A DNA stretch of 64,000 nucleotides. It comes from Acidobacteriota bacterium (lineage in GTDB: Bacteria > Actinomycetota > Acidimicrobiia > Acidimicrobiales > Palsa-688). Shown in pieces: positions 1-64,000 of the stretch (within the stretch, counting starts at the first letter, position 1; the number at the start of each line of letters is the position of its first letter). A program made the position numbers and the translations under genes. The stretch lies in the NCBI GenBank assembly GCA_028876385.1, contig JAGWSF010000111.1:1-64000 (forward strand), read 5' to 3'. The notes below the pieces were generated by a model. That model ran no database searches. It had not been told where the DNA came from and saw only the letters and a list, made by a program, of their open reading frames with translations.

Positions 1-173
1 CGGTGAACGTAGGCGCCACGACCAGACACCTTCCCGCTCGGGTCGACGACGACACCGCCGGCCGGCGTGCGGACCACACGCACCAGCTCACGCTTGGCAA
101 GCCCCTCTCGGCAGGCCACGCACGTGCGCCGCGGTACATGCCGCGGCCGTGGCCCCGCCCCGGCCCGTGGCAC
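1..173 (-). CDS. rnpM: RnpM/YlxR (DUF448) RNA-binding protein, partial (C-terminus cut by window edge)
   Basis: On the minus strand a frame beginning at GTG 173 encodes the N-terminal 57 residues of a YlxR-family protein. It contains RRTCVACRE, then LVRVVRTPAGGVVVD and the family signature GRGAYVH, at which the window ends. YlxR proteins lie directly downstream of nusA in most Gram-positive bacteria and bind RNA (RNase P in Bacteroidota and Firmicutes). The start is chosen because AAGGAG, formed by the last codons of nusA, sits 8-9 nt upstream, so the two genes are probably translationally coupled. The short size and the window edge keep it from appearing as a normal open frame. Confidence 0.85.
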   Translation of the reverse strand, partial: MPRAGAGPRPRHVPRRTCVACREGLAKRELVRVVRTPAGGVVVDPSGKVSGRGAYVH

Positions 174-179
174 GTGCGG

Positions 180-1204
<1,025 letters not shown>

Positions 1205-1208
<4 letters not shown>

Positions 1209-1798
1209 TCGGTGTCTCTCTCTCTGGATGCGACCGGTTGTTCGGCCCGTTTCCGGCCGGAGGCGGCGGGTCGCTTGACCGCCCCTGAACCATCCGTTGA
1301 CTTGCGTTGAGCGGACCCCGGCTTGGGAGCCGGGCCCCATACGAGGACCGTCCGGGCCCGCTCGATCTGGTCGTGGCCTATGGCCACGGTCCGGTCCGCC
1401 GAGCCCTCCATCGGGTCGAGGACGATGCCCTCCTCGTCGGCCGCCACCAGCACCCCCTGGTGCCGGCGGGACTCCCCGATGACCACTTTGGTCTTGACCG
1501 ACACCTCTGAGCCGAGGTAGCGGAGGTAGTGGTCGAGCCGGCTCAGGTTGCGTTCGACCCCGGGGCTCGACACCTCTAGATCGAACTGACCGTCAGGGGT
1601 CAGCTCCGGGTGCTCGTCGAGCAGCGGTGAGACCACCTCCCCGGCGGCTTGGGCCAAGGCGTCCAAGTCGACCCCGCCTGGGCGGTCGACCAGGACCCGC
1701 AGCCCGTGACGGGAAACTTCGATGTCCCACAGCTCGAGCCCGGCGGAGGAGAGAGCCGGTTCGAGTAGCGCCCGTATGGCGTCCTGTGATCCGGCCAA
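1205..1798 (-). CDS. rimP: Ribosome maturation factor RimP
   Basis: RimP assists maturation of the 30S subunit. The 197-residue product has the two-domain family pattern: LELWDIEVSRHGLRVLVDRP and DLEVSSPGVERNL in the N-terminal domain, then a small SH3-like domain ending near IERARTVLVW. A basic low-complexity tail of about 35 residues follows. I place the start at TTG 1798 because AGGGAGGAG lies 4-5 nt upstream and the protein then begins just before the first conserved helix. The stop overlaps nusA by four bases. The open frame reaches further upstream, but that part is translated tandem repeat. Confidence 0.93.
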
Positions 1799-2066
1799 GT
1801 TCTCCTCCCTTCTGATTCGGCGTCGGTCGTCGGGCACGAACAAAAGCGTGGGCACCCTGCTCAACGCAGGAGCGGCCCACGCCAGCTGTCCGCCCGCACC
1901 GAGCGGCAGCGAGGAGTATACCGCCGGGCCGGGGACCAACCTCCGCAGCCCGCCAGGGCACCCCCCGGACGGGGCCGCCCGCCCTCGCCAGGCACCCCCC
2001 CGGACGGGGCCGGCCGCCCTCGCCAGGCACCACCCGGACGGAACCACAGCCCCGCCGGCGCCGGGG
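1799..2066. other. Intergenic region between proS and rimP, start of the rimP-nusA operon
   Basis: This 268-bp non-coding stretch lies between the proS stop and the rimP start, both on the minus strand. It must contain the rimP promoter unless proS reads through. The half nearest proS is filled by a GC-rich 35-bp tandem repeat (separate entry). No convincing -35/-10 pair is visible. Confidence 0.5.
1951..2045. repeat. 35-bp tandem repeat, about 2.7 copies
   Basis: Three head-to-tail units start at 1951, 1986 and 2021. Each begins CGCCAGG(G)CAC and contains CCCGGACGG. The first two units are nearly identical and exactly 35 bp long; the third is cut after about 25 bp. There are no spacers, so it is a minisatellite and not a CRISPR array. 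It sits just downstream of the proS stop and upstream of rimP. Confidence 0.85.
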
Positions 2067-3476
2067 TCAGTAGGCCTTGGCGACCACGGCCATCAGGCCC
2101 GGCTCGTCGTCGGCCTCGGCGAGGGTCCCGTCGGGCCGGTGCAGGCATCTGACGCTCAGGCCACTGCCGGCCAGGCGGGTCTCGCCCTCCTCCCCGAGGG
2201 CGTCCCACGGCAGCAGGGCGAAGCCGCCCGCCTCGACCGCCTCCACCGCCTCGTCGCCGCCCGACACGCTGAAGGTGCGCTCCTCGCGGGCCTCGAGGGC
2301 CTCGGCCAGGAGACCCGACTGGACGGCGTCGAGAGCGGCAACCGACTCGGGGACGGCCCCGGCCAGAGCCACGGTGCGCTTCTCCTGGATGTCCCGCCGT
2401 ACGAGGGTCACCCGGCCCTCCGCCAGGTCCCGCGGCCCCACCTCGAGCCGTACCGGGACCCCTTTGAGCTCCCACTCGACCGACCGGCGCCCGAACGAAG
2501 TGGCGACCCGGTCGTCGAGGCGGACCCTTCTGCCGGCGGCCGTCAGCTCGCTCACCAGCTGTTGGGCCGCCGCTCTTGTGGCCTCCTCGTCGCGGATGAG
2601 CACCACCACGACCTCGACGGGCGCCAGCGCCGGAGGAAGGCGCAGGCCGGCGTCATCACCGTGGGCCATGATCAGCGCGCCCACCAGGCGGGTCGAGACG
2701 CCCCAGGACGTCTGCCAGGCGTACTCCTGGGTCCCGGCCTCGCTGGTGAACTGGATCCCGAAAGCGCGGGCGAAGTTCTGCCCCAGCTCGTGGCTGGTGC
2801 CCATCTGCAGGGCCTTCCCGTCGCCCATCATCCCTTCACAGGTCCAGGTCCGGATGGCCCCGGCGAAACGCTCCCGCCGGGTCTTGTGGCCGAGCAGGAT
2901 CGGGACCGACAGGACGTCCTGCATCGTCGACTGGTACACCTCGTGCAGGATGCGCAGGGCGTAGAGGCGAGCGTCCTCCTCGGACGCGTGGGCGGTGTGA
3001 CCCTCCTGCCAGAGGAACTCGCTGGTCCTCAGGAACAAGCGGGGACGCAGCTCCCAGCGGACCACGTTGGCCCACTGGTTGACCAGCATGGGCAGGTCAC
3101 GGTAACTGTGGACCCACTTGGCGATGAAGCTGTTGATCACCGTCTCGCTCGTCGGGCGGACCACCACGGGCTCGTCGAGCTGCCGCCCTCCCCCATGTGT
3201 GACCACCGCCAGCTCCGGGCTGAAACCCTCGACGTGCTCGGCTTCACGGGTCAGGTAGCTCTCGGGGATGAACAGCGGGAAGTAGGCGTTCTCGGCGCCG
3301 GCCTCCTTGATCCGCCGGTCGATCTCGGCCTGGATGTGCTCCCAGATGGCGTAACCCCACGGTCGGATGACCATGGTGCCCCGCACCGGTCCATTGTCCG
3401 CCAGCTCGGCCTGGGTGATGACGTCCTGGTACCAGCGGGGGAAGTCCTGGCTGCGGGGGGTGACGGGCGAGGCCAT
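2067..3476 (-). CDS. proS: Prolyl-tRNA synthetase, archaeal/eukaryotic type (ProS type 3)
   Basis: The enzyme charges tRNA-Pro with proline. Its 469 residues fit the short archaeal/eukaryotic-like class and not the roughly 570-residue bacterial class with an editing insertion. Class II motifs are visible: GTMVIRPWGYAIWE near the N-terminus, VVRPTSETVINSF with the motif 2 region RPRLFLRTSEFLWQEGHTAHAS, and motif 3 around LVGALIMAHGDDAGLRLP. The C-terminus ends KAY, as expected for this class, in which the terminal tyrosine folds back toward the active site. In mycobacteria a proS gene also lies near rimP and nusA, so the position is conserved while the enzyme type differs. Confidence 0.95.
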   Translation of the reverse strand: MASPVTPRSQDFPRWYQDVITQAELADNGPVRGTMVIRPWGYAIWEHIQAEIDRRIKEAGAENAYFPLFIPESYLTREAEHVEGFSPELAVVTHGGGRQLDEPVVVRPTSETVINSFIAKWVHSYRDLPMLVNQWANVVRWELRPRLFLRTSEFLWQEGHTAHASEEDARLYALRILHEVYQSTMQDVLSVPILLGHKTRRERFAGAIRTWTCEGMMGDGKALQMGTSHELGQNFARAFGIQFTSEAGTQEYAWQTSWGVSTRLVGALIMAHGDDAGLRLPPALAPVEVVVVLIRDEEATRAAAQQLVSELTAAGRRVRLDDRVATSFGRRSVEWELKGVPVRLEVGPRDLAEGRVTLVRRDIQEKRTVALAGAVPESVAALDAVQSGLLAEALEAREERTFSVSGGDEAVEAVEAGGFALLPWDALGEEGETRLAGSGLSVRCLHRPDGTLAEADDEPGLMAVVAKAY

Positions 3477-3532
3477 AGGCCCTAGAAGTTAAGGGATAGC
3501 GCACCGCCACCCGACCCGGGGGCGCGACGGGC

Positions 3533-4795
3533 TCAGAACCCGAACGCTGTGGCCGGGGCCGGACGGCTGGTGAGCAGCCGGTCGGCGGCCCCCAGCGCCC
3601 CTCTCGTCCCCGGCTCGACCAGCCCGGCGCCGGCCAGGAGCGTGGCTGGGTGGCCACCGAGGTACAGCGACCCCAGGGCGGCCACGCCGAGGCGCAGGTC
3701 CGCCCCTTCGGCCGGCCGGGCCCTCCGGCACGAGGCCCCTTCGGGGCCAGCCTCGAGGACCCAGCGCCCGACAACGCCGTCGTCGCCGCCGCAGTCGACC
3801 GCCGGCGGCTCCACCTCGATCACGATGCGGTCGCTGCTGCGGTAGCCCCGCGGCTCGAATGCCGCCACCATGTCGAGCACCCTCAGGTGGAGCCGGTCCT
3901 CGAGGCCGTCGATGCGGAGCTGGCGGGGGTCGGCCAGTCGCCAGCGCAGAGGGTCGTCGACCGGCCGGTGAGGGGCCACGACCCGCTCCACCAGATCGAC
4001 TTCGAACAAGAACCTCCACAATCCGGCTTCCACCTCGGCGCTCGACCCGCCGAGGTACAGGACCGACAGCTCCTCACCCTCGCCTCCGCTGCGCTCCCGA
4101 GCCCGGTACAGGGCGCAGCCGTCCTCGCCGACGGCGAAGAACGGCCGGGAGAATCCGTCCCGGCCGCCGGGGCGGTCGCCGGCCACGAGGTCGGCCCAGC
4201 GGGTGGGGTGCATGTCGACCTGCCCGGGCCGGCCCCGGCGTAGCCGGTCGAACAGGCCCGGAAGCACCTCGAGGGCCTCCTCCGGCTCGAGCAGGCGCAG
4301 GGGTGGGACCGCGGGCGGACGGGCCATCACGGCGCGCCGCTTGTCGATCGTGGCGGTGACCGCGTCGGTCGCCGACCCGAAGCCGAAACGCCCGTAGATG
4401 GTCGACTCCGAGGCGATCAACCCGGCCAGCGGCTCCCCCCGGCGCCGGCAGTCGTCGAGCATGGCCGTCATCATCGCCGTGAGATGACCCCGCCGCCGGT
4501 GGGTGGGGTGCACACCGACGGCGCTCACCCCGCCCATCGGCAGGGTCGGGCAGTTCGCCTCGCCCGACGCCGAGGGTACGGTGACGTTCATGCTGTAGAT
4601 GCAGCTGTTGGCCACGAAACGGTCGTCGTCGACGACCACCCACGCCCGGTCGGATTCGAGCCGGGCTGCGGTGCGGGCGACCCAGGGCTCGTCGACTTCG
4701 CCCGCACCGAACGGGTCGAGGAACGGCACCCGGACCGAACGGATGAACGCCGGTATCTCGTCGGGGGCCGGCTGCCGCATCCCCGACCGCCCCAT
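3533..4795 (-). CDS. Eis-like GNAT family N-acetyltransferase
   Basis: The protein of about 420 residues has an N-terminal GNAT domain with the acetyl-CoA loop VGVHPTHRRRGHLTAMM and the Eis-type segment GLIASESTIYGRFGFG. A second GNAT-like fold and a C-terminal SCP2-like domain follow. It ends ATAFGF, matching the Eis family, in which the C-terminal carboxylate of a terminal Phe serves in catalysis. Known Eis proteins acetylate amines such as aminoglycosides and protein lysines; the substrate here is unknown. It lies between ispG and proS; in mycobacteria a GNAT gene also neighbours ispG. Starts at GTG 4819, ATG 4813, 4795 and 4780 are all possible. I chose 4795 because GGGAAGGA precedes it, but the spacing is short. 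Confidence 0.85.
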   Translation of the reverse strand: MGRSGMRQPAPDEIPAFIRSVRVPFLDPFGAGEVDEPWVARTAARLESDRAWVVVDDDRFVANSCIYSMNVTVPSASGEANCPTLPMGGVSAVGVHPTHRRRGHLTAMMTAMLDDCRRRGEPLAGLIASESTIYGRFGFGSATDAVTATIDKRRAVMARPPAVPPLRLLEPEEALEVLPGLFDRLRRGRPGQVDMHPTRWADLVAGDRPGGRDGFSRPFFAVGEDGCALYRARERSGGEGEELSVLYLGGSSAEVEAGLWRFLFEVDLVERVVAPHRPVDDPLRWRLADPRQLRIDGLEDRLHLRVLDMVAAFEPRGYRSSDRIVIEVEPPAVDCGGDDGVVGRWVLEAGPEGASCRRARPAEGADLRLGVAALGSLYLGGHPATLLAGAGLVEPGTRGALGAADRLLTSRPAPATAFGF

Positions 4796-4878
4796 TCCTT
4801 CCCTCCCGGCCATGCCCACCAGTCTGACCGGCGGCCGCTCCGGCTTCCCGCGATTTTCCCGGTAGGGGCCTCCGGCGA

Positions 4879-6129
4879 CTAGCCGGAGGCCTGGTCGCCG
4901 AGCTGCTTCAGGCGCTTCTCGATCAGCTCCACCCGGGCCTCCGATCGGTTGGCGTCGGCACCCTTGTCATCGAGGAGAGCCCGCCGGTCGGCCTCGGCCT
5001 CGGCCGCGGCCGACTCGTCAGCCGCGGCCAGCCGGGCTTCGAAGCCCTCCTTGACCAGCTTCTCGGCCTCGTCGACCAGCGCCGAGACCATCTCGTCCTC
5101 GGGGACCACCCGCACGATGCGACCCCGGATGAACAGGTGACCCCGGTGGCGGCCGGCGGCGATTCCGAGATCGGCCGAGCGGGCCTCGCCGGGACCGTTG
5201 ACCACGCAGCCCATGACGGCCACCTGCAGGGGGATCTCCCTCCCCTCGAGAGCGGCCTGGGCCTCCTGGGCGACCTTGTAGACGTCGATCTCAGCTCGGC
5301 CGCAGGCCGGGCAGGCTATGAGATCGACGTTGGTCCGCTCCCGCAAGCCGAGGGCCTCGAGCAGCACCCGGCCCGCCTTGGCCTCCTCCACCGGGTCGGC
5401 GGTGAGCGAGTAGCGGATGGTGTCGCCGATGCCCTCGGAGAGCAGCGTGGCGATGCCGGCCGTCCCTTTGATAGTGCCGGCCGGCGGCGGCCCGGCCTCG
5501 GTCACGCCGAGGTGGAGCGGATGATCGACGGTCTCCGACAGCTGGCGGTAGGCCTCGATCATGAGCGGGACGTTGGAGGCCTTGACCGAAATCTTGACGT
5601 TGTCGAAGTCGACCTCACGAAACAGGCGGAGCTCCTTCTGGGCCGACTCCACCAGGGCTTCGGGCGTGGGGCCCCCGTACTTCTCGTAGAGGTCCTTGTC
5701 GAGGCTGCCGGCGTTGACCCCGATACGAACCGGCACCCCCCGGTCGCGACACTCTCGGGCGACCAGCTTGATCTCCTCGGGCTTGCGCAGGTTGCCGGGG
5801 TTGAGGCGCAGGCACTGGACCCCCGCCTCGAGCGCGGCCAGCGCCATCTCCACGTGGAAGTGGATGTCGGCGACGATGGGCACCGGGCTGCGGGGCACGA
5901 TCCGGGCCAGGCCCTCGGCCGCTTCCTTCTCGTTGCAGGTGCAGCGCACGATGTCTGCTCCGGCGGCCTTCAAGGCGTAAATCTGGGCCAGGGTGCCCTC
6001 GACGTCGGCCGTCTTGGTGATGGTCATCGACTGGACGGTGATAGGCGAGTCGCCCCCGACGGGGACGGACCCGACCATGATCTTGCGGGTCTGGCGGCGC
6101 GGGTAGCGCGATGACACGGTGGGAGGCAT
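4879..6129 (-). CDS. ispG: 4-hydroxy-3-methylbut-2-enyl diphosphate synthase IspG (GcpE)
   Basis: IspG converts MEcPP to HMBPP, the penultimate step of the MEP isoprenoid pathway, using a [4Fe-4S] cluster. The TIM-barrel part holds PITVQSMT, DIVRCTCNEKEA and LRLNPGN. The cluster ligands are visible in CPACGRAEID and MGCVVNGPGEA. At 416 residues it is longer than most bacterial IspG proteins; the excess is a charged Ala/Glu-rich helical tail from about residue 360, after the Fe-S domain. With dxr two genes upstream this forms the ispG-rseP-dxr cluster typical of actinobacteria. Confidence 0.97.
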   Translation of the reverse strand: MPPTVSSRYPRRQTRKIMVGSVPVGGDSPITVQSMTITKTADVEGTLAQIYALKAAGADIVRCTCNEKEAAEGLARIVPRSPVPIVADIHFHVEMALAALEAGVQCLRLNPGNLRKPEEIKLVARECRDRGVPVRIGVNAGSLDKDLYEKYGGPTPEALVESAQKELRLFREVDFDNVKISVKASNVPLMIEAYRQLSETVDHPLHLGVTEAGPPPAGTIKGTAGIATLLSEGIGDTIRYSLTADPVEEAKAGRVLLEALGLRERTNVDLIACPACGRAEIDVYKVAQEAQAALEGREIPLQVAVMGCVVNGPGEARSADLGIAAGRHRGHLFIRGRIVRVVPEDEMVSALVDEAEKLVKEGFEARLAAADESAAAEAEADRRALLDDKGADANRSEARVELIEKRLKQLGDQASG

Positions 6130-6283
6130 CGAGGCTCAGGCTAGTGACCCCCGGGGGCAATGCGGCGCAACAAGGAAGGATTGGCCGCCGTTCTCACGCT
6201 GGGCGCCGCTGGTGGGGCACGGCCGTGGGCGCGCCACCGGTGGGCGTGCGGTGGGGGCCGCCCGGTGGGGCGCCGGCCGACGA
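6130..6283. other. Intergenic region between rseP and ispG
   Basis: This 154-bp GC-rich gap separates two minus-strand genes. Repeated GGTGGG-type tracts occur around 6210-6270. I see no clear promoter or terminator, and no ribosome binding site in front of the ispG ATG. Confidence 0.4.
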
Positions 6284-7582
6284 CTAGGACATGGTCCGCA
6301 GGTTGATGAGGATCCAGCCGAAGCTGTAGAGGACGAAGACGGTGAGCATGGCGTACATCACCGGCAACAACTTCTGCATGTCCACCCGGTAGGGGCGGCG
6401 GATGCTGCGGATCCCTTCGTAGAGGGCGACGACGACCCGGCCCCCGTCGACGGGGAAGAACGGGAGCAGGTTGATGATCCCGATCGAGATGTTGATGAGG
6501 GCCAGGATCCACAGCACCGTCGGCAACCCGCTCTGGGAGGCCTGGTTCAGCACGCTCGGCAGGGCGACGACGGTGGTGAGCTGATTCGGGTTGCTCTTGG
6601 CGGCTTTCTGGCTGGAGAGCATGTGGAAGTAGGAGCTGACCCCGTGGAAGGTCACGAGATGACCGAGCGCGTCGAAGGTCTGGGCGGCGCCGGCCACGAA
6701 GGCTCCCCCCGCCTCGCTCACCGAGGCGGTGAACGAGGAGTGGACGATCCCGCTGGTGGAGAAGCCGATGAAGCCGACGTGGCCGCCGGGCAGCTTCTGG
6801 CCGCCGGAGAGGGGGACCGCCGAGTCCTCGGGGATGGGCGTCGGATAGAGGTGCAGCAGCCGGCCGCCCCGCTCCACGGTGAGGTCCAGACGGACGCCGG
6901 CCCGCGCCTGGATGTACTTGGCCATGTCCTGGTAGGTGGCGAAGTGGACCCCGTTGATGGCCTCTATCCGGTCCCCTACCTGCAGGCCGGCTTTCTGGGC
7001 CGGGCTCTGGCCGCCCTGCAACGCCACGATCGCCTGGATGGGGCTGTCAGCCGGAACCCTGGTCAGGTAGTAGCCTTGGTCCCCGGTCCAGAAGAACATG
7101 GAAAAAAGGACGACCAGGGCGATGACGAAGTGCATCGACGAGCCGGCCACGTCGATCAGCAGCCGCCGCCACAGCGGCGCCGCCCGGTAAGTGCGCCCCT
7201 CCTCGGCGGGGTCGACCTCCTCCAGGTTGTTCATGCCGACGATGCGGCAATAGCCGCCCAGCGGTATTCCCTTGACCCCGTACTCGGTCTCCCCCCGCCG
7301 AATCGACCAGAGACGGGGGCCGAAACCGACGAAGAACTCGGTCACCTTCACCCGGCCGGTCTTGGCCGCGATGTAGTGACCGAACTCGTGGGCCACGATG
7401 CAGCCGATCAGGAAGAGGATCAGGAGCACCGGCTCGCCGTATCCGGCCAGGTAGCCGGCGGCGATGACGGCGGCCACGACCACGGCCAGGCGGGCCACCT
7501 CGGCCGGTCCCGAGCGGGCCGCCGGTGCGGGCGGGGGGATGTCGGCCAATCCGCCCGGGCCGGGGGGGACGAGGCGGGTCAC
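6284..7582 (-). CDS. rseP: M50 site-2 protease, RseP/Rip1 family
   Basis: This is an intramembrane zinc metalloprotease that cleaves membrane-anchored regulators such as anti-sigma factors. The 432-residue protein has the zinc-binding HEFGH motif in the first transmembrane region (about residue 63), a PDZ domain (about 190-270, with AGLQVGDRIEAING) and the second active-site motif NLLPFFPVDGGR near residue 385, followed by two more hydrophobic segments. The start GTG 7582 overlaps the dxr stop (GTGA). The gene order dxr-rseP-ispG matches dxr-rip1-gcpE in mycobacteria. Which anti-sigma factor it cuts cannot be seen here. Confidence 0.95.
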   Translation of the reverse strand: MTRLVPPGPGGLADIPPPAPAARSGPAEVARLAVVVAAVIAAGYLAGYGEPVLLILFLIGCIVAHEFGHYIAAKTGRVKVTEFFVGFGPRLWSIRRGETEYGVKGIPLGGYCRIVGMNNLEEVDPAEEGRTYRAAPLWRRLLIDVAGSSMHFVIALVVLFSMFFWTGDQGYYLTRVPADSPIQAIVALQGGQSPAQKAGLQVGDRIEAINGVHFATYQDMAKYIQARAGVRLDLTVERGGRLLHLYPTPIPEDSAVPLSGGQKLPGGHVGFIGFSTSGIVHSSFTASVSEAGGAFVAGAAQTFDALGHLVTFHGVSSYFHMLSSQKAAKSNPNQLTTVVALPSVLNQASQSGLPTVLWILALINISIGIINLLPFFPVDGGRVVVALYEGIRSIRRPYRVDMQKLLPVMYAMLTVFVLYSFGWILINLRTMS

Positions 7583-8775
7583 CGCAGGACGCGGGGCGAG
7601 GCGGCCGCGGCCCGGCGGGCCAGTTCCCGGCCGGCGCGATCGGCTTCTAGCACGTCGTCAACGCTAACCGGGGTGAACGGCGAGTAGTCATCGAGGGCCG
7701 AGGCGATGATGGCCGGGATGTCCACCCACCGGATGCGGCCGTCCAGGAAGGCGGCGACGGCCTCCTCGTTGGCACCGTTGATCCACGCCGGGGCGGCTCC
7801 GCCCAGTCGGCCGGCGCGGTAGGCCAGGTCCAGGCAGGGGAAGGCCTGGCGGTCGGGGGGCTCGAAGGTGAGCGGCCCGACCCGGGTCCAATCGAGCGGT
7901 CCGAAAGGCGTCGCCAGGCGGTCGGGGTAGGCCAGGGCGTAGCCGATGGGCAGCCGCATGTCGGGCTCCGAGAGTTGGGCGAGGGTGGCCCCGTCGGAGA
8001 ATTCGATCATCGAGTGCACGATCGACTGGGGGTGGACCACGACGTCGATGCGGTCGTAGTCCACGCCGAACAGCTCGTGGGCCTCGATCACCTCCAAGCC
8101 CTTGTTCATGAGGGTCGAGGAGTCGATCGTGATCTTCGGGCCCATGCTCCAGGTCGGGTGGGCCAGCGCCTCGGCGAGGGTGACCTCTCCGAGGGACTGC
8201 AGGGTGCGGCCCCGGAAGGGGCCCCCGCTGGCGGTCAGGATCAGCCGGCGCAACGCCCCGGCGCGCAGAGCGGGCAGCGCCGCCATCTCCTGCTCGGTGG
8301 TCGCCGCCCTCAGGCACTGATGGATGGCGCAGTGCTCGGAGTCGACCGGCACGATCTCGGCCCCCGGAGTGGCGCGGGCGACCTGGACCACTGGACCCCC
8401 GGCGATGAGCGACTCCTTGTTGGCCAGGGCCAACCGCCGCCCGGCCCGCAGTGCGGCGAGGGTGACGGGCAGGCCGGCGAAGCCGACCACGCCGTTGACC
8501 ACCACGTCGGCATCCTCGGAGATGGCGACCAGCGCCTCGGGCCCCACGAGCAACTCGGTTCCCGGCGGCAGGCGAGCGGCCAGCTCATCAGCGCGCCCGG
8601 CGTCGACCAGAGCGACGCGCTCGGGTCGGAGCAGGGCCGCCTGCTCGGCCAACAACTCCACCGAACGAGCCGCGCCCAGGGCCACCACCCGGTAGGCCTC
8701 GGGATCGGCCCGGACGACGTCGATGGCCTGGGTGCCGATGGACCCGGTCGAGCCGACCAGGCTGACGGTGCGCAA
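7579..8775 (-). CDS. dxr: 1-deoxy-D-xylulose 5-phosphate reductoisomerase
   Basis: Dxr makes 2-C-methyl-D-erythritol 4-phosphate, the first committed step of the MEP pathway. The NADPH-binding motif SLVGSTGSIGTQ opens the protein. The catalytic and metal-binding segments IVPVDSEHCAIHQCL, LTASGGPFRGR, HPTWSMGPKITIDSSTLMNKGLE and VVHPQSIVHSMIEF are all present. Its 398 residues are the usual length. The start is TTG 8775, the only start placing the Rossmann motif at the N-terminus. The upstream ribosome binding site is weak. The gene lies 18 nt after cdsA and overlaps rseP by four bases. Confidence 0.97.
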   Translation of the reverse strand: MRTVSLVGSTGSIGTQAIDVVRADPEAYRVVALGAARSVELLAEQAALLRPERVALVDAGRADELAARLPPGTELLVGPEALVAISEDADVVVNGVVGFAGLPVTLAALRAGRRLALANKESLIAGGPVVQVARATPGAEIVPVDSEHCAIHQCLRAATTEQEMAALPALRAGALRRLILTASGGPFRGRTLQSLGEVTLAEALAHPTWSMGPKITIDSSTLMNKGLEVIEAHELFGVDYDRIDVVVHPQSIVHSMIEFSDGATLAQLSEPDMRLPIGYALAYPDRLATPFGPLDWTRVGPLTFEPPDRQAFPCLDLAYRAGRLGGAAPAWINGANEEAVAAFLDGRIRWVDIPAIIASALDDYSPFTPVSVDDVLEADRAGRELARRAAAASPRVLR

Positions 8776-8793
8776 CGAGCTAGCCGGAAGCGC

Positions 8794-11235
8794 TCATACG
8801 ACGTGGGCGAGGGTGGCCACGAAGTAGGCGGCGGGAAGCGCCAAGAGGATGCTGTCGAAGCGGTCCAGCAGGCCGCCGTGACCGCCGAGCACGGTGCCCG
8901 AGTCCTTGATGCCGAGGTCACGCTTGAGCATGGACTCGAACAGGTCACCGGCCGGGGCGATGAGCCCGATTACCAGACCGAGCACCAGTCCGTAACGCAT
9001 GCCCGACCACGGGTGGACCACCTTGCCGACGATGGCGCCGACGATGATGGCCCCCACGAGGCCGCCGACGAACCCCTCGATGGTCTTGTTGGGGCTGATG
9101 GCTGCGGCCATGGGGCGACTGCCGATCCACCGCCCGACCACGAAGGCGAAGATGTCGGCCGCGATGGCGACCAGGATGGCCCCGAGGAACAGGCCCTTGC
9201 CGCTGTGGGCCTGGAGCAGGACGGCCGAGAAGGAACCCATGACCGACACCCACACGAACACCATGACGGTGACGGCGGCGTTGGCCAGGGGCCGGGCCTC
9301 GACCACCCCGAGCACATACCAGAGCATGGTCCCGGCGAAGAGCAGAACCGTGACTATGGGTATGGCACCGATTCCCTTCCAATAGGCCCCGAGCACGCAA
9401 CCGACGGTGGCCACCAGCCCCAGCAGCGTGGCCGGCCGGAAGCCGGGAGCCCGGGTCATGTTGTAGGCCTCGGCGGCGGCCGCCACGACCACCACCGCGG
9501 AGAGCAGGACCAGGGCCTTGGCCCCGATGGCGTAGGCGATGAACAGCACGACCACGAGGCCGACGCCGACCACTACACGATTGCCCACCTCGCCCCCGCC
9601 ACCGCCGCCGGTCGGCGGCCGCCGAGGAGGTCCGGCTCCGGGTCGGTCCGGGCCGACCCGCCGGCTGGGGTCACGGGTGGCCGTCGAGGTGCTGACCCGG
9701 CGGGTGGCCGACGCGCCGACGGCGGCCGCCGCCGGAGCCGGCTCGGCCCAGTCGCCGAAACCACCCTCGGAGGGGCCGTTGTAGGCGCCCCCACCGACGA
9801 ACCCGCCGGCCGACCCGGCACCCGAACCGGCCGCGGAGGCGGCGGCAGCACCGGCGGAGGCACCCGCCGCCGATGCCGTGGCGGCCGACCCGGCCGCACC
9901 GGCCGTACCGGCGGCGCCGGCCGCCCCGAAGGCGGCACGTGCCGACCGGCGTCCGCCTGAGGCTTCGGCCGGCCCTGATCGGCCGCGGTCCCAGCGACGT
10001 CCGCGCCGGGCGGCGCGCGACGCGCCGGTGTCCGGGGTGTCCCACTCGTCGTCGGGTTCGTGGTCGTCGGGTATCTCCACCACGGTCAGGTCCACGACGG
10101 GGTTGGCTCCCGTCCGGTTGGTCACCCGCTCGAAATCGTCATCGAAGGAATACAGATCGGAATGCTCAGTGCGGTTCTGGTCGAGCGCCCCAACGGGGCC
10201 CGACTCGGGGACCAGGTCGCCCAGCTCGTCGCCTTCGTCCCAGGCATCGTCGTCGCGCCAGCGCACCCCGCGGGTGCCCAGCGCCCGCCAGGCCGCCAGC
10301 TGGTCGGGATCGTCGTCCTCCTCGGCGTCCTCGTCGAAGCGCAGGCGCGGCACCTCACCGGTAGGGGGGTCACTCCAGTGGAGCATCCCCTCGGTTCCCC
10401 CGGAGACGGTGATGCCCTCCTCGGGGATGGCTGGCGCCAGTTCGGTCGTGCTGTCGGAGCCGGCGGAGAACCCGCCGGGCACGGCCCACGGCGGGGCGTC
10501 GGCTTCCATCTGGTCGTCTCCTCTGGTAGCGGTCTCGGTCTGAGCAGCCCAGTCGCCCGGCGCCCGGGGGCTGGGAGGCGGGGGAAGCGGGGGGTCGCCG
10601 GCCAGATGGGGGGCTGGCCCCGACGCCGGTCGGCCGATGTCGGAGGTCGCGGAGCCGCTCGGGCCCCGCTCGGATGCGGGCCACTCCTCGAATCCGGACC
10701 CGGGGTGCCCCCGGTCCGGTTGGCCACCTCCCGGAGCGGGCGAACCGCCCGAAGCCGGTCGGTCCGCACCGAGCTCGAACCCCACCGGCTCGGGCGCGTA
10801 TCCGTATTCGCCGCCGTCGGCCTCTGAACCCCGGGGCGAAGTATCCGCGTAGCCCGCCGGATCGTCGGCCGTATCGGGATACCGCTCGTCGCCGAAGTCC
10901 TCGAGGTCGTCTGAGGCGGCCGACCCCGGTTGACCGGCGGTCGAGCCCTGCGGATTGCGGGTAGGCCGACGCCACGTCCCCTGGGCGGGTGTTGCCAGCG
11001 GCGGAAGTGACACCGCCTCGGCCGGGTCCACCGAGTCGGGCAGGGGGAACCGGTGGGCCGGCCGCGGCCCGCTGGGCGCCGGCGGCACGTCGCCGAAGCG
11101 CAGCTGATCGTCGGGTCGGCGGCCAGCCGCCTCGCCTGCCTCCAAGGCTGCCTGCGCCTCCTCGGCCTTGATGATCCGGACTCCTTCGGCCGGCTGACGT
11201 CCGGACCTGTTGCCCGGATTGTCCCGCTCGCTCAC
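8794..11235 (-). CDS. cdsA: Phosphatidate cytidylyltransferase with a 540-residue disordered N-terminal extension
   Basis: CdsA makes CDP-diacylglycerol from phosphatidic acid and CTP, the branch point for membrane phospholipids. The catalytic membrane domain occupies only the last 270 of 813 residues. It has several hydrophobic segments, ISPNKTIEGFVGG, and the family signature SMLKRDLGIKDSGTVLGGHG followed by GLLDRFDS. Residues 1 to about 540 are low in complexity and rich in Asp, Glu, Gly, Pro and Ser, with an Ala/Gly-only stretch near 430-470. The frame is continuous, and the GTG start has a perfect AGGAGG five bases upstream, so the extension is probably translated. Its role is unknown. 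It lies downstream of frr. Confidence 0.93.
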   Translation of the reverse strand: MSERDNPGNRSGRQPAEGVRIIKAEEAQAALEAGEAAGRRPDDQLRFGDVPPAPSGPRPAHRFPLPDSVDPAEAVSLPPLATPAQGTWRRPTRNPQGSTAGQPGSAASDDLEDFGDERYPDTADDPAGYADTSPRGSEADGGEYGYAPEPVGFELGADRPASGGSPAPGGGQPDRGHPGSGFEEWPASERGPSGSATSDIGRPASGPAPHLAGDPPLPPPPSPRAPGDWAAQTETATRGDDQMEADAPPWAVPGGFSAGSDSTTELAPAIPEEGITVSGGTEGMLHWSDPPTGEVPRLRFDEDAEEDDDPDQLAAWRALGTRGVRWRDDDAWDEGDELGDLVPESGPVGALDQNRTEHSDLYSFDDDFERVTNRTGANPVVDLTVVEIPDDHEPDDEWDTPDTGASRAARRGRRWDRGRSGPAEASGGRRSARAAFGAAGAAGTAGAAGSAATASAAGASAGAAAASAAGSGAGSAGGFVGGGAYNGPSEGGFGDWAEPAPAAAAVGASATRRVSTSTATRDPSRRVGPDRPGAGPPRRPPTGGGGGGEVGNRVVVGVGLVVVLFIAYAIGAKALVLLSAVVVVAAAAEAYNMTRAPGFRPATLLGLVATVGCVLGAYWKGIGAIPIVTVLLFAGTMLWYVLGVVEARPLANAAVTVMVFVWVSVMGSFSAVLLQAHSGKGLFLGAILVAIAADIFAFVVGRWIGSRPMAAAISPNKTIEGFVGGLVGAIIVGAIVGKVVHPWSGMRYGLVLGLVIGLIAPAGDLFESMLKRDLGIKDSGTVLGGHGGLLDRFDSILLALPAAYFVATLAHVV

Positions 11236-11245
11236 GGCGTCCTCC

Positions 11246-11824
11246 TCAGACAGCTAAGAGCTCTTCCTCTTTGTGCAGCAGCACCCGGTCGATCTCAGCG
11301 ACGTACTCGTGGGTGACCCGCTCGAGATCCTTCTCGGCCCGCTCGAGCTCGTCGCTGGAGATGTCGCCGTCCTTTTCGAGGGCCTCGAGATCCTTGCGGG
11401 CCCCCCGACGGGTATTGCGGACGGCCACCCGGCCCTCCTCCGCCTTGTGGTGGGCCACCTTCACCATCTCGCGGCGTCGCTCCTCGGTGAGAGGAGGGAA
11501 CGTCAGACGTATGACTACCCCGTCGTTGTTCGGGTTGACACCCAGGTCGGAATTCATGATGGCCTTCTCGATGGCCTTCAACGAACCCTTGTCGTAAGGG
11601 GTTATGACCATCAGCTTGGCTTCGGGGACCTGGATACCGGCGAGCTGCTGCAGCGGCACCTCCGAACCGAAGTACTCCACCCGCAGCTTCTCCACCAGCG
11701 CCGGAGCGGCCCGGCCGGTCCGGATGGTCGCCATCTCCCCACGGGTGTGCTCGACCGCCCTGGCCATCTTGGCCCGGCAGTCCTCCATCACGGCGTCGGT
11801 GAAACTCTCGTCGCTGTCGGCCAT
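11246..11824 (-). CDS. frr: Ribosome recycling factor
   Basis: Frr, with EF-G, splits post-termination ribosomes. The 192-residue product has the conserved core: TIRTGRAAPALVEKL, VEYFGSEVPLQQLAGI, LMVITPYDKGSLKAIEKAI and RLTFPPLTEERRREMVK. The ATG overlaps the pyrH stop by one base (TGATG), indicating coupling. The order rpsB-tsf-pyrH-frr-cdsA is the common bacterial arrangement. Confidence 0.97.
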   Translation of the reverse strand: MADSDESFTDAVMEDCRAKMARAVEHTRGEMATIRTGRAAPALVEKLRVEYFGSEVPLQQLAGIQVPEAKLMVITPYDKGSLKAIEKAIMNSDLGVNPNNDGVVIRLTFPPLTEERRREMVKVAHHKAEEGRVAVRNTRRGARKDLEALEKDGDISSDELERAEKDLERVTHEYVAEIDRVLLHKEEELLAV

Positions 11825-12543
11825 CAGTGGATAAGCGTACCGATTTGTTCTCCCTGCAGTGTGCGACGCAGGTTCCCCGGCTCCATGATGGAGAAGACGC
11901 GGATGGCGAGATGGTTCTCCCGGCAGAGGGTGATGGCGGTCAAGTCCATGGCCCGCAGGCCCCGGGCGATGACCTCGTCGAAACTGATCTCGGGCAGTAG
12001 CCGGGCATCCGGGTTGGTCTTGGGATCGGAGTCATAGACGCCGTCGGCCCCCCCGTGGGTGCCCTTGAAGAACACGTCGGCCTCGATCTCGACGGCCCGC
12101 AGCGCCCCCGCCGTGTCGGTGGTGAAGAAGGGGTTACCGGTCCCGGCGGCGAAGACGACCACCCGGCCCTTCTCCAGATGGCGGATGGCCCGCAGCCGTA
12201 TGTAGGGCTCGGCGATCTGGGACATGCCGATGGCCGTCTGGACCCGGGTCGGCTGGCCCTGGCGCTCCAAGGCGTCCTGGAGGGCCAAGGCGTTGATGAC
12301 CGTGGCCAGCATGCCCATGTAATCGGCGCTGGCCCGATCCATGCCCGTCGCCATACCGGTGGCTCCCCGCCAGATGTTGCCGCCGCCGACCACGACGGCG
12401 ACCTGCACACCCAACTCGGAGATGACCTCGGCGATCTCCTTGGCGATGCGCTCGACCACCGAGCCGTCGATGGTCTCGTCGGCGGCGTCACTGGCGAAGG
12501 CTTCGCCGGACAGCTTGAGCACCACCCGGCTCCACTCGGTCAC
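11824..12543 (-). CDS. pyrH: UMP kinase
   Basis: PyrH phosphorylates UMP to UDP and is the bacterial-type amino acid kinase fold enzyme. Its 239 residues contain [21 protein letters not shown], the segment [20 protein letters not shown] and the nucleotide-binding region [21 protein letters not shown]. It starts at GTG 12543 with no obvious ribosome binding site, 40 nt after tsf. The one-base overlap with frr shows that these genes form one operon. Confidence 0.97.
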
Positions 12544-12583
12544 GGAACGGCGATTCTACTCGCCGTCCGGGACGGGATGCCCG

Positions 12584-13387
12584 TCAGGACCCGATGACGG
12601 CCTGAGCGAAGCCGATAACGCCCACCCCGCCGAGGAATTGGGTGACGCTGAGCTTGTCGTCCTTGGCATAGGGCTGCTCGAGGAGAACACCCCCGGGCAC
12701 CCGCTTGTACCAGCCGTTGAGCTTGCCGTCCACGATCTTCTCCACCGCGGCCTCGGGCTTGCCCTCGTTGCGGGTCTGGGCCTCCAGGGTGGAACGCTCC
12801 GACTCCACCTCCTCGGCGGGAACCTGGTCCCGGCTGAGCACGCTGGGCCGTCCGAAGGCGACGTGTACGGCCAGGTCGTGGGCCAACTCCGAGGTGCCCC
12901 CGTCGAGCAGGACGATCACCCCGTTGACGCCGCGACCGTTCTGCACGTGCAGGTAGGACTCGAGCACCTGGCCGGGACCGGCCGACAGGCGGGCCACCGT
13001 GCCGAGCTGGATGTTCTCCTTGAGCGTCACCCGCAGGTCGTCGAGGGCGTCCTTGTGGGACTCGACGGCGCCCTCCCCGTCCGCGGCCACGGCGGCGGCC
13101 AGCTTCTCGATCATGGCGACGAACTGCGGCGACTTGGCCACGAAGTCGGTCTCGGACTTGAGCTCGACGAGTGACGCCGCGTCGCCGACGCGTGCCACCG
13201 CCACCGCCCCGTCGGCACTCTCCCGGTCGGCCCGCTCGGCGGCCTTCCCGAGACCCCGCTCGCGCAACCACTGGATGGCTGCGTCGAAATCGCCGTCGGT
13301 CTCGGTCAACGCCTTCTTCGCGTCCATCATCCCGGCACCCGTGGAGTCCCGGAGGGCCTTCACGTCCTTCGCGGTGAAATCTGCCAT
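12584..13387 (-). CDS. tsf: Translation elongation factor Ts
   Basis: EF-Ts is the nucleotide exchange factor for EF-Tu. The 267-residue product starts with the UBA-like N-terminal domain containing VKALRDSTGAGMMDAKKAL and continues with the core signature ELKSETDFVAKSPQF. A later dimerisation-type segment includes EVESERSTLEAQTRNEGKPE and IVDGKLNGWYKRV. AGAAGG precedes the ATG by five bases. It follows rpsB after a 71-bp gap. Confidence 0.97.
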   Translation of the reverse strand: MADFTAKDVKALRDSTGAGMMDAKKALTETDGDFDAAIQWLRERGLGKAAERADRESADGAVAVARVGDAASLVELKSETDFVAKSPQFVAMIEKLAAAVAADGEGAVESHKDALDDLRVTLKENIQLGTVARLSAGPGQVLESYLHVQNGRGVNGVIVLLDGGTSELAHDLAVHVAFGRPSVLSRDQVPAEEVESERSTLEAQTRNEGKPEAAVEKIVDGKLNGWYKRVPGGVLLEQPYAKDDKLSVTQFLGGVGVIGFAQAVIGS

Positions 13388-13458
13388 TTTGGCCTTCTGC
13401 TCCTGAATATCGATTCGATCTGGACTGGAGGGACTTCGACTGCTGCCGAACCAACCGG

Positions 13459-14577
13459 CTAGCTGTCGGCTCCCTCCCCGGCCTGGCCGGCGTGAGGCTC
13501 GACCGGCGCGTCGGCCGGCGAAACGGACGGATCGGACGCTGCGGCGGCGGCTTCAACCAGAGTGTCGGTGGCTCCGGCCGGCGTGGCCACTCCCGACGCC
13601 GTCTGCTCGTCACTCGGGGCCCCGTTGGACGCCTCGGGCTGGGGTTCGGGCTCGGGCTGGGGTTCGGGCTGGAGTTCGGGCTCGGGCCCGGTTTCGGGCT
13701 CGGTTTGGGCCGCCTCATCGGCCTGCTGGCGGGCGGCCAGCAGGCGGGCCTCTCGCTCAGCCTGGGCGATGGCCGCCTGACGGCGGGCCTGGCGCTGCTG
13801 CTCCTCGCGCTCGGCCTCCTCCTCGGGGGTGAGCGGGCGGGGACCCTCGGCCGCCGCGGGCGCCGCGGCACCCGAACGGGCCGCCCGCCTCGACGCGATG
13901 AACCGACCCTCCTCCACGGCGTCGGCGATCACCCGGCACATCAGGCTTCCGGCCCGGATGGCGTCGTCGTTGCCCGGGATGACGTACTGGATCAGGTCCG
14001 GGTCGCAGTTGGTGTCCACCACGGCCACGATGGGCAGGCCGAGCTTGTTGGCCTCGGTGACGGCGATGTGCTCCTTCTTGGTGTCGATGATGAACACCGC
14101 GTCGGGAAGCCGGTTCATGTTGCGGATCCCGCCCAGGTTGCGGTGGAGCTTCTCCAGCTCCCGGCTGAGGATCAGCGCTTCCTTCTTGGGCATGGCCTCG
14201 AAGTCACCGGCGGCCCGCATGCGGTCGTACTCCTGCATCTTGCCCACCCGCCCGGCGATCGTGGTGAAGTTGGTGAGCATGCCGCCGAGCCAGCGCTCGT
14301 TGATGTACGGCATCCCGCACTTGGTGGCGAAGGTCGAGATGGGATCCTGTGTCTGCTTCTTGGTGCCGACGAACAGGATGGTGCCGCCACCGGCGACGAG
14401 ATCACGTACGAACGAGTAGGCGCTGTCGATCCGCTCCAGGGTCTGGTTCAGGTCGATGATGTAGATGCCGTTGCGCTCTCCGAAGATGAAGCGACGCATC
14501 TTGGGGTTCCAGCGGCGGGTCTGATGCCCGAAGTGAACTCCGGCCTCGAGCAACTGCCTCATGGTAACGACAGCCAT
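13459..14577 (-). CDS. rpsB: 30S ribosomal protein S2 with a long acidic C-terminal tail
   Basis: The first 230 residues are a standard S2: [22 protein letters not shown] at the start, [38 protein letters not shown] and [13 protein letters not shown]. Residues 235-372 form an unusual extension. It has a Glu/Arg/Gln-rich helical part ([18 protein letters not shown]) and then an acidic part with repeated PEPQPEPE and an Asp/Ser/Ala-rich end. Short S2 tails are common in actinobacteria, but this one is over a third of the protein. AAGGAG lies nine bases upstream of the ATG. It heads the rpsB-tsf-pyrH-frr operon. Confidence 0.96.
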
Positions 14578-14906
14578 GGTTGGGGACTCCTTCCCATCGG
14601 TTGGTTGGCACCACCCGACGCGCGTCTCGATGGGAGACGACCGTGGGACCGTCGGGGGGTGGTGAACGGTTGGTTAACTGGGTGTGTTTCTGGGTCTAGC
14701 TCTGCGGTTACTGCTCTGCTGCGTGACTCTGTGGTGCTGTGCTGTGCTGTGGTGCTCTGGTCTTTGCGGTGCTCGGGTGCTCGGCCCGCAGCGCAGCGCC
14801 ATTCGCCGAGCGGGGGCGTCGCCACAGCCTGCGGGACCGGAGAGAGATGCTACCGCAGTCGAACCTCCCGGGGGAATCAGCTCTGGAGGTCGTCGCCCGG
14901 AGTGGT

Positions 14907-15022
14907 GGGGGTGCCGGTTGCCGGGGGCAGGGGTGCCGGTTGGCGGGGGCAGGGGCGCGGGGGCGCGGGGGCAGGGGTGCCGGTTGCCGGGGGCAGGGGC
15001 TCGGGGGCGCGGGGGCGCGGAG
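14907..15022. repeat. GC-rich direct repeats in the rpsB leader
   Basis: The unit GGTGCCGGTTGCCGGGGGCAG occurs at 14909 and again near 14976, with a variant GGTGCCGGTTGGCGGGGGCAG between them at 14932. Short GGGGGCGC units (14954-14970, 15002-15020) interleave with them. This is an imperfect minisatellite confined to the intergenic region. Confidence 0.75.
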
Positions 15023-15038
15023 TCGTGCGTGTCGCAGG

Positions 15039-15071
15039 GGGCGCTCGTGTCGCTTGGCGACAGGGGCGCCC
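15039..15071 (-). terminator. Hairpin after whiG, possible terminator or leader structure
   Basis: GGGCGC (15039-15044) pairs with GCGCCC (15066-15071), and inside it GTCGC (15049-15053) pairs with GCGAC (15057-15061) around a TTG loop. A four-base internal loop separates the two stems. It lies about 135 bp beyond the whiG stop. No T-run follows on either strand, so intrinsic termination is uncertain. Confidence 0.4.
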
Positions 15072-15084
15072 GGCGATTTCTGTG

Positions 15085-15156
15085 AACCAAAAGTATCAAC
15101 GGTGATCGAAAAGTGTTGCTATACAGCTAAATCAGTTCACAACTCGCAACTCGCAA
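15085..15156 (-). promoter_or_regulatory. AT-rich promoter-like region upstream of the rpsB operon
   Basis: This is the only AT-rich patch in the 629-bp gap. On the minus strand two direct TTGCGA repeats (15151-15156 and 15144-15149) are followed by TTGTGA and then TGTATAGC near 15118-15125. The best -35/-10 pairing is TTGCGA with TGTATA at 18 bp. The -10 match is poor, so this is only a candidate for the rpsB-tsf-pyrH-frr promoter. Confidence 0.3.
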
Positions 15157-15206
15157 CGAGGCGTCATCGGCCCGGCGGGCGACCGGCGGGCGGTCCCTGG
15201 GCCGGG

Positions 15207-15977
15207 TCAGCTCAGCCGGGAGCGAAGCTGCGTGATCGCCCGGGTGTGGATCTGGCACACACGGCTCTCGGTCACCCCGAGGACCTGGCCGATCTGGGCG
15301 AGGGTCAGGTTCTCGTAGTAGTAGAGGCTGAGCACGATCTTCTCCCGGTCCCCCAACCGGTTGATGGCTTTGGCCAGGATCTGCTTCATCTCCTCGACCT
15401 CGTAAGCCGCCTGAGGGCCGTCTCCGCTGTCAGGGAGCGTGTCCCGGAAGGTGGTCGGCTCGCCCCGCTCTCCCCCACTGCCGCTGTTGATGACCTCGTC
15501 GAGGGCCATCAGACCGGTGTAGGAGATCTGGCCGTACATGGCCTGCACCTCGGGAACGCTGATGCCCAACTCGGCCGCCACCTCCGCTTCGGTGGGGGCC
15601 CGGCCGAGCGACGCCTCGAGAGTGGCGTGGGCCCGTTCGAGGTCCCGGGCCTTCTGGCGGATGGAGCGAGGCACCCAGTCGATGGACCGGAGTTCATCGA
15701 TGATGTGACCCTTGATACGGGTGATGGCGTAGGTCTCGAACTTGATGTTGCGCCCGGCATCGAACTTCTCGATGGCGTCGATCAACCCGAACATCCCGTA
15801 GCTGACCAGATCAGCCTGCTCGATGGTGTGCGGAAGACCGGCTGACACACGACCGGCCACGAACTTGACCAATGGCGAGTATCGCAGGATCAACTGTTCC
15901 CGGACCTGGGGGTCCTTGGTGGACTTGTACTCAGCCCACATGGCATCGCCACCGAGGTCGTCTACGGCTGCCTCCAC
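15207..15977 (-). CDS. whiG: WhiG/FliA-family RNA polymerase sigma factor
   Basis: The 256-residue protein is a sigma-28-type factor. Region 2 is complete ([23 protein letters not shown], then [10 protein letters not shown] and [19 protein letters not shown]), region 3 starts at [15 protein letters not shown], and region 4 holds the HTH around [21 protein letters not shown]. In streptomycetes WhiG starts aerial hyphae sporulation, and in motile actinobacteria FliA-type factors drive flagellar genes; which applies here cannot be told. The start GTG 15977 is set by AGGAG six bases upstream. It sits between dprA and the rpsB operon. Confidence 0.95.
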
Positions 15978-16184
15978 AACGAGCTCCTAACGCCGTCCGT
16001 GGGCCAGCCCGACCAGCCCGTCGTCGAACCGCTGCGGCGTGATCATCGCCGAAAGGCTAGTCCTGATTGACCACTGACCGGCGACGAGGTTGGCAACGGA
16101 GGACCAACCAAGGCCGAGACACCCGAAAGACCTACCGGAATGCGTCTTTTGACCGGCCCCATTCACCACCGGCCAGCCCGATGG

Positions 16185-17678
16185 TCACCGTGGAGGACGT
16201 ATCCACCATCCCTCGCGCTGGTCGAGACGGCCCGCCTCGACCAGTCGATCGAGGCACCGGGCCGCCGCGGCAGCGTCCATGCCGGTCCGGATGAGGATCT
16301 GCTCGGTCGTGACCGGTGTGGACCCGAACGCATCGAGCACCCGGCGACACTGCGGGTCGTCGACGGGGATCGCTGACTCGACGCCCTCGGCGGAGCCCGG
16401 CGCCGTCGGGTCGACCCCGCTGGCGACCCGACGTCCCCCTCTCCCTGGACCCCGGGGAGGGCCGCTCGGGGAATCCGAGCGGAACATGCCCAGGGCATCA
16501 AGGACATCCCGAGCGTCCCGCACGGGACCCGCTCCGTCGTAGAGCAACTGGTTGGTGCCCTCACTGGCCGCGCTGTGCACCGAACCCGGCACCACCCTGA
16601 CCTCCACACCGCGCTCCAGGGCCGCCTCAGCGGTGTGCAGGCTCCCGCCTCGCAGACGGGACTCCACGATGACCACTAGAGACACCAACCCGGCTATGAC
16701 GCGGTTACGGGTCGGGAACCGCCAGGCCTGAGCCGGCCGTCCCGGGGGATTCTCGGATATCACGGCCCCGTGACGGGTCACCTCGGCCCACAGCGAGGCG
16801 TGCCGGCGGGGGTAGACGACATCGGGCCCGCTCGCCGCCACCCCTACGGTCGTGGCTGGAGCACCTTGAGCGAGAGCGGCCAAGGCTCCGGCGTGGGCTG
16901 CGCCGTCGATACCCAGGGCCAGTCCGCTAAGCACGCATATGCCGGCGGCGGCCAGGTCGTGGCCGAGACGGTAGGCGGTGGCCCGCCCCTCCGGAGTGGC
17001 GTTGCGGGTGCCGACCACTGCAACGCAGGTCCGGTCCAGAAACTCGATTGAACCCCGCCAGAACAGCACCCCCGGCGGGCTGGGGTCGTCGACCAGGCGG
17101 GCCGGGAAGTCCGGCCCCTGCCACCAGGTGACGCGGCATCCCCGCCCGGCATGAGGGGCCCACCACTCACACGGGTCGACCTGTCGAGCGATCTGCTCCC
17201 ACGGGCGCAGTGGCCGACCTCGCTCGGCCCCCGGACCCCCGACCCCCGCATCTGCGACCGCCGAACCGGCGCCCCCGGGACCCCCGACCCCCGGGCCGGC
17301 CGACCCCAGGTCAGCGTGCAGGAAGGCGCCGGGGCGGTCCAGTCGGGCCGACAGGGCCGGTCGGGCGGAGCGGGCCGGTTGGGCGGAGCGGGCCGACAGG
17401 GCGGGGCGGGCCGGTTGGTCGGGGCGGGCCGGTTGGTCGGAGCGGGCCGGTTGGGCCGAGCGGGCTGGTCGGGCCGGACCAGCCTGGCCCCTGTCGGCGG
17501 GACGCACGATCCGACCGCGGCTCACCTCGATCCAGGCCTGGCGGGGCGAGAACTGCGACAGGATGGCCTTCAGGGTGGCCGGGCCCATCCCGGGCAGCCC
17601 GGCCAGAGCTGCGGCGTAGGCCGCCTGATCTTCGCCGCTCGCGACTCGGTCGATGGCTCGGGGACGCGGCCCGCTCAC
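16185..17678 (-). CDS. dprA: DNA processing protein DprA/Smf with an Ala/Arg/Pro-rich repeat insert
   Basis: DprA loads RecA onto incoming single-stranded DNA during natural transformation. After a short helical domain (about 1-60), residues 62-120 are an odd insert of ARPAxPAR-type repeats, encoded by imperfect 15-bp DNA repeats. The Rossmann-like core follows, with VAVVGTRNATPEGRA, ICVLSGLALGIDGAAHAGAL, PARRHASL-like VVYPRRHASLW and AVISENPPG, then RNRVIAGLVSLVVIVE. The C-terminal winged-helix domain starts near ILIRTGMD. Its start GTG 17678 overlaps the comM stop (GTGA). The 497 residues exceed the usual 300-390 because of the insert and a linker. Confidence 0.93.
   Translation of the reverse strand: MSGPRPRAIDRVASGEDQAAYAAALAGLPGMGPATLKAILSQFSPRQAWIEVSRGRIVRPADRGQAGPARPARSAQPARSDQPARPDQPARPALSARSAQPARSARPALSARLDRPGAFLHADLGSAGPGVGGPGGAGSAVADAGVGGPGAERGRPLRPWEQIARQVDPCEWWAPHAGRGCRVTWWQGPDFPARLVDDPSPPGVLFWRGSIEFLDRTCVAVVGTRNATPEGRATAYRLGHDLAAAGICVLSGLALGIDGAAHAGALAALAQGAPATTVGVAASGPDVVYPRRHASLWAEVTRHGAVISENPPGRPAQAWRFPTRNRVIAGLVSLVVIVESRLRGGSLHTAEAALERGVEVRVVPGSVHSAASEGTNQLLYDGAGPVRDARDVLDALGMFRSDSPSGPPRGPGRGGRRVASGVDPTAPGSAEGVESAIPVDDPQCRRVLDAFGSTPVTTEQILIRTGMDAAAAARCLDRLVEAGRLDQREGWWIRPPR
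17341..17475. repeat. Short tandem repeats inside dprA
   Basis: Units close to GCGGGCCGGTTGG(T/G)CGG, about 15 bp apart, repeat some eight times on the plus strand. They are read in frame on the minus strand as Pro/Ala/Arg/Ser/Gln repeats between the N-terminal domain and the Rossmann core of DprA. Frame is kept because the period is a multiple of three. Confidence 0.75.
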
Positions 17679-19222
17679 AGCCCGTAGCCGTGCTCGTCGG
17701 CCTCCCAGGAGGGTCCGTCCGCCCCGAAGAGCGGCGCTCTCAGGACCAGCGCCGTGTGGACGTGGTCCAGCCCCACAGGTCCATTCCACCCGGCCAGGTC
17801 GGCGACCGTGCGCGCCACTCTGCGCACCCGGTGGAGGCCCCGTCCCGACAACTGCCCCTGCCTCAGGCGGGTCTCGAGGAGCCGGGCCGCGGCCGCCTCG
17901 AGAGGGGCGACGGCGTCGAGTTGCGAGGCGGCGATGTCGGCGTTGACGGCTACCCCTCGCTGCTCGGCCAGACCTCGGGCCCGAGCCACCCGGGCGGCCA
18001 CCACGGCGGTGGGCTCGCCGGGGCCGTCCGGACCGGCCAGGAGGTCACTCACGTCGGGTCGCTGGACGAGTATCCGCAGGTCGAAGCGGTCCAGCAGGGG
18101 GCCCGACACCCTCGCCGCGTAGCGGGCCGTGGCCGAGGGCCGGCACCGGCAGGAACCGGGACCGCGCTCGGCACCGCACGGGCACGGGTTCATGGCCGCC
18201 ACCAGCACCACCCGGGCGGGGAACAGCACGCTGGCCCGGGCCCGACAGACCAACACCTGGCCCTCCTCCAACGGCTGTCGCAGGGTGTCGAGCACGGCGG
18301 TCGGGAACTCACCCAGCTCGTCGAGGAACAGGACCCCGTGATGGGCGCAGCTGAGCTCGCCGGGCCTCATCTGGGGCCCACCGCCGCCGATCAACGAAAC
18401 CGGTGAGGCGCTGTGGTGAGGCGCCCGGAACGGAGGGCGCCGTATGAGCGCGCCGGGCGGTAGGGGCAGGCCGGCGGCACTGTGGATGCGGGTGACCTCG
18501 AGCGCCGCCGCGGGGTCGAGCGGGGGCATCACCCCCGGGAGGCGCTCGGCCAGCATGGTCTTTCCCGAACCGGGTGGACCGACCATGAGCAGGTGGTGGC
18601 CGCCCGCGGCGGCGACCTCGACGGCCAGCCGCCCGAGGGGCTGGCCCCGCACCTCGGCCAGGTCGGGCACCCGGCCCGGCCCTCCGTCGGCGGGGGGTGG
18701 AGGGGGGCGACGCCACTGGCGCCTGCCCCGCAGGCACAGCTCGAGCTCGCCGAGGGTGGCGGCCGAGCGCAACGTCAGGCCGGGCACGAGCGCCGCCTCG
18801 CGGGCCGCGGCCGGCGGCAGCACGATGGCCCGCGCCCCCACGGCGTGAACGAGAGCGAGGGTGCCCGGGACGGCCCGCAGGGACCCGTCCAGACCCAGTT
18901 CCCCGACGAAGGCCAGGTCCTCCACGGCCGGCGCCGGGAGCTGCTCGTCGGCTACGAGTAGCGCCACGGCTACGGGCAGGTCGAGTCCGGCCCCGCTCTT
19001 GCGCACCCCGGTCGGGGCCAGGTTGACCGTGATGCGCTTCTGCGGCCAGCGCAGCCCGCTCGACAGGATGGCCGCCCGCACCCGGTCCCGGGACTCCCGG
19101 CACGACGCGTCAGGGAGGCCGACGATGCTGAACGACGGGAGACCCGTCGACACGTGGACCTCCACCGATATGGCCTGCCCCTGGACTCCCACCAGGGTGG
19201 CCGACGCCACCATCGCCAGCAT
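17675..19222 (-). CDS. comM: ComM/YifB-family Mg-chelatase-like AAA+ ATPase
   Basis: ComM is a hexameric AAA+ helicase that promotes branch migration during recombination of transforming DNA. The 515 residues start with the Lon-like S5 fold (GLPSFSIVGLPDASCRESRDRV, ITVNLAPTGVRKSGAG). The ATPase follows, with Walker A VGPPGSGKTMLA, FRAPHHSAS, Walker B GVLFLDELGEF and the MNPCPCG segment, and a C-terminal domain holds SGPLLDRFDL and SGRGLHRVRRVART. It overlaps dprA by four bases, so the pair probably acts in the same transformation pathway. Confidence 0.96.
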   Translation of the reverse strand: MLAMVASATLVGVQGQAISVEVHVSTGLPSFSIVGLPDASCRESRDRVRAAILSSGLRWPQKRITVNLAPTGVRKSGAGLDLPVAVALLVADEQLPAPAVEDLAFVGELGLDGSLRAVPGTLALVHAVGARAIVLPPAAAREAALVPGLTLRSAATLGELELCLRGRRQWRRPPPPPADGGPGRVPDLAEVRGQPLGRLAVEVAAAGGHHLLMVGPPGSGKTMLAERLPGVMPPLDPAAALEVTRIHSAAGLPLPPGALIRRPPFRAPHHSASPVSLIGGGGPQMRPGELSCAHHGVLFLDELGEFPTAVLDTLRQPLEEGQVLVCRARASVLFPARVVLVAAMNPCPCGAERGPGSCRCRPSATARYAARVSGPLLDRFDLRILVQRPDVSDLLAGPDGPGEPTAVVAARVARARGLAEQRGVAVNADIAASQLDAVAPLEAAAARLLETRLRQGQLSGRGLHRVRRVARTVADLAGWNGPVGLDHVHTALVLRAPLFGADGPSWEADEHGYGL

Positions 19223-19312
19223 CTCGCCGCTCCTCCTTCGATACCCGTGGACACGAAAGGAGCCGTCGAGGCTGCCGAGACCCAGCCGGAGGCTAAGCCC
19301 TCGGTGTGACCG

Positions 19313-20464
19313 TCACGACCTCCCCAGGGCCTGATCGAGGTCCCGCCACAGGTCCTCGACGTCTTCTATCCCGACCGACATCCGGACCAGGGACGGCGGA
19401 AGGGCCTGCTCCCCCTGCCATCTGCCCCTGCGCTCGATCAGCGTCTCCACGCCGCCCAGGCTGGTGGCCACCGTCAGGAGGCGCAGCCGGCCGAGGAACT
19501 CCTCGGTCTCCGGCGCCCCTCCGGTCGTCTCGAAGCTGACCATGCTCCCGAAGCCGGCCATCTGCCGGCGGGCCACCTCGTGGGAGGGGTCGTCGGGGCG
19601 ACCCGGGTAGCGAACGGCCGCCACCCGGGAGTGACCGGCCAGGCGCTCGGCCAGGACCGCCGCATTGGCCGCGGCGCGCTCGACGCGAAGAGCCAGGGTC
19701 CGCATACCGCGAAGGGCCAACCAGGCCTCCCAGGGCCCGGCTATGGCGCCGTGCAGGGAGCGCCGCCGGGTCAGCTGCTCCAGGACGTCGGGACGCCTCG
19801 TCACGGCCGCCCCGAGCACCACGTCGGAGTGCCCGGAGAGGATCTTGGTGGCGCTGTGCACCACCACGTCGGCGCCCAGCTCGAGGGGCTTCTGTAGGAG
19901 CGGCGAGGCGAACGTGTTGTCGACCACCACGTCGAGGCCCAACTGGTGGGCTCCCTCGGCGAGAGCAGCCAGATCGGCCACGGCCAGCAACGGGTTGGTC
20001 GGCGACTCGAGCCAGAGCAGCCCGCCGCCTCCGAACTGCTCCGAGCGACCCGACGGGCGGCCCGGCGCCTGGCAGAACTCGGCGCAGGCCTGCAGCACCG
20101 CCTCCGTGTCGGCGACATCCACAGTCCGAAAACGCAGCCTGCCTCGCTCGGCCACGTCGGCCAGGAATCTGCGGGTTCCGTTGTAGGCGTCGCCCGGGAC
20201 CACCACCCGGCCGGGGGCCGGCAGCGTTTCGAGTACCGCGGCGATGGCGGCCAGGCCCGAGGCGAAGACCAGGCAGTCGCCCCCTTCGAGGGCCCCGATC
20301 ACCTCCTCGAGTGCCACCCACGTCGGGTTGCCGTCCCGGCCGTAGACCGGAACGCCCCCCTGGTGGAAGGTGGAGCTCAGCACCACCGGGGGGTTGAGAG
20401 GGCCGCCCGGCACACGGTCGGGACGGCCCAGGTGCACCACCTCGGTGGCAGGTGCGAGATCCAT
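19313..20464 (-). CDS. Trans-sulfuration PLP enzyme (cystathionine gamma-synthase / gamma-lyase family)
   Basis: The 383-residue protein belongs to the Cys/Met metabolism PLP family. It has VYGRDGNPTWVALEEVIGALEGG, LVFASGLAAI, LLWLESPTNPLL, the aspartate segment LDVVVDNTFASP and the Schiff-base lysine in HSATKILSGHSDVV. The C-terminal domain ends with ATSLGGVETLIERR. The family includes MetB, MetC, cystathionine gamma-lyase and methionine gamma-lyase; sequence reading alone cannot separate them. The ATG overlaps the yraN stop by one base (TGATG), although its metabolism does not match its neighbours. Confidence 0.88.
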   Translation of the reverse strand: MDLAPATEVVHLGRPDRVPGGPLNPPVVLSSTFHQGGVPVYGRDGNPTWVALEEVIGALEGGDCLVFASGLAAIAAVLETLPAPGRVVVPGDAYNGTRRFLADVAERGRLRFRTVDVADTEAVLQACAEFCQAPGRPSGRSEQFGGGGLLWLESPTNPLLAVADLAALAEGAHQLGLDVVVDNTFASPLLQKPLELGADVVVHSATKILSGHSDVVLGAAVTRRPDVLEQLTRRRSLHGAIAGPWEAWLALRGMRTLALRVERAAANAAVLAERLAGHSRVAAVRYPGRPDDPSHEVARRQMAGFGSMVSFETTGGAPETEEFLGRLRLLTVATSLGGVETLIERRGRWQGEQALPPSLVRMSVGIEDVEDLWRDLDQALGRS

Positions 20465-20838
20465 CAGAAGGCTCCTTCGATCACGTCGATGCCGCCGGGG
20501 CCGACCGATGCCACGTCGAAGCGGATTTCGGGCGGCGGGCCGCTCCGGCGGGGGCGGCCCGGAGAGCGGAGCCATTCGGCGGCCAGCTGACGCAGGCGGA
20601 CCTGCTTGGCCCGGGTCACCGCCTCGAAGGGCTGCCCGAAGCGGCCCGAGGTGCGGGTCTTGACCTCACAGAACACGAGCACCCCCCGATCCCCTACGAC
20701 GAGGTCGATCTCGCCTGTAGAACTGCGCCAGTTGCGGGCCAGGACCTCGTAACCGCGCTCGAGGTACCAGCCGGCCACCCGGTCCTCACCGGCGGCGCCC
20801 AGGGCCCGGCGACGGACCGAGGGGACGGCGTCGCTCAG
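20464..20838 (-). CDS. YraN/UPF0102 family endonuclease-fold protein, probable CTG start
   Basis: The 124-residue protein has the UPF0102 core RRRALGAAGEDRVA, GYEVLARNWRSSTGEIDLV and VFCEVKTRTSGRFGQP, a restriction-endonuclease-like fold of unknown role found beside comM and dprA in many actinobacteria. No ATG, GTG or TTG lies near the conserved N-terminus; the nearest is GTG 20940, which would overlap DUF2469 by 106 bases. AAGGAG lies five bases before a CTG at 20838, and that CTG overlaps the DUF2469 stop as CTGA, just as GTGA and ATGA pairs do elsewhere in this window. I therefore place the start at CTG. Confidence 0.85.
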   Translation of the reverse strand: MSDAVPSVRRRALGAAGEDRVAGWYLERGYEVLARNWRSSTGEIDLVVGDRGVLVFCEVKTRTSGRFGQPFEAVTRAKQVRLRQLAAEWLRSPGRPRRSGPPPEIRFDVASVGPGGIDVIEGAF

Positions 20839-21131
20839 TAGGTCTCCTTCTCGGGGAGCTCCTCGATGTTGACGTCTTTGAAGGTGACCACCCTCACCGA
20901 CGACACGAACCGGGCCGGGCGGTACATGTCCCACACCCACGCGTCGCCGAGCCCGATCTCGAAGTAGGTGCGGTCGCCCTCCCCCTTGGCCTCCATGTGG
21001 ACCTCGTTGGCCAGGTAGAAACGCCGCTCGGTCTCGACCACGAATTTGAACATGGCCAGCACGGCCCGGTACTCCTGATAGAGCTGTAGCTCGATCTCCG
21101 TCTCGTACCGTTCGAGATCCTCGGCGCTCAT
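20835..21131 (-). CDS. DUF2469 conserved actinobacterial protein
   Basis: This small acidic protein (98 residues) starts MSAEDLERYETEIELQLYQEY and contains ETERRFYLANEV and GLGDAWVWDMYRPARFV. The family is almost restricted to actinobacteria, lies beside rplS and yraN, and has no known function. I chose ATG 21131, which matches the family N-terminus; ATG 21140 is three codons upstream. The end of the gene carries the AAGGAG that probably drives yraN. Confidence 0.92.
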   Translation of the reverse strand: MSAEDLERYETEIELQLYQEYRAVLAMFKFVVETERRFYLANEVHMEAKGEGDRTYFEIGLGDAWVWDMYRPARFVSSVRVVTFKDVNIEELPEKETY

Positions 21132-21168
21132 CGGGACCATGGTAGGCCGCAGAGGGCCGGTAGGCGGT

Positions 21169-22422
21169 TCAGAGGACTGCCGCCCGGTCCGCGGCCGCCA
21201 AGCGGCCGGACCCCGTCGCGCCCCGGGCGGTGGCCGGGGGGCGGCTCAGCGTGTACCCGGCGCTCGCGGTGAGGGCCACGACGATGACCGCCACGCCGGC
21301 CCACCACCAGCCGGTACGGCTCGACTGGATCAGGGCCCACACCATGAGCACCCCGGTCCCGGCGACGACCCTCCGGGTGACCGCCGGGCCGGCCTGCACC
21401 GCGGCCAGGATCAGCACGGCCACACCGGGAGCGAGGTAGTACGCGAACACCACCGGTTCGAGGAACATCCGCAGCATCAGCACCCCGGCCAGGGCCAGCG
21501 TCTGGGTCGCGGCCGGCCGGTGACGCACCACGAGCGCGGCGACCGGCGCGGCGACCACCTCCAGAGCCCGCCCGACAAGGGAGGCGTGGTGGCCGGCCAG
21601 GGAGCTGAGGAGCGGGAGGATGAGGGACGAGTGCCCGCTGCCGACGTGCAGCGCTGTAGGGGGGAACAGGAGCGAGCGCGACGCGTCGGACCAGTCGACG
21701 GCCAGCGGCACGGCGGCGAGCATCAACGCCGGCCCGGTGGCCTCGAGCAGGACGCGCCGGCGCCGACCGGCGGGGGCGGCGACGATCAGGAACGGCAGGG
21801 CCACGATCGACCACTGCTTGGCGCACACCGCCACGGCCAGTAACCACGCCGCGGCGTCCCAGCGCCGGGCGCCGGTGGCGCCGAGCGAGTACAAGAGGAA
21901 GGCCAGCGCGAGGAGGTCCTCGGGGTGGCACCAGTACTCGCAGGGGACGACCACGACGGCGGCCACCGTCACCTGCAGCGCCGTCGCGGCCGGGCGCCGC
22001 AGAGTAGCGGTGGTGAGGCGCCGCCAGGCGTGCAGCACCGGGATGGCGGCCAGCGTGGCCCACGGGCCGACCACCAGCCAGGCGGTGGGCTTCGGGAGGG
22101 TGCGGGGGTAGCCTCCCACCATCTGCCAGTGGTCGTAGAGCCGCACGGCGGGCGCCATCAGCAGGGCGGGCAGGGGCAGCGAGTAGTAGCCGTTGCGGGC
22201 CGAGTAGAGATAGCCGAAGGCCCCGTCGGCCACGTAACGAGCCGGTTCGGTGAGGATCCAGATGTCGTTGCTCACGATCCAGCCGTCCTGACCGTGCACC
22301 CACGGCATCCACCAGAAGCTGTAGGCCATGACCAGGGCACCGACGGCCGTGCCGATGGCTATCGACCACAGCCAGGCTGCGGCGTTGCTCTCTTGCTGAC
22401 CGGGGGGGCGGCGGGAAGCCAC
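21169..22422 (-). CDS. Polytopic membrane protein, possible GT87-like glycosyltransferase
   Basis: The 417-residue protein has about nine to eleven hydrophobic segments with short charged loops. An Asp/Trp-rich first extracytoplasmic loop (GQDGWIVSND) follows the first membrane segment, and there is a CEYWCHPED loop. The layout resembles C-class, polyprenol-phosphate-dependent mannosyltransferases of actinobacteria, but I do not recognise a decisive motif. It starts at GTG 22422. It occupies the place between rplS and DUF2469 where mycobacteria carry lepB and rnhB. Confidence 0.7.
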   Translation of the reverse strand: MASRRPPGQQESNAAAWLWSIAIGTAVGALVMAYSFWWMPWVHGQDGWIVSNDIWILTEPARYVADGAFGYLYSARNGYYSLPLPALLMAPAVRLYDHWQMVGGYPRTLPKPTAWLVVGPWATLAAIPVLHAWRRLTTATLRRPAATALQVTVAAVVVVPCEYWCHPEDLLALAFLLYSLGATGARRWDAAAWLLAVAVCAKQWSIVALPFLIVAAPAGRRRRVLLEATGPALMLAAVPLAVDWSDASRSLLFPPTALHVGSGHSSLILPLLSSLAGHHASLVGRALEVVAAPVAALVVRHRPAATQTLALAGVLMLRMFLEPVVFAYYLAPGVAVLILAAVQAGPAVTRRVVAGTGVLMVWALIQSSRTGWWWAGVAVIVVALTASAGYTLSRPPATARGATGSGRLAAADRAAVL

Positions 22423-22491
22423 GCCCTCTTATTCGACCGCTCAGCGGCTCACATGAAGCCCCCGGGCGTAAGCCAGCGGGAGCGTTGCGGC

Positions 22492-22848
22492 CTACTTACG
22501 GACCGGTTGACGCTTCTCTTTGATCTTGGCTGCCTTACCGGTGCGGTCCCGCAGGTAGTACAGCTTGGCCCGGCGGACGTCACCGCGGGTCACCACCTCG
22601 ATCTTGGCGATCACCGGGGAGTGCACCGGGAAGGTCCGCTCGACGCCTACGCCGAAGCTCAGCTTGCGGACCGTGAAGGTCTCGCGCAGCCCGGAGCCCT
22701 GGCGCCGCATGACGGCCCCCTGGAAGATCTGGACCCGCTCGCGGTTGCCCTCGACCACGCGGACGTGGACCTTCAGGGTGTCGCCGGGCGCGAACTCGGG
22801 AACGTCATCGCGCAGACTGTCGCGATCTACGAGGTCGGTCGGGTTCAT
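22492..22848 (-). CDS. rplS: 50S ribosomal protein L19
   Basis: L19 lies at the 30S-50S interface. The 118-residue product contains [45 protein letters not shown] and [23 protein letters not shown] lies eight bases before ATG 22848; an upstream in-frame start is rejected because it only adds non-conserved residues. It follows trmD in the rpsP-khpA-rimM-trmD-rplS operon. Confidence 0.97.
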
Positions 22849-22888
22849 GGGGACGGCTCCTGCAGGTCGGTGAGGCGGGCAGTCAATA

Positions 22889-23623
22889 CTAGTCCGGCGG
22901 AACGGCGCTTGGGAACTCGGCCAGCATCGCCTGTTCCTCGGCTGAGACACCACCGCGCCGGTGGATCAGGTCGGGGCGTCGCTCCATGGTACGCCTCAGA
23001 GCCTGGGCCCGTCGCCAGCGGGCGACCCGGGCATGATCGCCGCTGCGCAGAACGTCTGGCACCCCCCACCCCCGGAACTCGGCGGGACGGGTGTACTGCG
23101 GGTACTCGAGAAGCCCTTCGACGAAGCTCTCGTCGGCCGCCGAATCGTCGTTGCCCATGACCCCGGGGACCAGGCGGGCCACCGCTTCGAGGACGGCCAG
23201 GGCCGCCACCTCCCCACCGGCGAGCACGAAGTCGCCGAGGGACAGTTCGTCGTCGACCAGATGGTCGGCCACGCGCTGGTCCACCCCCTCGTAGCGGCCG
23301 CAGAGGAGGCTGAAGCCCTCGCCCGCGGCGAGCTGGCCGGCCAGGTCCTGGTCGAACCGGCGGCCGCCGGGGCCGAGCAGGAACAGCGGGCGGGGGGGCG
23401 CCTCGCGCTCCACCACGGCGAAGATGGGCTCGGGACGCAGGACCATGCCCGCCCCTCCCCCGAACGGGGCGTCGTCGACCGAGCGGTGCGGGTCGGTGGT
23501 ACCCGAACGCAGGTCGTGGACGCGGATGTCGATGCGCCCGTCGCGCCGGGCCCGGCCGATGAGGCTGGCGTCGGTCCAGGGCGCCACGAGGTCGGGAAAA
23601 ATGGTCAGCAGGTCGATTCTCAC
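22889..23623 (-). CDS. trmD: tRNA (guanine-N1)-methyltransferase TrmD
   Basis: TrmD methylates G37 of tRNAs read by CNN codons, using SAM bound in a trefoil knot. The 244 residues contain [42 protein letters not shown] and the knot segment [25 protein letters not shown], with [16 protein letters not shown] in the C-terminal domain. GGGGAG precedes GTG 23623. It is 22 bp after rimM. Confidence 0.97.
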
Positions 23624-23645
23624 CCGACGCTCCCCGGTGCGCCGG

Positions 23646-24116
23646 TCACAGCTCGAGCAGCCCTGGCGGCCCCTCCACCGTCAAGTTCCCCTCGCCGTTG
23701 CGCTCGACGAACGTGAGCGGTACGAGCCGGCCGTCTTCGAGGACGAGAAGGTCGCTGGCCGGGTTGGCCTCCACCGACGCCACCCGGCCGACGGGGGTGC
23801 CGTCACGATCGAACAGGGTCGCGCCGATCAGCTCGTGCACCCACAGGGCGCCGTCCACCTCGAGCGGAGGGGCCGACAGGACCTGGTCGCGCAACCCGTC
23901 GGCGTCCTCCCGGCCGGCGACCTCGTCGAAGGTCACCAGCCAGCGGTCACGGCCCCCTACGGCGCCGTGGCGTGACGCCGAGCGGACCGTCAGGGCCCGG
24001 TCGGCGGCGTGGACGACCGCCCCGACTGCAAGTCGCTCGTCCCGGTTGGACCACAGCTCGACGACGAGTTGGCCGCGCAGGCCGTGGGGCCGCACGACGC
24101 GCCCGATCTCGAGCAC
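23646..24116 (-). CDS. rimM: 16S rRNA processing protein RimM
   Basis: RimM helps assemble the head of the 30S subunit and binds S19. The 156-residue protein has the N-terminal barrel (EIGRVVRPHGLRGQLVVE, WLVTFDEVAGREDADGLRDQVL) and a PRC-barrel domain (LWVHELIGATLFDRDGTPVG, DLLVLEDGRLVPLTFV). The C-terminal segment is slightly shorter than usual. It starts at GTG 24116, six bases after khpA, without a clear ribosome binding site. Confidence 0.94.
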   Translation of the reverse strand: MLEIGRVVRPHGLRGQLVVELWSNRDERLAVGAVVHAADRALTVRSASRHGAVGGRDRWLVTFDEVAGREDADGLRDQVLSAPPLEVDGALWVHELIGATLFDRDGTPVGRVASVEANPASDLLVLEDGRLVPLTFVERNGEGNLTVEGPPGLLEL

Positions 24117-24122
24117 TGAAGG

Positions 24123-24425
24123 TCAGTCGACTATGTCGACATAGACGTCGATACCGTCGCGGGCGCCGGCGGCGCGAACCACGCTGCGGATCGACTGGGC
24201 CACGCGGCCCCGCCGGCCGATGACCTTGCCCATGTCGTCGGGGGCGACATGCAGGGCCAGCTTGATGCCCTGGCGGTTCTCGCTGGTCTCGACCCTTACC
24301 GCCGACGGGTCGTCGACCAGGCGGGTGGCGAGGAAGGTGAGGACGGACTTGGCCCGGCCCCCGTCCACCTCATCGTCGCCCCAGTCGTCGACGCCTCCGT
24401 CGAGGCTCCCCTCGACGTCGCTCAC
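24123..24425 (-). CDS. khpA: KH-domain RNA-binding protein KhpA
   Basis: This 100-residue protein has an acidic N-terminus of about 25 residues followed by a single KH domain with the GxxG loop in [19 protein letters not shown]. KhpA-type proteins are small RNA chaperones, always encoded between rpsP and rimM in actinobacteria and firmicutes. The start GTG overlaps the rpsP stop (GTGA), so the two are translationally coupled. Confidence 0.93.
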
Positions 24426-24691
24426 GAGGCGGTGCCGGACTTGAAGTCGTCCATGGCCCCCGACTGCGACAGGAGGCGAGCCACGGTGTCGGTGGGCTGG
24501 GCCCCGTTGCGCAGCCAGCGAACGGCCTTGGCGTTATCGATGATCACCCGGCTTGGTTCGGCCCGGGGCTCGTAGGTCCCGAGAATCTCGATGAAGCGAC
24601 CGTCGCGAGGCGACCGGCTGTCAGCCGCGACGACCCGGTAGACCGGCTGCTTCTTCTTGCCCATCCGCATCAGGCGGAGTTTGACTGCCAT
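24422..24691 (-). CDS. rpsP: 30S ribosomal protein S16
   Basis: The 89-residue S16 starts [21 protein letters not shown] and contains [19 protein letters not shown] and [16 protein letters not shown]. It is of normal length. AGGAAGAG lies upstream of the ATG at a rather long spacing. It follows ffh after 24 bp, so ffh may be transcribed with the ribosomal operon. Confidence 0.97.
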
Positions 24692-24715
24692 GTCGTTATC
24701 TGCTCTTCCTGCCGC

Positions 24716-26083
24716 CTAGCGGCGCTTCTTCTTCTTTTTGGGATTGGCGCGCTTGCCGCCCGAGGTGGCCCGGCGGGCCGCCCGGCCCATGAGACCGGAC
24801 ATCCCCGCCATCTGGCGCATGTACGACTGCATCTGCTTGAAGCGGTCCAGCAGATTATTGACTTCGTTGACAGTAGTGCCACTGCCCTTGGCGATACGCG
24901 AACGGCGGGACCCGTTGATTATGGACGGATCCTTGCGCTCGGCGGGGGTCATCGATCGGATGATGGCCTCGATGGGGCCCATCATCCCGTCGTCAATCTC
25001 GGCGTTGCGGAGCTCCTTGGGCAGACCCGGGATCATCCCGACCAGGCCCGACAACGGGCCCATGCGCTTCACCTGCTGCATCTGGTCGAGGAAATCCTCG
25101 AGGGTGAACTGGCCCTGCTGGAGGCGGGCCATGGCCTCTTCGGCCTGCTCACGATCGACGTTGGCTTCGGCCTTCTCGATCAGCGTGAGGACGTCACCCA
25201 TGCCGAGGATCCGGTCGGCCATGCGGTCGGGGTGGAACTGCTCGAAGTCGGCCAGCTTCTCGCCGCTCGACGCGAAGACGATCGGGCGGCCGACGACCTC
25301 CTTGACCGACAGAGCGGCCCCGCCGCGGGCGTCACCGTCGATCTTGGTGAGGATCACCCCGTCGAGCTCGAGGGTCCGGTGGAAGGCCTCGGCGGTGGAC
25401 ACGGCGTCCTGGCCGATCATGGCGTCGATGACGAGGAACGTGTAGTGGGGTTGGACCGCCTCGGAGATCCGCCGGACCTCCTCCATCAACTCCTCGTCTA
25501 TGGCCAGGCGGCCGGCGGTGTCCACGATCAGCACATCCCGGCCCAGCCGGACCGCTTCCTCGAACCCCTTCTTGGCCACCGTGACGGGGTCGGAGGGCTC
25601 GCTGAAGACCGGCACACCCACTTGCTCGCCGAGGACGCGGAGCTGTTCGACGGCCGCCGGCCGCTGGAGGTCGGCGGCGACGAGCAGCGGATTGCGCCCC
25701 TGGGAGCGCTTGTAGAACCCGGCCAGCTTGGCGGCGGTGGTGGTCTTCCCCGAGCCCTGAAGGCCGGCCAGCAGGATCACCGTGGGGGGCCGCGGCGCGT
25801 AGGTCAGCTTCAGGGTTTCGCCCCCGAGGATGCGCTTCATCTCCTCGTGGACGACCTTGACCACCTGCTGGCTGGGGGTCAGGCTCTTGGAGAGGTCGAG
25901 GCCGACCAACTCCTCTCGAATCCGCGTGACGAAATCACGAACGACGCGTAGGTTGACGTCGGCCTGCAGCAGGGCCAGACGGATTTCCCGCAGGGCCTCG
26001 TCGACGTCCGCTTCACTGAGTCGTCCCCGGCCCCGCAGGCGCGTGAATACGGCGTCGAAGCGATCGGTCAGGGACTCGAACAT
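24716..26083 (-). CDS. ffh: Signal recognition particle protein Ffh
   Basis: Ffh binds signal sequences and 4.5S RNA and docks with FtsY. The 455 residues start MFESLTDRFDAVFTRLRGRGRL and show N, G and M domains: Walker A LAGLQGSGKTTTAAKLA near residue 108, DLQRPAAVEQL, DTAGRLAIDEELMEEV, TKIDGDARGGAAL, and a Met-rich M domain with KRMGPLSGLVGMIPG and the RNA-binding segment INGSRRSRIAKGSG. The C-terminus is a run of lysines and arginines. The start ATG 26083 shares the sequence CATG with the start of the divergent ABC ATPase gene. An upstream in-frame extension is rejected because it lacks conservation and would be antisense to that gene. Confidence 0.97.
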   Translation of the reverse strand: MFESLTDRFDAVFTRLRGRGRLSEADVDEALREIRLALLQADVNLRVVRDFVTRIREELVGLDLSKSLTPSQQVVKVVHEEMKRILGGETLKLTYAPRPPTVILLAGLQGSGKTTTAAKLAGFYKRSQGRNPLLVAADLQRPAAVEQLRVLGEQVGVPVFSEPSDPVTVAKKGFEEAVRLGRDVLIVDTAGRLAIDEELMEEVRRISEAVQPHYTFLVIDAMIGQDAVSTAEAFHRTLELDGVILTKIDGDARGGAALSVKEVVGRPIVFASSGEKLADFEQFHPDRMADRILGMGDVLTLIEKAEANVDREQAEEAMARLQQGQFTLEDFLDQMQQVKRMGPLSGLVGMIPGLPKELRNAEIDDGMMGPIEAIIRSMTPAERKDPSIINGSRRSRIAKGSGTTVNEVNNLLDRFKQMQSYMRQMAGMSGLMGRAARRATSGGKRANPKKKKKRR

Positions 26084-27044
26084 GGGAGATAACAGCGTAG
26101 ACGAGGATGAGCCGCCTACCGCCGCGCCGCTGGTCGTGGCGCGGCGCCTGGTGAAGCAATTCGGCGGTTTCCGGGCCGTGGACGGGATCAGCTTCGAGGT
26201 TCGCCGGGGCGAGGCCTTCGGCTTCCTCGGTCCCAACGGCGCCGGGAAGAGTTCGACCATGCGGATGATCTCGTGCATGTCGCCCCGCTCGGACGGCGAG
26301 TTGACCATCCTCGGTCTGGACCCCGATCGGGCCGGATCGCGGGTCCGCAGCCGCCTGGGGATAGTGCCCCAGGAGGACAACCTCGATCCCGAGCTCACCG
26401 TCTGGGAGAACCTCTACGTCTACGGTCGCTACTTCGACATCCCCAAAGCGGCTCTGCGCCGCCGCATCGACTCCCTTCTCGAGTTCGCTCAGCTCCAAGA
26501 ACGCGCCGGCGACCGGGTGGAGCCCCTCTCGGGGGGGATGAAGCGGCGCCTGACCATCGCCCGGTCCCTGGTCAACGAACCCGACCTGCTGCTGCTCGAC
26601 GAACCGACGACGGGGCTCGACCCCCAGGCCCGCCACGCCCTGTGGGACCGGCTGTACCGGCTGAAGGCCCAGGGCGTGACCCTGGTGCTCACCACCCACT
26701 ACATGGATGAGGCCGAGCAGCTCTGCGACCGCCTGGTCGTCATGGACGGCGGTCGTATCGTGGCCACGGGATCGCCCCGGGAGCTCATCGAGGGTCACTC
26801 CACCCGGGAGGTGGTCGAGCTGCGCTTTCCACCGGGGTCCAGCGAGTCGATGGCCGAAGCTGTGGGCGATCTCCCCGAACGCCTCGAAGTGCTGCCCGAC
26901 CGGCTGCTGCTCTACACCGGCGACGGGGACCTCCTCGTCGAGGCCCTCGGCCGGCGACCGGTGCGCCCCTCCAGCGTCCTGGTCCGCCGCTCCACCCTCG
27001 AGGACGTGTTCCTGCGTCTCACCGGCCGGCACCTGGTCGACTGA
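26082..27044 (+). CDS. ABC transporter ATP-binding protein (NodI/DrrA type)
   Basis: The 320-residue ATPase has Walker A GPNGAGKSST, the Q-loop region IVPQEDNL, the signature LSGGMKRRLTIARSL, Walker B LLLLDEPTTGLD and the switch histidine in LVLTTHYMDEAEQL. About 80 C-terminal residues continue as in DrrA and NodI exporters. Together with the next two genes it forms a drug- or glycolipid-type exporter; the substrate is not known. I use ATG 26082, with AGGGA seven bases upstream. This start codon overlaps that of ffh on the other strand by two bases. Confidence 0.93.
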   Translation: MGDNSVDEDEPPTAAPLVVARRLVKQFGGFRAVDGISFEVRRGEAFGFLGPNGAGKSSTMRMISCMSPRSDGELTILGLDPDRAGSRVRSRLGIVPQEDNLDPELTVWENLYVYGRYFDIPKAALRRRIDSLLEFAQLQERAGDRVEPLSGGMKRRLTIARSLVNEPDLLLLDEPTTGLDPQARHALWDRLYRLKAQGVTLVLTTHYMDEAEQLCDRLVVMDGGRIVATGSPRELIEGHSTREVVELRFPPGSSESMAEAVGDLPERLEVLPDRLLLYTGDGDLLVEALGRRPVRPSSVLVRRSTLEDVFLRLTGRHLVD

Positions 27045-27045
27045 G

Positions 27046-27825
27046 ATGACGAGCCTGCCCGCCCTGCGCACCACGTCGTACTTCGCCCGAGCCTATGCCC
27101 GCACGTGGCGGGCGTCGATCATGACCACCTTCGTCAACCCGACCCTGTACCTGCTCGCCATGGGCGTCGGGCTGGGGTCCTTCGTCGACCGCAGCACCAA
27201 CCGCGCCGCCCTCGGCGGCCTCACCTACCTGCATTTCGTGGCCCCCGCCCTGGCCGCCTCGGCGGCCGCCACGACCGCCGCCAGCGAGGCCATGTTCCCG
27301 GTCATGGGAGCCATCAAATGGCAGAGGACCTACCACGCCATGCTCGCCACCCCGCTGCGGGTGGGCGACGTCCTGGCCGGCCACCTCATCTGGATGGGGG
27401 TGCGGATCACGACGGCGGTGACCTCATACCTGATCGTCATGGTCGCCTTCGGGGCGGTCTCCTCCCCCGAGGCCATGGCCATAGTCCCCGTCGGGCTGCT
27501 GACCGGTGCCGCGTTCGCCGCTCCGCTCACCGCCTTTGCCGCCACCCAGGACCACGACGGCAGCTTCAGCCTGGTGTTCCGCCTCGGAGTGGTCCCGCTC
27601 TTTCTCTTCTCGGCCGTCTTCTTCCCGTTGAGCCAGTTGCCGGCCGGCCTGCGGGCCGTGGCCTACCTGACTCCCCTATGGCACGGGGTGGCCCTCTGCC
27701 GGGCCCTGGCCACGGGGCGAGCCGCCGCGGCCGAGGTGGGGTGGCACCTGGCCTACCTTTTGTCAGTGTCACTGCTAGGAGTGCTCGCAGCGCGCATCAC
27801 CTACCGCCGGCGGCTGCTCGTATGA
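27046..27825 (+). CDS. ABC-2 type transporter permease (NodJ-like), first
   Basis: This 259-residue membrane protein has about six hydrophobic segments and the ABC-2 permease pattern, including MTTFVNPTLYLLAMGVGLG, FVAPALAASAAATTAASEAMFPVMG, WQRTYHAMLATPL and LFLFSAVFFPLSQLPAGLRAVAYLTPLWHG (two adjoining pieces). It starts two bases after the ATPase stop and overlaps the next permease by four bases (ATGA). It probably pairs with the second permease as a heterodimer. Confidence 0.9.
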   Translation: MTSLPALRTTSYFARAYARTWRASIMTTFVNPTLYLLAMGVGLGSFVDRSTNRAALGGLTYLHFVAPALAASAAATTAASEAMFPVMGAIKWQRTYHAMLATPLRVGDVLAGHLIWMGVRITTAVTSYLIVMVAFGAVSSPEAMAIVPVGLLTGAAFAAPLTAFAATQDHDGSFSLVFRLGVVPLFLFSAVFFPLSQLPAGLRAVAYLTPLWHGVALCRALATGRAAAAEVGWHLAYLLSVSLLGVLAARITYRRRLLV

Positions 27826-28649
27826 CCGCCGCCGGGGACCCGCCGAGCGGGGGCGTGCATCTCGGCTGGAGGGTGATGCCACCCCCGCCGGGTCGGGCCG
27901 GGCGGCTGATCGCCCGCAACGCCCGGGCCGCGGCGCACTACTGGTGGGTACCACTGTCGGGGCTGGCCGAGCCGGTCTTCTACCTTTTGTCGATCGGCAT
28001 CGGTCTCGGCAAGCTGGTCGGCACCGTCGCCGGGCCCGACCATCATCTGTACCCCTACGCCGTCTACGTGGCTCCCGCCCTGCTCGCCGCGTCGGCCATG
28101 AACGGCGCCATCTACGAATGCACGTTCAACGTGTACTTCAAGCTGAAGTACGCCCGCATCTACGATGCCGTGCTGGCCACCCCGCTGGGGGCGGGAGACG
28201 TGGCCCGGGGTGAGATCGCCACCGCGCTGTTGCGGGGGGGAGCCTACTCGGCGGTGTTCGTCGCCATGATGGCCGGCCTGGGGGACATCGTGTCAGGGTG
28301 GGCGGCTCTGGCCCTACCAGTGGCGCTTCTGATCGGTTTCGCCTTCGCCGCGGCGGCCATGGCCGCCACCACCTACATGCGGGGCTGGACCGATTTCGAC
28401 CTGGTGAACCTGGCCCTGCTGCCCATGTTCCTCTTCTCCACCACCTTCTATCCCCTCGCCACCTACCCCCGGTGGCTGCAGATCGTCGTGGAGTGCACGC
28501 CCCTCTACCACGGGGTGGTGCTCGAACGGGCCGCCACCCTCGGGCTGATGGGCCCGGCCCTGCTCGGCCACGTCGCCTACCTGCTCGCCATGGGAACCCT
28601 GGGGGTGGCGGTCACCGCCCGCCGTATGAGGCGCCTGCTGCTCAGCTGA
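27822..28649 (+). CDS. ABC-2 type transporter permease (NodJ-like), second
   Basis: The 275-residue membrane protein resembles the preceding permease in layout: a cytoplasmic N-terminus of about 35 residues, then LSGLAEPVFYLLSIGIGLG, VAPALLAASAMNGAIYE, KYARIYDAVLATPLGAGDV and MFLFSTTFYPLATYPRWLQ. ATG 27822 overlaps the upstream stop. The two permeases align only loosely, which points to an old duplication. The operon converges on ftsY with a 27-bp gap. Confidence 0.9.
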   Translation: MTAAGDPPSGGVHLGWRVMPPPPGRAGRLIARNARAAAHYWWVPLSGLAEPVFYLLSIGIGLGKLVGTVAGPDHHLYPYAVYVAPALLAASAMNGAIYECTFNVYFKLKYARIYDAVLATPLGAGDVARGEIATALLRGGAYSAVFVAMMAGLGDIVSGWAALALPVALLIGFAFAAAAMAATTYMRGWTDFDLVNLALLPMFLFSTTFYPLATYPRWLQIVVECTPLYHGVVLERAATLGLMGPALLGHVAYLLAMGTLGVAVTARRMRRLLLS

Positions 28650-28676
28650 GCCGACGTGCCGGGCGGGCGACACCCA

Positions 28677-29852
28677 CTAGTCGTCGAATAGGGCTTCGAC
28701 GAACTCCTCAGGGTCGAACTCGACCAGGTCCCCGGCGCCCTCGCCCAAACCCACCAACTTGATGGGTATCCCCAGCTCGGACCGGATGGCCACCACGATG
28801 CCCCCCTTGGCCGTGCCGTCCAACTTGGTCAGGACCACCCCGGTGACCCCCACCGCAGAGGCGAACTGGCGGGCCTGGACCAGGCCGTTCTGGCCGGTGG
28901 TCCCGTCGATGACGAGCAGGACCTCGGTCACCTGCCCCGGGGGCCGGGCGGCCACCCGGCGCACCTTCTTCAACTCCTCCATCAGGTTGGTCTTGGTGTG
29001 GAGGCGTCCGGCGGTGTCGGCCATGACCAGATCGGCACCCCGGGCCGCGGCGTGCTGGACCGCGTCGAAGACCACCGCCCCGGGGTCGCCGCCCTCGGCT
29101 CCCCGTATCAGCGTGGCGCCGACCCGCTCCGACCACATCTCGAGTTGGTCGGCGGCCGCCGCCCGGAAGGTGTCGCCGGCGGCCATCACCACCTTGTGGC
29201 CGGCCATCACCTGGCGCATTCCGAGCTTGCCGATGGTGGTGGTCTTGCCCACCCCGTTGACCCCGACGAACAGCCAGACGGTGGTGCCCTCCTGGGCCAT
29301 TTGCAGCTCCCGGTCGCCCTGCAGGAGGGTGATCAGTTCGAGCTTCAGGGCCTCGACGAGCTGATCCGAGTTCTGTATCCCCTCGCTCTTGACCCGGCCG
29401 CGCAGGTCCTCGAGCATCTGGTTGGTGACGTCGGCCCCCACGTCGGCCAGTATCAGGGCCTCTTCGAGCTCGTCCCAGGTGGACTGGTCGATCCGATCCC
29501 GGGACCGGATGGCGGTCATGTAGCCGCCGAACAGCGACCGGGCCCGTCCGAGACGGTCGCGGAACCGGGGTGCGACCAGCTCCTCGCCGACCGCCTCGAC
29601 GGCCGGCTCGTCGATCTCGACCACCCCGACGGGGCCTTCGGTGACACCCGGTTCGTCCACCACTTCGACGGTGGTGACCGAGGCTTCGGCGGCGGGCGGG
29701 GTGGTGGCTTCCCTCGGCGGCCGTTCCTCCACCTCGGTCGGGGTGGCGGGCGCACCGAAGATCGGTGGCCGCCGGCGGCGGGTTAGGACGAGGGTGGCCG
29801 AGGCGACGGCCAGCACGGCCAGCGCGATCAGCACTACGAGCAGTATGAGCAT
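28677..29852 (-). CDS. ftsY: Signal recognition particle receptor FtsY
   Basis: FtsY is the membrane-associated SRP receptor GTPase. The 391-residue protein starts with a transmembrane helix (about residues 2-24) followed by basic residues, as in other actinobacterial FtsY proteins, and an acidic linker rich in Glu, Pro and Val. The NG domain holds Walker A GVNGVGKTTTIGKLG near residue 200, AAGDTFRAAAADQLE, DTAGRLHTKTNLMEEL and TKLDGTAKGG. It lies between smc and the ABC operon; ffh is on the other side of that operon. Confidence 0.97.
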   Translation of the reverse strand: MLILLVVLIALAVLAVASATLVLTRRRRPPIFGAPATPTEVEERPPREATTPPAAEASVTTVEVVDEPGVTEGPVGVVEIDEPAVEAVGEELVAPRFRDRLGRARSLFGGYMTAIRSRDRIDQSTWDELEEALILADVGADVTNQMLEDLRGRVKSEGIQNSDQLVEALKLELITLLQGDRELQMAQEGTTVWLFVGVNGVGKTTTIGKLGMRQVMAGHKVVMAAGDTFRAAAADQLEMWSERVGATLIRGAEGGDPGAVVFDAVQHAAARGADLVMADTAGRLHTKTNLMEELKKVRRVAARPPGQVTEVLLVIDGTTGQNGLVQARQFASAVGVTGVVLTKLDGTAKGGIVVAIRSELGIPIKLVGLGEGAGDLVEFDPEEFVEALFDD

Positions 29853-30010
29853 GCCTGGCCCACCCTACCTCCACCCCCGAGCGGTAGCCGGCTCCACCCG
29901 GCTCACGGTCAACGGAGGGAAGCGGCCACCGCCCCGTCCGGTCTGGGTGGCCCGGTCCTGTCTAGGTGGGCCCGGCCGGACCGGTCTGGCGGCAGGCCCG
30001 GTCAGGCCGG
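29853..30010. other. Intergenic region between smc and ftsY
   Basis: This 158-bp gap contains several CCGGTC(C/T)(G/T)-type short direct repeats (29935-30005). No clear promoter is visible. Both neighbours are on the minus strand, so ftsY may be read from the smc transcript or from a promoter here. Confidence 0.4.
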
Positions 30011-33000
30011 TCAGGCTTGGGCGGGGGCCGCCTCGCGCAGGTCCAGCACCGTCGGCTGCTCGTCCTGATCTGCGGCCCGAGCCCCGTGATCGGTCGACCG
30101 GGCCACCTTCTCGCTCAGGACCTTCGACGAGCCCCCGGGAGCCATGGTGACCCCGTACAGGCAGTCGGCTGCCTCCATGGTCCGCTTCTGGTGGGAAACG
30201 ATCAGCAGCTGGGCCTCGTTGCGGAACTCGGCGATGAGGCCGAGGAAGCGGTGCAGGTTCACATCGTCGAGAGCCGCCTCCACCTCGTCCATCATGTAGA
30301 ACGGCGAGGGTCGGGAGCGGAACACCGAGAACAGGAAGGCCATGGCCACCAGGCTGCGCTCGCCGCCCGACAGCAGCGAGAGCTTCCGCAGGTTCTTGCC
30401 CGAGGGGCGCCCCTCGATCTCGATCCCGGTGTCGAGGGGGTGCTCGGGATCGGTGAGCTTCAGGCGCCCTTCCCCTCCGGGAAACAGCGAAGCGAACAGC
30501 GTCTCGAAGTTGGCAGCGACGTCGGCGTAGGCCGCGCTGAACATCTCCGCTATCTCCAGATCGACGGCCCGGATCACCTTGGCCAGCTCTCGCCGGGCGC
30601 CTCGGACGTCCTCGAGCTGGGCTTCGAGGAACTGGTGGCGTTCCATCAGAGCGGAGTGCTCCTCGAGCGCCAAGGGGTTGATGGGTCCCATGGCCCGCAG
30701 CTCGCGCTCGAGGTCGCTACGCCGACTCGACGCCGAGATCCCCGCAGGCAGCTCCGGGCACTCGGCGCCGACGAGGGACGCGGGTTCGCAGTCGAGATCG
30801 CGCCGCACGGAGTCCACGATGCCCTCCAGCCGCACCCGGCACTCGGCTTCGTCGAGCTCGACCCGTCCCGCTTTCTGACGGATTTCCGACAGCTGACGCT
30901 CGGCCGCGCCGCGCTCCCGGCGCAGCTGCTCGAGCCGGGCGCTGTCGCGCCGGCGCCGCTCGGTGTCCTCCCGTCGGGCCTGGCGCAACCGGGTGAGCGA
31001 TCCGTCCAGGGCGCCCTGGCGCCTGCCGACCAGCTCCTGGAGCGCCTCTATCACCCCCGCCGCGGCCTCTGCGGCCAGCCGGCGGGCCTCCGCCTGGTCC
31101 CTCTCGGCGACGTTGCGACGCAGCCGCTCCTCGACCTCCCGCAGGCGCCGGGTGGTGAGCGAACGGCGCTCCTCCAGTCCCGCCGCCCGTACCTCGAGGT
31201 CCTTGCGCTGGGCGGCGACCGCGGCGGCCCGCTCGGACAGGCGGTAGCGGGCCGTGCGTTCGGCGGCAGCCCGTTGGGCCTCGGCGTCGGCCCGACGCTG
31301 CAGCTCGGGGAGGAGCGCCTCCAGCTCGCTCTTGCGCCGGGCTTCCCGCTCCCGGCGCTGGACCAGCTCCTCGCGCTGGTTGCGGGCCGCCTCGAGCTCG
31401 TGCTGACGTTCGGCACACTCGGCCTCGACGCGGGCCAGCGCGTCAGCCGCGCTGCGCTGCCGTGACCGGTTGGCCTCCACCGCGGCGGTCGCCTCGGCCC
31501 GGGCGGTTCCGGCTCGCGACGCCGCATCCTGGGCCTCCCGCAACGCCAGGGCCGCGTCCCGGGCGTCCACGGCGGTGGCCTCGGCGCGGCTGCGGGCCTC
31601 CTCGAGGGCCGCCCCGGTCGCCCCCGGACCACCCGCTCCCGTCCGCCACAGACCCTCGGAGAAACGGTCGCCGGCCTCGGTCACGATGACCAGGTCGGGA
31701 CGCAGCAAGGCGGCGTCGAGCCCTTCCTGCCAGTCCCCCTCGACCACGAAGGCCCGGCTCAGGAGATCGTCGAGCAGCCGGTCCACGGCGGCCAGGCGAC
31801 CGCGTACGTGGGAGCGCAGGGGTCGGGCGCCCTGCGGCGGCGCCGCACCAGCCGCACCGGCCCCGCCAGCCGATCCGGCCGGCCACAGCGGTGCCGCCGG
31901 GGTGTCGGCGGGCCCGGAGGACGGCCGCAGGGGGTCGGGATGGGCGTCATGGGCGTCCGACAGGACCATGACCGCGCCCGGCGACGCCGAGCGGTGCAGC
32001 TCGGCGAGGGCTCGGCGAGCCGAGTCCTCACCATCGAGCACGACCGCCGCCAGGACCTCCCCGGCGGCGGCCTCGAAGGCCGGGAGCAGGCCCTCGTCCA
32101 CTTCCACCAGGTCCAGGAGGATGCCGACGACCCCGCCCGACTCGGCCAGCTTCTCGGCTCCGGCTCTGGCCCGGGCCTGATCCAGGGCCTGGGCCAGGGC
32201 CTCGGCTCTCGCCGACCAGCGGTGGTGCTCGGCGTCGGCCTCCCGCCGACGTTCCTCGGCCAGCCGACGCCGCTCGGTGGCGTCGGCCTCGCTCTGGCGG
32301 GCCGCCTCGGCCCGGGCGGCCAGGGGCTCGGCGGCGGCCTCGGTCTCGGCCCGCACGGCGACCAGCCGCTCCTGTTCGGCCACCAGCTTGGCGACCCTCT
32401 CCTGCAGATCGCCGAGCCGGGTCTCCAGCCGACGCCAGTCAGCCGCGGCGCGCTCCTCGGCCGAGCGCAGCGCCGTCAGCTCGCCGCGCACCTCCGCCGA
32501 CGGGTCGGTCGGCGTCACCGGTGTCGACCCCCACTCGGACTCGAAGGCCGCCGTCTCCTCGCGCAGCAGGCGCTCGGCCTCGGCCAGGTCGTCGGCCTCG
32601 GGCAGCAGCCGGGCCGCCTCCGACTCGGTACCGGCCAGTCGCTCGGTGAGCGTCGCCGCTTCGGCTTCGAGGCTGGAGATGACGTCCTGGTCGGCGGTGG
32701 CGCCCAGGGCCCGCTCGATGGACCGGCGTCGTTCGGCGATCACCGCCGCTAGGCCGGCGGCCCGCGCCGTCATGCCCTCGGCCCGGGAGACCAGGTCGCC
32801 GAGGTCGGGCCCGGAAGCGGCCAGGGCCTCCTCCATGCGGACCTCGGCCGACGCCACCTCGCGGTCGAGGTCGTCGAGGCTGGCCGCGAGCTGCTCCTCG
32901 GCGTCGGCCAGGGCCCGACGTTCGTGCCCTGAGCGGTCCAGCCGCTCCTGCACTGCGACCAGCTCCCGGCCGAGCAGGTGACGGCGCAGAGCGTCCAACT

Positions 33001-33661
33001 CTTCGACCAGGCCGCTGTGGCGACGGGCGGCGTCCGCCTGCTTCTCGAGCGGCCGCAGCTGGCGTCGCACCTCGCGGAGCAGGTCCTGGAGGCGCACCAG
33101 GTTGCCCTCGGTGGCCTCGAGGCGGCGCTCGGCCTTCTCCTTGCGGCGACGGAACTTCAAGATGCCGGCGGCCTCTTCGATCACCAGCCGGCGCTCCTCG
33201 GGGCGGGCGTTCAGTATGGCGTCGAGGTTGCCCTGAGAGACGATGACGTGCTGCTGGCGGCCGATACCGGTATCGGAGAGCAGGTCGGAGATGTCGATGA
33301 GCCGGCAGGGGACCCGGTTGATGGCGTACTCCGAGTCACCGTTGCGGAACAGGGTCCGGGTGATGGTGACCTCGGAGAACTCGATGGGCAGCAGACCCGC
33401 CGAATTGTCAATGGTCAGCGACACCTCGGCCCGGCCGAGGGGGGCCCGCCTCGGGGTCCCGGCGAAGATGACGTCCTCCATCTTGGTGGAACGCACGGTG
33501 CGGGCCCCCTGGGCCCCCAGAACCCAGGCCACCGCGTCGACCACGTTGGACTTGCCGCTGCCGTTGGGCCCGACGACGACGGTCACGCCCGGTTCGAACT
33601 CGAGGGTCGTGGTGTCCGCGAAGGACTTGAACCCCTTGATGGTGAGGGATTTCAGAAACAC
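30011..33661 (-). CDS. smc: Chromosome segregation ATPase SMC
   Basis: SMC condenses and organises the chromosome with ScpA and ScpB. The 1216-residue protein has the full plan: Walker A GPNGSGKSNVVDAVAWVLG at the N-terminus, a first coiled coil rich in Arg, Glu and Ala, a hinge from about residue 500 to 670, a second coiled coil, and the C-terminal head with the signature LSLLSGGERSLVAMAFLF and Walker B PFYMMDEVEAALDD. The hinge carries a Gly/Ala/Pro-rich insert of about 50 residues (roughly 569-619). It starts at GTG 33661. Its place among ftsY, mutM and rnc is conserved in actinobacteria. Confidence 0.97.
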   Translation of the reverse strand: MFLKSLTIKGFKSFADTTTLEFEPGVTVVVGPNGSGKSNVVDAVAWVLGAQGARTVRSTKMEDVIFAGTPRRAPLGRAEVSLTIDNSAGLLPIEFSEVTITRTLFRNGDSEYAINRVPCRLIDISDLLSDTGIGRQQHVIVSQGNLDAILNARPEERRLVIEEAAGILKFRRRKEKAERRLEATEGNLVRLQDLLREVRRQLRPLEKQADAARRHSGLVEELDALRRHLLGRELVAVQERLDRSGHERRALADAEEQLAASLDDLDREVASAEVRMEEALAASGPDLGDLVSRAEGMTARAAGLAAVIAERRRSIERALGATADQDVISSLEAEAATLTERLAGTESEAARLLPEADDLAEAERLLREETAAFESEWGSTPVTPTDPSAEVRGELTALRSAEERAAADWRRLETRLGDLQERVAKLVAEQERLVAVRAETEAAAEPLAARAEAARQSEADATERRRLAEERRREADAEHHRWSARAEALAQALDQARARAGAEKLAESGGVVGILLDLVEVDEGLLPAFEAAAGEVLAAVVLDGEDSARRALAELHRSASPGAVMVLSDAHDAHPDPLRPSSGPADTPAAPLWPAGSAGGAGAAGAAPPQGARPLRSHVRGRLAAVDRLLDDLLSRAFVVEGDWQEGLDAALLRPDLVIVTEAGDRFSEGLWRTGAGGPGATGAALEEARSRAEATAVDARDAALALREAQDAASRAGTARAEATAAVEANRSRQRSAADALARVEAECAERQHELEAARNQREELVQRREREARRKSELEALLPELQRRADAEAQRAAAERTARYRLSERAAAVAAQRKDLEVRAAGLEERRSLTTRRLREVEERLRRNVAERDQAEARRLAAEAAAGVIEALQELVGRRQGALDGSLTRLRQARREDTERRRRDSARLEQLRRERGAAERQLSEIRQKAGRVELDEAECRVRLEGIVDSVRRDLDCEPASLVGAECPELPAGISASSRRSDLERELRAMGPINPLALEEHSALMERHQFLEAQLEDVRGARRELAKVIRAVDLEIAEMFSAAYADVAANFETLFASLFPGGEGRLKLTDPEHPLDTGIEIEGRPSGKNLRKLSLLSGGERSLVAMAFLFSVFRSRPSPFYMMDEVEAALDDVNLHRFLGLIAEFRNEAQLLIVSHQKRTMEAADCLYGVTMAPGGSSKVLSEKVARSTDHGARAADQDEQPTVLDLREAAPAQA

Positions 33662-33772
33662 GGCAACACGAAACTACTGCTCTCGACGCCCACCCCTACA
33701 CGCTGCCCGCCGGGCGACCGGAATTGGTGGACCCTCGGTGACCCCGGCGCCATGCGGTGGCCGAGGCGGTGG

Positions 33773-34597
33773 TCACACCTGACAGCCGGGACAGAAGTAC
33801 CAGCTTCGACCCCCGGCCCGGACCCGGGTCACCGTGGCGCCGCAGGCGCAGGGTTGACCCTCCCGGGCGTAGACCCGGTGATAAAGCTGGTAACCGCCGA
33901 TCCGCCCGAACAGATCTCGGTACTGCTCATCGGCGAGGGACGAACCGCGGTGGCGCACCGCCGCCTCCAGCACCGACACCATGGCCCGGTACAGGCGGCC
34001 GCTCTCGGTCGCCGACAGCGACGCAGCGGGGCGATCGGGTCGCAGACCGGCCTCGTGGAGGATTTCGTCGGCGTACATGTTGCCGATGCCGGCGATGCGG
34101 CTCTGGTCCATGAGCAGAGGCTTGAGCCGGGTGGCCCGCCGCATCAGCTCGCCGATGCGCCGCTCGGCGTCGGGGTCTTCTAGGGGGTCCACCCCGATGT
34201 GAGCCAGTTCGGCGATCCGGCCGCCCACCGGCGAGGAAACCCACATCTGGCCGAAGGTCCTCGGGTCGACGAAGCGCAGGTCGGGGCCGCCGGCGAAGGC
34301 CAACCTCACCTGGGTGTGCTTGACCAGCGCCTCGTCCGGTTCGGCGCGCAGGAGCTGGCCGCTCATACCCATGTGGGCGACCACCACGTCGCCGTTGTCC
34401 AGATCGAGGGTCAGGTACTTGCCCCGCCGCCCGGCCCCGAGGAGGGTCCGGCCCTGGACCCTTCGCACGAAGTCGGCCGGGTCGGGGTGGCGGCGCACCG
34501 ACCGGTTCCGGTGCACCTCCACCGACGAGATGGTGAGTCCCCGGTAGATCGCCACCAGGTCCCGCCGGATGGTTTCGGCTTCGGCCAGTTCGGGCAA
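33773..34597 (-). CDS. mutM: Formamidopyrimidine-DNA glycosylase MutM (Fpg)
   Basis: Fpg removes oxidised purines such as 8-oxoguanine. With TTG 34597 as start, the mature N-terminus is Pro-Glu-Leu, as needed for the catalytic Pro and Glu. The usual PELPE reads PELAE here. Further family motifs are GRRGKYLTLDLDNGDVVVAHMGMSG, the helix-two-turn-helix MDQSRIAGIGNMYADEIL and the C-terminal zinc finger CACGATVTRVR with FCPGC. The 274 residues are the normal length. The gene begins eight bases after the rnc stop. A longer open frame upstream lies over rnc and is rejected. Confidence 0.94.
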   Translation of the reverse strand: MPELAEAETIRRDLVAIYRGLTISSVEVHRNRSVRRHPDPADFVRRVQGRTLLGAGRRGKYLTLDLDNGDVVVAHMGMSGQLLRAEPDEALVKHTQVRLAFAGGPDLRFVDPRTFGQMWVSSPVGGRIAELAHIGVDPLEDPDAERRIGELMRRATRLKPLLMDQSRIAGIGNMYADEILHEAGLRPDRPAASLSATESGRLYRAMVSVLEAAVRHRGSSLADEQYRDLFGRIGGYQLYHRVYAREGQPCACGATVTRVRAGGRSWYFCPGCQV

Positions 34598-34605
34598 CGG
34601 GGCTT

Positions 34606-35289
34606 TCAGGCCGACCTGACGTCGGTGACCCGGGACAGGTGCTCCCAGGCCTCGCGGGCGGCGGCCTGCTCGGCCTGCTTCTTGGACCGACCCCGGCCGA
34701 AGCCGCGCGGCTCCCCCTTGAGGAACACGGTGGCGTCGAACTCCTTGGCGTGATCGGGGCCCTGGTCGGTGACGGTGTAGCGGGGCAGCTGGTCGAACAG
34801 TCGGGCGCACAGCTCTTGAAGCCGGGTCTTGTAGTCCTGCCCGCCGGGGCCGGCCGCCGCCTCCTCGATGCGGGCCCCGAAGTGGGCCATGACGGCGGCC
34901 TCGGCGGCGTCCCATCCCTGGTCGATGTAGCAGGCTCCGATGAGAGCCTCGGTGGCGTCGGCCAGGATGGACGGCTTCTCCCGGCCCCCCGACTGATCCT
35001 CGCCCTTGCCCAGCATCAGCGACGGTCCGAGATCGAGCTCGATGGCCACTTCGGAGAGGGTGGCCGAGTTCACCACCGAGGCGCGGACCTTGGTGAGCTC
35101 ACCTTCGGGGATGTCGCTGTAGGTGCGGAACAGGTGGGTCGTGACGATCAGGCCGAGCACCGAGTCCCCGAGGAACTCCAGGCGTTCGTTGGATTCCCAG
35201 CCGGGGTTCTCGGCGCACCACGACCGGTGGCGCAGGGCCTGCAGGAGAAGCTCGTCGCGGCGCACCACCCACCCGAGGCGGTCGGCCAG
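34606..35289 (-). CDS. rnc: Ribonuclease III, start uncertain (probable CTG)
   Basis: RNase III cleaves double-stranded RNA in rRNA and mRNA processing. The signature ERLEFLGDSVLGLIV is present, with GELTKVRASVVN, ILADATEALIGACYIDQGW in the nuclease domain and a C-terminal dsRNA-binding domain ending in KKQAEQAAAREAWEHL. The first canonical start, GTG 35268, would cut off part of the conserved first helix (ADRLGWVVRRDELLLQALRHRS). No ATG, GTG or TTG lies upstream before the acpP overlap. CTG 35289, with GAGGT nine bases upstream, gives a normal N-terminus, so I place the start there with moderate confidence. Confidence 0.92.
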   Translation of the reverse strand: MADRLGWVVRRDELLLQALRHRSWCAENPGWESNERLEFLGDSVLGLIVTTHLFRTYSDIPEGELTKVRASVVNSATLSEVAIELDLGPSLMLGKGEDQSGGREKPSILADATEALIGACYIDQGWDAAEAAVMAHFGARIEEAAAGPGGQDYKTRLQELCARLFDQLPRYTVTDQGPDHAKEFDATVFLKGEPRGFGRGRSKKQAEQAAAREAWEHLSRVTDVRSA

Positions 35290-35333
35290 GGCGAGCCGAC
35301 CTCGCTGGAGGTCGTCGTGCTCCGGGGTAGCGG

Positions 35334-35645
35334 CTATCGCTGGTCCCCGGGTGGGGCCTGCAGCTTGGCCATCACGTAGTCGACGGCGTCGCGCACCGTC
35401 TTCAGGTCCTCTAGGTCCTCGTCGTCGATCCGGAAACCGACCGTCCGCTCCGACAGGTCCTCCTCGAGGGCCTCGACCAGCTCGATGAGGGCGAGGGAGT
35501 CGGCCCCCAGGTCGTCACCGAAGGAAGCGCCTTCGGATATCGACTCGGGTTCGACCTCCAAGATGTCGGACAGATTGTTCCTGATGAGCTCGAAGACCTG
35601 CTTGCGGTCCATCGGGCTTCCGGCGACGTGGGTCTCGGCGGGCAT
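35334..35645 (-). CDS. acpP: Acyl carrier protein
   Basis: ACP carries growing fatty acyl chains on a phosphopantetheine arm. The 103-residue product has the modification site in DDLGADSLALIELVEALEE and the typical acidic composition. It lies between plsX and rnc, as in many bacteria. ATG 35645 has AGGA upstream, but ATG 35612 (starting MDRKQVFEL) fits the usual ACP length better; both are possible. Confidence 0.94.
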   Translation of the reverse strand: MPAETHVAGSPMDRKQVFELIRNNLSDILEVEPESISEGASFGDDLGADSLALIELVEALEEDLSERTVGFRIDDEDLEDLKTVRDAVDYVMAKLQAPPGDQR

Positions 35646-35655
35646 CGGGCGGATC

Positions 35656-36708
35656 CTACTCCCCCGGCTCGGGTCCTTCAGCCGAAGAGGCGACGGCCCG
35701 GCGCAGCTGACCGACCAGGTCGTCGGCGACGGCCCGGCGCCCGACCTCGACGGCGTTGACGATGGCCCGGGCCGACGAGGACCCGTGGCTGATGATGCAC
35801 ACGCCGTCCACGCCGAGCAGGACGGCCCCCCCGTAGGTCTCGGGGTCGAGCTCGCCGGCGAGGGGCATCAGGGCCCCGAGCAGGGCGGCCCCCGCCTCGT
35901 CGGGAACGCCGGGACCGCCGACCGCCCCGAGGACGGCCTTCATGGCGAACTTCATCGAGCCCTCGAGGGTCTTCAGGACGACGTTGCCGGTGAACCCGTC
36001 GGTGACGATCACGTCGGCGGCATCCGACATCACATCGCGACCCTCGACGTTGCCGACGAACTCGACGTCGGGCCCCCCCGCTCCGTCGGCGAGCAGGGCG
36101 TGGGTCTCCTTGGCCAAGGGGTTGCCCTTGCCGGGCTCCTCGCCGATGGACAACAACGCCACCCGGGGCCGGGCCAGACCCAGCCTCACCCGGGCGAAGG
36201 CCGATCCCATCTGGGCGAACTGGACCAGCCACGCCGGCGAGCATTCGGCGTTGGCGCCGGCATCGAGCAGAACCGTCGGCGACAAGCCGGGGACGGGGAT
36301 GATGGTGGCGATGGCCGGGCGGGCCACCCCCCGGATGCGGCCCATGCGGAACAGGGCGCTGGCCATGGCCGCACCGGTGTTGCCGGCGCTCACCATGGCC
36401 CCGGCCCGACCGTCGCGCACCGCCTCGGCGGCACGCACCAGCGAGGAGTCCTTCTTGGTCCGCACCGCCCGGGCCGGGTCCTCGTTCATCTCGATGGTCT
36501 GCGAGGCGGGGATCACTTCCAGACCACAGGTGTCACCCATGCGGGCGGGGTCACCCACGAGCAGCACCGGCGCCCCCGCCTCAGCAGCTAGGAGGGCCCC
36601 GGCCACGATCTCGGCCGGAGCCCGGTCGCCGCCCATGGCGTCGACGGCGATCGGCAGCTCCGCCCCCCGAGGCGGCGCCGTGGCGGGTGCGGGCGACCCG
36701 TCAGTCAA
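35656..36708 (-). CDS. plsX: Phosphate acyltransferase PlsX
   Basis: PlsX converts acyl-ACP to acyl-phosphate for phospholipid synthesis. The 350-residue protein has the N-terminal PIAVDAMGGDRAPAEIVAGAL, then GAMVSAGNTGAAMASALFRMGRI, LLDAGANAECSP, LSIGEEPGKGN and DVIVTDGFTGNVVLKTLEG. The start TTG 36708 lies two bases after the rpmF stop and is the only usable start near the conserved N-terminus. The rpmF-plsX-acpP-rnc order is classical. Confidence 0.94.
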   Translation of the reverse strand: MTDGSPAPATAPPRGAELPIAVDAMGGDRAPAEIVAGALLAAEAGAPVLLVGDPARMGDTCGLEVIPASQTIEMNEDPARAVRTKKDSSLVRAAEAVRDGRAGAMVSAGNTGAAMASALFRMGRIRGVARPAIATIIPVPGLSPTVLLDAGANAECSPAWLVQFAQMGSAFARVRLGLARPRVALLSIGEEPGKGNPLAKETHALLADGAGGPDVEFVGNVEGRDVMSDAADVIVTDGFTGNVVLKTLEGSMKFAMKAVLGAVGGPGVPDEAGAALLGALMPLAGELDPETYGGAVLLGVDGVCIISHGSSSARAIVNAVEVGRRAVADDLVGQLRRAVASSAEGPEPGE

Positions 36709-36710
36709 GG

Positions 36711-36890
36711 TCAGCCGACGTCGATGGCTTGACGGCCCTTGTACCAACCGCAGTTGGGGCAGACCACGTGAGGCAGCTTGGCGTTGTGGCACTGCGGGCA
36801 GATGCTGCGCGCCGGAACGGTCAGCGACCAGGCACTGGCCCGCCGGCTCCGGCTCTTGGCCTTGGAGGTCTTCTTCTTGGGGACGGCCAT
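36711..36890 (-). CDS. rpmF: 50S ribosomal protein L32
   Basis: A 59-residue frame on the minus strand starts MAVPKKKTSKAKSRSRRAS and holds the zinc-binding pairs CPQC and CPNCG, followed by WYKGRQAIDVG and a TGA stop. It is the zinc-ribbon form of L32. It is just under 60 residues, so it is easily missed. The gene stands directly upstream of plsX and after the DUF177 gene, the conserved order. Confidence 0.96.
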   Translation of the reverse strand: MAVPKKKTSKAKSRSRRASAWSLTVPARSICPQCHNAKLPHVVCPNCGWYKGRQAIDVG

Positions 36891-37003
36891 GGTTGGGGGA
36901 TCTCCGTAGGATGCGTGGGGCGGCTCCGGTCAAACCGGATCGCTGGTCGGGCGGGGCCGGGCCGGACGCGCGTCAAGGACCAGCCCAGACCAGCCCGGTT
37001 ATT

Positions 37004-37591
37004 CTAGGCGGTCGGACGGGGGTCCGCACCAGCGGGGGGGCCGGGCCCCTCCTCGGGCACCCCGGGGGAGAGATCGCGCAACACGTCGAGGCCGGCCCAG
37101 CGGGGGTCACCGCCGGCCGGCGGGCAGGTGCAGGGGCCATCGTTGAGGTCGGCACCGCAGGTCGGACACAACCCTGCGCAGCCCTCCCGGCACAAGGGGG
37201 CGATGGGCAGTTCGAGCAGGATGGCGTCGCGCACCAGCGGGCGCAGGTCGAGCATTTCACCGGAGAGGGGGTAGGTCTCCTCGTCCTGGTCGGGGGGCTC
37301 GCCGGGACTGCGGGGGCGGTACAGCTCGCGTACCTCGCAGCGCAGCACCCCGCCCACCGGCGTCAGGCACCTGCGGCACTCCCCGACCCAAGGCGCGTCG
37401 ATACCGGCGGCCACCTCTATGCCGCCGTCGACCGAGCACAGCGTGACCTCGGCCTGCACCTCCCGGTCCTCGGGCACTCGACTGTCGGCGACTCGCAGCT
37501 CGCCGATGCGCCCCGACCGGTTCTCCTGGCGGCGGTTGCCGAGCGACCGGCGCAGGGTGGTCACCGGCACCAGCCATGGGTTGGTGGTCAT
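37004..37591 (-). CDS. DUF177/YceD family protein
   Basis: YceD proteins are linked to 23S rRNA accumulation and always lie upstream of rpmF. The 195-residue protein contains GECRRCLTPVGG and the C-terminal cysteine cluster CREGCAGLCPTCGADLN. A Pro/Gly-rich tail of about 40 residues follows. I use ATG 37591 (MTTNPWLVPVTTLRR), the usual N-terminus, and reject the upstream in-frame extension. Confidence 0.92.
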   Translation of the reverse strand: MTTNPWLVPVTTLRRSLGNRRQENRSGRIGELRVADSRVPEDREVQAEVTLCSVDGGIEVAAGIDAPWVGECRRCLTPVGGVLRCEVRELYRPRSPGEPPDQDEETYPLSGEMLDLRPLVRDAILLELPIAPLCREGCAGLCPTCGADLNDGPCTCPPAGGDPRWAGLDVLRDLSPGVPEEGPGPPAGADPRPTA

Positions 37592-37640
37592 ACCGGCATC
37601 ACGCCGGCCCTCCCCCCGCCACCCGGGGGCGGAGGGCCGA

Positions 37641-38216
37641 TCAGGCCAGGTCCTGGTCGAAGAATGCCTCCTCACCGCCCATCGAGTCGAACGGGTCGAC
37701 CCCGGCCACCCGGCTGTCGGGGCCCTCCACGATGGGCGGCGGGGTGACCGACAGCTTCTCGCGTCCGGCGGCCACCGTCTTTATCGTGCGGTCCAGGACC
37801 ACTTCGAAGGCGGCCAGCTTCTGGTCGCAATAGTCCTCGGCCTCCATGCGCAGGCGGCGGGCCTCGTCCCGGGCCTCCTCGACCAGGCGTCGGGCCGTGG
37901 CGTGCGCCTCCCGGACGATCTCGGTGCGCTGGACCATGCGCTCGGCCTGCAAGCGGGCGGCCTGGACGATGTCGTCGCCCTCGCGCTGCATCTTGGCGAG
38001 GAACTCCTCGCGCTCGCGCAGGAGCCAACGGGCCTGGCGAGTCTCCTCCGGGAGGCGCCGGCAGGCGTCTTCGAGGAGGTCGAGGACCTCGTCCTTGTTA
38101 TCCAGCTTCACCGATGAGGACAGGGGGAGGGCGCGGGTGCCCTCGATGATGTCGATCACCCGGCGCAGCAGGCCCTCGGTGTCGGCGGGCAGGAGCGGCT
38201 CTTCGTCGATGGTCAC
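37641..38216 (-). CDS. sepIVA: DivIVA-like coiled-coil protein, SepIVA type
   Basis: The 191-residue protein is highly charged, with a short N-terminal segment (LLRRVIDIIEGTRALPLSSS) and a long coiled coil (about 45-160) rich in Arg, Glu and Ala, including VREAHATARRLVEEARDEA. Its place between coaD/rsmD and DUF177/rpmF is that of mycobacterial SepIVA, an essential septation factor, and the N-terminal motif fits. The function here is inferred from synteny and composition. GTG 38216 is preceded by GGAG at seven bases. Confidence 0.8.
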   Translation of the reverse strand: MTIDEEPLLPADTEGLLRRVIDIIEGTRALPLSSSVKLDNKDEVLDLLEDACRRLPEETRQARWLLREREEFLAKMQREGDDIVQAARLQAERMVQRTEIVREAHATARRLVEEARDEARRLRMEAEDYCDQKLAAFEVVLDRTIKTVAAGREKLSVTPPPIVEGPDSRVAGVDPFDSMGGEEAFFDQDLA

Positions 38217-38232
38217 AACACTGCTCCCACGG

Positions 38233-38715
38233 TCAGGCGAACTTGAGCTTCAGCATGTCCAGCACCGGACCGGGCACCGTCGAGCCGATACGGTCGGCGC
38301 CCCCGAATCGGGCGAAGTCGCGCACGTACTTGGAGGCGATGAACGAGTATTCGGACGAGCAGGGGATGAAGAGAGTCTCGATCCCCGAAACCTTCTTGTT
38401 CATCTGGGCCTGCTGCAGCTCCGATTCGGCGTCGGAGGCCACTCGCAGACCCTTGACGATGACATCGGCGCCCACGTCGCGGGCCAGGTCCACGACCAGG
38501 CTGGAGAACGAATCGAGCGACACATTGTCGAGGTGCGACACCGAGTCGGCGATCATCTTCTGCCGCTCCTCGAGGGTGAACAACGGCTCGCCCTTCTGGG
38601 TGTTGCGCATCGGCGCCACGACCACGTGGTCGAACAGGCGCGACGCCGCCTCCACCACCTCGAGGTGGCCGTTGTGGAAAGGGTCGAACGAACCCGGAAA
38701 GAGGGCGGTTCTCAA
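38233..38715 (-). CDS. coaD: Phosphopantetheine adenylyltransferase
   Basis: CoaD makes dephospho-CoA, the penultimate step of CoA synthesis. The nucleotidyltransferase motif FPGSFDPFHNGHLEVVE opens the protein, with VVAPMRNTQKG, VIVKGLRVASDAESE and the C-terminal YSFIASKYVRDFARFGG. Its 160 residues are typical. TTG 38715 overlaps the rsmD stop (TTGA), the usual coupled arrangement of this pair. An upstream in-frame part is antisense-like and rejected. Confidence 0.95.
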   Translation of the reverse strand: MRTALFPGSFDPFHNGHLEVVEAASRLFDHVVVAPMRNTQKGEPLFTLEERQKMIADSVSHLDNVSLDSFSSLVVDLARDVGADVIVKGLRVASDAESELQQAQMNKKVSGIETLFIPCSSEYSFIASKYVRDFARFGGADRIGSTVPGPVLDMLKLKFA

Positions 38716-39260
38716 GCTGGGATCTCGGGCTTCGCGATGGACACCAGAGTACCGCCGTATCTCCTGGCCTTCACAGTCTGCCACCCCGGGCCGGGACTCC
38801 AAGGGGTCGTCGCCCCCTCCCACCCGGTCTCGGCCACGAGGAGGCGGCACCGCCCGGCCAGCGCCTCCAGCAGCTGGGGCCAGGCGTCGAAACGGTAGGG
38901 CGGGTCGGCGAACACCAGGTCGAAGTCGGGGGCTCGCCGGACGTACTCGAGAGCGTCGGCGCGCACCACCGTGGCCCGGGCCGCGTCGTCTCCGAGGACC
39001 TGGAGGTTACGCTTGATGGCCTCCACCGCGGCGGGGTGGCGCTCGACGAGGACGGCCGAATCGGCCCCCCTCGAGAGGCACTCGACGCCCATGGCCCCGC
39101 TACCGGCGAACAGGTCCAGGACCGACGCCCCTTCGACCTCGTCCATGCTCGACAGGATGTCGAAGACCGCCTCGCGCACCCGGTCGCTGGTCGGGCGGGT
39201 GGCCGACCCTCTCGGAGCCTGGAGGGTCCTTCCCCGGGCGCGGCCGGCCACCACTCTCAC
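38712..39260 (-). CDS. rsmD: 16S rRNA (guanine-N2)-methyltransferase RsmD
   Basis: RsmD methylates G966 of 16S rRNA. The 182-residue product starts VRVVAGRARGRTLQAP and has PTSDRVREAVFDIL, the SAM-binding motif VLDLFAGSGAMGVECLSRGA and the catalytic DLVFADPPY. GTG 39260 is chosen because it starts the conserved first strand. It overlaps coaD by four bases and is divergent from a small plus-strand gene 18 bp away. Confidence 0.95.
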   Translation of the reverse strand: MRVVAGRARGRTLQAPRGSATRPTSDRVREAVFDILSSMDEVEGASVLDLFAGSGAMGVECLSRGADSAVLVERHPAAVEAIKRNLQVLGDDAARATVVRADALEYVRRAPDFDLVFADPPYRFDAWPQLLEALAGRCRLLVAETGWEGATTPWSPGPGWQTVKARRYGGTLVSIAKPEIPA

Positions 39261-39278
39261 ATCGGGCAAGCTACCGGC

Positions 39279-39452
39279 ATGGAGCCCGACGCGACCATCA
39301 CCTGCATCGACTGCGGCGGGGTGGCCCACCTGCTGTCGACGTGGCCCGACGACGACCCGCCCCAGCCGGGCGACATCATGGTCTACCGCTGCGCCGACTG
39401 CCTGGACCGCTGGGACCTGGAGTTGCCCGTCGACGAGCCCGGCGACGGGTGA
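39279..39452 (+). CDS. Small zinc-ribbon-like protein (57 aa)
   Basis: A short plus-strand frame starts MEPDATITCIDCGG and ends with CADCLDRWDLELPVDE. Two CxxC pairs about 30 residues apart suggest one bound zinc. It fits exactly between rsmD and recG, on the opposite strand. No ribosome binding site is visible, so it could be translated from a leaderless transcript. I do not recognise the family and suggest no function beyond metal binding. Confidence 0.65.
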   Translation: MEPDATITCIDCGGVAHLLSTWPDDDPPQPGDIMVYRCADCLDRWDLELPVDEPGDG

Positions 39453-39482
39453 CGGTCAGCGCCCGGGGCCTACGCGCAACGG

Positions 39483-41606
39483 TCAGCTCTTGAACAGGTA
39501 GGCCCGGTCCTCCTCCTCGAGCAGCATCTCGATCTCGGCCGCCAGCCCGGGCAACCCCTCGAGACCGGGATGGTCGTCGACGAGAGCGAAAGCCACCCGG
39601 CGGGCCACCGCCACCAGTTCCTTGTCCCGGCGCAACGACGCCAGCTTGAGGTCGGTGGCCCCCTTCTGGCGGGTACCGAGGATGGTTCCCTCCCCTCTCA
39701 GCTCCAGGTCCACCTCGGCCAGCTCGAAGCCGTCGGTGCTGCGCTCCAGAGCGCCGAGTCGTTCCTCGGAATCGGGCCCCAACCCCTCGCCGAGCAGGTA
39801 GCAGTACGAGACGGCCGCCCCCCGGCCGACCCGGCCGCGTAGCTGGTGCAGCTGGGCTATCCCGAAGCGGTCGGCGTCCTCGATGACCATGACCGTGGCG
39901 TTGGGTACGTCCACGCCGACCTCGATGACCGTCGTGGAGACCAGCACCTCGAGCTGGCCGCGTCGGAACTCGGTCATGACGGCGTCCTTGTCGGCGGCGC
40001 TCATCTGGCCGTGGAGGAGGCCCAGCCTCAGGTTCTCGAGCTCGCCGCCGGGGCCGCCCAGTCGGGCGAACTCCTCGGTGGCCGATTTGGCCTGAATCTT
40101 CTCCGATTCGTCGATGAGCGGGCAGACCACGTAGGCCTGGTGGCCGGCCGCCACCTCGGATCGGACCATGTCCCACGCCGAGGCCTCCTCGAGGGGGCCG
40201 CGGGCCCAGTGGGTGCGGATCGGGGTCCGGCCCGGGGGCAGCTCGTCGAGGATGGTGGTGTCGAGGTCCCCGTAGACGGTCATGGCCGCGGTGCGCGGTA
40301 TGGGGGTGGCGGTCATCACCAGCACGTCGGGAACGGCGTCTCCCGCCCCCTTGTCCCGGAGGGCGGCCCGCTGCTCGACCCCGAAGCGGTGCTGCTCGTC
40401 GATCACCACGCACCCCAAGCTGCGGAAGGCCACCGACTCGGTCAGCAGCGCGTGGGTGCCGATGAGGATGTCGACGCTCCCGTCGGCGAGCCGCTGGTGC
40501 AACCGGTTCCTCTCCGTGGCGGTCGTCCGGTTGGTCAGCAGCGCGACCTCGAGGGGGCGCTCGGCGAAGAGCGTGTCCTCGCTCGGCACCGTCAAGCCGG
40601 CCAGCAGCTGCGACACCCCGGCGTGATGCTGCTCGGCCAGCACCTCCGTCGGGGCCATCAGCGCCCCCTGGTGGCCCCCCTGTACGGCGGTGAGGAGGGC
40701 CATCACGGCCACCACCGTCTTGCCCGCACCGACGTCGCCCTGCAGCAACCGGTGCATCGGGTGGGGGCCGGCCATGTCGGTGGTGATCTCGTCGACCGCC
40801 CGCTTCTGGGCCGCGGTCATGTCGAACGGCAAGCGCTCCTCGAAGCGGGCCACCAGCTCCCCGCCGACGCGGTGGCGGAGGCCCTTGGCCTCGCGCTCCA
40901 TGGCCCGCTTCCTCATCACCAGCACTACTTGGAGGCGTAGCAACTCGTCGAAGGCCAGGCGGGTGCGGGCCTTGGTAGCGGTGGCCATGGAGTCCGGTTC
41001 GTGGATCTGCCGCAGCGCCCAGTCGCGGCTGACCAGGCCGAGCTCGTCGCGCCAGCCGGCCGGCAGCGGGTCGTCGAAGCCGGGTTGCACCCGGCGCAGG
41101 GCCTCGGTGACCCAACCGGCCAGCTGCCAGGTCATCAGACCGGCTTTCTCCGACTGGGGGTAGACGGCGACGATCCGGCCCGTGCGGTCCCCCACCAGAT
41201 CGACCACCGGGTTGGTCATCTGCAGGCGACCCCGGAAACGCTCCACCTTGCCGAAGACGGTGACCTCGGATCCTTCCAGCAGCTGGCGGCCCCGCCACGG
41301 CTGGTTGAAGAACGACACCCGCAGGTAGCTGGAGCCGTCGAACAACTCGCTTTCGACCATGGTCCGCCCCTGGCGGGTCCGCCGGCTGGTGGTCTTGCGC
41401 ACCCGGGCCAGCACCATCGCCGGCTGGCCCTCCACGAGGTCGGCGATCGGTAACTGGTTGGAGCGGTCGATGTAGCGGCGGGGATAGAAGGTGACCAGGT
41501 CCAAGATGGTGGCGATACCCGTCTCGCGCAGGGCCTCGGCGTGTTTGGGCCCGACCCCGCGCAGGCGATCCACCGGGATCCCGGCCAGATCCGGAAGGGA
41601 TTTCAC
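39483..41606 (-). CDS. recG: ATP-dependent DNA helicase RecG
   Basis: RecG remodels stalled forks and branched DNA. The 707-residue protein has the N-terminal wedge/OB domain (GVGPKHAEALRETGIATILDL, LPIADLVEGQPAMVLARV), Walker A LLQGDVGAGKTVVA, the DEAH-type VIDEQHRFGVEQR, MTATPIPRTAAMTVYGDLD and the C-terminal helicase motifs ATEEFARLGG, STTVIEVGVDVPNATVMVIEDADRFGIAQL (two pieces) and QLRGRVGRG. The GTG start lies inside the left attachment repeat. Without the integrated element this start would overlap the stop of the FakA-like gene as GTGA. Confidence 0.96.
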   Translation of the reverse strand: MKSLPDLAGIPVDRLRGVGPKHAEALRETGIATILDLVTFYPRRYIDRSNQLPIADLVEGQPAMVLARVRKTTSRRTRQGRTMVESELFDGSSYLRVSFFNQPWRGRQLLEGSEVTVFGKVERFRGRLQMTNPVVDLVGDRTGRIVAVYPQSEKAGLMTWQLAGWVTEALRRVQPGFDDPLPAGWRDELGLVSRDWALRQIHEPDSMATATKARTRLAFDELLRLQVVLVMRKRAMEREAKGLRHRVGGELVARFEERLPFDMTAAQKRAVDEITTDMAGPHPMHRLLQGDVGAGKTVVAVMALLTAVQGGHQGALMAPTEVLAEQHHAGVSQLLAGLTVPSEDTLFAERPLEVALLTNRTTATERNRLHQRLADGSVDILIGTHALLTESVAFRSLGCVVIDEQHRFGVEQRAALRDKGAGDAVPDVLVMTATPIPRTAAMTVYGDLDTTILDELPPGRTPIRTHWARGPLEEASAWDMVRSEVAAGHQAYVVCPLIDESEKIQAKSATEEFARLGGPGGELENLRLGLLHGQMSAADKDAVMTEFRRGQLEVLVSTTVIEVGVDVPNATVMVIEDADRFGIAQLHQLRGRVGRGAAVSYCYLLGEGLGPDSEERLGALERSTDGFELAEVDLELRGEGTILGTRQKGATDLKLASLRRDKELVAVARRVAFALVDDHPGLEGLPGLAAEIEMLLEEEDRAYLFKS

Positions 41607-41620
41607 TCGATGCTGAACAG
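41603..41620. other. attL core (18-bp direct repeat)
   Basis: The sequence TCACTCGATGCTGAACAG is identical to 57581-57598. The bases flanking it differ on both sides (T/C before, C/G after). On the minus strand it reads as the last five codons plus stop of the FakA-like gene, and it contains the recG GTG at 41604-41606. The element begins at 41621. Confidence 0.93.
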
Positions 41621-41724
41621 CGATGACGCTGCTACCGCTGTAGTACGGCCCATACCCAGCGCAGACTACCGAACCGCCAGGAGCACAATTATCGAGCGAC
41701 AGAAAGGGGTCTAGAAGGGCGACG

Positions 41725-42315
41725 ATGACTGGCGAATTTCACCCGGGTTCCCCCACCAACGTCTCACGTTGTGAGCCACACTCGAACATGCCGGTAGACA
41801 TTCTCGGCCAGGTACTCGACGTCGACACCTGGCAGCCGCTCTCCTCGTGCGCCGACCCGAAGCTCGCTGCCGGGGCCAACTGGTTCCCGGCCCAGCACCA
41901 CGCTCGGGACGCCGCCACCGAGCAGGCCTACCGGGTGTGTGCCGCCTGCCCGGTGCGGATCCAGTGCCTGGCCTACGCGCTCCTCCAGGACCGCAACCGG
42001 GACCGGTCGATCTTCGGCGGGGTCAGCCCTCGTCGCCGGTCCCGGTTGAAGCGGATCCTGGCCGAGGCCGGTCTACCCATCGCCCTACGGGTCTGCACCC
42101 ACTGCGGTCGCAGGTTCTCGACGACCATCACCTACCCACGCGAGCGGGTGTGCTGCTCCGACACCTGCCGAGCCGCTCGCCGGCGGACGCTGTCGCAGGG
42201 CCAGGAGGGAAGACGCTCCCGGCGCCTACATGGGGTCGCGGCGCTCGCCGTCGGCGTCGATAACGCGCTCGGTCCAGCGGGCGCCGTCCCACCAGCGTTT
42301 CATGTGACGGCCTGA
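41725..42315 (+). CDS. WhiB-like Fe-S transcription factor with an extra C-terminal cysteine cluster (element-encoded)
   Basis: The 196-residue protein has the WhiB cluster C42, C72, C75, C81 (VCAACPVRIQC), expected to bind a [4Fe-4S] cluster, followed by the turn and basic tail IFGGVSPRRRSRLKR. A second metal-site-like cluster follows (CTHC at 124-127, then CC at 143-144 and C148), then an Arg-rich segment. Phage-borne WhiB proteins are known from mycobacteriophages, where one can block host WhiB2 and superinfection. AAGGG lies five bases before the ATG. It stands at the element's left end, divergent from recG. Its last 90 bases overlap the 3' end of the DUF2510 gene, so the tail beyond residue 165 may be fortuitous. 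Confidence 0.88.
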   Translation: MTGEFHPGSPTNVSRCEPHSNMPVDILGQVLDVDTWQPLSSCADPKLAAGANWFPAQHHARDAATEQAYRVCAACPVRIQCLAYALLQDRNRDRSIFGGVSPRRRSRLKRILAEAGLPIALRVCTHCGRRFSTTITYPRERVCCSDTCRAARRRTLSQGQEGRRSRRLHGVAALAVGVDNALGPAGAVPPAFHVTA

Positions 42316-42537
42316 GGGGTCCGCATACCAGCCGGCGGCTCGTGCGGGCTGCGTGGGTGTGCGGAGGAGTCCGAGGACTCTCTGCTGGTAGGCGGCTTCC
42401 CGGTTGGCTAGTTCCACCTCGAGCGCGAACTGCCGCTCGGATGCCCTCATGATCCGGGCCTTCTTGGAGTTCGGGTTGACCGCGACCCGGCCGAGGCCGC
42501 CTGTCCCGACGATGAACGCCTTGCGAAGGAACCCCAT
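42226..42537 (-). CDS. DUF2510 domain protein
   Basis: The 103-residue protein ends with a DUF2510 motif (AGWYADPSGRHMKRWWDGARW), a small actinobacterial domain often found near membrane proteins. The N-terminal half (MGFLRKAFIVGTGGLGRVAV) and a helical middle region have no clear match. AAGGGG lies five bases before the ATG, within the end of the HTH gene two bases upstream, so the pair is an operon. Its 3' end overlaps that of the WhiB-like gene on the other strand. Confidence 0.85.
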   Translation of the reverse strand: MGFLRKAFIVGTGGLGRVAVNPNSKKARIMRASERQFALEVELANREAAYQQRVLGLLRTPTQPARAAGWYADPSGRHMKRWWDGARWTERVIDADGERRDPM

Positions 42538-42539
42538 GG

Positions 42540-42740
42540 CTACCCCTTCCCGGTGTCGGCGCCCTTATCGTAGCGGCCGGCCGCTTTCGCCCAGGTTTCG
42601 ACGTCATCCCGGAGCCATATGCGCCCGGCGCTGATCTCTCCTACTGGAGTGGGGAAGTCGCCGGCGCGGCTCAGTTGATCGGCGCGTTGGCGGCTCACGC
42701 CGAGCATTTGGCCGATCTCCTTGACCCCGACGAGATCCAT
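42540..42740 (-). CDS. Small HTH DNA-binding protein (AlpA/excisionase-like)
   Basis: This 66-residue protein has a MerR/AlpA-type helix-turn-helix: VGVKEIGQMLGVSRQRADQL, then FPTPVGEISAGRIWLRDDVETWAK, the usual wing and specificity segment of excisionase-like proteins. ATG 42740 starts the domain exactly; an upstream in-frame stretch is non-conserved. It could be the excisionase or the control protein of the element, and its position at a divergent promoter region fits a regulator. The choice between the two roles is open. Confidence 0.8.
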   Translation of the reverse strand: MDLVGVKEIGQMLGVSRQRADQLSRAGDFPTPVGEISAGRIWLRDDVETWAKAAGRYDKGADTGKG

Positions 42741-42749
42741 ACTCTCATC

Positions 42750-42801
42750 TTGACAGACGCAAGTGCCCGTGCCAAGGTGGGCATTGACACACGCAAGGCC
42801 C
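42750..42801. promoter_or_regulatory. Direct repeats in the divergent control region (candidate operators)
   Basis: Two copies of TTGACA(G/C)ACGCAAG(T/G)(G/C)CC start at 42750 and 42784, 34 bp apart. They lie between the HTH gene (minus) and the plus-strand gene at 42850. The TTGACA of each resembles a -35 box on the plus strand, but no good -10 box follows. The spacing of about three helical turns suits a regulator binding one face of the DNA. Confidence 0.45.
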
Positions 42802-42827
42802 CGGCGGTGCTCGAACACCCCGGGGCC
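42797..42827. other. Stable hairpin upstream of the plus-strand gene
   Basis: GGCCCCGG (42797-42804) pairs with CCGGGGCC (42820-42827), and GGTG pairs with CACC inside it around a CTCGAA loop, with a single bulged C. That makes a 12-bp stem. It lies ten bases before the AAGGAG of the gene at 42850, so it could act as an attenuator in that leader. It overlaps the end of the second direct repeat. Confidence 0.6.
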
Positions 42828-42849
42828 CGGACACCGAAGGAGAGCTTCG

Positions 42850-43434
42850 ATGACAACGACAACGGTAGACGCCCGCCCGAACGCCCGGAAGGCTGACCGG
42901 CTGGCCGCCGTGCTCGCTCAGATGGCCGACAGTCTCGACGTGGCCCGCCAGGAAGAGGGAAGCCGGGGTGAGCGGGCACTCGCCTCTGTTCTCGACGCCG
43001 CCCGCCAGGTCGCCCGGCTCCTGCCGGCGTCGACGCCTGCCGCCCAGCGGAAGGAGACGATCGCCGGTCTGGCCGGGCGACTGTGGATGATCCGGCCGCT
43101 CCCAGGTCCCGACGACGTGGAGGCAGATGCGGCACCCGCAGAGGGCACGCCGGCCGGCGCCGAGGCCAACTGCTGCATGCTCGGCCGTGCAGGCGACGGT
43201 GATGTCGGGGCCCACAGCGAGCTGCTGCGGCTACTGACCAAGCCGGGGTTCGTGGAGGACGTCTCGAGGCTGCTGGCCGTGGTGGAAGACGCGGGGTGCG
43301 TCGAGGACCGCAATCTGACCGACCTGCTCGTTCACCACTTCGCTGACTTCGAGCAGCCGACCGCAGTCTACGGACTGGTCCGCGACCTCGAGGACATCCT
43401 TCGGCTGCGGGCCGAGGCGTCGGCCCTCTGCTGA
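42850..43434 (+). CDS. Element-encoded protein of unknown function (194 aa)
   Basis: I do not recognise the family. The protein is mostly helical and soluble, with an N-terminal helical segment (ADRLAAVLAQMADSLDVARQEEG), a Pro/Ala/Glu linker with a CC pair, and a C-terminal helical part (LLRLLTKPGFVEDVSRLLAVVED). AAGGAGAG lies about six bases before ATG 42850. It is the only plus-strand gene of the element besides the WhiB-like gene and converges on the tail hub gene across a strong terminator. An early or lysogenic role is possible by position only. Confidence 0.75.
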   Translation: MTTTTVDARPNARKADRLAAVLAQMADSLDVARQEEGSRGERALASVLDAARQVARLLPASTPAAQRKETIAGLAGRLWMIRPLPGPDDVEADAAPAEGTPAGAEANCCMLGRAGDGDVGAHSELLRLLTKPGFVEDVSRLLAVVEDAGCVEDRNLTDLLVHHFADFEQPTAVYGLVRDLEDILRLRAEASALC

Positions 43435-43456
43435 GCAGGGCACGGCCATAGGCGTG

Positions 43457-43489
43457 TGGGACCCCAGCAGCGGGAGTGCTGGGGTCCCA
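43457..43489. terminator. Bidirectional hairpin terminator between convergent genes
   Basis: TGGGACCCCAGCA (43457-43469) is the exact reverse complement of TGCTGGGGTCCCA (43477-43489), with a 7-base loop GCGGGAG. The 13-bp perfect stem lies between the plus-strand gene ending at 43434 and the tail hub gene ending at 43523. There is no T-run, which is common for actinobacterial terminators. Confidence 0.8.
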
Positions 43490-43522
43490 TCGCGTCCGGG
43501 CCCGCTGTCCGGGTCGGCGCTG

Positions 43523-45592
43523 CTAGCCGGTCCCGTAGTTCAGGTAGGGGATGATCGCCGCCCGCGACCAGTACGACTCCGGCACCCAAGATGTGCCGAC
43601 CTGCGCGCCCGGATAGGGGGCTTGGAGGACGAGGACTTCGGTGTCGTTGTTCCGGGTCTGGCCGAGCGAGATCGCCACATGCTCCCCGCCCGGCGTGCCG
43701 TCTGCGCTGTCGACGAAGAGGAGGGCGCCGTAGGTGATCGACGCCAGCGGGACCGGTTCCACCGCGCCGGGGATGGCGGCGCACGCCGCCCACTGGTCGC
43801 CGGACACCCTCGGGAAGGTGACGCCGAGCTGGGAGAGGGCCCACTGGACCAGGCCGGAGCAGTCGAACCCGACGCCGGCCTGCTCGCCGCCCCACACGTA
43901 GGGGACGCCGACCTGGCTTTCGGCGATTTGGACGAACTGGACGGAGGTGGCCTGCGGCGGGTGGCCGGTCGGGTCGGTCTGCGGCGGCGACGGCGCCACA
44001 CCGCCCGGCTGGGCGGCTACGGGGTCTTTTACTTCGTTGGCGGTGATGGTGACCGGGGTCTGGCCGTCGTAGGCCCACTGGACGCCGGTGACGAGCCACT
44101 GTTTGGATGAGAAGTACGGGACTCCGGATAGCTCGAGGAGCTGCCCGACGCGGACCTGCTCGCCGAGGGAGTGGGGCAGGTCGACCATGAGGGTGTCGCC
44201 GGTGAATAGCGACACTGAGCGCAGGCATCGGGGGATGTTCAGGGTGGCCACGGCGTCGGGGTCGATCGGGTAGTTGGAGCGGCCGTTGACGCCGATCTTG
44301 AAGCTGGGGGCGACGGTGGCCAGCCACGTCGGTTTCCCGAACACCACGGTGCCGCCGGACTCGAACAGCCAGTAGCCCTCGTCGTAGCAGAGCTGCTGGG
44401 CAACGTCGTAGTAGGACATCCACTGGGTGACCGGCAGCGAGGCGTTGGCCATGATCTGCGGTCGTGTCTCGGTGTAGTCGCCCAGGAAGGTGGCCGGCGG
44501 AACGCCGGGCGGGAGTTGCTCGTTGTACTGCAGGACGCACTGCTCAATCCACTGGGTGGCCGACAGGCCGGTCCATACCTGCATCTTGCGGGTTGCTGCC
44601 ATCCACTGCAGGCAGCCGGTGCGGAGGGTGATGATGGCGCCCGGTATCTGGTTGGTGTCAGTCGTCTGGTATTCGGCGACAACGAGGACGTCGCTGCCCC
44701 ACACGAGGTACGGTCCGACCTGGCCGGAGTCTTGGTTGAGGAGCCCCGGGATGCCGCCGGTGATGTCTCCGTCGACGTCGACCACGGTGAGCTGTATCTG
44801 GGAGAGCTGGTCCTTGGTGAGGTCGACCGCTGATTCGGTGGTGATGATGGAGCTCAGGAGGTCTGACTTCGGGAGGCCCTGGGGGGTCAGGACCGACCAC
44901 TGGAACGTCGAGGCGGTGATGCGGCCCGGGGCCGTCCACCGGGGGTCGATGCCCGGGATCTGGCCGGCGGCCGGCTGGACTACCGGCAGTCCGGGCGGCG
45001 GGGGGCTGCTCGAGGGAGCAGCGGTGGTGATGTTTCCGGTGGAATCGACCGACAGGACAGGGTTCCCGCCGAGGATCGTGTTGTAGATCGAGATGATCTG
45101 CTGCCCGTAAGTGGTTCCGGGCACCGCCCAGTTGTCGTTCAGGCCGGACCAGGTCGACGCCGGCCGGCCCAGCCACTGCGGGGACACGTCCGGGTTGGCC
45201 AGGGCGACGCCGTTCCCGCCGACGACTTTGGCGAGGAGCTGGATGTGGGCGCGGACGCCGAGCTGCGGGGTCGGCCACCCGTCACCAGCGGAGAATTCTG
45301 TCGCGACGGCGATCCCGGCGTAGTTGTTCTTGGCCAGGAGTGGTCCGGCGTTAGGGGCGGCGAAATAGCCGGTTTCGAGACAAGCTTGAGCGAAGGCCAC
45401 GTCGCCTCGCACGCCCTGGGCGGCGCCTTCCGTGATGTAGAGGGCGGCGACCTGGTCGATCGAGACGGACTGACCGGTGAAGATGTCACCCCATCCGACG
45501 ACATGGTTGTTAGCGGCCAGCCATGCCGAGATCTGCTGGCCGGTCAGTGACGACGGCCCGAGAATGGTGAGGGCGCCGGCGTCGGCGGGCAT
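43523..45592 (-). CDS. Phage tail hub protein with N-terminal glucosaminidase-like and C-terminal NlpC/P60 domains
   Basis: The 689-residue protein seems to combine three parts. Residues about 20-175 resemble FlgJ/LytD-type glucosaminidases (VAFAQACLETGYF, with candidate catalytic Glu near 72, and NNYAGIAVATEF). The middle part (about 210-540) has the pattern of a tail hub or baseplate protein, including VDLPHSLGEQVRVGQLLELSG. The C-terminal NlpC/P60 peptidase has VPYVWGGEQAGVGFDCSGLVQWAL with catalytic Cys near 577 and the His of GGEHVAISL near 636. It probably opens the cell wall at the tip of the tail. The ATG overlaps the tape measure stop (TGATG). Confidence 0.88.
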   Translation of the reverse strand: MPADAGALTILGPSSLTGQQISAWLAANNHVVGWGDIFTGQSVSIDQVAALYITEGAAQGVRGDVAFAQACLETGYFAAPNAGPLLAKNNYAGIAVATEFSAGDGWPTPQLGVRAHIQLLAKVVGGNGVALANPDVSPQWLGRPASTWSGLNDNWAVPGTTYGQQIISIYNTILGGNPVLSVDSTGNITTAAPSSSPPPPGLPVVQPAAGQIPGIDPRWTAPGRITASTFQWSVLTPQGLPKSDLLSSIITTESAVDLTKDQLSQIQLTVVDVDGDITGGIPGLLNQDSGQVGPYLVWGSDVLVVAEYQTTDTNQIPGAIITLRTGCLQWMAATRKMQVWTGLSATQWIEQCVLQYNEQLPPGVPPATFLGDYTETRPQIMANASLPVTQWMSYYDVAQQLCYDEGYWLFESGGTVVFGKPTWLATVAPSFKIGVNGRSNYPIDPDAVATLNIPRCLRSVSLFTGDTLMVDLPHSLGEQVRVGQLLELSGVPYFSSKQWLVTGVQWAYDGQTPVTITANEVKDPVAAQPGGVAPSPPQTDPTGHPPQATSVQFVQIAESQVGVPYVWGGEQAGVGFDCSGLVQWALSQLGVTFPRVSGDQWAACAAIPGAVEPVPLASITYGALLFVDSADGTPGGEHVAISLGQTRNNDTEVLVLQAPYPGAQVGTSWVPESYWSRAAIIPYLNYGTG

Positions 45593-47499
45593 CAACCGCC
45601 TCTACGCGCGGTCATCTGCTTCTGGGCGTTGATCTGGGCGTTGATCGCCTTCGGCACGGCGTTGGCGACCTTGGTCGGGTCGCCGGCGCCGGGGACGGTC
45701 ACGTTGATCGTCTTGATGCTGGTGTGGCCTCCGCCACCGCCGAAGAGGCCTTCGAGGCCTCGGACGGCGGAGCCGACGATCCCGGACCGGACGACGCTGA
45801 TGCCTGCGCCGACGGTGGCGCCTCCGATCGCTCCGACTGCGGTCCCGATGCCGGGGATGAAAGAGCCCGCCATAGCGCCTGCCGCGGTGGCGCCGCCGAC
45901 GGTATCGAGGTAGTCGGACATGCCGAAGTGTTTGGCCGTGGCGCCGTGGTAGGCGAGGTAGCCGCCGCCGCCTATCGCTCCGAGCGCCCCCAGCTTGCCG
46001 CCTAGGCCGCCGAGCGCCCCGCCGGCGCCCGCGGCGGTCTCGGCTCCGGTCTCCGCCGCCGCGGTCGCCGCGACAGCCTCCTGCGCCTGCGCCAGGCCGC
46101 TCAGCCCCCGCGACCAGGCGGCGAGAGCCGACAGGGCGCCCTGGGCTTCCATCACCGCAGAGAACGCCTTGATGGCCCCGGTGGCGTCCTGGGTCCAGCG
46201 GGCCACTCTGGCCAGGACGATCAGCCCGCCGAACGTGCCGATCAGCGCCTCCGTCGCCGTGCGGTGCTGCCCCATGAAATCGAGGACATCGGCGAACCCT
46301 TTCAAAGCGGGGGTGGCGACGGCCATCAGGTCCTCGCCCATCGGGATCACCTCGTGGGTCACGATGTTGTCCAGGCCGTGTAGGGCGGTCACCATGATGT
46401 TGATGTCGCCGGCCAGTTTCGGGTCGCCGACGATCCCGGCCAGCGTCGCCGACAGGCCGGCCATGTTCCCCGACGACCACTCCTGGCCGATGCCGCCGCC
46501 GAGCTGCTTGAACCGCGACTCGGTCCCTTTCGCCCAGCCGTCGATCTTGGCTGAGGCGCCGGCCAGGGCGTTCCCGAGCGGCGTCTCGAACACCGCCAGC
46601 ATGTCCCCCACCGACTTCTTCATCGAGTCGACCTGACCGGCCCACGTCTGGTCGTAGGCGCCCTTGCCGCCGGTCGCGCCCGGCGACGACATCAGGTCGG
46701 ACATGAACGACGACGGGGTCGCCATCGGCGTCCCGGCCCGCAGGAACCGCGTCCGCAGCTCCTGAGGCGACTGGCCGGTCTCCTTGGCCAGCATGCCCCA
46801 GATGTTGACGTTCGCTCCGGAGAAGGCCTGCACGTCGCTGGTGGTGAGCAGCCCGGTCGACTGCATCGAAGCGATCGCCGAGCTCATGGCCTGGAACGAG
46901 GCGTTCGGGTTGCCGGACACGGCGGCCAGACCGGAAAGGCCTTTGAGGGTTGAGAGGGTCGAGTCGTTCGACATGCCTGACTGGAACAGCGACGAGTAGC
47001 CGCCCTCGAGCTGGCTGAGACCGACCGGGCCTTGCATCTGGCGGAGCCGGGCGAGAGCCGCCGCGCCGACCGTCGCCGAGCCGGTCAGGTTCGACAGGGC
47101 GAGTGCCCCCTGCTGAAGGCTGGAGGCCGTGAGGAGACCGAAGGTGACCATCCCGGCCCCCGCCGCCTCCATCGTCCACGAGAGCTGCTGCATCGGGTAC
47201 TGCAGCCGCTCCGTGATGCTCTCGCCGACCGACGAGATACCTTCCCGCAGCTTCTTGCCGGACTCGTACAGCTCGTCGTAGGCCTTCTTCAACCGCTTCG
47301 ACCCCGCCGCGACCTGCTCGGTCCGCTGGTGGGTGGCGTCCAGGTGGGCGCCGAGCTGGCCTACGGCGGTGCCGGCCTGGGCGGTGCCGGTCTTGGTCGC
47401 CTCGGTCAGCGCTTTGATCGCGGCGGCGTCCTCGGCGGCCTTCACCGGGACGTCGGAGAGCATCTCCACCCGGATAGTCAGAGTGTCGGAATCGGCCAT
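45592..47499 (-). CDS. Phage tape measure protein
   Basis: The 635-residue protein has the expected composition: a helical N-terminus with charged coiled coil (residues 1-95), the tape-measure-like segment QQGALALSNLTGSATVGAAALARLRQM, a long Ala/Gly/Ser/Met-rich region and glycine-rich hydrophobic stretches near 480-570, ending with the charged KAINAQINAQKQMTARR. Tape measure proteins set tail length and pass through the tail during injection. This is short (at about 1.5 angstrom per residue, a tail near 95 nm, by the general rule). It is the second-largest gene of the tail module. Confidence 0.9.
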   Translation of the reverse strand: MADSDTLTIRVEMLSDVPVKAAEDAAAIKALTEATKTGTAQAGTAVGQLGAHLDATHQRTEQVAAGSKRLKKAYDELYESGKKLREGISSVGESITERLQYPMQQLSWTMEAAGAGMVTFGLLTASSLQQGALALSNLTGSATVGAAALARLRQMQGPVGLSQLEGGYSSLFQSGMSNDSTLSTLKGLSGLAAVSGNPNASFQAMSSAIASMQSTGLLTTSDVQAFSGANVNIWGMLAKETGQSPQELRTRFLRAGTPMATPSSFMSDLMSSPGATGGKGAYDQTWAGQVDSMKKSVGDMLAVFETPLGNALAGASAKIDGWAKGTESRFKQLGGGIGQEWSSGNMAGLSATLAGIVGDPKLAGDINIMVTALHGLDNIVTHEVIPMGEDLMAVATPALKGFADVLDFMGQHRTATEALIGTFGGLIVLARVARWTQDATGAIKAFSAVMEAQGALSALAAWSRGLSGLAQAQEAVAATAAAETGAETAAGAGGALGGLGGKLGALGAIGGGGYLAYHGATAKHFGMSDYLDTVGGATAAGAMAGSFIPGIGTAVGAIGGATVGAGISVVRSGIVGSAVRGLEGLFGGGGGHTSIKTINVTVPGAGDPTKVANAVPKAINAQINAQKQMTARRGG

Positions 47500-47524
47500 A
47501 GGAGCGGGGGTCGGTGGGGGCGGT

Positions 47525-48010
47525 TCAGCTGGTGAACGGTGAGCGGTACACGAGGCGTGCTTCTACCGGCGCCGCCGGCTGGGCGGCCTGGCGGGCGGCG
47601 TTCCGGTTGGCGCTCTCGGCGGCGGCCGACGTCGCCTGGCGGGCCAGGTCGGCCCGTAGCGGCTCGACGTGGCCGGTGACGTGGGGTCGGGGCTGGGTGG
47701 AGCGGTACCGGTTGAACCACTCGGGGCGGGTGGCTGTGAGTAGCCACTCGCCGGTCTCGACTCGCCGCACCAGGTCCCGCCGCTGGTCTTCGGTGACCAC
47801 CGGGACGGTCTTGCGGTACCCGGGCCCGCCGCGGGAGGGGACCTCGACGGTCACGGTGGGGTCCACGACGCGGCCGGCGACGGTCTCGTAGGGGTCGCGG
47901 ACGACGAGCCGGGCCCGCTCCTCGGCGGTGAGCGACGACGGGTCGATACCGTACGAGGAGCGGCGTCCGACGCCGGGCACGTCGGGCAGGCGGCGCTCGA
48001 CGTGGCTCAT
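47525..48010 (-). CDS. Phage protein upstream of the tape measure gene (161 aa)
   Basis: I do not recognise the family. The protein starts MSHVERRLPDVPGVGRRSSYG and has a central charged region (SLTAEERARLVVRDPYETV, VVTEDQRRDLVRRVETGEWLL) and an Ala/Arg-rich helical C-terminus. ATG 48010 overlaps the upstream stop (ATGA). The position just before the tape measure gene is where tail assembly chaperones usually lie, but no slippery frameshift site is visible. Confidence 0.75.
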   Translation of the reverse strand: MSHVERRLPDVPGVGRRSSYGIDPSSLTAEERARLVVRDPYETVAGRVVDPTVTVEVPSRGGPGYRKTVPVVTEDQRRDLVRRVETGEWLLTATRPEWFNRYRSTQPRPHVTGHVEPLRADLARQATSAAAESANRNAARQAAQPAAPVEARLVYRSPFTS

Positions 48011-48573
48011 CGCGCCGGCCGCCGGGACTGCAGACCGGGCAGCGAGTCCACGAACCGGTCGAGGTCCTCCTCTGACGGGCCGGCGGGTGCGGCGAGGGAG
48101 GAGCTCCCTGCGCCGGCGGGATGGCCGGCCGCTGGTGCGGCGGCGCGCCCGCCGGTCAGGCCCAGGCCGGCCAGGAAGGCGTCCCACGCCTCCTCGGGCG
48201 GTTCGCCGGCCGCCGGCGGCGCGGACAGGGCGGCAGGCGGCTGAGGGCCCCTCGGGGTCGCCGGGAGGGTCACCGGGTTGGCTCGGGCGGCGGCCGCCGC
48301 GGCGAGCAGCTGGGGGGTCGCGAGCGCTGCCCGGGAACGCAGCTCGGCCAGAGCCGCCGCGTCGACTGTCACCATTTGGCCCATGAGGGCACCTCCGTTG
48401 ATTGGGGGAACGTCAGGCCCGGGATCGGGCGGGGCGAGCGGCCCGGAGAAGTAGGCGATGCCGTCGTCGGTCGCCTCGAAGGCGCGCATCACGGCGGCCA
48501 TCGCGCCATCTGGCACGTTCCCGGCTTTCCAGTCGTCCACGACGGCGAGGAAGGCGCTCCGGTTGACCGTCAC
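48007..48573 (-). CDS. Phage protein of unknown function (188 aa)
   Basis: The protein starts MTVNRSAFLAVVDDWKAGNVP, has a helical first half and a Pro/Ala-rich second half, and ends with SEEDLDRFVDSLPGLQSRR. The start GTG 48573 overlaps the upstream stop (GTGA), and its own stop overlaps the next gene. An upstream in-frame extension is rejected. It occupies the first slot of a possible G/T chaperone pair, though the sequence does not show it. Confidence 0.72.
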   Translation of the reverse strand: MTVNRSAFLAVVDDWKAGNVPDGAMAAVMRAFEATDDGIAYFSGPLAPPDPGPDVPPINGGALMGQMVTVDAAALAELRSRAALATPQLLAAAAAARANPVTLPATPRGPQPPAALSAPPAAGEPPEEAWDAFLAGLGLTGGRAAAPAAGHPAGAGSSSLAAPAGPSEEDLDRFVDSLPGLQSRRPAR

Positions 48574-48896
48574 CGCCGGTACCACCACTGCGGTGAGGTG
48601 TCGACGGTGACGGCGGACCCGGCGAGCATGGGCTGCCAGGACGTGCCGGCCCACACGGCGCCCGAGGTGACCGTGACCGCTACCGCGGCGAGAGCGGAAC
48701 CGGTCGGGAACGAGCTGTGGCGGGCCCAGGCGCCGGTAGCGGCCACCCACAGCCCGTTCTGCGAGGCCGTGGCCTGGCCGACGAGCAGGACCGTCTGGCC
48801 GGCGGCCACAGCCTGCCCGTCGATGACCTGCAGTCCCGAAGTGGGCACGTTGATGACCGACACCGCGGCCGCGGAGATCGGGCCGGTGACGGTCAT
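48570..48896 (-). CDS. Small beta-rich phage structural protein (108 aa)
   Basis: The sequence is dominated by Val, Ala, Thr and Ser and contains QAVAAGQTVLLVGQATASQNGLWVAA, here cited in two overlapping parts of a single motif (QTVLLVGQATASQNG and ASQNGLWVAATGAW). This pattern recurs in phage tail or decoration proteins. ATG 48896 overlaps the upstream stop (ATGA). It is likely a virion surface or tail fibre component. A longer in-frame reading upstream is antisense-like and rejected. Confidence 0.75.
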   Translation of the reverse strand: MTVTGPISAAAVSVINVPTSGLQVIDGQAVAAGQTVLLVGQATASQNGLWVAATGAWARHSSFPTGSALAAVAVTVTSGAVWAGTSWQPMLAGSAVTVDTSPQWWYRR

Positions 48897-49489
48897 GGCA
48901 TCTCCCCTATCCAGTCGGGCACGGCGGCCGCGGCCAGTCCGGCGATGGGTGTGAGCGCGGCCGGGAGCGCCAGGTCGAGCACGTCGAACGGTGCCGGCAG
49001 GCCGGCCGTCCCGGACGTGACGGTGTTCTGGGTGGCCACGAAGAACCCGCCGGGCAGCAGGCCGACGGAGGGAGGGTTGGTCACGGTGGGCAGCCCCAGG
49101 GTCCGGAATGACACCCCGGGAGGCGCCCATGACGGCACCGACAGCCCCTGGAGCGTCGACACGCCGGGGACCGCCGCCGGCCACGGGACGACCGGCCCGG
49201 CGCCCGGCAGCGTCAGACACTCGAGAAGCGGCCCGTAGACGATGTCGGTGACGCCCGGCTGGGCGGTGTAGGTCCACAGCTGGCACGGAACGAAGAAGGT
49301 GTCGGACGGCAGGTGGTGCAGCATCAGCGAGAACCCGGTCAGCGCCGCCGCGGGCGCGGCCGGCCGCACCGTCTTTGGGATGCCGGCGCCGAGCGCCGAT
49401 GAATGCTCGTCCTCGGCCAGAAACGCCGCGGCGAACCCCTCGACGTCGGTTCCGGCGGTGGCGGCGAACACCGGGGAGAAGTGCGTCAC
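48893..49489 (-). CDS. Phage protein, probably structural (198 aa)
   Basis: I do not recognise the family. The protein starts MTHFSPVFAATAGTDVEGFAAAF and is rich in Pro, Gly, Val, Leu and aromatic residues with few charges (LPSDTFFVPCQLWTYTAQPG, WAPPGVSFRTLGLP). This fits a beta-rich virion protein. It is too short for a typical HK97-type capsid protein. Overlaps with both neighbours (GTGA and ATGA) place it firmly in the operon. Confidence 0.72.
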   Translation of the reverse strand: MTHFSPVFAATAGTDVEGFAAAFLAEDEHSSALGAGIPKTVRPAAPAAALTGFSLMLHHLPSDTFFVPCQLWTYTAQPGVTDIVYGPLLECLTLPGAGPVVPWPAAVPGVSTLQGLSVPSWAPPGVSFRTLGLPTVTNPPSVGLLPGGFFVATQNTVTSGTAGLPAPFDVLDLALPAALTPIAGLAAAAVPDWIGEMP

Positions 49490-49782
49490 CGCCGGGACCT
49501 CGCCGACGGGCCCGCACTGGCGCGGGTGTCGGCGGGCGGTGACACGGGCCCACCTGCACCTGTTGACGCCGTGTCACCGCCTGACGGCACCCGCGCCGAG
49601 ACCAGATCGATCGGCCGGCCCTCGAGCTCCTTGAGGGCGTCCAAGGCGTCCAAGGCGTCCTCGAGGAGCCGCCCGGCCGGCTTACCCGACCTCATCGACG
49701 ACTGCAGCAACCGAAGCCTGGTCTGGCGGTCTGCCACGAAATGGACCGGTACCGGATCGACGAAAAGACTCGTTCGAGACAT
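49486..49782 (-). CDS. Phage protein of unknown function (98 aa)
   Basis: The small protein has a folded N-terminal half (SLFVDPVPVHFVADRQTRLRLL, with helical LLEDALDALDALKELEG) and a disordered Pro/Ser/Thr-rich C-terminal third. ATG 49782 has GGTGG just upstream; the overlap with the next gene is GTGA. The 70-bp gap between this gene and the one at 49853 is the only non-coding break between large terminase and the tail genes. Confidence 0.65.
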   Translation of the reverse strand: MSRTSLFVDPVPVHFVADRQTRLRLLQSSMRSGKPAGRLLEDALDALDALKELEGRPIDLVSARVPSGGDTASTGAGGPVSPPADTRASAGPSARSRR

Positions 49783-49852
49783 CAACCACCACGATCACCG
49801 ACACCCCGGCGCCGGTCGCCGCTATTCCGTCGACTTCGATGCCAGTAAACCG

Positions 49853-50194
49853 TCAGAATGGTCTGGTCAGGATGTCGGCGATCATCGCCCGGCCGGGCCG
49901 ACGAGCCGCCGCCTCCGCCGCCTCCGCCGACACCGCCCGATCCACCCGAGCCGTCCGCTCGCGCCGGGCCCGCCCCGGGTCAGCCACATCCGGCCGGCGG
50001 GCGTAGCGGTGCTCGGCCACCGCCCCGTCATCATCGTCGACTAAGGCCCCGGCGCAGCACCACCAGCACCGCCGGTAGCCCGGCGGGGCGGCCGGAAGCG
50101 TCACCGCAGTGATCACCGTCCCGCACAGGGCCGTCTCCACCCGGGTACCCGCCGGCACCGGCCCCCGCTCCAGATCGACCGATTCCGCCGGCAT
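49853..50194 (-). CDS. Phage protein of unknown function, next to the large terminase (113 aa)
   Basis: The protein has a beta-rich N-terminal part (AGTRVETALCGTVITAVTLP) with a Cys/Trp-rich motif YRRCWWCC and an Arg/Ala-rich helical C-terminus. The ATG overlaps the terminase stop by one base (TGATG). In ordinary siphophages the portal gene follows large terminase at this place; this product is far too small to be a portal. Confidence 0.68.
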   Translation of the reverse strand: MPAESVDLERGPVPAGTRVETALCGTVITAVTLPAAPPGYRRCWWCCAGALVDDDDGAVAEHRYARRPDVADPGRARRERTARVDRAVSAEAAEAAARRPGRAMIADILTRPF

Positions 50195-51615
50195 CAGAAC
50201 TCCATCCGGGTCAGCGCAGCCGTGAACGTCGGGCCCATCACAGCCCGCATCCGCTGGAACTCCGCCTCCCGCTGCGCCGGCGACACGAACCGCGACGCCG
50301 ACCCCAGCCGCTCCGACGCCAACGTCACCGCATACCCAAGGGCCATGGCCCTATCGTCCCTGCCGCCGGGACGAGTGTCGATGCGCAGCCGGCCCGGCGA
50401 CCGCTCCGTCACCTTCACCGTCGCCAGCTCGTCCAGCAGCGCACCGTCCGCCGGGATCGAGATCAGATCCTCCCGGAACAGCGCCGCCAGCTGCGTCGCG
50501 ATCTGATCGAACAGGACCGCCGAGTACGCCCGCTTCTCCACGCTCAACCCCCGCCGCCGCAACCTCTCGATCAGCAGCTCCGCCTGCCACGGATCGAACC
50601 GGAACACAGGGCGCCGATAGTGCTCCGAGATCGCCACCAACACCCGCTCCACCTCCTCCAAATTCACCGGCGCCCCCGGCGACCCCTCCCGCACCTCCAG
50701 GCGGTCCACCACAAATCGGCGAGACCGAACATCCCCCACCCCAGCCAACTCCGTGTGAACCACCGCAATCGCCGTCCGGTCATGACTCAACCCCAAGTCC
50801 ACCCCGACGAAATACTCCCTCCCAGGAACCCATACCTGCGGCCCCGACAGCACCGCAGCCCGCCGCAACTGCCCCCACGACGCCAACCGGTCATCCGTCC
50901 CCACCCACTCATTCATGAACCACCGAGCGAACCGCCCCGGCATCAACGTCCGCCGCTGCTCCTCCACCTCCGCCGCACCCATCCACGGCGACGGCCCCTT
51001 CACATCCGACCTCCGCCAACCCCGCTCACGGCCAGCCATCTCGAAATAGCGCTCCGAGAAATGCCCCGGCGCCCCCGCCGTCGACATCACAATCCCCCGA
51101 GACCCCGACACCTTCGCCAAACCCGCCCACAACGTCTCAAAGAACTCCCGGTGCCGCTCATCCTCCGACCAGTTACACAACTCGTCGACCACCAGCCACC
51201 CCGGCTTCAACCCGTTCGCCCCAGCACTATCCGCCGGCAACACCACCAGCTCCGTCCCCCGACTCGGCACGACCACCCTCTTCGACTCGATCCGCACCAC
51301 ATCCGACAACCCCGGAGTCCGATTCACGAACCCCCGCATCGCCCTCAACAACAGACCAGCCTGATCCGCGTCCGTCGCCGCCGCATACGCCTCAGCCCCC
51401 GGCCGCAACTGCTCGAGGAGCACCGCCAAACTCATCGCAGCCGTATCCCCCGTCTTGCTATAGCCCTTCGCGCGCCCCAGCCAGTGACGACGAGGACCGC
51501 CAGGCGCAGGCTCCAACACCGCCCGAGCATCCGCCTTCTGCAACTCCGTCGCCACATCCCCCCACCGCCGCCCATCCTCAAGACGAAACGCCGCCATCGT
51601 CGCCAACGCACTCAC
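50194..51615 (-). CDS. terL: Phage terminase large subunit
   Basis: The packaging motor ATPase-nuclease has 473 residues. The Walker A-like motif GRAKGYSKTGDTA lies at 47-59, Walker B LVVDEL at 141-146, and the coupling segment GIVMSTAGAPG at 174-184. The RNase H-like nuclease begins with FVGVDLGLSHDRTAI (Asp near 273) and carries GGRDDRAMALGYA near 430. It starts at GTG 51615 overlapping the upstream stop. Codon third positions are strongly biased to G, unlike the C-biased primase gene. Its presence implies packaging of DNA, by its own or a helper's heads. Confidence 0.93.
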   Translation of the reverse strand: MSALATMAAFRLEDGRRWGDVATELQKADARAVLEPAPGGPRRHWLGRAKGYSKTGDTAAMSLAVLLEQLRPGAEAYAAATDADQAGLLLRAMRGFVNRTPGLSDVVRIESKRVVVPSRGTELVVLPADSAGANGLKPGWLVVDELCNWSEDERHREFFETLWAGLAKVSGSRGIVMSTAGAPGHFSERYFEMAGRERGWRRSDVKGPSPWMGAAEVEEQRRTLMPGRFARWFMNEWVGTDDRLASWGQLRRAAVLSGPQVWVPGREYFVGVDLGLSHDRTAIAVVHTELAGVGDVRSRRFVVDRLEVREGSPGAPVNLEEVERVLVAISEHYRRPVFRFDPWQAELLIERLRRRGLSVEKRAYSAVLFDQIATQLAALFREDLISIPADGALLDELATVKVTERSPGRLRIDTRPGGRDDRAMALGYAVTLASERLGSASRFVSPAQREAEFQRMRAVMGPTFTAALTRMEF

Positions 51616-51851
51616 AGCTCCAACCTCCTACACGCGGCCACCACATCCGCCACCGACGCCCCCACCGGATCGACCCCAGCCGCCACCAGCAGCGCATCCA
51701 CCACCTCCGCAACCCCCATCCGCTCAGGCACCGCACCAGGACGGACCCCCAACATCTGCTCGCCGAGCAACGCCACCACAACCACCACCCCCAGATCGAA
51801 CCCCTCAGCCGACAACACCCGAACGAGCTCGGCGAACTCCGCGCGCGTCAC
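51612..51851 (-). CDS. Small phage protein upstream of terL (79 aa)
   Basis: The acidic, hydrophobic protein starts MTRAEFAELVRVLSAEG and ends with ASVADVVAACRRLEL. It is coupled to terL by a GTGA overlap. Its start overlaps the end of the preceding gene by 47 bases, longer than other overlaps in the element. A role with the small terminase subunit is only possible by position. It shares the G-rich third positions of terL. Confidence 0.65.
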   Translation of the reverse strand: MTRAEFAELVRVLSAEGFDLGVVVVVALLGEQMLGVRPGAVPERMGVAEVVDALLVAAGVDPVGASVADVVAACRRLEL

Positions 51852-52023
51852 CCGACACCCCCAGCCGGCTCTTCACAGGCGCGAGCAGCGCTAGGAAGAT
51901 CGAGATGGACCGGACCTCATCGTCGGTCAACGGTGGGCCCGGTATCGGGATCGAGCCGACCAGCTCGCCGGCAGCGAACGCCGCGGTCAGCTGCTCGAGC
52001 ACCACCTGCACCCGAGGCGTCAC
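51805..52023 (-). CDS. Small phage protein of unknown function (72 aa)
   Basis: The protein starts MTPRVQVVLEQLTAAFAAGEL and contains PLTDDEVRSISIFLALLAPV. GTG 52023 overlaps the upstream stop (GTGA). The last 15 codons lie over the start of the next gene in another frame and may not be conserved. No family is recognised. Confidence 0.62.
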   Translation of the reverse strand: MTPRVQVVLEQLTAAFAAGELVGSIPIPGPPLTDDEVRSISIFLALLAPVKSRLGVSGDARGVRRARSGVVG

Positions 52024-52664
52024 GTCCAGCCCCCAACGTCATCGGGCGATCCCGGCCCGTACCGGTCGACGCCTTGGCACGCCCTGCAGACGCCTTCGGC
52101 TGGGGCCGGGTCGCCGCAGCGAGGGCAGTACGTCGGGCCGTCTGCGGTCGCCAGGCGGTCGGCCGGCGTGTCGAGACGGTCAGCGTCGGGCAGGTCGCCG
52201 GGGTCGACCGCCGGCAGCTCGCCCACCGGCGTCCTGGCAGCGACGATCGCTGCGCCCTCGGCTCGTAGCCGCTCAAGGACATCGTCGGCGCCCTCGGTCG
52301 CACTGAATGTTTGGAGGAGCCTGGCGAACGAAACAGGATCGAGACCGAGAGCAGCATCCCGGTTCGCTGCGTTCGTCTCCCACTTGTGGAAGGCGTCAAC
52401 GACTGCCCTCACGTTGCCATGCTCGTCCACGACGCCGTTCTCGACGATGTCCCGCCAGAGAAGCTCGGCGACCGCCAGCGCCCGGCAACGCCTGCGTCGC
52501 GCTGAAGTGAACGCCGGTCGGCTGACCCATGGCGCCATGGCCGGAAGGGCTGCCTCGATCTCCTCGGCAAGAGGACCGACCTTCCGCTCACTGTAGGCGC
52601 CGTGACGCATCGTGATGGTGTGACCCTGCTCGAACGGCGGCCAGCTGTATCCACGCCCAGCCAT
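52020..52664 (-). CDS. Putative terminase small subunit-like protein (HGAYS motif)
   Basis: The 214-residue protein starts MAGRGYSWPPFEQGHTITMRHGAYSERKVGPLAEE. The phrase FEQGHTITMRHGAYS is typical of proteins just upstream of terL in actinophages. A helical middle (VAELLWRDIVENGVVDEHGN, HKWETNAANRDAALGLDP) may bind DNA, and a zinc-ribbon-like C-terminus follows (CPRCGDPAPAEGVCRAC). The call as small terminase rests on position and motif memory, so the functional name is tentative. Confidence 0.7.
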   Translation of the reverse strand: MAGRGYSWPPFEQGHTITMRHGAYSERKVGPLAEEIEAALPAMAPWVSRPAFTSARRRRCRALAVAELLWRDIVENGVVDEHGNVRAVVDAFHKWETNAANRDAALGLDPVSFARLLQTFSATEGADDVLERLRAEGAAIVAARTPVGELPAVDPGDLPDADRLDTPADRLATADGPTYCPRCGDPAPAEGVCRACQGVDRYGPGSPDDVGGWT

Positions 52665-52964
52665 TTCAGGGCGCCTCGCTCGATGCTGTGACGCTATCTA
52701 CAGCGCTGCGGCCGCTTGACCAGCGGCTATGCGTTGCGCACGGCAGCTCTATCGCATAACTCGACGGTGCTAGCCCCAGCAAGCACTCTACGCGCGCATC
52801 ATTCGTACCAGCGGCATGACCCGCGATCAACGGTCCGCTGGCATCGGTCTGGAGGCCACCGCGGACCCTTGCGGAGGGGTTGTCCGTTAACTCTTCATGT
52901 AGGCGTGTGCATGCGTTAATGGGCAATGGGTCCGCATGGGTCCGCGGTGGTGCGTAAGTGCTGG
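52665..52964. other. 300-bp non-coding region between primase and terminase modules
   Basis: The region is less GC-rich than its surroundings and carries no supportable gene; short frames here lack ribosome binding sites. It contains two GTTAA words (52885, 52914), a repeated GGGTCCGC (52927, 52936) and, on the minus strand, TTGCTG followed 18 bp later by TATGCG (about 52780-52751), a weak promoter candidate for the terminase operon. It may also hold the element's replication origin. Position 52679 shows a partial match to the att core. Confidence 0.45.
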
Positions 52965-55127
52965 TCAGGGGGTTGTCTCCGTGTTGGGGTCTGGGATGGG
53001 TCCGCGGTCGGTGATGAGTCCGAGGCCGACCCAGACGGATTGGCCGAGGCGGTTCTCGGTTCGGTCGTATCCGCGTTCGTCGAGTTGTTTGGCGATGGCT
53101 TTCTGGGTGAGTGGGTGGTCGAGTCCGTTCGCGGCGCACCAGGTGCGGTAGTCCTCGTAGAGGTCGGTGGAGCGGGCGTAGGCGCCGGGGTCGGATACGG
53201 TGCGTTCGTCGAGGTATTGGGCGAGTAGGTCGGATTCGAGGCGGTAGCGGTCGGTGGCTTCGGTGACGGCTCGGGGTGCGTCGAGGCCGTGGTGTTGCCA
53301 GTCTCTGCAGCCTTGGACGGCCCAGGTGAGGATGCCGGGGAGCTCGGCGAGGAGCTTGGTGTGGAGGTCCTTGTCTTGGCGGTGCTCTGGGATGGTGATG
53401 TCGAAGGGGATGAGTCGGATGCGCCGCCAGACTCCTTGGTCAGTCCCTCTGATCTTGGGCTTGTGGTTGGTCGACAGCCACAGGGTGTGGGTGGGCGTGA
53501 ATGACCAGAAGTCCTGTTTCATGAGGCGGCCTTTGAGGGTGTCGCCGCCGGTGAGCTGCTTCACGAGGGCCTCGTCGAGGCGCTGTCCGTCTTGGATCTC
53601 CTGGGAGATCACCATTCGGCGGCCGTGTAGGTCGGCGATGGCGGTGGGGTGCTCAGAGTGCTTCTCGACGACGAGCAGGCGCGGTGATGCGGGTGCGGCG
53701 TGGTCGCCGAGGAGACGTTGCAGGATCTCCATCAGCGTCGACTTGCCGTTGGCGCCGCTGCCGTAGCAGATCAGGAGGACGTGCTCGGTGGTGACGCCGG
53801 CGAGGCTGTAGCCGGCGGCTCGCTGCACGAATCGACGGACGTCTGCGTCGGGGAGGATGTCTTCGAGGAAGCGATCGAAGGTCGGGCAGGTGGCGTCGGA
53901 GGCCCATTCGACTGGGCTGGATTTGGTGATGAGGTCCGCCCGGGACGCGGGGCGCAGTCTCCCGGTGCGCAGGTCGAGGGTGCCGTTGGCGACGGTCAGG
54001 AGGTACGGGTCGGCGTCTAGTTGGTGGACTTCGACGGGGATTCCCGGCTCGGTGGCGGCGCTGGCCAGCATGTTGCGGACGCCGGCCACGTTGCACGATT
54101 TGAGGCCGAAGGCGATTCCCTGCTTGTCCTGTTCGGTGACGGCCTCGTGCAGGATGGTCTCGGCGACCTCCTTGGCTCTGCGGTCGGCTGCGCCGGTGAT
54201 GTCGGGCCGCCACCGCCGGCCGTCCCAGACCAGCCACTGCCTCCACTGCGGCACGTAGCGGAGGTCTTCGCCGTGGCTGTCGACCAGACGGCGGGCGTTG
54301 CCTAGGTCGGAGCGGGCGTAGTCTCCGGGGGCGGCCGGCGACTCGCTTTCATTGCCGGCGGAGCTCATTCCGCCGGAATCGCCGCAGAGCCCGTCGAGGT
54401 CGGTGACCGGCCGCAGCTGCTCGAGGGTGAAACCGGCGCCGAGGTGGTCGGCGGCGTCCTTACCGGCGAGGGCCTCGACGATGCGGACGTCCGGGCCCGA
54501 CAGGCTGTCTCTCACTTGGCGGGCGTGCCGGTAGCCGGCGACGTCGCGGTCGGCGACGACGACGACCTGGTCGAACCCGGCGAGCATGTCGGCGAAGTCG
54601 GGCTGCCACTTGCCTGCCCCCATCGGGTTGCAGGTTGCGACTCCCCCGGCCCGCACGATGGCGTCGGCGTCTTTCTCGCCTTCGGTCACGTAAACCAGGC
54701 GCCGCCCTTCGCTGGCCGCGGCTCGCAGCTCGGGCAGCCGGTAGAGCACTCGGCGGACGCCGTTCAGCTTCCAGGAGCCGTCGGCGGCCTGCTGACGGAA
54801 CGTCTTAGGCTCGAAGCGGTGAACGGTGAACAGCAGGCGGCCGCCCTCATCGAGGTACGGGTAGCTGGCTGTGATCTGCGGCCGTTCGGGACGGTCCCGC
54901 TGACCGTCGAAGAGATCAGCGGCGGTCAGATCGAGCCGGGCGAGGACTTCGCCGGTGTCGCAGCCGGCGTGGCAGTGCAATATCACTCCCTTCGACCCTT
55001 GGTTGACCGACAGGCTGGCCGTGGAGTCGTGGTGGGCGGGGCATCGCCAGTCGCAGCCTTCCCTGGGCCGGTAGCCGGTGACCCGCTCGAGAGCGACGGT
55101 CACCAGCTCGAAAGCGGTTGCAGTCAT
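52965..55127 (-). CDS. Phage/plasmid primase-helicase (TOPRIM plus D5-type SF3 helicase)
   Basis: The 720-residue protein begins with a CHC2-like zinc domain (CDWRCPAHHDSTASL, ILHCHAGCDTGEVL), followed by a TOPRIM domain with VYVTEGEKDADAIV near 140 and VVVADRDVAGYRHA. After a linker comes the D5 N-terminal region and the SF3 helicase with Walker A YGSGANGKSTLMEIL near 455 and Walker B/C segments VISQEIQDGQRLDEAL and LWLSTNHKPKIRG. A C-terminal winged-helix-like part ends at DPNTETTP. It replicates the element. ATG 55127 overlaps the upstream stop by one base. The helicase half uses strongly C-ending codons. Confidence 0.93.
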   Translation of the reverse strand: MTATAFELVTVALERVTGYRPREGCDWRCPAHHDSTASLSVNQGSKGVILHCHAGCDTGEVLARLDLTAADLFDGQRDRPERPQITASYPYLDEGGRLLFTVHRFEPKTFRQQAADGSWKLNGVRRVLYRLPELRAAASEGRRLVYVTEGEKDADAIVRAGGVATCNPMGAGKWQPDFADMLAGFDQVVVVADRDVAGYRHARQVRDSLSGPDVRIVEALAGKDAADHLGAGFTLEQLRPVTDLDGLCGDSGGMSSAGNESESPAAPGDYARSDLGNARRLVDSHGEDLRYVPQWRQWLVWDGRRWRPDITGAADRRAKEVAETILHEAVTEQDKQGIAFGLKSCNVAGVRNMLASAATEPGIPVEVHQLDADPYLLTVANGTLDLRTGRLRPASRADLITKSSPVEWASDATCPTFDRFLEDILPDADVRRFVQRAAGYSLAGVTTEHVLLICYGSGANGKSTLMEILQRLLGDHAAPASPRLLVVEKHSEHPTAIADLHGRRMVISQEIQDGQRLDEALVKQLTGGDTLKGRLMKQDFWSFTPTHTLWLSTNHKPKIRGTDQGVWRRIRLIPFDITIPEHRQDKDLHTKLLAELPGILTWAVQGCRDWQHHGLDAPRAVTEATDRYRLESDLLAQYLDERTVSDPGAYARSTDLYEDYRTWCAANGLDHPLTQKAIAKQLDERGYDRTENRLGQSVWVGLGLITDRGPIPDPNTETTP

Positions 55128-55297
55128 CACCGGGGGCGCCTCGTCAGCCACTGCACCATCTGCTCGACCTGAGCGTCGGTCCACATCGGCCGCTTACGGC
55201 GGATGTGCTCGTGTAGGCGGCCGATCCTCTCGGCTCTGGCCCGGATCCGCCTGGCGGCCTCGTCGGGGTCCCAGCCCGGTGGGGGCCCGGCGGTCAC
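55127..55297 (-). CDS. Small phage protein upstream of primase (56 aa)
   Basis: The helical, basic protein has AARRIRARAERIGRLHEHIRRK and MWTDAQVEQMVQWL. GTG 55297 overlaps the upstream stop (GTGA) and its stop overlaps the primase ATG by one base, which supports it despite its size. A longer in-frame reading to 55600 is antisense-like and rejected. No family is recognised. Confidence 0.62.
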   Translation of the reverse strand: MTAGPPPGWDPDEAARRIRARAERIGRLHEHIRRKRPMWTDAQVEQMVQWLTRRPR

Positions 55298-55602
55298 CGG
55301 AACACCGCCCATGACAGCGGGTACCGGCTCAGGCCGGGGTCGGCGGCCAGGCATCCGGACTTGTGCACGAAGTTCACCAGGCTCAGCTCGGGGCTGACCT
55401 CGGTGACGTGCGTGCCCTTCGAGCGGCACAGGGGGCACCGGCCGGTTCTGGCGGTGACCGCTCGAGCTGCGAGGCCCTGCTTGTCCCGTTCGGGTGCCGC
55501 GTCGGGGATGGGCGCCTCGATGATCGCGGCCGACTGCAGCCGCCTGCGAAATGACCTGCCGGCGCTCACAGGACCACACCAATAGCGGCATGGCTGACAC
55601 AC
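55294..55602 (-). CDS. Cysteine-rich small phage protein (102 aa)
   Basis: The protein starts MCQPCRYWCGP and contains a second pair in GRCPLCRSKGTHV and a later KSGCLAADPGL, suggesting a zinc-binding fold. The start GTG 55602 keeps the first cysteine pair; GTG 55569 is an alternative. It stands first in the operon running into primase, just beyond a terminator-like hairpin. The function is unknown. Confidence 0.65.
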   Translation of the reverse strand: MCQPCRYWCGPVSAGRSFRRRLQSAAIIEAPIPDAAPERDKQGLAARAVTARTGRCPLCRSKGTHVTEVSPELSLVNFVHKSGCLAADPGLSRYPLSWAVFR

Positions 55603-55650
55603 CCGTCCGCTACGCTGAGAGCGCCGTGTCGTGACGGTGAGGGGTTGGTC

Positions 55651-55681
55651 CGAGGTCCGGGTGTGAGCAGCCCGGGCCTCG
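55651..55681 (-). terminator. Hairpin after the gene at 55687
   Basis: CGAGGTCCGGG (55651-55661) pairs with CCCGGGCCTCG (55671-55681) with one G-T wobble and a 9-base loop. It begins five bases beyond the stop of the upstream minus-strand gene. It could end the integrase-side transcript before the primase operon. No T-run follows. Confidence 0.6.
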
Positions 55682-55686
55682 CCGCG

Positions 55687-55995
55687 TCAGGCGACCCCAC
55701 GGCGGCTGACCTTTCGTGCGGCCCGGGCCTTCGCCGAAGCGGCGGCCAGACGCCGGTAGTAGGCCCGTCGGGCGTGCTCGGCCCGGCGTGATCTCTCGGC
55801 GGGGCTCAGGACCCCCTCGGGGTCGACCTCTCGCTCGAAGCGGTCCCGGAACGCCTGGCGGGCCGCCGCGGTGCGGGCGGAGCGATCCTGGGTGCGGGCC
55901 CAGCTCTCGTGCGCGCCGATCGACCCGTAGAGGGCCCTCAGGTTCTTGCGCTCGGTTACCGACTTGGTCGAAGCCGGCGGATTCTTGGGCGGCAA
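55687..55995 (-). CDS. Conserved actinobacterial hypothetical protein, Arg/Ala-rich (102 aa)
   Basis: The protein has the pattern LRALYGSIGAHESWARTQDRSA, then AFRDRFEREVDP and LSPAERSRRAEHARRAYYRRLA, recalling a small family of unknown function that is common in actinobacterial genomes and prophages. It is very basic and helical, so nucleic acid binding is plausible. TTG 55995 has GGAGGT six bases upstream and is preferred to the overlapping frame starting near 56002. Confidence 0.75.
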   Translation of the reverse strand: MPPKNPPASTKSVTERKNLRALYGSIGAHESWARTQDRSARTAAARQAFRDRFEREVDPEGVLSPAERSRRAEHARRAYYRRLAAASAKARAARKVSRRGVA

Positions 55996-56097
55996 GGCAC
56001 AACCTCCATGAGGTAGTGCCTGGTGCTCATCTCCAGACGGTCCGGGCCTTCGCCAGCAAGCTACGAGTTGGCTACAACGGTAATCCCAACGGTGTAG

Positions 56098-56496
56098 TTA
56101 GTCAAGGACTGCGAAAATCTTCTCCGCTTTCGGCCATCTACGCTGGCGAGCGGCCGTCAACCGCTCCGCCAATTGCTCGGGGTCGACCCACAGCTTGCGG
56201 AGCCGGCCCTCTGCGTCCCAGCTGTGATTCGTGCAGCGGCACCAGAGGTTGCCCCGGAGCACGGCCAGGTCTTCGACGCCGCGGCCGTGGGCGGCGGCCA
56301 GGACGGTGAGGACGTCGGCCCTGAACACGACCACATTTCCGGTGCTTCGACCTCCCTGCTCAAGGAGGGAAGCGTGAGGTACCTCTCGGAAGCATGTCAG
56401 GCCGCCACTGGTCGCCTCGACAACCGCGAGGAGTCGCCCGCAGCGGCCCCGGCGGCCTCCCTCGCCACAATGGACCTTGATCAGCGGCTCGTTCAC
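56098..56496 (-). CDS. Element protein downstream of integrase (132 aa)
   Basis: The protein starts [23 protein letters not shown] and has a second cysteine pair in [21 protein letters not shown], a zinc-finger-like arrangement. It ends [12 protein letters not shown] 56496 overlaps the integrase stop (GTGA), so the two are co-translated. Similar small proteins near phage integrases can act in excision, but no family is recognised. Confidence 0.7.
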
Positions 56497-57413
56497 AGCC
56501 GGTCACCGAGGCTCATCCGCCGGTAGGCGTCGCGGGCCCGCTCGTCGGCCGCCGACGCCCCGTAGCGTTGAAGCATGGTTCGGGACCGCCAACCGGCGAG
56601 ACGCATCAGGTCGCCTTCGTTGCCGCCGGCGGACAGCCATGCGTGGGCGAAGCTGTGGCGCATCTGGTGGGGATGGAGCCGTCCGAGGCCGGCCTGCTGA
56701 CACCTTGACGCCAGGATGGCCCGCAGTCCGGCGTCGGTGATCTTGCCCCGCAGTCCGATCCACAGGTAGGGCAGAGCGGCGTAGCGGTGCCGAGACCGCA
56801 TCCGGATGTACCGGTCGAGAGCCGCCGCGGTCTTGGCACCATACGGGACGGCCCTGGGTCGACTGCCCTTCCCGATGACATAGATGACCTGGGCGTCGCG
56901 GTCGATGTCATCGACCTTGAGGCTCGTGAGCTCGTTAGAGCGGCACCCCGTGTCGACCAGCATTCGGAACATGGCATGGTCGCGCCGGTCCTCGAAGTCC
57001 TTGCCGGAGCAGGCAGCGAAGAGCTTGCGGATGTCATCGTCGCCAACCACCGGTGTGAGCGCCTCGGGGACTTTGGGGGGCTTCATCTTGGCCATCGGGC
57101 TCTCGGCGATCTCGCACTCCTCGACTAGGTAGGCGAAGAGCCGCTGCAGCGCCCGGTACCGGGCGCTGCAGGTAGCCGGTTTCTTGGTGTCGAGCAGGTG
57201 CTGGATGAAGGCCTCAACGTGCTCACGAGTCAGGAGCGTCACGTCCGTTGGCATCCCAGCGCTGTGGAGGAACGAAACGAACTGGCTAGCGGCCTGCCCG
57301 TAGACCTCGAGGGTGTTCGCTGATTTGTTCTGGGCCCTGAGCGACCGGAGCCAGTCGGGGACGAGGCTCGACAGGTCGGCCGGGCTGCTTAGGCTGGTTG
57401 GTGCGGTGGCCAT
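56493..57413 (-). CDS. int: Tyrosine recombinase (phage integrase)
   Basis: The 306-residue enzyme has an N-terminal core-binding SAM-like domain ([22 protein letters not shown]) and a catalytic domain with R158 in DTGCRSNEL, a Lys in [12 protein letters not shown], HxxR in [13 protein letters not shown] (H249, R252), W275 in AGWRSRTML and nucleophile Y284 in QRYGAS. ATG 57413 has GGAG seven bases upstream; a start at 57479 would lack it. It lies 168 bp from attR, and is the enzyme expected to have placed the element at the 3' end of the FakA-like gene. Confidence 0.95.
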
Positions 57414-57580
57414 GGCTTGCTCCTTGGCTTCCGAAGCCCCGGTTCCGGTCCTGCACGATCGGGACCGGGGCGCTTTCAATAGGTACGTCAGTTATCGTAA
57501 CAGAGAGCGTTATGGTTGGCGAGCAATCCCCAAAAAACGCCTAAACCTGCAGGTCAGAGCCTCAGAGCCGGATTTTGCTC
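57414..57580. other. Integrase upstream region and right-end sequence of the element
   Basis: This 167-bp stretch between int and attR contains GCCCCGGT (about 57440) pairing with ACCGGGGC (about 57467), a hairpin in the int leader. It also holds an AT-rich patch (57485-57540) that probably carries the int promoter and integrase arm sites. No clear hexamer pair can be fixed by eye. Confidence 0.45.
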
Positions 57581-57598
57581 TCACTCGATGCTGAACAG
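57581..57598. other. attR core (18-bp direct repeat)
   Basis: TCACTCGATGCTGAACAG is identical to 41603-41620. On the minus strand it encodes the last five residues LFSIE plus TGA of the FakA-like gene, so this copy belongs to the intact host gene. The element lies to its left. Confidence 0.93.
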
Positions 57599-59242
57599 GT
57601 ACGGGTACAGCGGCTGGCCCCCGTGGTGGGTCTCGATGGCCATCTCGGCACGGTACTGCGACACCCACTCGGTGATCCGGCGGGTGTCGGCGGCGTTGGC
57701 GCCCTCCCCGGCGATCACGGTCACTATCTCGTGAGCGTCGCCGATCAACTTCTCGAGCAGACCGGTCGCGGCGTCGGCGAGGTCGTGGGCGACGACCTCG
57801 ATGCGCTCCCGCGAGATCCCCAGGTAGTCGCCCTCCTCGATGGGCCCGGCGTCGCAGACGCTCGGGCGCACCGCCTGGGTCACCTCTCCGGCCACGACCC
57901 GCCCGGCATTGTCCGCCATCAACTCGGCGTTGGAATCGGCGTCACCCTCCGGGTCGTACTCGAGCAGGGCGGCGAAACCCTCCTGGATCCCGTGGGTGGG
58001 GACCACCCGCACCGGCTTGGACGCCTGCCCGGCCGCCTGGACGGCCACCGGGACGATGTTCTTGTTGTTGGGAAGGAGCACCACCTGCTCGCTCTTGCAC
58101 GCCTCGATGGCCTCGAGCAGGTCCGATGTGGAAGGGTTCATCGACTGGCCGCCGTTGACCACGTGGTGAACGCCGAGGCTTCGGAAGATGCGCCGGATTC
58201 CCTCGCCGGTGCAGACCGCGACCACGGCGCAGAAGACCGGCTCCTCGGGGCCCTCCCCCTCGGCCGCGGTCCCCACCGCGGCCTGGACCCAACGCTCCTC
58301 CTCCACCTGCTCGAACAGATCGGTGACCCGGATGTCGCGGGGCCGGCCGGCCTGCAGGGCGGCTTCGATGGCCGCTCCGATCTCGTCGGTGTGGATGTGA
58401 CAGTTCCACAGACCGTCACCACCGACGACGACGATGGAGTCCCCGAGACCGGACCACACCTCGCGAAAGGCCGGTATGAGCTCGTCGGGCGCCTCCAGCA
58501 GGTACATCACCTCGTAGCGCAGATCCCCCACTCCCCCATCGCCGGACGGCGTCGCCGGCCGCACCGGGGCGACGGCCTCAGCCAGCGCGGGCGTCGCCGG
58601 AGCCTCGGGCAGCGGCCGGCCGTCGACCACGTGGAGAAAGGCGTCGAGCAGGAGCATCAGGCCCGTGCCGCCGGAGTCCACCACCCCCGCCGACTTCAGC
58701 ACCGGGAGCAGGTCGGGGGTCCGGGCCAGGGCCTCGGCCGCCGCCCCCCGAGCGGCTTCGACCAAAGCCACCAGGCCCGTCCCGGGGGGCGTGGCCCGGG
58801 CCCCGTCTGCGGCCGCCCGCATCACCGTCAAGATGGTGCCCTCGACGGGCTTCTGCACCGCCGCGTAGGCCCCATCGGCGGCCCGCGCCAGGCCGTCGGC
58901 GAGGGCCGCCGACCCCAGATCGGGGCCGGCGCCCGGCGCTCCGGCGGCGTCGGCCAGACCTCTCAGGATCTGCGACAGGATGACCCCGGAGTTCCCCCGG
59001 GCCCCCATGAGCGACCCGTAGCTGATGGCGGCTGACACCTCGCCCAGGGTCCGACCGTCGCGCGCCGCGATCTCCTGGACGACGGACTCCACCGTGAGGG
59101 CCATGTTGGTCCCGGTGTCCCCGTCGGGGACGGGGTAGACGTTGAGGCGGTTGATGAACGCTTGATGCGATCTCAGGCCATCCCGGAAGGCGACCATGAC
59201 CGCAACCAGGTCGGCAGCGGTGAGGCGATCCAGCGTCTCCAT
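57581..59242 (-). CDS. FakA/DAK2-like fatty acid kinase family protein
   Basis: The 553-residue protein has an N-terminal DAK2 (DhaL) kinase domain with the metal/ATP loop YPVPDGDTGTNMALTVESV, SLMGARGNSGVILSQILRG and DSGGTGLMLLLDAFL, then a middle domain (GGDGLWNCHIHTD) and a DegV-like C-terminal domain (NPSTSDLLEAIEAC, LLPNNKNIV). In firmicutes FakA phosphorylates fatty acids held by FakB; in actinobacteria this gene regularly lies between rpmB and recG. The integrated element restores its last codons. It is divergent from rpmB. Confidence 0.9.
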   Translation of the reverse strand: METLDRLTAADLVAVMVAFRDGLRSHQAFINRLNVYPVPDGDTGTNMALTVESVVQEIAARDGRTLGEVSAAISYGSLMGARGNSGVILSQILRGLADAAGAPGAGPDLGSAALADGLARAADGAYAAVQKPVEGTILTVMRAAADGARATPPGTGLVALVEAARGAAAEALARTPDLLPVLKSAGVVDSGGTGLMLLLDAFLHVVDGRPLPEAPATPALAEAVAPVRPATPSGDGGVGDLRYEVMYLLEAPDELIPAFREVWSGLGDSIVVVGGDGLWNCHIHTDEIGAAIEAALQAGRPRDIRVTDLFEQVEEERWVQAAVGTAAEGEGPEEPVFCAVVAVCTGEGIRRIFRSLGVHHVVNGGQSMNPSTSDLLEAIEACKSEQVVLLPNNKNIVPVAVQAAGQASKPVRVVPTHGIQEGFAALLEYDPEGDADSNAELMADNAGRVVAGEVTQAVRPSVCDAGPIEEGDYLGISRERIEVVAHDLADAATGLLEKLIGDAHEIVTVIAGEGANAADTRRITEWVSQYRAEMAIETHHGGQPLYPYLFSIE

Positions 59243-59324
59243 GTGGGGATGCTAACCTGACCCGCCGGTCCGGGCAGGTCCCCGGGAAGCTACCGACCCG
59301 ATGGCAAAGAGGTGTGGATTACCG
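59243..59324. promoter_or_regulatory. Divergent promoter region between FakA-like gene and rpmB
   Basis: Only 82 bp separate the two divergent starts, so both promoters must lie here or partly inside the genes. GCTAACCT (59250) and GATTACCG (59315) are the only AT-containing words. The rpmB ribosome binding site AGAGGT lies at 59307-59312. No promoter can be assigned with confidence. Confidence 0.35.
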
Positions 59325-59519
59325 ATGGCAGCAGTCTGTGAGGTATGCGGCAAGCGGCCGTCTTTCGGTATGAGCATAAGCCACTCGCACCGTCGGACCA
59401 AGCGCCGCTGGAACCCCAACATCCAGCGGGTTCGGGCCCTCGTTGGGGGCCGGGCCAAGCGCATCCACGTGTGCACCTCGTGCATCCGTGCCGGCAAGGT
59501 CGTCAAAGCGACGCGCTGA
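59325..59519 (+). CDS. rpmB: 50S ribosomal protein L28
   Basis: The 64-residue L28 starts MAAVCEVCGKRPSFGMSISHSH and contains RTKRRWNPNIQRV and HVCTSCIRAGKVVKA. The cysteine pairs indicate the zinc-binding form. ATG 59325 gives the normal N-terminus; ATG 59301 in frame would add eight residues. It is followed by a strong hairpin. Confidence 0.96.
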   Translation: MAAVCEVCGKRPSFGMSISHSHRRTKRRWNPNIQRVRALVGGRAKRIHVCTSCIRAGKVVKATR

Positions 59520-59580
59520 GGCGTCCAGGCGTGAGCCGCGGCCCCGGGGCGGGCGGCGCGGGGAAACCGGAAAGCACATC

Positions 59581-59623
59581 GGCGCCGCCCCCTTCTTCTT
59601 TTTTGAAGAAAGGAGGCGACGCC
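59581..59623. terminator. Bidirectional terminator between rpmB and the GAF regulator gene
   Basis: GGCGCCGCC (59581-59589) pairs with GGCGACGCC (59615-59623) with one mismatch. Inside, CCTTCTTC (59591-59598) pairs with GAAGAAAGG (59605-59613) with one bulge, around a TTTTTT loop. It lies between two convergent genes. The long stem and position make it a good terminator for both. Confidence 0.75.
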
Positions 59624-59658
59624 GACGGCGGAAGGCTGGAGGAGAGGGGGGAGCCGGC

Positions 59659-60435
59659 TCAGCCGGGCATCTCCCCGGCGCCGGAGAGCAGGCGCATGAC
59701 GTCGTCGCGCCGGAAGCGCAGGTGGCCTCCGATGGTGCGCAAGCTGGGCAGCTTCCCGGCCGCCGCCCAGTTGATGACGGTGCGCTCGGTGACATCGAAG
59801 ATGGTGGCCACTTCGTGGCTGCGCAGAAGTTGCGGGGCGTCGCTGGTGGCACTCGACGCCCGGGAGTTGCGCACCGGCGGCAGCGGTCCGGATTTGGGCA
59901 CCTGGCGTAGCACCGGAACCTGATCCACGTGGTCGGCGGGGCGGCGCAACTGGGTCAGCTGGATGGAGATCTGGCGCCCGAGGGCGGCCATGGCCCGCTG
60001 CTCGCGCTTGCTCAACTGACGCAGCCAGCGGTCCATTACCGCCACCACGCCTGTGACCAGGCCGTTGCCGTCCCGCAGAGCCACGCCGTAGGCCCAGCGC
60101 ATGGCGTGGGGGGCGTGGACCAGGGGGCTGCGAGGCAGGCTGGTGACCATGTCGGTGAGCTCCACCGGCCCCGCCCCCGAGGCGATGGCCTCGTAGAGGG
60201 CGCCGTCGTTGAGCCCGTTGCGGTGGTCGAAGCCCTGCGAGAGGGTGCTCCAGCCCCCGCCCGGTTGGGGCACCGAGAGCACCGCCACCGGTGTCTGGCA
60301 GGCCAGAGCACCGAGGACGAGCAGGTCAGCCAGGCCCTGGCCCGGCGCGGCGGCGGTCGGCGAGGCGCCGGGGTGGGTGCCACGGTCCATCAAACCGCCA
60401 CCAGAATCCGTCGGACTGAGGGGGGAAACCGGCAT
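59659..60435 (-). CDS. Regulator with N-terminal GAF-like domain and C-terminal BldC-like HTH
   Basis: The 258-residue protein has a sensor-like domain at about 30-165 (DLLVLGALACQTPVAVLSVPQPG, VALRDGNGLVTGVVAVMDRW, then a helix KREQRAMAALGRQISIQL), resembling GAF domains. A Pro/Ser linker leads to a C-terminal MerR-type domain (LLRSHEVATIFDVTERTVINW, LRTIGGHLRFRRDDVMRLL) as in BldC. BldC binds DNA as head-to-tail oligomers and controls development in streptomycetes. ATG 60435 or 60390 may be the start. An AT-rich region upstream is a likely promoter. The ligand is unknown. Confidence 0.85.
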   Translation of the reverse strand: MPVSPLSPTDSGGGLMDRGTHPGASPTAAAPGQGLADLLVLGALACQTPVAVLSVPQPGGGWSTLSQGFDHRNGLNDGALYEAIASGAGPVELTDMVTSLPRSPLVHAPHAMRWAYGVALRDGNGLVTGVVAVMDRWLRQLSKREQRAMAALGRQISIQLTQLRRPADHVDQVPVLRQVPKSGPLPPVRNSRASSATSDAPQLLRSHEVATIFDVTERTVINWAAAGKLPSLRTIGGHLRFRRDDVMRLLSGAGEMPG

Positions 60436-60515
60436 GCATTTGGACTCGGTTCCCGCTCTTCCGAACTTGAGAAAAGATCAGAAAACGGCGAATAGCTGAT
60501 AGAAGGTAAAACTAG
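60436..60515 (-). promoter_or_regulatory. AT-rich upstream region of the GAF/BldC-like gene
   Basis: This 80-bp gap is markedly AT-rich for this genome. On the minus strand it reads TAAATAGCTAGTTTTACC and then a tract with TTTTCTG and TCTTTTCTC. AACTAG occurs twice on the plus strand (60509, 60530; the second within the end of thiD). It probably contains the promoter of the regulator gene and perhaps a site for autoregulation. Confidence 0.4.
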
Positions 60516-61277
60516 CTATTTATCCCCTTTAACTAGTGCATTCAGCGCAAGGGTGACGTAATCCTTGCCCTGGCGGCAGGCCGCTTCGAGTCCCTCGCCC
60601 CGGGCCAGAGCGGCGGCCACCGCCGCTGAGAGGGTGCACCCGGTGCCGTGGCTGTGCACGGCGTCGACCCGCCGACCCTCGAGCCACACCACCGAGCGGC
60701 CGGTCCACAACAGATCGGGCGACTCCGGACCCTCCAGATGGCCCCCCTTGAGGAGCACTGCGGGCGGGCCCAGGGCCCCCAGAGCCGCCGCCGCGTCGAC
60801 CATCTCGTCGCGGGTCTTGATGCGGGCTCCGAGGAGGGCCTCGGCCTCTGGGAGGTTGGGCGTGACCAGCGCGCTCAGCGGGAGCAGACGCTCGATGAGC
60901 ACGGGTAGGGCGGCCGGGTCGAGCAGCTGACCACCCTGTGACGCGGCCTGGACAGGGTCCACGACCAGCGGTCCGAGCCCGAGACGTTCGATCACGCCGG
61001 CGACGCTCTCTATGACCCGGGAGTCGCCCAACATTCCCGTCTTGACCGCCCCGATCACCTCCGACTCGGCCACCGCCTCGATCTGGGCGGCGACCAGCCC
61101 GGGATCCATCAGATGGGCGGCCAGCACGCCGCGATGGTTCTGGGCGGTGACGGCGGTGACCGCCGCCGTACCCCACACGCCGAGGGCGGCGAAGGTCCGC
61201 AGGTCGGCCTGCAGTCCTGCTCCGCCCCACGAATCGGACCCGGCCACCGTCAGGGCTGTCGGCCACCCGTCGATCAT
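60516..61277 (-). CDS. thiD: Hydroxymethylpyrimidine/phosphomethylpyrimidine kinase ThiD
   Basis: ThiD phosphorylates HMP and HMP-P to HMP-PP for thiamine synthesis. The 253-residue protein has ALTVAGSDSWGGAGLQADLRTFAALGVWG, quoted here in two pieces (ALTVAGSDSWGGAGLQADL and FAALGVWGTAAVTAVTAQN), then AVKTGMLGD, LVVDPVQAASQGG, VTPNLPEAEALLG and the anion hole HSHGTGCTLSAAVAAALARG. GGAGG lies six bases before ATG 61277. It follows thiL by 67 bp on the same strand. Confidence 0.95.
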   Translation of the reverse strand: MIDGWPTALTVAGSDSWGGAGLQADLRTFAALGVWGTAAVTAVTAQNHRGVLAAHLMDPGLVAAQIEAVAESEVIGAVKTGMLGDSRVIESVAGVIERLGLGPLVVDPVQAASQGGQLLDPAALPVLIERLLPLSALVTPNLPEAEALLGARIKTRDEMVDAAAALGALGPPAVLLKGGHLEGPESPDLLWTGRSVVWLEGRRVDAVHSHGTGCTLSAAVAAALARGEGLEAACRQGKDYVTLALNALVKGDK

Positions 61278-61344
61278 GTCGTTCCTCCCGTTGCGGCGGT
61301 CCTCGTGGTGACCGCGCTCCCAGCGGCAACCGCGTCGGTCGCGG

Positions 61345-62331
61345 TCACTTCTGCTCCCCCGGTCCCCCGTCGCCCGCCCGGCGCGACCAGGCGTGCTCCC
61401 AGCCGCCCGGCACGTAGGGCCGACCGTCGAGGGTCCGCTCGGCCGGGTCAGCGACGCACACCCCGATGCGCACCGGGGGGCTCAGCCCGGCGAACGCCTC
61501 GCCGACCGCTTCGTCATCGGGGGCGCAGAAGACCAGTTCGAAGTCCTCCCCGCCCGAAAGGGCCTCCTCGACCGATGCCGCGGCGTGGGAGGGCACGGCC
61601 CGGAGGCGCAGGCCCACGCCCGAGGCCGAGGCCACGTGCTCCAAGTCGGCGGTAAGCCCGTCGGACACGTCGATCATGGCCGTCGCCCCGGCCCGCCGGG
61701 CGGCCGCGCCGGCCCGCAGGAGCGCCACCGGCCGGGCGTGGCGCCGTACCCCGTCGGCAGCGGCCCCGGTCTGCGGGCCGGTCCGGAGCGGGGGGCCACC
61801 ACCAGCGCCGGTCCGCTCAGCGCGCAGCAGGCGCAGACCGGCGGCCGCGCCTCCGAGCGGACCGGTCACCCACACGCTCTCGCCGGGCTGAGCGCCATCC
61901 CTCCTCACCGGGGGGCCGTCGCAGTAGCCGGTCACGGCGACGGTCACCACCAGGGTTTCGGAGTTGGTGAGGTCCCCCCCCACCACCGGGCACCCGAAGG
62001 CCGAGGCGGCGGCCGCCACGCCGCTGTACAGCAGCTCGAGATCGGTGTCGGGTGGCCCGGCCACGGTGACGAGGGCGTGGGCCGCCTCCCCGCCCATGGC
62101 CGCGATGTCGCTCACCGACGCCGCCACGGCCTTCCACCCGAGATCGTCGATACCGGTCAGTCCGAGATCGGCGTGCACCCCCCCGACCACGGTGTCGGCG
62201 GCGAGCAGCAGCCAGGAGCGCCCGTCGCAGCGGACCGCCGCGGCATCGTCTCCTATCCACACTGCGACGTCGTCTCCGGGGCGGGGTAGAAGAGCGGTCA
62301 GGGCGGCGATGGAGGCAAACTCGCCTCTCAC
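61345..62331 (-). CDS. thiL: Thiamine-monophosphate kinase ThiL
   Basis: ThiL makes thiamine diphosphate from thiamine monophosphate. The 328-residue protein contains [78 protein letters not shown] and [16 protein letters not shown]. It starts at GTG 62331. With thiD downstream it completes a two-gene thiamine cluster. In mycobacteria thiL is likewise close to recG and rpmB. Confidence 0.95.
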
Positions 62332-62399
62332 CGGACCGGTCCAGTACGCTCCTGCACAGGGGGATCGTAGGCCGAAGTGACAAGGAGAAACCTTCAGAC
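62332..62399. promoter_or_regulatory. Divergent region between thiL and pckG
   Basis: This 68-bp gap serves two divergent genes. AAGGAG (62382-62387) lies 12 bases before the pckG GTG. No riboswitch-like structure for thiamine is visible in front of thiL; the region is too short to hold one. Confidence 0.4.
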
Positions 62400-64000
62400 G
62401 TGACCTCCACCGAGCCTCTCACCGGTAACCGGCGCCTGATCGACTGGGTCGACAGTTGGGCGGCGATCACCCAGCCCGACCAAGTCCTGTGGTGCGATGG
62501 CAGCGCCCGGGAGTACGACCAGCTCTGCGCCGACCTGGTGGCGAGCGGGACCTTCGAGCGTCTGTCGGATGCCAAGCGTCCCAACAGCTACTGGGCCACG
62601 TCCGACCCGGCCGACGTGGCCCGGGTGGAGGACCGTACGTTCGTGTGTTCGGCCCGGGAGGAGGACGCCGGCACGAACAACAACTGGCGCGATCCGGCCG
62701 AGATGAAGGAACTGCTCACCGAGCTGTACCGGGGCAGCATGAAGGGCCGCACGATGTACGTGGTGCCTTTCTCGATGGGCCCGCTCGGCTCACCCATCGC
62801 CCACATCGGGGTGGAGATCACCGACAGCGCCTACGTGGCGGCCAGCATGCGGATCATGACCCGGATGGGTCAGGGTGCTCTCGAGGTGCTCGGCGACGAC
62901 GGTGAGTTCGTGCCCTGCGTCCACTCCGTCGGAGCCCCGCTCGAGCCGGGACAGCCCGACGTGGCGTGGCCCTGCAACGGTGACAACAAGTACATAGTCC
63001 ACTTCCCCGAAACCCGCGAAATCTGGTCTTACGGCTCGGGCTACGGCGGCAACGCCCTGCTCGGCAAGAAGTGCTTCGCCCTGCGCATCGCCTCGGTCAT
63101 GGCCCGCGACGACGGGTGGCTGGCCGAGCACATGCTCATCCTCAAGCTCACCTCCCCCGAGGGTGAGGTCCGCTACGTGACCGGGGCCTTCCCGAGCGCC
63201 TGCGGAAAGACCAACCTGGCCATGCTCGTCCCGACCCTGCCCGGGTGGAAGGTCGAGACCATCGGGGACGACATCTGCTGGATGAAGTTCGGTCCCGACG
63301 GGCGCCTGTGGGCCATCAACCCCGAGTACGGCTTCTTCGGGGTGGCGCCGGGCACCAACAACAAGACCAACCTGAATGCCATGCTGACCCTCTCGGGCAA
63401 CTGCATCTTCACCAACACCGCCCGGACCGACGACGGCGATGTGTGGTGGGAGGGCATGACCGACGAGCCCCCCGCTCACCTCGTCGATTGGAAGCGCCAA
63501 GACTGGACCCCGGAGTCGGGGACCCCGGCGGCCCATCCGAACGCCCGCTTCACCGCTCCCGCGGCCCAGGACCCGGCCATCGCCCCGGAGTGGGAGGACC
63601 CCGCCGGGGTGCCCATCTCGGCCATCCTCTTCGGAGGCCGCCGCTCCTCGGTCGTCCCCTTGGTGACCGAAGCCTTCGACTGGAACCACGGCGTGTTCAT
63701 GGGCTCGATCATGGCGTCGGAGACGACCGCGGCCGCGGCCGGAGCCGTCGGCAACCTGCGCCACGACCCCTTCGCCATGCTCCCCTTCTGCGGCTACAAC
63801 ATGGCCGACTACTTCGCCCACTGGCTGTCGATCGGCGCCACCGCCGACACCGACAAGCTGCCCAAGCTCTTCTACGTCAACTGGTTCCGCAAGAGCCAGG
63901 ACGGCCGTTTCCTCTGGCCCGGCTACGGCGAGAACAGCCGGGTCCTCGAGTGGGTGTTCAAGCGCTGCAGCGGCGACGGTGAGGCGGTGGCCACCCCCAT
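62400..64000 (+). CDS. pckG: Phosphoenolpyruvate carboxykinase (GTP), partial (C-terminus cut by window edge)
   Basis: The enzyme interconverts oxaloacetate and PEP with GTP, linking the TCA cycle to gluconeogenesis. From GTG 62400 the frame runs 533 codons to the window end; the family is about 600 residues. Visible are [18 protein letters not shown], the kinase motif [15 protein letters not shown] near 265, [21 protein letters not shown] (cited in part as [13 protein letters not shown]), [14 protein letters not shown] and [14 protein letters not shown] followed by [27 protein letters not shown] lies upstream. The frame has no stop in the window, which is why a stop-bounded search misses it. 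Confidence 0.95.

Follow-up and report, generated by a model that had tools for sequence, protein, structure and literature searches.

A candidate phage satellite from an actinobacterial order with its own tape measure protein and a tail hub predicted to carry two wall hydrolases

In Vibrio cholerae, the satellite PLE11 puts its own tape measure protein (TMP) and its own baseplate hub into contractile tails that are otherwise made of ICP1 proteins (PMC12987554). In the excerpted text of that paper, the authors (Mathur et al. 2026) call these chimeric tails the first known and say that their benefit needs more work. Some cf-PICIs carry predicted tmp genes, according to the legend of Extended Data Fig. 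10 of the same paper (PMC12987554). Among proteins with more than one wall-cutting domain, the diffocin protein CD1368 (PDB 8v3w_H) consists of a hub (residues 1-314) followed by a transglycosylase and an endopeptidase, which make up its hydrolase part (PMC10996793, as excerpted), and HydH5 of phage phiIPLA88 combines a CHAP domain with a LYZ2 domain (PMC3150257, as excerpted).

Here, we describe a 16-kb integrated element that encodes a TMP and, directly after it, a hub joined to two hydrolase domains. Judging from its genes, we think with moderate confidence that it is a phage satellite that would equip the contractile tail of a helper phage with the satellite's TMP and enzyme-bearing hub. 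If so, the element probably rebuilds the tail of another virus in order to spread. The enzymes on the hub suggest a possible benefit, which is penetration of the walls of Gram-positive recipients.

The integrated element and its genes

The window (the whole stretch of DNA that we analyzed, 64,000 nucleotides) contains an integrated element at 41621..57598, which is 15,978 bp from repeat to repeat. Its left attachment repeat, at 41603..41620, is the 18-bp sequence TCACTCGATGCTGAACAG, and an exact copy lies at 57581..57598, at the 3' end of a DAK2/FakA-like gene. As a control, we compared 287 random pairs of 100-bp windows, and the longest word common to any pair was 11. The element is flanked by the DAK2/FakA-like gene and by recG. 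In a genome from the same genus (G002), the two host flanks are contiguous, which is to say that the site is empty: positions 37003-41620 and 57581-59523 of the window align to a single locus (L083) at about 95-96%, and the two alignments overlap by 18 bases. The site is likewise empty in another genome of the genus (G001).

Most of the element is a set of genes on the minus strand, in the order integrase, small open reading frames (ORFs), D5 primase, probable TerS, TerL, small ORFs, TMP, and hub-lysin, which is the last long gene of the set. The tyrosine integrase (56493..57479) matches PF00589 (E = 1.4e-24) and phrog_1. The D5-type primase-helicase (52965..55184), which points to replication of its own, matches PF08706 (E = 1.5e-35) and phrog_6088 (E = 2e-158). 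The large terminase subunit, TerL (50194..51615), matches PF03354 (E = 7e-9) and phrog_9 (E = 7e-32). The ORF directly upstream of TerL (52020..52664) is, from its position, probably the small terminase subunit, TerS; its match to Terminase_4 (E = 0.21) is just a hint, and tblastn shows that this gene accompanies TerL in other TerL loci as well. On the other side, a small Cys-rich gene with the motif RRCWWCC (49853..50194) adjoins TerL.

Between this gene and the TMP, and still on the minus strand, lie further ORFs. The ORF at 48570..49577, whose true start is probably internal, has a C-terminal part of about 100 amino acids that resembles virion decoration or fibre repeats (phrog_2824, E = 6.6e-14, residues 242-332). 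The small ORFs at 48007..48750 and 47525..48187, the latter preceding the TMP, are both kept in a locus from the same genus (L025), with 46% identity over 188 amino acids and 51% over 129 amino acids, respectively. The TMP itself (45592..47499) has 635 amino acids and matches phrog_973 and PF20155 (TMP_3, E = 6.8e-7, which falls below the Pfam gathering score). The hub-lysin (43523..45592, minus strand) is discussed in the following section.

Beyond the hub-lysin, the minus strand encodes a helix-turn-helix (HTH) protein of the excisionase/AlpA type (42540..42818; phrog_66, E = 2e-8), which has relatives at L073 (60% identity), L086 (49%), and L026 (39%), and a DUF2510 protein (42226..42537; PF10708, E = 4e-11). 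The plus strand encodes a WhiB-like regulator (41725..42315; PF02467, E = 8.5e-11) and an ORF of 223 amino acids (42763..43434) that has no match in Pfam or PHROGs. The latter is a candidate gene for helper interference or regulation.

Among the scanned ORFs of the element, neither Pfam nor PHROGs identified a portal, capsid, sheath, tube, or baseplate wedge protein, nor a holin or a second lysin. A cf-PICI has its own portal and major capsid protein, and neither had a match among these ORFs. A complete prophage has head, tube, and baseplate genes, and none were recognized in an element that is bounded at both ends. What we do find is what satellites have in general: an integrase, genes for replication and packaging, a size in the range of about 10-20 kb, and less than a full set of virion genes. 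The sequence-only reading of this locus had suggested that the hub-lysin might be the sole wall-degrading enzyme of its element. This is right insofar as no other lysin was recognized, but because head, tube, sheath, and wedge genes were not recognized either, the element is not a prophage that has the hub-lysin as its only lysin; it looks like a satellite.

A hub with two hydrolase domains

The ORF of the hub-lysin (43523-45595, minus strand) is uninterrupted and encodes 690 amino acids from a TTG at 45595 or 689 amino acids from an ATG at 45592. The ATG overlaps the stop codon of the TMP gene (TGATG). Residues are given in the 690-amino-acid numbering. Residues 51-173 match PF01832 (Glucosaminidase) with 33.3 bits, above the curated cut-off of 30.2, and residues 563-679 match PF00877 (NLPC_P60) with 53.7 bits, above the curated cut-off of 23. 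In PHROGs, the matches are to tail and lysis families. In the alignment of relatives, E74, which lies in an ETGY motif, is kept in all four rows that span its domain, and we take it to be the catalytic glutamate of the glucosaminidase. C579 and H639 are kept in all five rows that span the C-terminal domain, and Q658 in four of the five (L043 has a glutamate); presumably, these three are the catalytic residues of the NlpC/P60 domain. A fragment from another locus (L042) also has a histidine aligned with position 639.

The middle of the protein was modeled with AlphaFold. For the full-length protein, the model was unusable (pLDDT 35). A model of just the middle domain, built from an alignment of six rows, had a pLDDT of 59 and a pTM of 0.46. 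All 15 of the Foldseek matches in the PDB at E ≤ 0.001 were hub, VgrG, or baseplate-tip proteins, and gp27 of phage T4 was at the top of the VIA-align list (Z = 9.5). The TM-scores of the structural matches, normalized by query length, were low (0.21-0.26) and the rmsd values were large, so the assignment of the fold is only moderate; a profile of the sequence of this domain matched no chain in the PDB at E ≤ 5. The identity of the hub has independent support from gene order, because the homolog in the contractile phage L041 (65% identity) lies between the TMP and the genes for gp25 and baseplate J. The tail operons of both L041 and another phage contig, L028, have the homolog between the TMP and the baseplate genes. 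Given the model and this gene order, the middle domain likely has a gp27-like hub fold.

Overall, these results support a single chain with an N-terminal GH73-type glucosaminidase, a gp27-like hub in the middle, and a C-terminal NlpC/P60 peptidase. This is the architecture that the sequence-only reading had proposed: its chain of 689 residues is an intact frame, both of its hydrolase domains score above the Pfam cut-offs and retain the residues listed above, and its hub-like middle agrees with the structural matches and the gene order, if with moderate confidence in the fold. Its remark that a single such domain is usual in tail-associated lysins was an understatement, since CD1368 and HydH5 have two each (PMC10996793 and PMC3150257, as excerpted). 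The dual-hydrolase hub of the element is of a known kind, with its domains in a new arrangement. Nor is it peculiar to the element, because the contractile phages described below have it in common.

Relatives among satellites and contractile phages

TerL had matches in 18 of the 397 genomes of the order. Nine of the loci were strong matches (E < 1e-90): the window, L025, L026, L070, L071, L051, L072, L073, and L074. We examined these nine and one fragment (L075). No head genes were seen adjoining TerL in the window, L025, L026, or L074. Three other loci are not capsid-less, because L070 and L072 have a portal and L071 has a major head protein. The L051 locus was too short to judge, and at L073, there was no head gene among the three proteins scanned with PHROGs and the five scanned with Pfam. 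L073 (G223:C17, 3333-18338) encodes an integrase, the excisionase-like HTH that is 60% identical to that of the window, TerL, TerS, and an AAA_25 helicase. At L071 (G001:C500, 3255-8051), TerS and TerL of the same wide family lie beside the major head protein, and two recombinase-like genes are close by; this locus is possibly a capsid-carrying counterpart.

Two of the loci, which are diverged relatives, share the gene order of the window element. L026 is a 10.5-kb contig of the metagenome-assembled genome ZJ2.bin36 (the contig is identical to L021), and its order is TerS, TerL, the RRCWWCC gene, small ORFs, TMP, and hub; an integrase gene stands on the opposite side. L025 is a 5.4-kb contig from G001 with the order TerS, TerL, the RRCWWCC gene, small ORFs, and a TMP that is cut off by the contig end after 43 residues. 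The TerL proteins of L025 and L026 are 78% and 42% identical to that of the window. In both loci, no head gene was recognized in the 1.9-2.2 kb between TerL and the TMP; they are short contigs with truncated ends, and a head module could thus lie elsewhere in them; only the elements in the window and in G339 (see below) are fully bounded. In the two satellites with a complete junction, the TMP and hub genes overlap directly, and a 243-amino-acid gene that the phages have at this place is missing. Tail-assembly chaperones diverge fast, and with the chaperone of L041 as the query, no relative was found in the window element, L025, or L026. In a tblastn search of 18 fetched loci and the window element, the RRCWWCC gene was present only in the three satellites (window, L025, and L026). 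Its protein could serve as a marker of the satellite family.

The second fully bounded element, of 18.6 kb, comprises L074 (G339:C191:52000-71900) and L086. It is bounded by a 24-bp repeat, which falls on the end of a tRNA-Gln gene. It encodes an integrase, the HTH at L086, and a run of TerS, TerL, a neck1-like protein, and a TMP of 1660 amino acids with hydrolase-like parts, and there was no capsid gene among the scanned ORFs. This suggests that the plan of a terminase plus a tail core is used also with a TMP of another type.

Outside the satellites, homologs of the TMP and hub are in uncultivated contractile phages from IMG/VR. Two of the contigs, L027 and L028, are 99.95% identical over 6.6 kb and are therefore one phage. 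This phage and L041 have contractile tail operons that encode a sheath, a tube, a tail-assembly chaperone, a TMP, the 243-amino-acid gene (which has an endolysin- or hub-like end), a hub, gp25, and baseplate J. Their hubs have both hydrolase domains, as in the window, with the last part of the L027 hub being cut off. In L028, the hub gene (5026-7038) is interrupted between about 5598 and 5782, where L027 reads through; this could be an assembly error or a true frameshift. In L043, a phage contig that is less closely related, the tail genes are preceded by one for a major head protein, and the hub has the NlpC domain and lacks the glucosaminidase.

These candidate helpers are short contigs (7.5-9.1 kb). 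A search with the TMP did not find a helper resident in the host family: it matched 3 of 32 genomes of the family, and all three matches were satellites. A TMP profile matched 5 of 397 genomes in the order (including partial matches in G020 and G369) and 2 of 395 in the class. Sheath proteins matched in 14 of 61 relatives, at about 30% identity; these matches, including L031 (G000:C220), are perhaps extracellular contractile injection systems rather than helpers. The hub as a single query had no close relatives among viral contigs, and alignment-based searches then found some; a search of genome contigs returned one locus. Against known phages, the hub matched 76 of 50,697 records, none of which covered 80% of the query, the TMP had no match, and TerL had one match, at 26% identity.

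The TMP and hub of the window are closer to those of the phage L041 (61% and 65% identity) than to those of the satellite L026 (52% and 49%). Of the L026 hub, the N-terminal domain (63% versus 50%) and the C-terminal domain (74% versus 53%) are nearer to the L027/L028 phage, and the middle is about equal. In trees of both proteins, the window groups with L041 with support of 100/100, and a clade of the two satellites (window and L026) is rejected (AU test, p = 3.6e-30 for the hub and 1.9e-4 for the TMP); these trees have five or six rows and a very distant outgroup (L043), and the placement of L026 is not firm. In the TerL tree, the support for joining the window, L025, and L026 is 54/92, so that a single clade of satellites is neither shown nor rejected. 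(One row of that tree, L072, is a portal-containing ORF beside TerL with a very long branch, and should be disregarded.) Within the TMP or the hub, there was no clear recombination joint, and the window is nearest to L041 in most windows of 40 residues. We read these comparisons as a sign that a satellite core may have exchanged its TMP-hub pair with different contractile phages, or taken it from them. Alternatively, the satellites of the window and L026 may have been assembled independently.

Prophage remnants are common, and TMP and hub are the sole tail-core genes recognized in the element. It might then be a decayed prophage whose genes for head, tube, and baseplate are gone, with these two as leftovers; a deletion could account for a single bounded element with tail genes. 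We consider this improbable. Two other elements, with TerL at 42% and 78% identity, have retained this gene order, and between their TerL and TMP no portal or capsid gene was recognized. The 18-bp repeats are exact and the frame of the integrase is open. In nine gene pairs, all with open frames, dN/dS was 0.22-0.61 (Nei-Gojobori, without a model of codon usage and under a strong GC bias). Between the window and L041, it was 0.45 for the TMP and 0.38 for the hub. On the end branches, the values for satellite and phage were 0.32 and 0.27 for the hub and 0.26 and 0.39 for the TMP, and the satellite branches are not unusually long. These low ratios and ordinary branch lengths speak against decay.

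A proposed tail replacement and its parallels

Replacement of tail parts as in PLE11 is the simplest reading, because the element has the same two parts of a contractile tail and lacks the rest. As we picture it, a contractile helper phage would infect the cell, and the element would excise and replicate with its own primase. Its TerS and TerL would fill the heads of the helper with its DNA. In the growing tail, its TMP and hub would take the place of the helper's own, and lysis would be supplied by the helper. The virions would be chimeric, with the tail core and the wall-cutting enzymes coming from the satellite, which rather than the helper would decide these components of its particles. 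On contact, the glucosaminidase of the hub would cut glycan bonds and the NlpC/P60 domain would cut peptide bonds, which would allow the tube and the TMP to reach the membrane. The gain might be tail assembly that withstands defences aimed at tails or control by the helper, or, alternatively, a different range of penetration. It is probably not tail length, because the TMP (635 amino acids) is as long as that of L041 (636 amino acids).

The same two proteins could act as decoys that spoil the assembly of helper tails, with the satellite leaving in particles that have the helper's own tails. Mobile elements are known to interfere with tails (Tai, PMC11364771, and Rta of PLE11, PMC12987554, both as excerpted), and a TMP and hub that are homologous to the helper's could poison it. 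However, a decoy would not need the expected active-site residues that the hub retains for both enzymes, and the TMP and hub of PLE11 are in the virion (PMC12987554, as excerpted), so we doubt that these are decoys. It is very unlikely that no helper particles are involved and that the hub-lysin, although the only wall hydrolase recognized in the element, is a released lysin or belongs to a tailocin-like weapon: tube, sheath, baseplate wedge, and holin were not recognized, hence no tailocin can form, the terminase and primase point to DNA transfer, and the hub gene adjoins the TMP gene with overlapping stop and start codons.

The locus has parallels in several described systems. A hub bearing two wall hydrolases is already known from the diffocin protein CD1368, which likewise joins a gp27-like hub to glycan- and peptide-cutting domains in one chain and whose NlpC/P60-type peptidase matches that of the hub-lysin by sequence; the order of domains differs here, in that the glycan cutter is GH73-like and precedes the hub (PMC10996793, as excerpted). 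HydH5 also joins two domains in one protein, CHAP and a glucosaminidase-type domain (LYZ2), but the excerpted text does not describe this virion protein as a hub (PMC3150257). Like cf-PICIs and the Streptomyces satellites MulchRoom and MiniFlayer, the element has its own TerS and TerL; unlike them, as far as the excerpts of PMC10690885 describe, it would not form its own capsids, as it has no recognized portal or capsid gene. In the subset of PMC that we searched, which mostly excludes subscription papers and preprints, we found no actinobacterial satellite described as encoding both a TMP and a hub.

The closest parallel is PLE11, which is likewise an integrated element and has a TMP and a baseplate hub that match those of its contractile helper. 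The element differs in having a tyrosine integrase, its own TerS and TerL, and two wall hydrolases on the hub. PLE11 encodes a tail-assembly chaperone, and none was recognized in the element (these are fast-diverging proteins). The host also belongs to a different phylum than that of the PLEs. The element is apparently independent of the PLEs of Vibrio, and it probably represents a second family of tail-modifying satellites. As to the fuller claim, that an actinobacterial order harbors a second and independent family that builds chimeric contractile tails, retaining a terminase core of its own and swapping its TMP-hub pair with whichever contractile phage it parasitizes, our judgment is evenly balanced. 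If it is true, an unrelated example that also uses a TMP plus a hub, together with the evidence that the TMP-hub pairs of separate satellites belong to separate phage lineages, would make replacement of the tail core a recurring strategy of satellites.
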